Shown piece after piece: positions 1 to 24,106 of a stretch of 24,106 bases of DNA (its first letter is position 1; each line of letters opens with the position of its first letter). The notes beneath the pieces are model-generated. The model was not told the DNA's origin, searched no databases, and saw nothing but the letters and a program-made list of their open reading frames with translations. Origin of the DNA: Syncephalis plumigaleata (Eukaryota > Zoopagomycota > Zoopagomycetes > Zoopagales > Piptocephalidaceae); assembly GCA_025201365.1 (NCBI GenBank), contig JAIXMF010000208.1:1-24106 (forward strand). Reading direction: 5' to 3'. Both the position numbers and the translations under genes were made by a program.

Positions 1-198
1 AAGACATTTTGATATTACATTGCTCACGTTTAACAATGCCATACAGTATCACCACCGCCATCATTCATAAGATATACTATTACATTAGAGAGTAATGTGC
101 AAATAAGAAATTAAATAATTAATTAAAAGCGTATACGCTCTAGTTGGCGTGATATTAATGTACAAATACATGCATGTATAACTGTATGTCGATCATCT
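1..198. other. 3' flank of the 605-residue protein gene
   Basis: No gene is seen. The stretch is AT-rich and lies downstream of the minus-strand stop codon at 199. On the minus strand it contains TTAATTAATTATTTAATT-like sequence near 110-126 that could serve as a 3'-end/polyadenylation region. A perfect 12-bp palindrome, AGCGTATACGCT, lies at 128-139. Confidence 0.5.
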
Positions 199-2184
199 CT
201 ATTCCTCCTCCTCGTCTTCTTCTTCATCGTGCGAACTATCCCAGTAGAAGTCTTGTAGATTATCAATGGTCATTAGTGCCGGTGGTTCCAACGGTGCACC
301 ATGCGGATCAACGTGACATAGTGCCTCTCGAGTCATCAAGCGTACTGGTAGTTCAGGTGGCGTATAGCTTTCTGTTCTTGGTATAGGTGCACACCAATCG
401 AATACATAAACCCAATGAGGTGTTGCAGGCAGCGTGACACCAGAGAATGGCGTATTCGTTAGTGTAGTATTTTGTGGAAACTCAACAAATCCATTATCTT
501 CTTTATCATCATTACTTGTTGCTGCTGTCGCTGTTGTTGTTGATTTACCATCCTGTTGTTTCTCTATCAAAGTAACATCATACTTGGATCGGTTGAACTG
601 CCAGCGTCGTGTCGATGATGAGCAACGTTCTTTGGATTCAGCATTCCAGTAATAGTGCCAATTATTTAGTGATGCATCTGCCACGTATATATAATAATCA
701 TCCTTGATCGATGCCAATGATGGAAATGTTTTCCTAATGTGTAAGCCAAGTGATTTCCACCATAATACAGCAAAGTAACTAGCGGCACTCGCATAATCCC
801 TAATGATAGTCAATAATCATTAATTGTATTGTTCCCTCTACACGTCATTCTACTTATTCATTACCGTGCTTTAACAATATAGTATGCGCCATCGTCATTT
901 AATCTTGGCTGATGTCGTTCATTCAACCAAATAAAGTCTAATAATACACGTTATTACTTACTCGATTGTTTGTCTATAGTAGTACTTACCAAACAATGCC
1001 AGTCTAGATTGATCATTACTTAGGATTGCCATCTAATCATTAGTATTAGCACTATTGTTATTATCTCTCTTGTTATACATTACATTCGTAATACCCGTAG
1101 TTGCAGGTGATGCGTGATTAAGTAATGCTGGTTTATACAATCGTTTAATGCCAAGCGCATCGTAATGATGATCCAATTCCTTCAGCATATCGGCCATTGC
1201 TGTATTATTGGATGTCAACGACCACGATAGAAATAGTAAACCTCTAGACGATGCTGACGTGTCTTCGAAATGACCTTCAAACTCGCATTCCGCTGCTTGA
1301 TCGTATAAATCATAATTATACGGCAGTTGTTTACTACTATTACTACTAGTTGTTGTTGTTGTTGTAGTTGATGGTTGTTTACTCGTAGGATAATGGCTGT
1401 AGCATTTTAAGGTGTGATCATGCAATCGAAAACATGGTACGACTTCCTTTCCACTCTCATTGAACATCAACACTTTGTAGAGTGGACTATCGGGCGTTTC
1501 ACCACCATACATTACATGTTGTGCATCCTCCACATGTCGTTTAAAGAATCGATCCCAACATGCGTCCTCTTTGCTAAGTTGTTTGCGTTTGTTGCTCTTT
1601 CGTGTTGATTGTTTGCTAATATCATTGGTCACTCTCTTCGTATGCTCTTGATTCGACTTGTCTAGCATCCATTGAACGATACTAGCATCTTCCGCCTCTT
1701 CATCATCATCGTCATCATATACGAATGGACTAATGACGATCATTGACCTCTCTTTACCATTCTTTCTTTTCCCTCTTCCTTCCTCTTCTTCTTCTTGCTG
1801 CATTATCCGACTGGCATTTGATAAACTTGTCTTGATTACTTGATCCATGGACAGGTTCAACGTAGGTGGTCGCTGAGATTTCGACAACTGCCATGATAGA
1901 AACAACACACTCGACGGGTGATTCATACGGTGACAGCCTTTAAACTCGTGTTTCGCCGCCTTCTCGTATAAACGGTGGGAACGCGCCATGAACTGTTCTC
2001 GTTCCTTTCGACGTTCATTCACTTGTTCAACCACATAGTTATAGTCGATATAGCCAATACCACGCTCATTACTCGGTAGTGGTGCGTATATATACGTGTC
2101 AGGTGCAGGTTGATAGGTAATGTAGAAGCGAAACAACCATGCCTTCATCCATGTTGCTAATTCGTCAGATTCTATTATCGACAT
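199..2184 (-). CDS. Hypothetical 605-residue protein, four exons, internal repeat
   Basis: I do not recognise this protein. Two minus-strand open frames join cleanly through short introns. Exons: 2184-1084, 1032-990, 937-865, 799-199. Introns: 1083-1033 (51 nt, branch-like GCTAATACTAAT just before TTAG), 989-938 (GTAAGT donor) and 864-800. Phases match at all three joins, giving 606 codons including the stop. Residues 72-102 and 293-324 are diverged copies of one motif, LY(x2)AA(x2)EF(x)G followed by LFLSW(x)L. Between them are an acidic patch near 157-165, a basic stretch near 194-204 and a Thr-rich linker near 273-279. The C-terminal half is rich in Trp and Tyr and ends in an acidic DEEEDEEEE tail. 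No signal peptide or membrane segment is evident, so a cytosolic or nuclear protein is likely. A LINE fragment sits just upstream of the ATG and may have altered expression. Confidence 0.7.
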
Positions 2185-2188
2185 TAGG

Positions 2189-2208
2189 GAAAGGAGAGAG
2201 GAGAGAGA
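2189..2208. repeat. Target-site duplication, copy next to the LINE 3' end
   Basis: Identical over 20 bp to 2748-2767. It lies 4 bp upstream of the ATG (2184, minus strand) of the 605-residue protein gene, within a GA-rich leader. Confidence 0.75.
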
Positions 2209-2747
2209 GAAATAATGTTTTTATTGACCAATAAAGAAAATTAACAAATTTTATCCATCAGTCGATAATGGGGAGTGAAAATTTACATTTAAGGCATCGC
2301 ATAACCATTGCCACTTGTGACGAAATGTCGAAGTAGACGAAAGCGTTAACGCTGTGCGATATTTTGCTCGTATAATATTCTGTAATGTATAGGACCATGA
2401 GTTGAATATATGTTGGTGATCAGACGGTTTGTCATTGTAGATGCTGGCTATACGAGTGCTGTGTATGGCCCACAGCGCGCTAATGATAGATATATGGTTA
2501 GTAATACTGGCTTTGCCCAAGTGTAGGATGTAAGAAAGTGTGACGATTGACTTCCAATTGAAATCTGCTGACGGAATAATTGATAATCGTGCTAGTATGT
2601 TTGTCCAAAACTGCTGAACTGGAGGGCATGACCAAAACGAATGCTCTAGGGTTTCATTGGGATGTTGACAACGTGTACAAGGAACAATAGCGTTAGCCCA
2701 CTTGGACACCTTCGCACCGCTCCAAATTCCTTTGTTGTTGAGCAGCC

Positions 2748-2767
2748 GAAAGGAGAGAGGAGAGAGA
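2748..2767. repeat. Target-site duplication, copy next to the LINE 5' truncation
   Basis: Identical over 20 bp to 2189-2208. The next bases differ (AAAC here, GAAA there), which fixes the right edge of the duplication. Confidence 0.75.
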
Positions 2768-3287
2768 AACAAAATACAGGGTTTTTCAACCGATTAACAC
2801 TACTGGCCTTTAACTTTTGCTGTTTATTAATAAATAATCTTGCACAACAGTTAACATTATTATCGCATTGCTACTATTATTGAGTAGTTGTCATTGCCCT
2901 AGCAGTTGAGGGAGATGTTAATGATCGCTATATCATATATTACAATAGTTCTAACAAACTATGATGAATTGACAGCAACATTTAGTAAAGGACAATATGG
3001 ATGCTTGTTTCATTCAGTGCATTGTTATAATGGCATTCGAGATGATTCAGATAGCAAGCTTCAATCAAGCATAATGAAATGATGACATAGTACATGTGCT
3101 ACCGAGCAACATCCTCTATGCATTGAGAAGCATTCATCAGTTTGTACAGCTTGATGTCTCAATTGCTACTATAGTTGATTTATTCGATTAATCATCCAGT
3201 TCATAGAAAGTATTAGCATGTGTTATGGTTTAATGATGTATAAACACTACACTTATTAACTAATGTAGTATGATTTATTGATGTTAG
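2768..3287. other. Intergenic region with a copy of the F-box gene upstream block
   Basis: No open frame of note. It holds the original upstream sequence of the 605-residue protein gene, displaced by the LINE, and the repeated block at 2986-3099. The rest is AT-rich and unremarkable, and contains the probable 3' end of the F-box gene near 3200-3287. Confidence 0.5.
2986..3099 (-). repeat. Second copy of the F-box gene upstream block
   Basis: It aligns in the same orientation with 4923-5037 at roughly 80% identity by eye. Both copies start TAAAGGACAATAT and share CAGTGCAT, TTATAATGG, CAAGCTTCA and TCAAGCATAAT in the same order and spacing. The 4923 copy is immediately upstream of the F-box start codon. 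This one has no F-box open frame after it; the next minus-strand gene is the 605-residue protein. It is either the promoter relic of a lost F-box paralogue or a shared promoter for the neighbouring gene. Confidence 0.7.
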
Positions 3288-4910
3288 TTATAATTCGCCG
3301 TATTCTTCTATCACTAGCGTATGCCTTTCATTGGAACTATATATTGTACCGACTATTGCATAGTCAGGCACGTTCAAGTCCGTATCTGGCATCTCCAATG
3401 TACGTATTATTTCTTTTGTATTGATGTCTACAAGCCATCGATTTTCTATATCATCATGATCATCTGTAATAAAAGAATAGAGATCTCCAATAATATTCTC
3501 AAAGTAACTTATACCCGGCATTCGTAATACTTGATCGTCATTGTATGATAAGTCTGTCCATACTTTTGCCGGATGGGCACCGAATGTTAAATATTTGCAT
3601 CCAGCTCTTAATAGTGGAATAGGTATATGTTGCCTAGTTATAGTGTAGCAATTACGTGGAGTATGACTTTGACCACTGGATGCTACACTATGCATTATGC
3701 ATGAAATATAATCAGTATCATCACATAATTCAATTATCATATGCGAATCGTATGAATTACGAGGAAATACTGACACATCGGTTATCCTCTCAGGTAGTTG
3801 AAACCAGCCATTTCGCAATTGTACAACAGGATTGTTGCTCGAGAACTGGTATAATGCCCATTCAATACGATCTGTATCATCATCTTTGACTATTTTTACT
3901 GTGTATACTATTGCTCTATTATTGGTTGTTTTGTAGAAACATGCCGTATCCCATGTATCATCAATGCTTCCTGAATACATGACACTGTTATCTATATCGA
4001 ATACCATTATACCGGCTGAGTGTATCGAGTATTAGTACTAGTTATACTGCATCATTGTATAATTACTACGCTTACAAATTGGCAAATCATCGGATGGCTC
4101 TCGTAATATTTTCACTAATAACACCCATTTCCCCTCGATTGCCACCACTCGATATTGTAATGAAACATCGAATGTTGTGAAAACACCACCATGCTTGCGA
4201 GAAAGTATTTTTACTTTATAGTCGGTATCGCTCTCAATCTCCATAGGAAATACGGCTATGTAATAATCACCCGTAACATAAAAATACTCGGTTTCATTAC
4301 CAGTATCCAGTGAGATAATGTTTGGCGATGTGGATAGCGTACTGTTATACACAGTATTGTTGTTTGATCTCAGGTTTGAATGCGGTAGATATTCGACAGT
4401 GTAACTATGACTCGGTGTTCCGTCTGGGCGATCTTGCAGTATGATAACAAAATCATTATATCCGCCTGTGCGATAACGTATTCCATCCTTGTCCTGTTCA
4501 GTATCGATATGCGTGGTATTACATCGTTTATATCGCCAATTATTCTCGGTGCTCACTCGTCGACGATATGTGTTGTACCAGTCCACATTCTCTAGTAGAT
4601 CGGCTCGTTTATCCGATGTACATGGATTGTTGACATCCGTGCGTATACACCATAATACGAAATCCATTTCTTTGTCGTAATACGCTCCCGATAGGAAATC
4701 CCTATGGTATATTTGTTGCCATAATATTGGGTCATTTCGAATACTGCTTCTTAACGAGCGACAACATGCTGATAAACGCAATAATTCGATATGATCAAAT
4801 AGACTACGAAAGACACGCTGATCATGAAATGGAAGAGTATTCAGACAGTCCAGTAATCTACAAGACGAGTTGGAATTACTCGATATCTCAGTAGGAGTAG
4901 AAGTAGACAT
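3288..4910 (-). CDS. F-box protein, two exons, 520 residues
   Basis: Probable substrate-recognition subunit of an SCF (Skp1-cullin-F-box) ubiquitin ligase. An F-box-like segment lies at about residues 17-70: CLNTLPFHDQRVFRSLF, then LLRLSACCRSLRSSI, then DPILWQQIYHRDF, matching the usual LP...L...CR.W.Y pattern. The rest, about 450 residues, is a beta-rich region without a repeat family I can name (no clear WD40 or LRR). Exons are 4910-4076 and 4015-3288. The 60-nt intron (4075-4016) has a GTAAGC donor, a TACTAATAC branch-like site and a CAG acceptor, and joins the two open frames in phase (521 codons including the stop). If the intron were retained, a stop in it would truncate the protein at about 290 residues. 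The start at 4910 is the first ATG before the F-box. The upstream block 4923-5037 is duplicated at 2986-3099. Confidence 0.8.
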
Positions 4911-4922
4911 GATGAAAAAGAA

Positions 4923-5037
4923 TAAAGGACAATATTGGTGCTTGCTTTGTTCAGTGCATCTTTATAATGGAGTGCGAGAGGATTCATATAACAAGCTTCA
5001 GTCAAGCATAATATAATAATGACGCGATATATGTCTT
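4923..5037 (-). promoter_or_regulatory. Upstream block of the F-box gene, duplicated at 2986
   Basis: It begins 12 bp before the F-box ATG (4910) and is conserved with 2986-3099 over about 114 bp. Its position implies 5' leader or core promoter. TTATAATGG may be a TATA-like element. No binding factor can be named. Confidence 0.5.
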
Positions 5038-5105
5038 ACATAATAACGTCATATAAAACACTGATCATTTCTACGAGAGAGATGAGCTCTCCTTTTTTAT
5101 TATTA

Positions 5106-5802
5106 CTACAACGTAACCAATCGATCACTATGCGGGAATGGTTCATCTACTGGTATGGCCACCTTCTTTACGCGTATAGCCGGTGTTCTTGGTAGTTCTA
5201 CTAGTTTACCATTAGCGGTGGATGCATCAGTTGCTGTATCATCGACGACAATCAGATTAGCTTCTGCCAATCGATGTTTCTCTTCATCCAATGCCTAGAA
5301 TACAATAAAGTTATCTATCAATGCTCCAACTTGACTAGTCGAACATTGCTCTACTTACCTCAACTGTAGACGCGTTTGTAATTATATTCAATGCATCACG
5401 GAATTGAGTATTATCGTGTCGAATACGCTCCTTTAACTCATGATGTTGCGTACGAGTAACGCGTACTTTATCCGTATTCTCCTCCTAAGCACATCCATTC
5501 ATATACCATACTACTATTTAGTCATCTTGCTGTTTCTCATCTACTATTATAACACGTACCAATTCCTTTGTCAACTTGTTCTTTTCCTCTTCTGATACGG
5601 CATAGGGTAATGCTGGTGGTTCAATCTGGCCTATGTATACATATTATGTATAAGCTATCTTTCTTTCTATGAATAAAGAATAAACAGTATAGTAACAATT
5701 ACCAGTAGAATAGGGCGAGAATAGCTCGGCCATATAGTCATGATGACGACGATAACGATCAAGCGCAACGTCACGCTCTGTCCACTGATCTTGTTCCTCC
5801 AT
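5106..5802 (-). CDS. Small coiled-coil protein, four exons, 161 residues; possible BAF57/SMARCE1-like
   Basis: Exons: 5802-5703, 5630-5560, 5484-5359 and 5294-5106. Introns of 72, 75 and 64 nt (donors GTAATT, GTACGT, GTAAGT) all keep frame, giving 162 codons including the stop. The protein opens MEEQDQWTERDVALDRYRRH, then has HDYMAELFSP, then a charged heptad-like region at about residues 45-110 (EEEKNKLTKELEEN, HHELKERIRHDNTQFRDAL) and a short basic/proline C-terminus. The order R(Y/F)xRxHxx(M/I)xE(L/I)(F/L)S, coiled coil, then FxxxLxxI resembles the part of metazoan SMARCE1/BAF57 that follows its HMG box. No HMG box is present here. If the resemblance is real, it would be a SWI/SNF-type chromatin-remodelling subunit. 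The gene structure is well supported; the family assignment is weak. Confidence 0.65.
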
Positions 5803-5927
5803 AATAACAATAGTAGTAGTAATAATAAAAGTAAAAGTAAGGGATCAAGTTAAATACAAATAGGTGGGCGTATGCGTGTATACAAATAATAACTGGGACA
5901 ATACACGTTAGTTTTTAATCCCACATT
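5803..5927. other. Intergenic promoter region of the small coiled-coil gene
   Basis: AT-rich sequence upstream of the minus-strand gene starting at 5802, ending where the inverted repeat begins at 5928. The minus-strand 5' leader has ACTATTATTATTATTAC-like and pyrimidine-rich sequence. No other feature is seen. Confidence 0.4.
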
Positions 5928-6234
5928 AGCTCTTTAGATATACGCTCGCTCACCACCCTTTAATCTACCACATACAGTAGTAGAAGAGCAGAAACAGCGC
6001 ATTTGTTTCTATGGTACTCCTTTCTTTCATTCTCTTTTGTCCATCCATCGTACTCAAGAACTCGAAATTAGTTCCGTTTATTCTTACTTTCTTTTTAACA
6101 ATGCCGGCGGATAGAAATGAAAGCAGTAAATATTCTCTCTAATAAACGTATAAATACCTGTTGTTCCTTTCGCTAATACTTGGTATATTAAATGTAGATC
6201 ATGATGATCGAGCTGCTGCAAAAGCTAAGCAAAA
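5928..6234 (+). repeat. Left arm of long inverted repeat (promoter, exon 1, intron, start of exon 2 of gene A)
   Basis: It pairs with the reverse complement of 12235-12540. The outermost 36 bp are identical (begins AGCTCTTTAGATATACGCTC), and the whole arm is roughly 85-90% identical by eye, with most differences in the 5' leader near 6075-6100 and inside the intron. Similarity stops after the codons for AKQ in exon 2. No matching target-site duplication is seen outside the two arms (CCCACATT on the left, GATATGTG on the right). Confidence 0.9.
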
Positions 6235-6901
6235 GAAAGAAGAGCGTAAGATCAAAGCCAGGAAATACAAAGACCGTAACAAAAAATCGATATTAGCGAA
6301 AGAAAGAGAAAACAGATTAATTGATGCAACTGTCAAGTTAATCACTAAAGCGAAACAAGCCGGTGATAGTCCCCGTAAAATTCTAACTAAACTAAAAATA
6401 AGGGTTAGCAACTTTATGAGAAGAGTAAAAGAAATGCGTAACGAAGATGATAGCTTGTTCTTATGGCTTCTCGGTGTTAAAGTCACTGGAGTAGAAGATC
6501 ATGAGCTCACTTCACTAGAACCATTATGGCCTTATACTAAACCCGCGAGCATGAATGTAGCATCAACTTCAACAGCACATCAAGCGGAAGCAGATAACGA
6601 GATCACAAATGCTCAAACGAAAGTAGCTAAAACCTTTGATTGTGACCTGCGAGACAATAATTGTGGCAGATTGATGTCAGAATGCAGAAGGTATATGTAT
6701 ATGTACGCGTATTTTGTGCCGGAGGCGCGGGCTTACGTGTCGTCACGTATATATAATTCCATCATTGCTAAACTTCCCAATGAATCGGAAGCAAAGGATC
6801 CTGATTCTACAGATATTGGTGCCGATACGGACATTGAAATCAAGGAAGAGCCAGATGTCTTGTTACAAATAGCGCAGCACCTAATTGAGAGTACCAAATG
6901 A
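6101..6901 (+). CDS. Gene A of the inverted pair: basic nuclear-like protein, 242 residues
   Basis: Not recognised. Exon 1 is 6101-6125 (MPADRNES plus one base), the intron is 6126-6197 (72 nt, GTAAAT donor, TGTAG acceptor) and exon 2 is 6198-6901. The frame is preserved (243 codons with the stop). The start was chosen because ATGCCGGCGGATAGAAATGA is conserved in gene B with its own splice donor, whereas the unspliced ATG-less frame before 6198 is intron. The N-terminus is HDDRAAAKAKQ followed by a very basic helix-prone region (about residues 21-93: KKEERKIKARKYKDRNKK and KLKIRVSNFMRRVKEM). The middle is Ser/Thr/Ala-rich. The C-terminus is acidic with IKEEPD, a SUMO-consensus-like motif. This suggests a nuclear, possibly DNA-binding protein, but no named domain is visible. 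The leader and 3' block are shared with gene B while the body is not. Confidence 0.65.
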
Positions 6902-7135
6902 TGACGTCGATGTCGTAGAATCAGTATTTTAGCAATATGATAATGGTGATATTAGAGCAGCACACGACATGCAGTATTTGGTAACAAATTGGGTATAACA
7001 TCCCATTGCATATTAGCATTAATAAAGCTTTATTATCAGTAAAATATTTATTAATAGAAGTGAGAAAGTGTGCATGTTATAAATTGTATATATAAAGATA
7101 TCAAATATACCTAAATATACCTAAAGGAATCTGTT
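6902..7135 (+). other. 3' region of gene A, with the block shared with gene B
   Basis: AT-rich 3' sequence. AATAAAGC at about 7021-7028 is a likely polyadenylation signal. The block 7041-7090 matches the reverse complement of 11848-11895 downstream of gene B (about 90% identity, one 2-nt indel), so the 3' end of the duplicated unit is also recognisable. It is followed by a short tandem of CTAAATATAC near 7107-7125. Confidence 0.6.
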
Positions 7136-7900
7136 GGTAAACTTAAGTCTTTCCATTACCTTTACTAGCCTCAGTTTATCACATTTCTAAGTACCCATTT
7201 CATTGTTATTTCCCTGTCATTTCTCCTACCATTAAACAGCAAGTGCCTTCTTTGTGTCAACTACATTCCACTTGTCAGTAAACAACCCGCGTCCACTTCC
7301 TCTTAACTATATGCTAGATATTCCTTTTCCTTTATTACTTGTTTACTTTCTCAGTAATACGCGTCTTATTCGTGTCATTCACATTCTACTTCATCTTTCA
7401 CTTTAGCATACACATTCCAATAGCAGCTATTCTGTCATACTATCTCTATGCCGTTTATCTGTCTCTTTGTTTTCTTCTTCCTCTATCCTATCTACATGCT
7501 CACTTGTCGTTATTATTACTATATCAATAAGCTTGTTTGTTGCTCGTTCTAGTCCTTTGTTTTCTATCACTGTCCTGCTTATTTATCAATGTTTAAGCGT
7601 TTACTACTCTCGTTGTAATATGTACCTTTTACTTTTACCACTCTTTTCCGTCATCTGTTTGTATGCCACTATTACGTCATGCTTTTATTTGTATTTTATT
7701 TGTTTAGTGCCATCTACACACTCTATTCACTTACGAGCATACACTGCTTCTTCGAATAAACTAGCATACGTGTTCATGCACCCTTCCTTGCTCATTCCTT
7801 GCTCATTCGTGACAAGTCAGTCATTCTACTAGTTACTGCTTGTTTATTATATTGTTTATCGTGTATTCTATTTGTTCACTCGTTGCTACCTCTATGCAAG
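7136..7900 (+). repeat. Pyrimidine-rich degenerate low-complexity tract
   Basis: The plus strand is strongly T/C-rich. Small direct repeats are present, for example the 11-mer CCTTGCTCATT twice in tandem at 7786-7807. Open frames here (7339-7530, 7467-7832) are Leu/Ser/Tyr-rich products of this composition and are not called as genes. The motif CTCATTCCTTG recurs on the opposite strand near 11168-11178. Confidence 0.6.
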
Positions 7901-9229
7901 TAACCGTAAGCATTATCATCATAATTTATCTACCATACTAATTAATAGCTACTTGTAAGTATATGACATGGCAATATCCCTATCTGCAGTGGCCTATTCT
8001 TTGTCTATTTCCATTTTGTCCATGTTGTTTGCAGTAGTCTACTGCACTCTGCTTCTACTCGTGCACTAATACCAATATAGTATACACTACATGTCCGATA
8101 CTCTTGATTAACAAGATTGTACGTAGACTAGCACGTTTCAATGAAAGCAATACAAGCAATACAAGTATGCATCAATATACAGGTCAATAATACATTGATA
8201 CAAGTTCATATGGTCTATTAATCCATCATTCATTGCGTAAGCATCAAATACTAACTGATTCATTCGATCATCTAGCTATTTATTGAATAAATTTGTGTAA
8301 TCCATTTTGGTTTAGAAATAATGTACAAGTACTAATTAGCAGATCTATAGATAGTCTCAGCTATTCTACGTTGTTATATCCATAATGCGTGTAAGGTATG
8401 GCCATACATTACAGCAGTAGAATATGTTCAATATTTGTTTATATTATTAATAGCTAGTAATCACTCGTATACTACACGATATGATTAGCATTAATCGTAT
8501 TTCCATACACTCATTATTCGCCATTCATAATTATCAATTAGCATCAGTCATTCTGTATAGTCATTGTATGTCTAGTTGTATACACGTAGTCAAGTCCATT
8601 GCTGACTATACTCCTAATGACGAGCACATCATATTGCAGCAGTACATCTAAAAGCTAGAATATTATTGTATCGAATAGTGAATACGTTTATTGATGATGA
8701 AATCATTAGATCATACAGCGATAGCAGTAGTTGTATGGTCATGCTGTGCGAGTGCCATCACATTCTCATTGTCTATATGATTGCTAATCCATTCAATGAC
8801 CTATTAGTATTTTGTTAGAATGAATCAGCTATTGCTCGATACTTACCGTATACTAATAGTGTATCGATTATAACTAGAAAGTGTCTAAGCTAATAGACGT
8901 ACATACCATTGATTAATAAAGACAATTACACGATCCAACTATGATGGCAATGACCATTAAACCATTGCTTCTACTTGTAAGCCATGTTGTCATTCAGTTA
9001 TAGTTCATGATTCAAGTATTAGGTAGTAGCAGTGTATTCATGTCAATGCACGCACGATCACGTCAGATGATCAGTATCTATTGTGTTGTTCGATGATTTG
9101 CTATACAATTCATTACAATGACTACAGGTAAATATACATCCATCGATATTAATGCATAATCAGTGAGTGGATGAGTGATATATTCTAGTTGATTGTATAC
9201 TGCTGATAACTGAATATTAATGATAGGAA
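7901..9229. other. AT-rich non-coding spacer with short palindromes
   Basis: No credible open frame. It contains several short inverted repeats: GCAGTAG-T-CTACTGC at about 8031-8045, ATTTATT-G-AATAAAT near 8279-8293 and a 22-nt near-perfect palindrome at 8391-8412 (10 of 11 pairs). Many such stems are expected by chance in AT-rich DNA, so no function is claimed. Confidence 0.5.
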
Positions 9230-11275
9230 TAGCAGTAGTGATAGTAGTAGTAGCTAGTTGTATTGGTTGAAAGCAAAGTATGTTCAATTGAGTGTAGAGA
9301 ATACAGCGATATGTATGAAGTTGATATGGTGTTTATTGGCTGAATGAGAATAGAAGCAGAGGGACAAGTAGTATGGATAGTAGTAGGAGTGAATGGAGCG
9401 AATGAGCACATATGCTTACAGAATACAAACAAACAAATAAACAAATAAACAGAGTTGATACAACAAGAAAGAGGAGCAGTAGCAGCAGCAGCTAGTGAAT
9501 AGAGTGAATACCGCGTATACACCACTTACCGTGTAGATTACAAATAAACAATAGAGATACGAGTGTATGAATAGAGTAGTAGACGAGTAAGCGAACAAGC
9601 TATCAGTACAAGCAACAAGCAGTGCTGTCAATGAACTATTAAGAAGCAGTGTTTGCTGTGAGCGGTATTAACCAAACAATATGCTTTAGCAAGTGGCATA
9701 CTACCGGGAGAAGCTATAGCAGTACATTCCTGGTCGACTAGCCTGCATGTATGCATATAAAGCTACTCCTAGTAGTCAATACAGACTGATGACGATACGA
9801 ATACAGGCCGGTAAGCAAACAGTGTGAGTATCCCATAGGAGCATACAGTGATAGAATACGGGTAAATGGTACGGATCTGACGAGAGTGCAGTATCGTAGT
9901 TTGATAAACAAGGGAGAGGGTCAACAAGTAGCAGGAGTATCGTGTACAGGTACAAGCACCAGACTAGAATACAAATAAACAGTGTAGACTTATCGTGTAC
10001 GAGTGCTATAGAGTGGAGGACAAACACAGTGGAATAAAGTGCGTATAACGTGTAATTGCAGTGACAGTCCGTAGAAAAGCATCACAAGCTGCAAAGAAGT
10101 AAAGGCAACAGAGAGAACGAATATAACGCGTAAACGTATGACGTGGCATTGACCTATTGCTAGAGCAGCAGCAGTAACAACAATAGGAATAGGAATATAC
10201 GAATAGTGAAGGTGACCGAGAACAACAAACGAGTAATGAGAAGAAGAGTACAGGTATGGGAGTGTATTCAGGTAAGAGACGTGTAGTGTTAGCGTAGCGA
10301 GGAGCAGGTGGAGAGTGGCTAACGGGGAAAGACGGGTAGAGATGGAAGAGTAAGCAAAAGAATCAAGGGAAGCAGGAATGACGATTGGCAGATCAAATAG
10401 TGAGAGGAATAAAGAAGTAACGCGTAAACAAAGCGAGTGCGTTCACAAGTGCACTAGTGAGCATATCCACCTCCTACGAGTGTCACGGTGATAGATACGC
10501 GGTTGACGAGTGAACCAGTCAGCTGGTCAGCTAATAAACAAACAAGCAGGTTAGCGAGTGTGTGAGTGTGCATATCCACCTCCTACGAGTGTCACGGTGA
10601 TAACTATGCGGTTGACGAGTGAACAAATGAACGAATGAGCAATAAACGAGTAACGAGTAACGCGTAAACAATAAACAAGTGTGTTGACAAGTGTGTGAGT
10701 GTGTATACAGCCAGTTAAGAGTGTTACGGCAATAGATACGTGAATAACGAGTGAACGAGTGAACGAACGAGCAGATGAGCGAGTGTAGTGAATAAGAGGA
10801 ATGAGTAAAACGCGCAACAAACGAGATCGAGCGGAAGGAGTGAGTGTAGTGAGTAGAAGGTGCAAGAGGAACGAGATCAAGCGAGAGGAACGAGTATAGT
10901 AAATAGAACGCCCGAGTAATGAGTAAAGCACGCAACGAACGAGATCAGACGAGAGAATGAGCAGATCGAAAGGAAGAAAGAGAGAGGAACGAGTTAATCG
11001 AGCAAGACGAACGAATAGAACGCACGAGTTATGAGTAGATCGAGCGAGGAATGAGTAGATCGAGCGAGGAATGAGTAGAATGTAAGCGCAAGGAGTAGAA
11101 TGAGTAGAATGAGTAGAGTGCGAGACGAATGTAAGAGGAAAGTGAGAGCGTGATGAGTAGAACGCGCAAGGAATGAGTAGAGCGAGCGAGTGAAAGAGAG
11201 TAATGAATATAACGTGTGAGGAATGAGCGGGATTAGTGAATAAAAGAGTACAATAACAATGAATGAACATAAAAA
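9230..11275 (-). repeat. Purine-rich degenerate satellite-like tract
   Basis: The plus strand is A/G-rich, the mirror of 7136-7900. It is built from diverged short words such as CGAGTGAACGA, GAATGAGTAGA, AACGCGTAAACA and AAACAAATAAAC. A longer unit begins at 10461, recurs almost exactly at 10570 and again, more diverged, near 10703. A perfect 20-bp tandem pair, ATGAGTAGATCGAGCGAGGA, occupies 11031-11070. Minus-strand open frames across 10531-11323 translate to Ser/Leu/His-rich repetitive peptides and are treated as composition artefacts. Confidence 0.7.
10461..10756 (+). repeat. Minisatellite of three diverged units (109- and about 133-bp spacing)
   Basis: The unit core GCATATCCACCTCCTACGAG continues with TGTCACGGTGATA and GCGGTTGACGAGTGAAC. 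Copies 1 (10461-10514) and 2 (10570-10624) differ at a few positions. Copy 3 (about 10703-10756) keeps GAGTGT(T)ACGG, ATAGATACG and AACGAGTGAAC. Spacers between the copies also share GTGTGTGAGTGTG and CGCGTAAACAA. Confidence 0.75.
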
Positions 11276-11585
11276 ATCATAATAAATCGAGGAGTGGAGG
11301 TACAGCAAAGTAATTATATTCATTCGACGCGTATTTCGATGAGGAACACGATAGTGTTAATGAATAAATTGTAGAAGGCATATTGGAGGAGGTAGAGGCA
11401 TGAAGGGCCGAGAGTAAGGAGAGCAAGTTAATAATTTATAATAAATTGAATAACAAAGCTACAGCGATGTATGTACATTCATTCGACGCGTATTGTAATG
11501 AGGAACATGATGGTATACATTAGAAACATATAGGAGGAGCATTAATGGAGTTAGTGTCATGAGAGCAAGGTGTATGGCCATCATC
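11276..11585 (+). repeat. Two-copy tandem repeat, about 160-bp unit
   Basis: The units start near 11276 and 11436. They share AATAAAT, TACAGC, ATTCATTCGACGCGTATT (11318 and 11477) and ATGAGGAACA, followed by GGAGGAG-type sequence and CATGA. The offset of the best-conserved part is 159 bp. The gene-like context is nil. Confidence 0.65.
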
Positions 11586-11942
11586 ATTCCTGTGTATCAC
11601 TATTGTCATTAGTCATTGTTACTAATAAATGTTAATAAGAATACATAGATTTATTAATGGTTTCATTCAAATTGTCCTATTGTCCTTAGTGTTATGCATA
11701 GTCATCATTGGTCAATAAAGGCTAACAACACCTACTAATGGGAGCATTAACAAAATGGAAGGGAAAGATAGGAGGAAATCATAAGGAACAACATTAATAA
11801 AAGTTAATAAATTTATTAGTATTCAATTACAAAATTCTACATTTATTATACAATTTATAGCACACACTTTTTCACTTCTATTAATAAATATTTTTATTTA
11901 CAACAAAATTTTAATATCTTTTCTTATATGTGAAAAATATAG
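11586..11942 (-). other. 3' region of gene B with shared 3' block
   Basis: AT-rich, with repeated TTAATAAATTTATTA-type words. The segment 11848-11895, read on the minus strand, matches 7041-7090 downstream of gene A, including ATTTATTAATAGAAGTGA and ATAAATTGTAT. It is the counterpart 3' end of the duplicated unit. Confidence 0.6.
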
Positions 11943-12369
11943 TTAACGCCCCCAATGGATGCAGGTTATCCTCCCTGCTGTAGCGTTGTATGGTGTTTTT
12001 TCGACAATAAGAGACATCGCTTTTCTAGAATGTGCTGATCCATTTATCCATGAAGAGATGTCCTGAACAAGGCTTAATTCACTCATTAGGCTTTTTGGGG
12101 ATACCTTCTCAGTGAAAGTAGTGATTAAAATGGGGTGCCGCTTGTACGTTCTATATGCAATATAGCAAGAGTTGACGGCACAAGCCATATAATCCCAAGT
12201 AAGTGCGTGCTGATATTTGTCTGGAAGCCTATAATTTTGCTTTGCTTCTGCAGCAGCTCGATCATCATGATCTACATTTAATATACCAAGCATTGGTAAA
12301 AGGAACAACAGGCATTTACGCTTTTACGAAAGAGAAACACTTACCGTTTTCATTTCTATCCGCCGGCAT
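11943..12369 (-). CDS. Gene B of the inverted pair: 117-residue protein with gene A leader
   Basis: Not recognised. Exon 1 is 12369-12345 (MPADRNEN plus one base), the intron is 12344-12272 (73 nt, GTAAGT donor, TGTAG acceptor) and exon 2 is 12271-11943. The frame is kept (118 codons with the stop). The first 20 residues are nearly those of gene A (MPADRNEN-D-HDDRAAAEAKQ). After that the sequence is unrelated: NYRLPDKYQHALTWDYMACA and onward, with no basic region and no acidic SUMO-like tail, ending CIHWGR. It contains several Cys but no clear zinc motif or signal peptide. Either the body was replaced or each copy kept a different part of a longer ancestor. A decaying pseudogene is possible, although start, splice sites and frame are intact. 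Confidence 0.55.
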
Positions 12370-12540
12370 CGTTACAAAGAGTATGAACAAATAGAATTGA
12401 TTTCGAGTTCTTGAGTACGATGGATGGGCAGAAGAGAATGAAAGAAAGGAGTACCATAGAAACAAATGCGCTTTTTATGTTCTTCTACTACTGTATGTGA
12501 TAAATTAAAGGGTGGTGAGCGAGCGTATATCTAAAGAGCT
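12235..12540 (-). repeat. Right arm of long inverted repeat (promoter, exon 1, intron, start of exon 2 of gene B)
   Basis: Reverse complement of 5928-6234 at roughly 85-90% identity by eye; the outer end is sharp at 12540. It contains the gene B promoter, leader, exon 1, intron and 13 shared codons of exon 2. Promoter positions are better conserved than intron positions. Confidence 0.9.
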
Positions 12541-12798
12541 GATATGTGATATAGACGATCGATTGATTATAATCGATGACGATGCATTGATTAGTTATTT
12601 CATGTTTGATTGAATAAAGTCTTTATTGAAGAATGGGTATAAATTATTTATCTGTTATTCTATCAGAGTAAAACTTGCTCTTTTTTTCTTTTTTCGTTAC
12701 TTGTCAACACTCTTTCTTGACTTTTACTCATTTGAGATTACGGGCATCTAATTAACGAGAGAAGAAATAAGATAAATACTCCTTTTATTTATTTAACT
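12541..12798 (+). promoter_or_regulatory. Intergenic upstream region of RPA49
   Basis: The 258-bp region between the inverted repeat and the RPA49 start. It has a short inverted repeat, ATCGATT(6 nt)AATCGAT, near 12559-12578, a T-rich run near 12681-12705 and an AT-rich leader just before the ATG. No specific promoter element can be assigned with confidence. Confidence 0.35.
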
Positions 12799-14473
12799 AT
12801 GGGCAAGCGTAAACAACCAGACAGTGATAGTATTACATGTCGAGTAGTTGAAGAAAAGAATGGACCTGTACTTGGTAAGGATTAGTTACTACATCTTATA
12901 TATGTCTATATACTTATCTGCCATGATTACTATTACTATTATTCATAGTGACAACACCTACGGTGGCTCCATCGAGTGATGCTGAATTTCATCGATACAA
13001 TAACACGACAGCACGCCGTGCTCATCAAAGTATGATTATGTGCGAGACAGATCGCGTATGGTTCGTAGGCAAGAATTTCGGTGAAACACAACAAACCTCA
13101 CTATTCTGTCGGTAAGTCTACTCAATGAATCTATAGTTAACGTGTATAACATTATCTCATTATTGCTATTTACTATTTACTATTTAGTTATATGATTGGT
13201 GTACGTGATAAACGTACTAATGTACTTACACTGCAACCTGCCACTGTATTCCCATTGGAGAAATCCATTAAATCATTAGCAAATGCTAAATCGATAGCTA
13301 GTTCTGATCAAGACTCGGTAAGTATACTGATCTACTTGTTCTACACTAGATGAATGTATGCTCATCGCTATTTTGATTATCAATGTTAGTATATGGCTGC
13401 CCGTAATCATTTACAAGAGACATTCGGTAATAAGAAACAAAAGGCAGCGGTACGTGCTCGTGAGCGTAATCAAGTCGATGTCTCCCAATTGGAGCATGTG
13501 GCCGGTGTTATCCGCGAGACAATTACGGAACGCTCCACCGATATACCTGATCGTGGTAAGTATATAGTTATGTTGTTATATTGTTATAACTCTCCCCTGA
13601 TGCATATGTTCATTGTCGTCGTTATTAGAGGATATTATGGAATTACAGAATGAATCTAGACCGGTACCACCATTCGATTTGAACGCTCAACGACCCGAGG
13701 ACATTTATCCACTTAAAGATGTGGTTAGTAACGCGGAACTCAACGCTGTACCACTCTCTAAAATACTTAACGGTGCCAAAACTGAACAAGATTACATTAA
13801 ATGGTTGCCATTCACGTAAGTCATTCATTCACGCGTATCATCTCCTCTCCCCTCTATCATTACTAATGAATACCCGTAATTAGTGCTTCTGCTTATATTA
13901 ATGAACGTCTCCCGTTGGCTGTACAAGCGAAGAATCAACAGCAAATTCGACTACTCTACTATTTGGCGTGTATGTTCCAATTCATGCGTGCCATTGGTCC
14001 CTCTGCCATCACTCTTGATACAGCCAAGGACAAGTGTGCATCGGTGCCTCCATCGATTGTTGCTTCGCTATTAACGAAGTTTGCCGAGAATACGCAACGA
14101 GAGAATAAGAAAACAGGACAAGCATTGTAAGTACATCACTCTATACAAACATATATAATATAGTGCCTAACATATATATATTAGTTATCAAAAGACGGAT
14201 TATGCCAAACATCGTCTCATTTGTTATGCACTCGTTATTTGTTTACATTTGGATCAGTTCACCGTGTTGGATCTCGTATTAGCACATGATTTCTCCATGC
14301 CACGTACTAAAATGGACAACTACTTGAGAGCAATTGGCTGTCAAATACGCCCATTAACACCGGCTGAACGAGAGCGTACAGGATTACCCGCCGCTGAAGC
14401 ATCTAATGCACGTAAAGCAATGTTATGTGTACCACTCAAATTCGACGATAAAATATTCCGTCGATCACGCTAA
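12799..14473 (+). CDS. RPA49: DNA-directed RNA polymerase I subunit A49 (RPA49/POLR1E family), seven exons
   Basis: Specific subunit of RNA polymerase I, which makes the large rRNA precursor in the nucleolus. In yeast it pairs with A34.5 in a TFIIF-like module and its C-terminal tandem winged helix binds DNA. Exons: 12799-12874, 12949-13111, 13188-13317, 13390-13555, 13629-13815, 13884-14126 and 14185-14473. All introns (58-76 nt) have GTAAG donors and TAG acceptors, and all phases agree, giving 417 residues, close to the 415 of yeast. The N-terminal part (to about residue 105) includes DRVWFVGKNF and YMIGVRDKRTNVLTLQPA, the dimerisation-domain pattern. The middle linker has PPFDLNAQRPEDIYPL. 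The C-terminus has LYYLACMFQFMRA and LDLVLAHDFSMPRTKMDNYL with RAIGCQIRPL, typical of the winged helices. It ends convergent to the GATA/PHD gene. Confidence 0.92.
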
Positions 14474-14901
14474 TTGATCACACACACATACATATGACAA
14501 TAATGGCAATAACATAAAGCTATTCGTAATCTACTCTACCATTTACAATCTCAATTACAAGAACAAATAAACAAATAAGTAACAAACATCATCAATGTAA
14601 TATGGATCAAAGTTTTCGATAATAGTTTATTATAGTTTATAGTAAAAAAAAGAGAAGATCTTGCAAAAATGAGAGTAGTCAAGGCTCAAGAGAGTAGAGT
14701 AGATGATGTGTGTATGTGTATGTGTAGAAGAAGGCCATGACATTGAGTGAGTGAGTGAGTGATTGTAGTTTGTAGTGATAGTCCATAATATTTAATTAAA
14801 AGACTGCTATATACGTCCATTGGTAGTGGAACTAATGTAGCATAACGACAATGATGATGATAACTGAAAAGTGAAGAGAAGAGAAAGAGATAGTGTCATG
14901 T
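14474..14901. other. Convergent 3' intergenic region between RPA49 and the GATA/PHD gene
   Basis: No gene seen. It contains AAACAAATAAACAAATAAG near 14562-14580, a possible plus-strand 3'-end signal. It also has a TGTGTATG-type microsatellite near 14708-14725 and a GAGT tandem at about 14744-14762. The minus-strand 3' end of the GATA/PHD transcript must fall here, perhaps near the TTTAATTAAA at 14791-14800. Confidence 0.5.
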
Positions 14902-17547
14902 TTAAGACCAGCCAATAATGGCACCATCATGTTCTTCTATATCGTCGTCTTCTTCATCTTCATCTTCTTCATCATCAACTAGAACACGAGCAGCAGCTAC
15001 ATCTTCTTCATCGTCATCATCATCATCATCATCATCTACATGATTGTTTTCACGATGATGAACACGTCCCTTAACAGCAACAACATCATTATCATCATTA
15101 CCGTGATCAAGTAATGTAGATCGTATGGCAGTACGAGTTGAGCGTGGTGATTGACGATGATCACTAATAGTGCCATTGTTGACACTATTCAATGAACTAG
15201 TCGAGAATCGGAATTGCTCCTCTAGTAGTGAACGACAAGAGAGTGCACCATCATTACCCGCTGATAATGGTGTAGAACGGTTAAGATTGCCGTTGCCGTT
15301 GTTATTCGTGTTATTAGTGTCATCTTCCTCCATATCAACTTCGCCGTAGAATAGACGAGGACGAGCACGAGCTGTTCGTCTTGATGACATGGCTGCTGCA
15401 GTGGTGGCTGAATAGGAGCGTGCACGCATACCAACTGGAAGTGGTGGTGTCGCTAACTGATGACGAATACGAGGTGATCCACCATCTTCGGAAAGACTGG
15501 CTGAACTGCCACGACGCATCGATACCATACAATCAGCGGCGGTGGCATCATTGATGTCGTCATCTTTAGGGGAACGCATGAGTGGCAAGCGTTTACGTGG
15601 TAATTCCACGATAATACGACGTTTACGCGCATTCTCCTCGCAGTTGGGCGTGCAATACCATGATCCACTCGAGGGTTTAATCTCCTCGTCGGATATACCA
15701 CCGGTGTAACAGCGTTGATGGTATGATTTGGGACAACCCTCGCAGGATACTAGAATGTCGTTGCACCATGAGCCATCCGAGTGGCACACTGTACAGAATA
15801 GCTGGAGTACAGGTCGTTCGCGATCATGAATCGACTCCCGTTGGTAGGCAGTCAGATTTAGACGAGGTAGTTTGCAAGCAAAGCCGTATCCTTTATAGTC
15901 GCAGCCATGCTTATTGCAAAGAGTGCGCTTGCCCCATGGACCAGGACGCCAGTTAACACCCTCTGTGGTACCGCAGTAACGACACCAATCAACACTGGCC
16001 TCGGTTAGTTGTTCGAACACGGTGGGACGTTGTGTTTTACGTGGTGAGGCAGGTTCACGATCATCACGCGTAACCGGTGAAGGCGACATTTCGGATGCTT
16101 CCGTCTTAATAACAATAGGAGCAGGTTTGTTCAACTTTTTACGATGATGAGTTGTTGATGATGATGATGATGATGTAGATGCAGACGATGTCGATGTCGA
16201 TGATGTTGTTGATACTATCGAATGACCATTACTATCCGTTGAAATGACCGAGTTAGCACGACGCTTACGAGGAGTAGACTTGGTAGGATTACGTTCACCG
16301 GATGATGCAGATGATGACGCTTTACGTTTACGTGAGCCATTAGTTGTAACATCCATATCAACAACAGCTGTCTCTGAACTACTAGAAGTTGTAGCGGTGG
16401 TTATAGCTGTTGCTGTTGCTGCTGTTGTCGTTTCAGTATCGAATGACATTGATGCACGCGTCATTTCCGGTGGTGTAGGAAGCACACCTGAACATAAATG
16501 ACGGGAAAGAACTTGTAAGGCGGTCTTTCCATTCTGATTGGCATTGCCATTCATCATCTCTCCATTGGCGGTATCGGGGACAATGGCTAAGAGTGGAGCA
16601 AGAGGAATAAATGTCGGTTTGTTGAATGACACGTCGTTATTCAGTTTATCAGATGCTGATGGTTTTAAAAGACGTTCCTCCAACTCGGCATCACTAGGCG
16701 GTGAGTTAGGAACAGGGAACTCGACAGATTCACGCGCTTCATAGGCGAACAATGGTGCCTCGGCCTCGGTCACGTTGTTTAGTTGGAAATCGGTTGGCGA
16801 CAATGGTGGCGACAGAGTAGGCGAGCCAGGACGTAAATGACCGATAACACCATCGATATCAGCGGTTAGATCGTCACCAGCGTAGAAGAACACATCGCCG
16901 TTGCGTAGATTGCTCTTACGCAGTTGAAGATGTGCTTGCAAGTAAGCAGGCAACGCTGGAAAGTTGTACACCGTGGCAGCATTCATATCAGCAGGCGAGA
17001 TGGATGCCGGTGGCAATGCAACGGTCGATGCCATTTGTGGTGGCGATGGATATTGTTGCTGAACTTGCTGCGATACAATAGCGGGTGCGGCAGCTGTTAC
17101 GGCTATCGCTGCTGGTGGTGATGGTTGCACTTGTGCCTGTACTTGTGCTTGTGCCTGTGCCTGTGCCTGTACTTGTGCCTGATGTAGCTGCATATGAAGC
17201 TGTTGCTGCTGTTGTAGTAGCTGTTGTTGGTAAAATAGTTGAGCTGCAGCTTGGTTATTCACGGGAGTGCACAGGCTAGCGTTAACGTGATCCGTCGCTA
17301 GCATCGGCATCATCGGCATCATATGAACACCTGGGCGTACAATCGGCGATGCGAACGCTTGTGGTGCAATGATCTGTTGAGGTGGAGGAGTTAAATGCTG
17401 TTGGGATGCTTGTTGTTGTTGTTGTTGTAAAAGCAATAGATGCTGTTGTTGCTGCTGTTGTTGTTGTTGGAGTTGTTGTTGCTGCGCGTGCATCATAACA
17501 AGTGGAAGAGTATGATTTGACGAGGCCAAAGCACTTTGAGTTTCCAT
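14902..17547 (-). CDS. Polyglutamine GATA-like zinc finger plus PHD-finger nuclear regulator, 881 residues
   Basis: Probable chromatin-linked transcriptional regulator, single exon. The N-terminus has polyglutamine tracts (about residues 22-50, 110-120) and a Gln-Ala repeat near 127-145. A Ser/Thr-rich linker follows, with basic nuclear-signal-like stretches (SRKRKASS, TPRKRRANS). The GATA-like finger is at 522-549: CRYC, 18 residues including TTEGVNWRPGPWGKRT, then CNKHGC. The usual fourth cysteine is His547, with Cys549 two residues later, so the metal ligands differ from classic CX2C-X17/18-CX2C. The PHD finger is at 585-636 (C585, C588, C602, C605, H610, C613, C632, C636) and could read histone H3 tails. 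The C-terminus has long Asp/Glu runs. The start at 17547 is the first ATG of the frame and is followed by coding-like sequence. No neighbours appear co-transcribed. Confidence 0.85.
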   Translation of the reverse strand: METQSALASSNHTLPLVMMHAQQQQLQQQQQQQQQHLLLLQQQQQQASQQHLTPPPQQIIAPQAFASPIVRPGVHMMPMMPMLATDHVNASLCTPVNNQAAAQLFYQQQLLQQQQQLHMQLHQAQVQAQAQAQAQVQAQVQPSPPAAIAVTAAAPAIVSQQVQQQYPSPPQMASTVALPPASISPADMNAATVYNFPALPAYLQAHLQLRKSNLRNGDVFFYAGDDLTADIDGVIGHLRPGSPTLSPPLSPTDFQLNNVTEAEAPLFAYEARESVEFPVPNSPPSDAELEERLLKPSASDKLNNDVSFNKPTFIPLAPLLAIVPDTANGEMMNGNANQNGKTALQVLSRHLCSGVLPTPPEMTRASMSFDTETTTAATATAITTATTSSSSETAVVDMDVTTNGSRKRKASSSASSGERNPTKSTPRKRRANSVISTDSNGHSIVSTTSSTSTSSASTSSSSSSTTHHRKKLNKPAPIVIKTEASEMSPSPVTRDDREPASPRKTQRPTVFEQLTEASVDWCRYCGTTEGVNWRPGPWGKRTLCNKHGCDYKGYGFACKLPRLNLTAYQRESIHDRERPVLQLFCTVCHSDGSWCNDILVSCEGCPKSYHQRCYTGGISDEEIKPSSGSWYCTPNCEENARKRRIIVELPRKRLPLMRSPKDDDINDATAADCMVSMRRGSSASLSEDGGSPRIRHQLATPPLPVGMRARSYSATTAAAMSSRRTARARPRLFYGEVDMEEDDTNNTNNNGNGNLNRSTPLSAGNDGALSCRSLLEEQFRFSTSSLNSVNNGTISDHRQSPRSTRTAIRSTLLDHGNDDNDVVAVKGRVHHRENNHVDDDDDDDDDEEDVAAARVLVDDEEDEDEEDDDIEEHDGAIIGWS

Positions 17548-18030
17548 GGCGGTGATTGTAGAATAATAGTGTAAGGATTATGCTGCTTAAACACGTACAC
17601 ACAAACGCGCGCACACACACGATTCAAGCGTAAAAGACGGGTTTGAAATGGAACAATAGGCACAAAGCCGTCCGAAATAAGACAAAGAACTGGAAGTGAT
17701 GCGGTGCAAAGGACGAGGGACAAAGATAATTGGTTGCAATCTATATTTAGAACAAAGGAAGAAAGGTCCACGTTCTGGATGGCAAAAAGGCCAGAGCCAT
17801 GCAGAAGTACACACAAATCAAATGGCATTAGATACGTGTTCACATACACAAACACGCACACATACGCACACATCATACACATAAAAGACAACACACAGAC
17901 ATTATTGGTACTAATATCATTATTATGATCAACGATAATAAACGAGTTAATGTCCGTGTCCGTGTCTGTGTGTCTGTGTGTACATCATGTAGGCGTGTGT
18001 TTCTGCTTATTTGGTTAATTTGCGCTTACC
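17548..18030 (-). promoter_or_regulatory. 5' leader region of the GATA/PHD gene with a candidate leader intron donor
   Basis: Read on the minus strand, TTCAG|GTAAGCGC at 18030/18029 is a strong splice donor. Several YAG acceptors follow before the ATG at 17547, for example TTAAGCAG near 17583 and ATTAG near 17907. A 5'-untranslated intron is therefore plausible but not shown. The plus strand has a GT-rich microsatellite (GTGTCCGTGTCTGTGTGTCT type) at about 17950-17982, and CA/TG repeats at about 17840-17880. Confidence 0.35.
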
Positions 18031-19200
18031 TGAATAGTGTGCTGCTAAAGGCAATAGGGATGGGCGTATTGTGAGCGATTGTCGTTCAAGGATGTGTTTC
18101 AATCACAATTGATGAATGGTGACGGGATCTGTTGTCGTTGTCGTTGTTGTCGCGGTTGCGGTTATTTGATACGGTGTTAGATATCTCAGCAAGCCGTAAC
18201 AGATTGGATAACGAGATTGGCTATGTGCGAAAGTCAAAGCCTATGAAAGAGAAAAGAGGTATATGTAGAGAGAGAGCGAGAGAGAAAGAAGAAAATATTA
18301 AATTAAGTAAACCTGATATAGTATGTGTATAATGTATATAAACGCCACTAATAGCTAGTATAAAAGTGCCAGAACATACGTCAAATATATATATATATAG
18401 ATATCCACAAATTGACAAAACGCCAAGCGCAATAAACGAGAACGAAAGCGAGAACGAAAACGAAAACTTTAAAGCGTGGTGTGTATAGTAAGGCTATATG
18501 CGCACGCGCAATAACTTGATCACTAGTAGCGACACAATTTAGCGGATACGAAACGAAGAATGGAGAGGAGAGGAGGAGAAGAAGAAGTAGGGAATAATAG
18601 TGTATAGATAATAATACTAAAGGTGCAATATAGAAGCAAGTATAATAAAAAGGAAATAATAGTGTAATAGTGTAGAGGAGTAGTAGTAATAGTAGTGGTG
18701 GTGGTTTTTGACACAATAGAAAATTAAGAATAAAGAATGAAAGCCGGAATCGTCTAGTGTATCGTGTTGTAACAACAGTAGCAGTAGCAGAGCAGTAATT
18801 GACCTATCTATACGCATACACACAGAGGAAGAGAGGAGAGAGAGAGAGAGCAAATCCAGAGTGCAACCAAGAAAACAGGTAAAATGGATAAAACTTGGGA
18901 GTACAAATGAGGCACCCCAAAAAGTGCTTATATGCGTATGACCGGTCAGTCCGCGTGGTGATGTGTGCCTCTCTCTCTCTCATACACAGCGTATGTATGT
19001 GTCTTGTTCAAAGCGTAGAGATAACAACATGCGCCTCGACGCATGCCGGTGCATGTGTACCAATAGATACGACAGCAGATTGGCAATAATAAGTAATAAG
19101 AATGAACTTGGTCCAAATGAATATAAGAAAGTAAAAGTAATTGAGTGAAAGAGAGAGAGAGAGAGACATCATTTGTCCATTTGTTTGATGCGCAAGACAA
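18031..19200. other. Non-coding purine-rich and microsatellite DNA
   Basis: No credible gene. Simple sequence is abundant: GAGAGAGAGC-type runs at 18268-18290 and 18834-18850, an AT dinucleotide run near 18385-18400, a GAAAGCGAGAACGAAAAC-type tandem at 18440-18468, AGTAGTAGTAATAGTAGTGG near 18680-18705 and a GA run at 19149-19166. Open frames here follow composition. Confidence 0.5.
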
Positions 19201-19222
19201 GGCCAGCTACGACATTCATATC

Positions 19223-19249
19223 CATTTACCATTTCAAGGATGGTAAATG
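19223..19249. repeat. Perfect 10-bp inverted repeat, 7-nt loop
   Basis: CATTTACCAT, loop TTCAAGG, ATGGTAAATG. A second stem, TACTATT-AAC-AATAGTA, follows at 19274-19290. A 10-bp perfect stem with a short loop is rarely expected by chance in a region this size. Confidence 0.7.
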
Positions 19250-19498
19250 AAACAAACATACCAGAACAATTGCTACTATTAACAATAGTACCTAATACAA
19301 TATGAACAAGAAACGCGTATACGCATTATAGTACAATGATGATGCTAATCATTTACCTAGAACACAAGCATACATACTATTGCTAGTAGTAAAGAGATGA
19401 TGACAAATGAAGAATGAAAAAAGCGTAAAAAACAATTACAATAGAAAACACGCGTATTACAAGTGGTCATTGTCAACAAAACAATGCACTATAATATC

Positions 19499-19547
19499 TC
19501 ATCGTGTATTATAACGATATTCGGATATATCGTATCTCATACGATGA
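19499..19547. repeat. Nested hairpin
   Basis: Outer arms TCATCGT (19499-19505) and ACGATGA (19541-19547) enclose an inner stem ACGATAT (19514-19520) and ATATCGT (19527-19533) with loop TCGGAT. A third simple stem, GTAGAT-GGTTA-ATCTAC, is at 19574-19590. Confidence 0.55.
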
Positions 19548-19692
19548 AAAGTATAGTCACATCCATTAGTTATGTAGATGGTTAATCTACTACTACATCA
19601 TGATCGCTGTAGTTGCTAAAGCTATAAAAACCAGAAACAGCATACAATTATGACGTATGATGCCTGTGTGTACAAACAAACACAACGAGGCA

Positions 19693-20007
19693 GGATTGCG
19701 GCACATGTGGCCACAATCCCTTATACAACAGTATAATTCTACCCATTACACAGACAATGGGAATTAGTGTCACCCGACCAATAAAGATGATAGGTGCACC
19801 ACGACCATTCTCGTTATTGACTGCTTCTTCTCGGGTTAACGAGATACCTTGACAGTCATGGCAGTAGTAGTAGTAGTAGTAGTAGCTATAACAATAATAA
19901 ACCACATATATTCAAGCAATCATCCATTTGTAGTTATTCGATAATGTCGATCACAACGACTACCAATTCAGTAATGGTGTAGCACGTTTACCTATCGAAT
20001 TATCGAA
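19693..20007. other. Hairpin-dense segment, candidate structured RNA or DNA element
   Basis: Stems: GGATTG/CAATCC (19693-19719, extended by 3 bp after one mismatch), CCCATT/AATGGG (19742-19761), TCTCGTTA/TAACGAGA (19809-19844) and TTCGATAAT/ATTATCGAA (19937-19945 with 19999-20007). The last encloses two small 4-bp stems, like a three-way junction. The strand and even the existence of a transcript are unknown. A TAG trinucleotide microsatellite at about 19863-19886 interrupts the segment. Confidence 0.3.
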
Positions 20008-23000
20008 AAGTAATAATAATAATAGTGACAATTATAGCTATTTCATGAGGTATACGTGTACAATTTATGCAACGACGTAATAGTAACATGTAATAATAAT
20101 GAAATCATCATCACTCTACTGTAGATAGAATGTGATGCAATCATATCGGAATAAATATTAAACAACTACACCGAACGTATTACATTACACCATCGCAGTA
20201 TCCCATATTCTTTAGTGTCATTCTCTTTGTGCATCCAAAATAACCAGTATAGCCCATAGTTACTACACAACTAGTATCACTGTTACTTACCGAATTGAAC
20301 GTTGTTGATTGGTGGTGGTGATGGTGGTGATAGATCAAGGGAATAAGGCAAAGGTATATAGCGATAACAATGATGCAGGATGTCGAGAGTAGCCACAGGC
20401 TGGAGGAAATCTCGAGATATAGAAATAGAATAAAGTAATGTGGAAGATAAGAGTAAAGCGAATTGGGATTGGATGACGACGATAACAAGTAAACGATGGA
20501 GCTTGATGATGGTGGTGATAGGTCTGTACAGGATAAAGTTACGTTAGTATAATAAGCTTATTAATATAGATTGTGACATATAAATATATATATATGTAAT
20601 ATCAATTAATCATTTAGATGATGATGATTAATCAGCAGTATGAGCACTATCAAACAATGGTAAAAAGAAAAGAAACGGAACAATAACGAGTATGGTGGAA
20701 TACGGAAAGAATTGTAGCAACTCGTACAACCAACATTAATACAAAACGTGTGTTGTACTAATCGACCAATAAAACAGGAGCGAGTCTCCTTGGTCAAGTA
20801 CAAACAACATGTGACCAGCACATGAATATGACGACATGAATAACACCGACATCAGTCGTGACATGCAGCAAAGTAGCGGGTGGAAAAGAATAAAAACAAA
20901 CAGACAACTTACACTTTACGATGTTTGTTGTGTACGCGTGAATAAGAAAGAAGTGAATAAACAAATAGAGCTATAAACTGTTTACAGTAAGCGAATAAAC
21001 AATAAGGGAATAAACAAGTGCAACGCAATCGTATGCAAGATAAGAGATAGAGAATGATAATTAATAATAACAATACTAATACTAATAATAAACAATATAA
21101 GAATAGACGGCAGTTGAAATGATGATATGCCAAGAAATAGATGGTGTTTGTCCGAGGAGTAAGTGTCAGACGAGTAGAGTACAGCTAGTGTAGATGTGTC
21201 GTGATAAAGATGAATGAATCAATAAAACGTGTGCAGATACACACAACGACATACAACGATGATTCGAGAAAAGAAAAGAATACAGTTGTAGAATAATAAC
21301 GTGGAATGAAATGTGAAGTGAGAGAGAGAGGGTGCGCGTAAGTAAGCGTGTTCGATACACAGTGTTTATATAGAGGAAAAGAGAGATGGTATGAGGTGAT
21401 GACGTTAAACAAAGGCGCGCGCGTTGAATAAAATCATCAATGGTTGCTGGCCTTTTAAGCAAAACGGATAGTATTGGTGTAGTCGATCACAACGAGTAAC
21501 GCAGAGAGAGAAAGAGGAAGAGAGAGAATGCGAAACACTGTACCAAAACAATGGATAGATAGATGGAAAGAGAATAGGAGATAAGTGATGCAGTAAATAG
21601 CAACGAACAAGTGACGTATTTATACACTCGTCAGGATAGTAGAGAAGGTGTTGCTATATTACTACTACTACGAGATAAGTGGTGTGCACGTGAGAGTAAA
21701 GCAGTAACAAGTAGTAGGTGCCAAAAGTCAAAGCAAGAGATAAAACCGAGTAAGAAGGAGATAAGCGCAAGAGCGTGAATAATAATAAGGAGGAGGAGGA
21801 GGGATGAAGAGAAAATGACATGCCGACGATTCAACAAAGGCCACAACACATCTATCGACAACAACGACTCATCATCATCAGCGGCAACAGCATCATCAGC
21901 ATCGTTGTGTTTAGCATATTGTCGCCTTAAAACACTGCAATGACGGACGTGACGTCGATCAGCTGGTTAACACACGCGTGCTCATGTGTAAGGAACTTTC
22001 ATTATCGACAAGGCTAATGAAACGCGACATATTCAACTATCTATACATATGCGTGTAGATAAACAGACAAGTAGATAGAGACACTACACATGACATGACA
22101 TGCAACCTATCCATTCATAAACACTTATCGAGAATAAGTGCATACGCACATACACCTACACGCCTGTATTGGAAATGGATAAGAATACATAGGGAAAAAA
22201 GGAGTATTAACATAAATCATCTAGAGACATGATGATCACAAATGTATCATTCCGCTACAGCATCAGTAAAGAAACGAGTTAATACAAACCAGCCGCATCA
22301 TATAGACATATGTATATATACGTACAATATCTAGTTCAATAAGAATCAGTACGATTGAACGACTAAGAGGTGGATACGCAGAGTAAGAAAGAAAAGTAAA
22401 GCACGTTTTCCTAATGATCATAAAAGAGACAAATAGCAGTAATCACGACACATCTCAATATGTCGTGCATCCTTATGACGAATACGGATAGGGCGTGTTC
22501 CCTTAAAACTCATCAAAGATGGTAGGTCGTAGGTGGTATGTGTGCAAGCATGCGCGTGTAGTCATATCATTAACCATCTACTGGGTAACCCATCTCTATC
22601 CAGCATCATCATTCTAGTAGGCAACTATTAGGGTGCTGAGCACTTGCATTAAGGCTTGTCCTCCCACCAGGGAGAAAGAGAGAAAAAGATCGAATACCGT
22701 ATACATTCTATCTACTAACTATTACTAATATCAGCAGATGATAGATGATAGATAGCCACGGTCTATTGATCTACACGCATACCATTCTCACCGGGATGCA
22801 TCCACCTAACAACCGAGTCATTTCTAACCGTATCCTTCTCCAGTAACCATAACAAAGAGAGACAGCAATCGTAGAAGGGGTCAAAGAGAGGCGTGGCAAA
22901 TAAAAAACAGACGAATACACGAATAGATAAATGAACAATGCTGATTTATCCCGTGTGCTTACCTGTGGATGGTACAATCAAAATGTCAAATAAAAGAAGA

Positions 23001-23187
23001 GGAAGAGGAATAACACTGCTGTTTTTGTGCGTGTATGGATATTATCCACGTCAAGTAGAAGAATTGGAATAAAACTGACCGTGTAACAACGATGAAACTG
23101 GTTGATTGGTACGCACAAACAAACACGCAGAGATAATAAAATGAGGAATAAAAATGAAGAGAGAGAGGCAGAGAGAGGCAGATGTAA
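20008..23187. other. Long non-coding stretch with simple repeats and scattered hairpins
   Basis: No confident gene. Noted items are GGTGGTGGTGATGGTGGTG near 20310-20330, an AT run at 20581-20596, a GGAGGAGGAGG run at 21790-21801, and purine-rich GAGAGAGA runs near 21320 and 21500-21530. Stems TTTCATTA/TAATGAAA (21997-22022), CACTTAT/ATAAGTG (22122-22140) and CACGACA/TGTCGTG (22444-22467) are also present. Good minus-strand splice-donor strings occur at about 20291 (GGTAAGTAA) and 22963 (CAGGTAAGC). They could belong to distal leader exons of the GATA/PHD gene or to a non-coding transcript. Confidence 0.45.
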
Positions 23188-23203
23188 CTAGTTAGCTAAC
23201 TAG
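23188..23203. repeat. Perfect 16-bp palindrome
   Basis: CTAGTTAGCTAACTAG has no loop and ends exactly at 23188 and 23203. It lies between GA-rich repeats and a CAGT-type degenerate microsatellite at about 23259-23312. It could be a dimeric protein-binding site; nothing else supports a role. Confidence 0.6.
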
Positions 23204-23318
23204 ATAGAGATGTAGATAGACGGGAGAATGTCACGTTGTCCTACACGACCACACAGCCAGTCAGTCAATCAAGTCAATCGAATCAGTCAGTCAGTTAGTC
23301 GAGTCAGTCGAGGATTAG

Positions 23319-23441
23319 AAGGGAGTCAAGTGGGATAAGCGGGGAAAGGAGTGTATGCGAATGAGGAAGAGAGATGAGGAGAAGGCTAAGTTAGATCGTC
23401 GTTTGTCGTTCGCTACACGTGGTAGCATACTACCCACAAAG
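23319..23441 (+). other. Candidate coding exon, uncertain
   Basis: An open frame runs from 23319 to a GTAAAT donor at 23442. It contains ATGs at 23355 and 23361 and reads MRKRDEEKAKLDRRLSF followed by ATRGSILPTK. The composition is protein-like and includes an RRLSF kinase-site-like motif. It could be a first exon of a plus-strand gene continuing beyond the window, but no acceptor in matching phase gives a convincing continuation. Purine-rich background could also create it by chance. Confidence 0.2.
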
Positions 23442-23859
23442 GTAAATACACCGCATTAATGGTGTTATCATGCGCCAAGAACTAATCAGCATACCATATA
23501 TATAAACAATACCGCGCTCTCTCTTTCTCTCTCAACTAATCTATAGACATATAATCGTACGCATTGATGTTTACTTACGTGGTAATAAGCAATGTATCAC
23601 AAATGGATATGTGATCACGAGCAAGTATTGATTTAGGAGAAAGAAAGAGGAAAAAGAAGAAGCAAACTATATAATAATACGCGACAGATCAATCAATCTG
23701 ATGGTTAAGATAATGGTGGATAGTACGATAGCAAGGTTAATAATAAACAGGTTAGAGTATAGGGCGTATAACAATGATAATTAATGATGATAGTAGTAGT
23801 AGTAGTAGTAAGAAGTAAGCAAATAAAAAGTAAGTAAGGGTTGTTTAATGAGTTAATAG
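23442..23859. other. Non-coding gap between two exon candidates
   Basis: Contains CT-rich sequence ending CTAATCTATAG at about 23535-23546 (acceptor-like on plus), an AGAAAGAGGAAAAAGAAGAAG purine run near 23640-23662 and a TAG trinucleotide run at about 23791-23810. No gene is called. Confidence 0.4.
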
Positions 23860-24067
23860 GCAATCCTCTCAATGTGATAGTGTATATTTAAGAAATGTCT
23901 ATGAATTGGCGATGCCATGTCATGGGCTCATTATTAGCCAATGGCATATTGTAGAAAAAAGACAAATTCAACCAGCGGATTATGTCTCCGATGCTCGCTT
24001 AGTGGTTCATGTATCCAAGGATAGACACTCAATCAATGCTAATTTCTCATTCTCATACCAAATGTAG
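23860..24067 (+). other. Candidate terminal coding exon, uncertain
   Basis: An open frame of 72 codons (23852-24067), preceded by a possible TTAATAG acceptor ending at 23859 and closed by TAG at 24065-24067. Its translation is not low-complexity: CDSVYLRNVYELAMPCHGLI, then ISQWHIVEKRQIQPADYVSD, then ARLVVHVSKDRHS. No family is recognised. The phase does not fit the candidate exon at 23319-23441, so the two cannot be joined directly. A remnant of a mobile-element protein is also possible. Confidence 0.25.
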
Positions 24068-24106
24068 CGCCGAATAATGCGGTTATCGTCATATTACAAG
24101 TCAGCT

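Follow-up and report, generated by a model that had tools for sequence, protein, structure and literature searches.

Inverted gene ends around two unlike predicted genes: a probable old inverted duplication in Syncephalis plumigaleata

Introduction

Inverted duplication of a gene, yielding chimeric genes, is a known kind of rearrangement. Mutator-like DNA elements, which have long, sharp-ended terminal inverted repeats (TIRs), carry a target-site duplication of about 9 bp. The flip/flop mating-type loci of Ogataea reportedly hold different genes with inverted flanking repeats. Maize MuDR, as described in an excerpt of PMC3440606, has two convergent genes and TIRs of ~215 bp that contain promoters; the same excerpt presents maize Mu killer as an inverted partial duplication, for which hairpin and antisense models are given. 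The Ogataea flip/flop mating-type locus is treated in PMC5720833.

Here we analyze a locus of Syncephalis plumigaleata that resembles each of these systems in part. The DNA studied, called the window below, is the complete contig JAIXMF010000208.1 (C122; 24,106 bases), and the genome searched comprises 32.6 Mb in 383 contigs; its short introns and its gene content point to a fungus, possibly one of an early-diverging lineage. Between positions 5928 and 12540, two predicted genes face each other from inverted arms. We consider it probable that the two ends of a gene were duplicated here in inverted order long ago, and that the event gave rise to two chimeric genes sharing one leader. As in described inverted duplications with chimeric genes, a gene's ends are inverted at one site, have diverged independently, and place a common 5′ leader on other coding sequence. 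Less usual within this known kind is that here both ends are common while both bodies differ, the middles showing no visible common origin. We found no description of the locus in the literature, as judged from titles and abstract openings.

Results

Inverted arms and shared 3′ ends

The left arm (5928-6234, forward strand) and the right arm (12235-12540, reverse strand) are reverse complements with 88–89% identity; the first-pass annotation of this DNA had placed them at exactly these coordinates. The arm-to-arm match reaches 89% and E = 9.9e-109 in a BLASTN search of the whole genome, and E = 3e-111 when the window is compared with itself. The arms are 306–307 nt long, their 37 outermost bases are identical (36 had been counted at first), and beyond the outer ends the likeness is lost within ~10 bases, so that the ends are as sharp as had been claimed. 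Each arm also contains the elements ascribed to it earlier, all of them predicted: a start codon (6101 on the left, 12369 on the right), a 25-nt exon 1, and a GT-AG intron of 72 or 73 nt. The promoter ascribed to each arm is a candidate by its position. The left arm is made up of 173 nt 5′ of the start codon, exon 1, intron 1, and the first 37 nt of exon 2. Left and right differ by 10–12% plus gaps, with the intron most diverged (18%), the upstream part at 9–11%, and the exon parts at 3–12%, a range that rests on few sites.

The mirror likeness extends beyond the arms. A segment at the 3′ end of the left gene (7041-7096, forward strand) matches the corresponding segment of the right gene (11842-11894, reverse strand) in inverted order, with 91% identity over 56 nt and E = 5e-14. 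Both this match and that of the arms are far beyond chance, since no other inverted match within the window is better than E = 0.012. The mirrored units are therefore two whole gene outlines, and because the 3′ ends are common in inverted order, the duplicated unit resembles a gene more than it does a terminal repeat.

One site in two versions

When the arm was searched against the genome by BLASTN, as the first-pass annotation had suggested, four matches were obtained: the left and right arms on C122 and the left and right arms on C373, a 969-kb contig. All four belong to a single locus of which the assembly has two collinear versions, so that the structure has been assembled twice and is not dispersed. 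The left arm is 99% identical to C373:887847-888153, and the same arm is in general 98–99% alike between the two contigs. C122 is collinear with C373:881922-910021 over positions 1-10651 (96.7%), 10565-11642 (90.8%, the most diverged block), and 11632-24106 (97.3%), and gene order and orientation are the same in both versions (2/2). On the strength of this likeness we take C122 and C373 as probable alternative haplotypes, although a segmental duplication of recent date would give the same picture. A second near-identical contig pair, C128/C318, differs by a mean of 0.9% over 41 bins, two of which reach 4% or more.

The locus is bordered by two further genes, each divergent from the nearer member of the facing pair: an SWI/SNF Ssr4-like gene next to the left gene (5106-5802, reverse strand; PF20497, E = 1.5e-8) and an RNA polymerase I A49-like gene next to the right gene (12799-14473, forward strand; PF06870, E = 2.6e-69). 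The ends of both were set by eye, and the Pfam matches were obtained with approximate hand splices, from which the last exon of the A49-like gene was omitted.

The window is a 24-kb contig near-identical to part of a longer one, which would be in keeping with an artefact of assembly. We regard an artefact as extremely improbable, because the 969-kb contig contains the structure as well, there with a core of another length, and the arms differ from each other to the extent given above. Of the two findings that the first-pass annotation had named as telling against a mobile element, the absence of the arm from the rest of the genome was borne out and an assembly artefact was not.

The four arm sequences also give the relative age of the structure. 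Among 38 gap-free variable columns, 30 are fixed between left and right, eight are changes in a single sequence, and none groups the arms by contig. This pattern indicates that the duplication predates the split between C122 and C373, and it shows no sign that the arms were homogenised recently.

Comparison with MuDR-like elements

One point against duplication is that a MuDR-like element would likewise have sharply bounded arms from within which two convergent genes start. The locus might be a worn, solitary DNA element of this kind, its arms being TIRs that hold promoters and gene starts, with the convergent genes captured or encoded between them. As in maize MuDR (excerpt of PMC3440606), two convergent genes start in inverted terminal segments, ~215 bp long in MuDR and 306 bp here, and long, sharp-ended inverted repeats, a feature of Mutator-like elements, are present, here with 37 identical outer bases. 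However, no target-site duplication was found at the arm ends, exact direct matches shared by the two flanks being at most 5 bp long and the longest not abutting the ends; no transposase domain was detected by Pfam in either of the two locus proteins; and the arm has no further copy in the 32.6 Mb. In addition, the inner 3′ ends are common, which TIRs do not require and which sets the locus apart from MuDR as described in that excerpt, and the relatives of the left protein (see below) sit outside any inverted arms. We consider such an element unlikely, and the locus is probably not a mobile element.

The first-pass annotation had already noted that target-site duplication and transposase were missing, and this was confirmed. 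Its suggestion of a non-autonomous mobile element whose terminal repeats carry genes is not supported, as every place matched by the arm (4/4) belongs to this locus or to the C373 version of it, and target-site duplication is lacking. The inverted segmental duplication that it also offered is the best fit among its readings: inverted copies are found at one site, and they diverge independently.

The left gene and its relatives

The left gene is predicted on the forward strand at 6101-6901 (exons 6101-6125 and 6198-6898, intron 6126-6197, stop 6899-6901), and would encode 242 residues. Residues 20-229 align at 24–27% identity with a 281-residue protein encoded at C318:1120451-1119609; the alignment scores 160, compared with a shuffle mean of 34, and 0/1000 shuffles reach this score. 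The relatives of the left protein are this C318/C128 locus (26–27%) and a weaker member on C112 (821518-822177, 220 residues, with a finger-like N-terminus). The C112 member has a genome-search E of only 0.29; its pairwise scores of 84 and 70 to the other two proteins were not reached in 1000 shuffles each, a test that ignores selection by the search. No inverted repeats were seen at these two paralogue loci, within the 30 kb and 3 kb examined.

By eye, the C318 protein has an N-terminal C2H2-type finger, for which Pfam gives only a match below cut-off and a PDB sequence search only weak finger matches (best E = 0.041); a scan of viral contigs with this protein gave no match. When its homologous copies are compared, the finger half is variable (pN 0.108) and the other half conserved (pN 0.005). 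From these alignments, the predicted left protein is a relative of a C2H2-type family but itself lacks the finger, whose place is occupied by the arm leader. In the left copy of C373, two single-base gaps shift the frame, owing to decay or to assembly error. The AlphaFold model of the left window protein alone has a mean pLDDT of 49.9, too poor for a fold search.

The right gene

The right gene is predicted on the reverse strand at 11943-12369, with exons 12369-12345, 12271-12105, and 12062-11946, introns 12344-12272 and 12104-12063, and a stop at 11945-11943. On the window the frame is open from the ATG at 12369 to 11946, while in C373 a TGA and a TAA interrupt it. Both of these stops, together with both compensating single-base gaps (one minus, one plus), fall inside the 42-nt stretch 12104-12063, which carries GT, CTAAT, and CAG and reads as an intron. 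It is therefore unlikely that the right gene is broken in C373: splicing at 12104-12063 gives a protein of 103 residues in both versions, and the unspliced window form would have 117.

The right frame differs between the versions by three synonymous and 17 non-synonymous changes (pS 0.046, pN 0.070), so that no constraint on it is visible, and whatever it encodes may be non-functional. Apart from the C373 counterpart, the right body has no protein match elsewhere in the genome at E up to 10, and as DNA it has only chance-level genome matches beyond the repeat that ends at 11849. Neither the spliced nor the unspliced protein has a Pfam match above cut-off, and the AlphaFold model of the window protein alone (unspliced form; mean pLDDT 55.8) is too poor for a fold search.

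Descent of the right body from a left body that has since diverged was considered and is unsupported: 949/1000 shuffles reach the alignment score. The right body shows no likeness to the C318 protein by the same test (301/1000 shuffles) and a borderline one to the C112 protein (50/1000). Among 12 tests of frames from 11601-12235 against the left and C318 proteins, one gave a score reached by only 8/200 shuffles, about what is expected from 12 tests. The C112 result and this one hint weakly at kinship of the right body with the family. The right body is best described, on its sequence, as short and apparently either weakly constrained or fast-evolving.

The core between the convergent genes

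The first-pass annotation had described a repetitive core between the facing genes, and dispersed repeats make up much of it. A pyrimidine-rich stretch (7217-7979, forward strand) has a 90.6% copy at C373:876118-876872, which lies to the left of the block that aligns with the window. The purine-rich repeat that follows (8508-11605, forward strand) has at least 149 matches (38/725 first-look candidates scored); its long copies, 90–95% identical, run from 8508 or later to 10513-10895, and a weaker continuation (66%) to 11605 is present in two of eight copies inspected (L031 and L033). Part of this purine-rich repeat, ~10424-10760, is found elsewhere in tandem, in units of ~109 nt, with arrays on C271. 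A short dispersed repeat (11645-11849, forward strand) adjoins the 3′ end of the right gene and has at least 87 matches (40/93 candidates scored); among the matches listed are 38 places other than this locus and its C373 version (E ≤ 2e-23, 72–94%). At the equivalent of ~11640, the C373 core has a further 4.2 kb inserted, with matches to reverse transcriptase (E = 1.7e-22) and a Dam-like domain and weaker RNase-H-like and integrase-SAM-like matches, which mark it as a putative DIRS-like retroelement.

That the whole unit 5928-12540 might be a dispersed element was also considered, and was rejected because none of the dispersed copies of the core was accompanied by the arm, the left protein, or the right protein. 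Eight core copies (L027-L034) with 1.5-kb flanks gave no match to arms or genes, most of these flanks being too short to reach arms, and one core copy inspected over 12.7 kb, far enough to reach them, showed no such match either.

Convergent genes within inverted arms that are still 88% alike could form double-stranded RNA, by convergent read-through or from a single transcript across both arms, as has been proposed for maize Mu killer. The hairpin and antisense models reported for that inverted partial duplication (PMC3440606, excerpt) lend this some plausibility, and like Mu killer the locus is an inverted partial duplication of a gene that includes a 5′ segment. Unlike Mu killer as presented there, the arms are ~6 kb apart, with much dispersed repeat between them, and they match nothing else in the genome, so that small RNAs from the arms would target the locus itself; the core repeats could have other targets. 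As the arms are moreover still drifting apart, we think it very unlikely that this is a small-RNA (hpRNA) locus.

Divergence between the versions

Divergence between C122 and C373 is uneven. Over 7000-12500 it is 3.2–5.6% in nine core bins (10501-11631 left out), compared with a mean of 1.4% over 37 flank bins. This elevation, together with the 90.8% identity over 10565-11642, is what one might expect of a paired cassette, in which two alternative bodies lie in opposite orientation between common flanks and the arms serve inversion or copying, by analogy with yeast mating-type loci. Common 5′ and 3′ flanks in inverted order around unlike middles fit such an arrangement, as does the variable finger half of the C318 relative, and the yeast loci likewise have different genes between inverted flanking repeats.

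A switching locus would also be expected to occur in both orientations and to homogenise its arms, and neither is seen in the two versions and 38 columns: in contrast to the yeast loci, orientation does not change between the two versions, and none of the arm columns is conversion-like. Over 5001-7000, which takes in the left gene with its flank, the versions are near-identical (0.2–0.8% divergence), opposite to what a locus of alternative alleles would show, and 2/37 flank bins also reach 4% or more. Mating-type factors were not detected, as neither protein has an HMG, alpha-box, or homeodomain match in Pfam. We think a paired cassette likewise very unlikely. The same holds for a more specific form of it: a recognition-type cassette in an early-diverging fungus, with two alternative, fast-changing bodies in opposite orientation on common promoter/leader and 3′ modules, one body belonging to a C2H2-type family in which homologous copies are hypervariable over the finger half.

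Discussion

How could one gene have given rise to two facing genes with the same ends and different interiors? Simple duplication is insufficient, since the ends are 83–91% alike and the middles are unrelated; replacement or capture must be added. In the inverted duplication that we favor, a 5′ piece (flank, start codon, exon 1, intron 1, and the beginning of exon 2) and a 3′-end piece would have been copied in inverted order at one site, and the middle of the duplicated gene replaced or captured. The two facing units would then have come to hold their present unrelated coding bodies, each in frame after a near-identical 20-residue leader. Duplication with a replaced or captured middle accounts for four features: the structure occurs at one site, its 3′ ends are common as well, the arms have drifted independently, and no target-site duplication is seen. 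From these we infer a mechanism of duplication instead of transposition.

The products would most likely be two ordinary, independent genes, with the duplicated 5′ flank serving each of them separately as a predicted promoter. Both are presumably transcribed from active promoters, spliced, and translated. The dispersed repeats between the convergent 3′ ends appear to have arrived after the duplication; in the C373 version, the putative retroelement lies there too.

If this explanation is true, the locus is a clear case of inverted duplication making one 5′ leader start two different proteins, with repeats between the convergent genes. The comparison with C318 also indicates a small C2H2-type family whose finger half has been lost from the left gene and varies from one homologous copy to the other at C318/C128. 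This family may have a role in recognition or in the control of repeats.

Three features came to light beyond those in the first-pass annotation: the 3′ ends in common, a second intron that the right gene probably has, and a core of which much is dispersed repeat.

Divergence between versions

The relative of the left gene (the predicted 242-aa gene of the window) carried by the paired contigs C318 and C128 lies at L014:1426-2268 and L015:1426-2268, respectively, in the stretches read from them. Comparison of the two versions gives pN = 0.108 and pS = 0.081 for the finger-bearing codons 1-95, and pN = 0.005 and pS = 0.018 for the remaining 186 codons. Immediately upstream is a 980-bp repeat, with at least 38 other copies among the matches listed, whose divergence between versions is likewise above that of its surroundings. 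In the window, divergence from the version on C373, the longer collinear contig, is raised to 3.2-5.2% over 3000-5000, a gene region with an F-box-like Pfam match (E = 2.5e-5) in which a 133-bp segment is repeated (2986-3118 and 4923-5055, 77%).

Mobile elements and repeats

A DIRS-like retroelement (C373:893404-897597, stretch L007) is present in the C373 version and missing from the window. The tail of a LINE-type reverse transcriptase remains as a fragment at window 2202-2772 (Pfam zf-RVT, E = 1.4e-4, below cut-off), flanked on both sides by near-identical GGAGAGAGGAGAGAGA stretches that resemble a target-site duplication. A 94% copy of this fragment is present on C318 and missing from C128; the family may therefore have been mobile recently.

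On C223 (stretch L046), a 393-bp copy of the 3' end of the C318 gene (283534-283926, 92%) lies near a 354-codon open frame (284437-285498), which shows weak matches to OrfB_IS605 (E = 0.009) and Cas12f1-like TNB (E = 0.14), both below cut-off, and which is perhaps a Fanzor gene.

Related to window 10424-10760 is a satellite-like array of ∼109-nt units on C271 (stretch L032 and beyond), spanning several kb on either side of copies of the core repeat. Upstream of the PHD/GATA-like gene (window 14905-17547), a long purine-rich stretch at 17600-24000, without long convincing open frames, has a strand bias resembling that of the core, the repeat-rich DNA between the convergent left and right genes.
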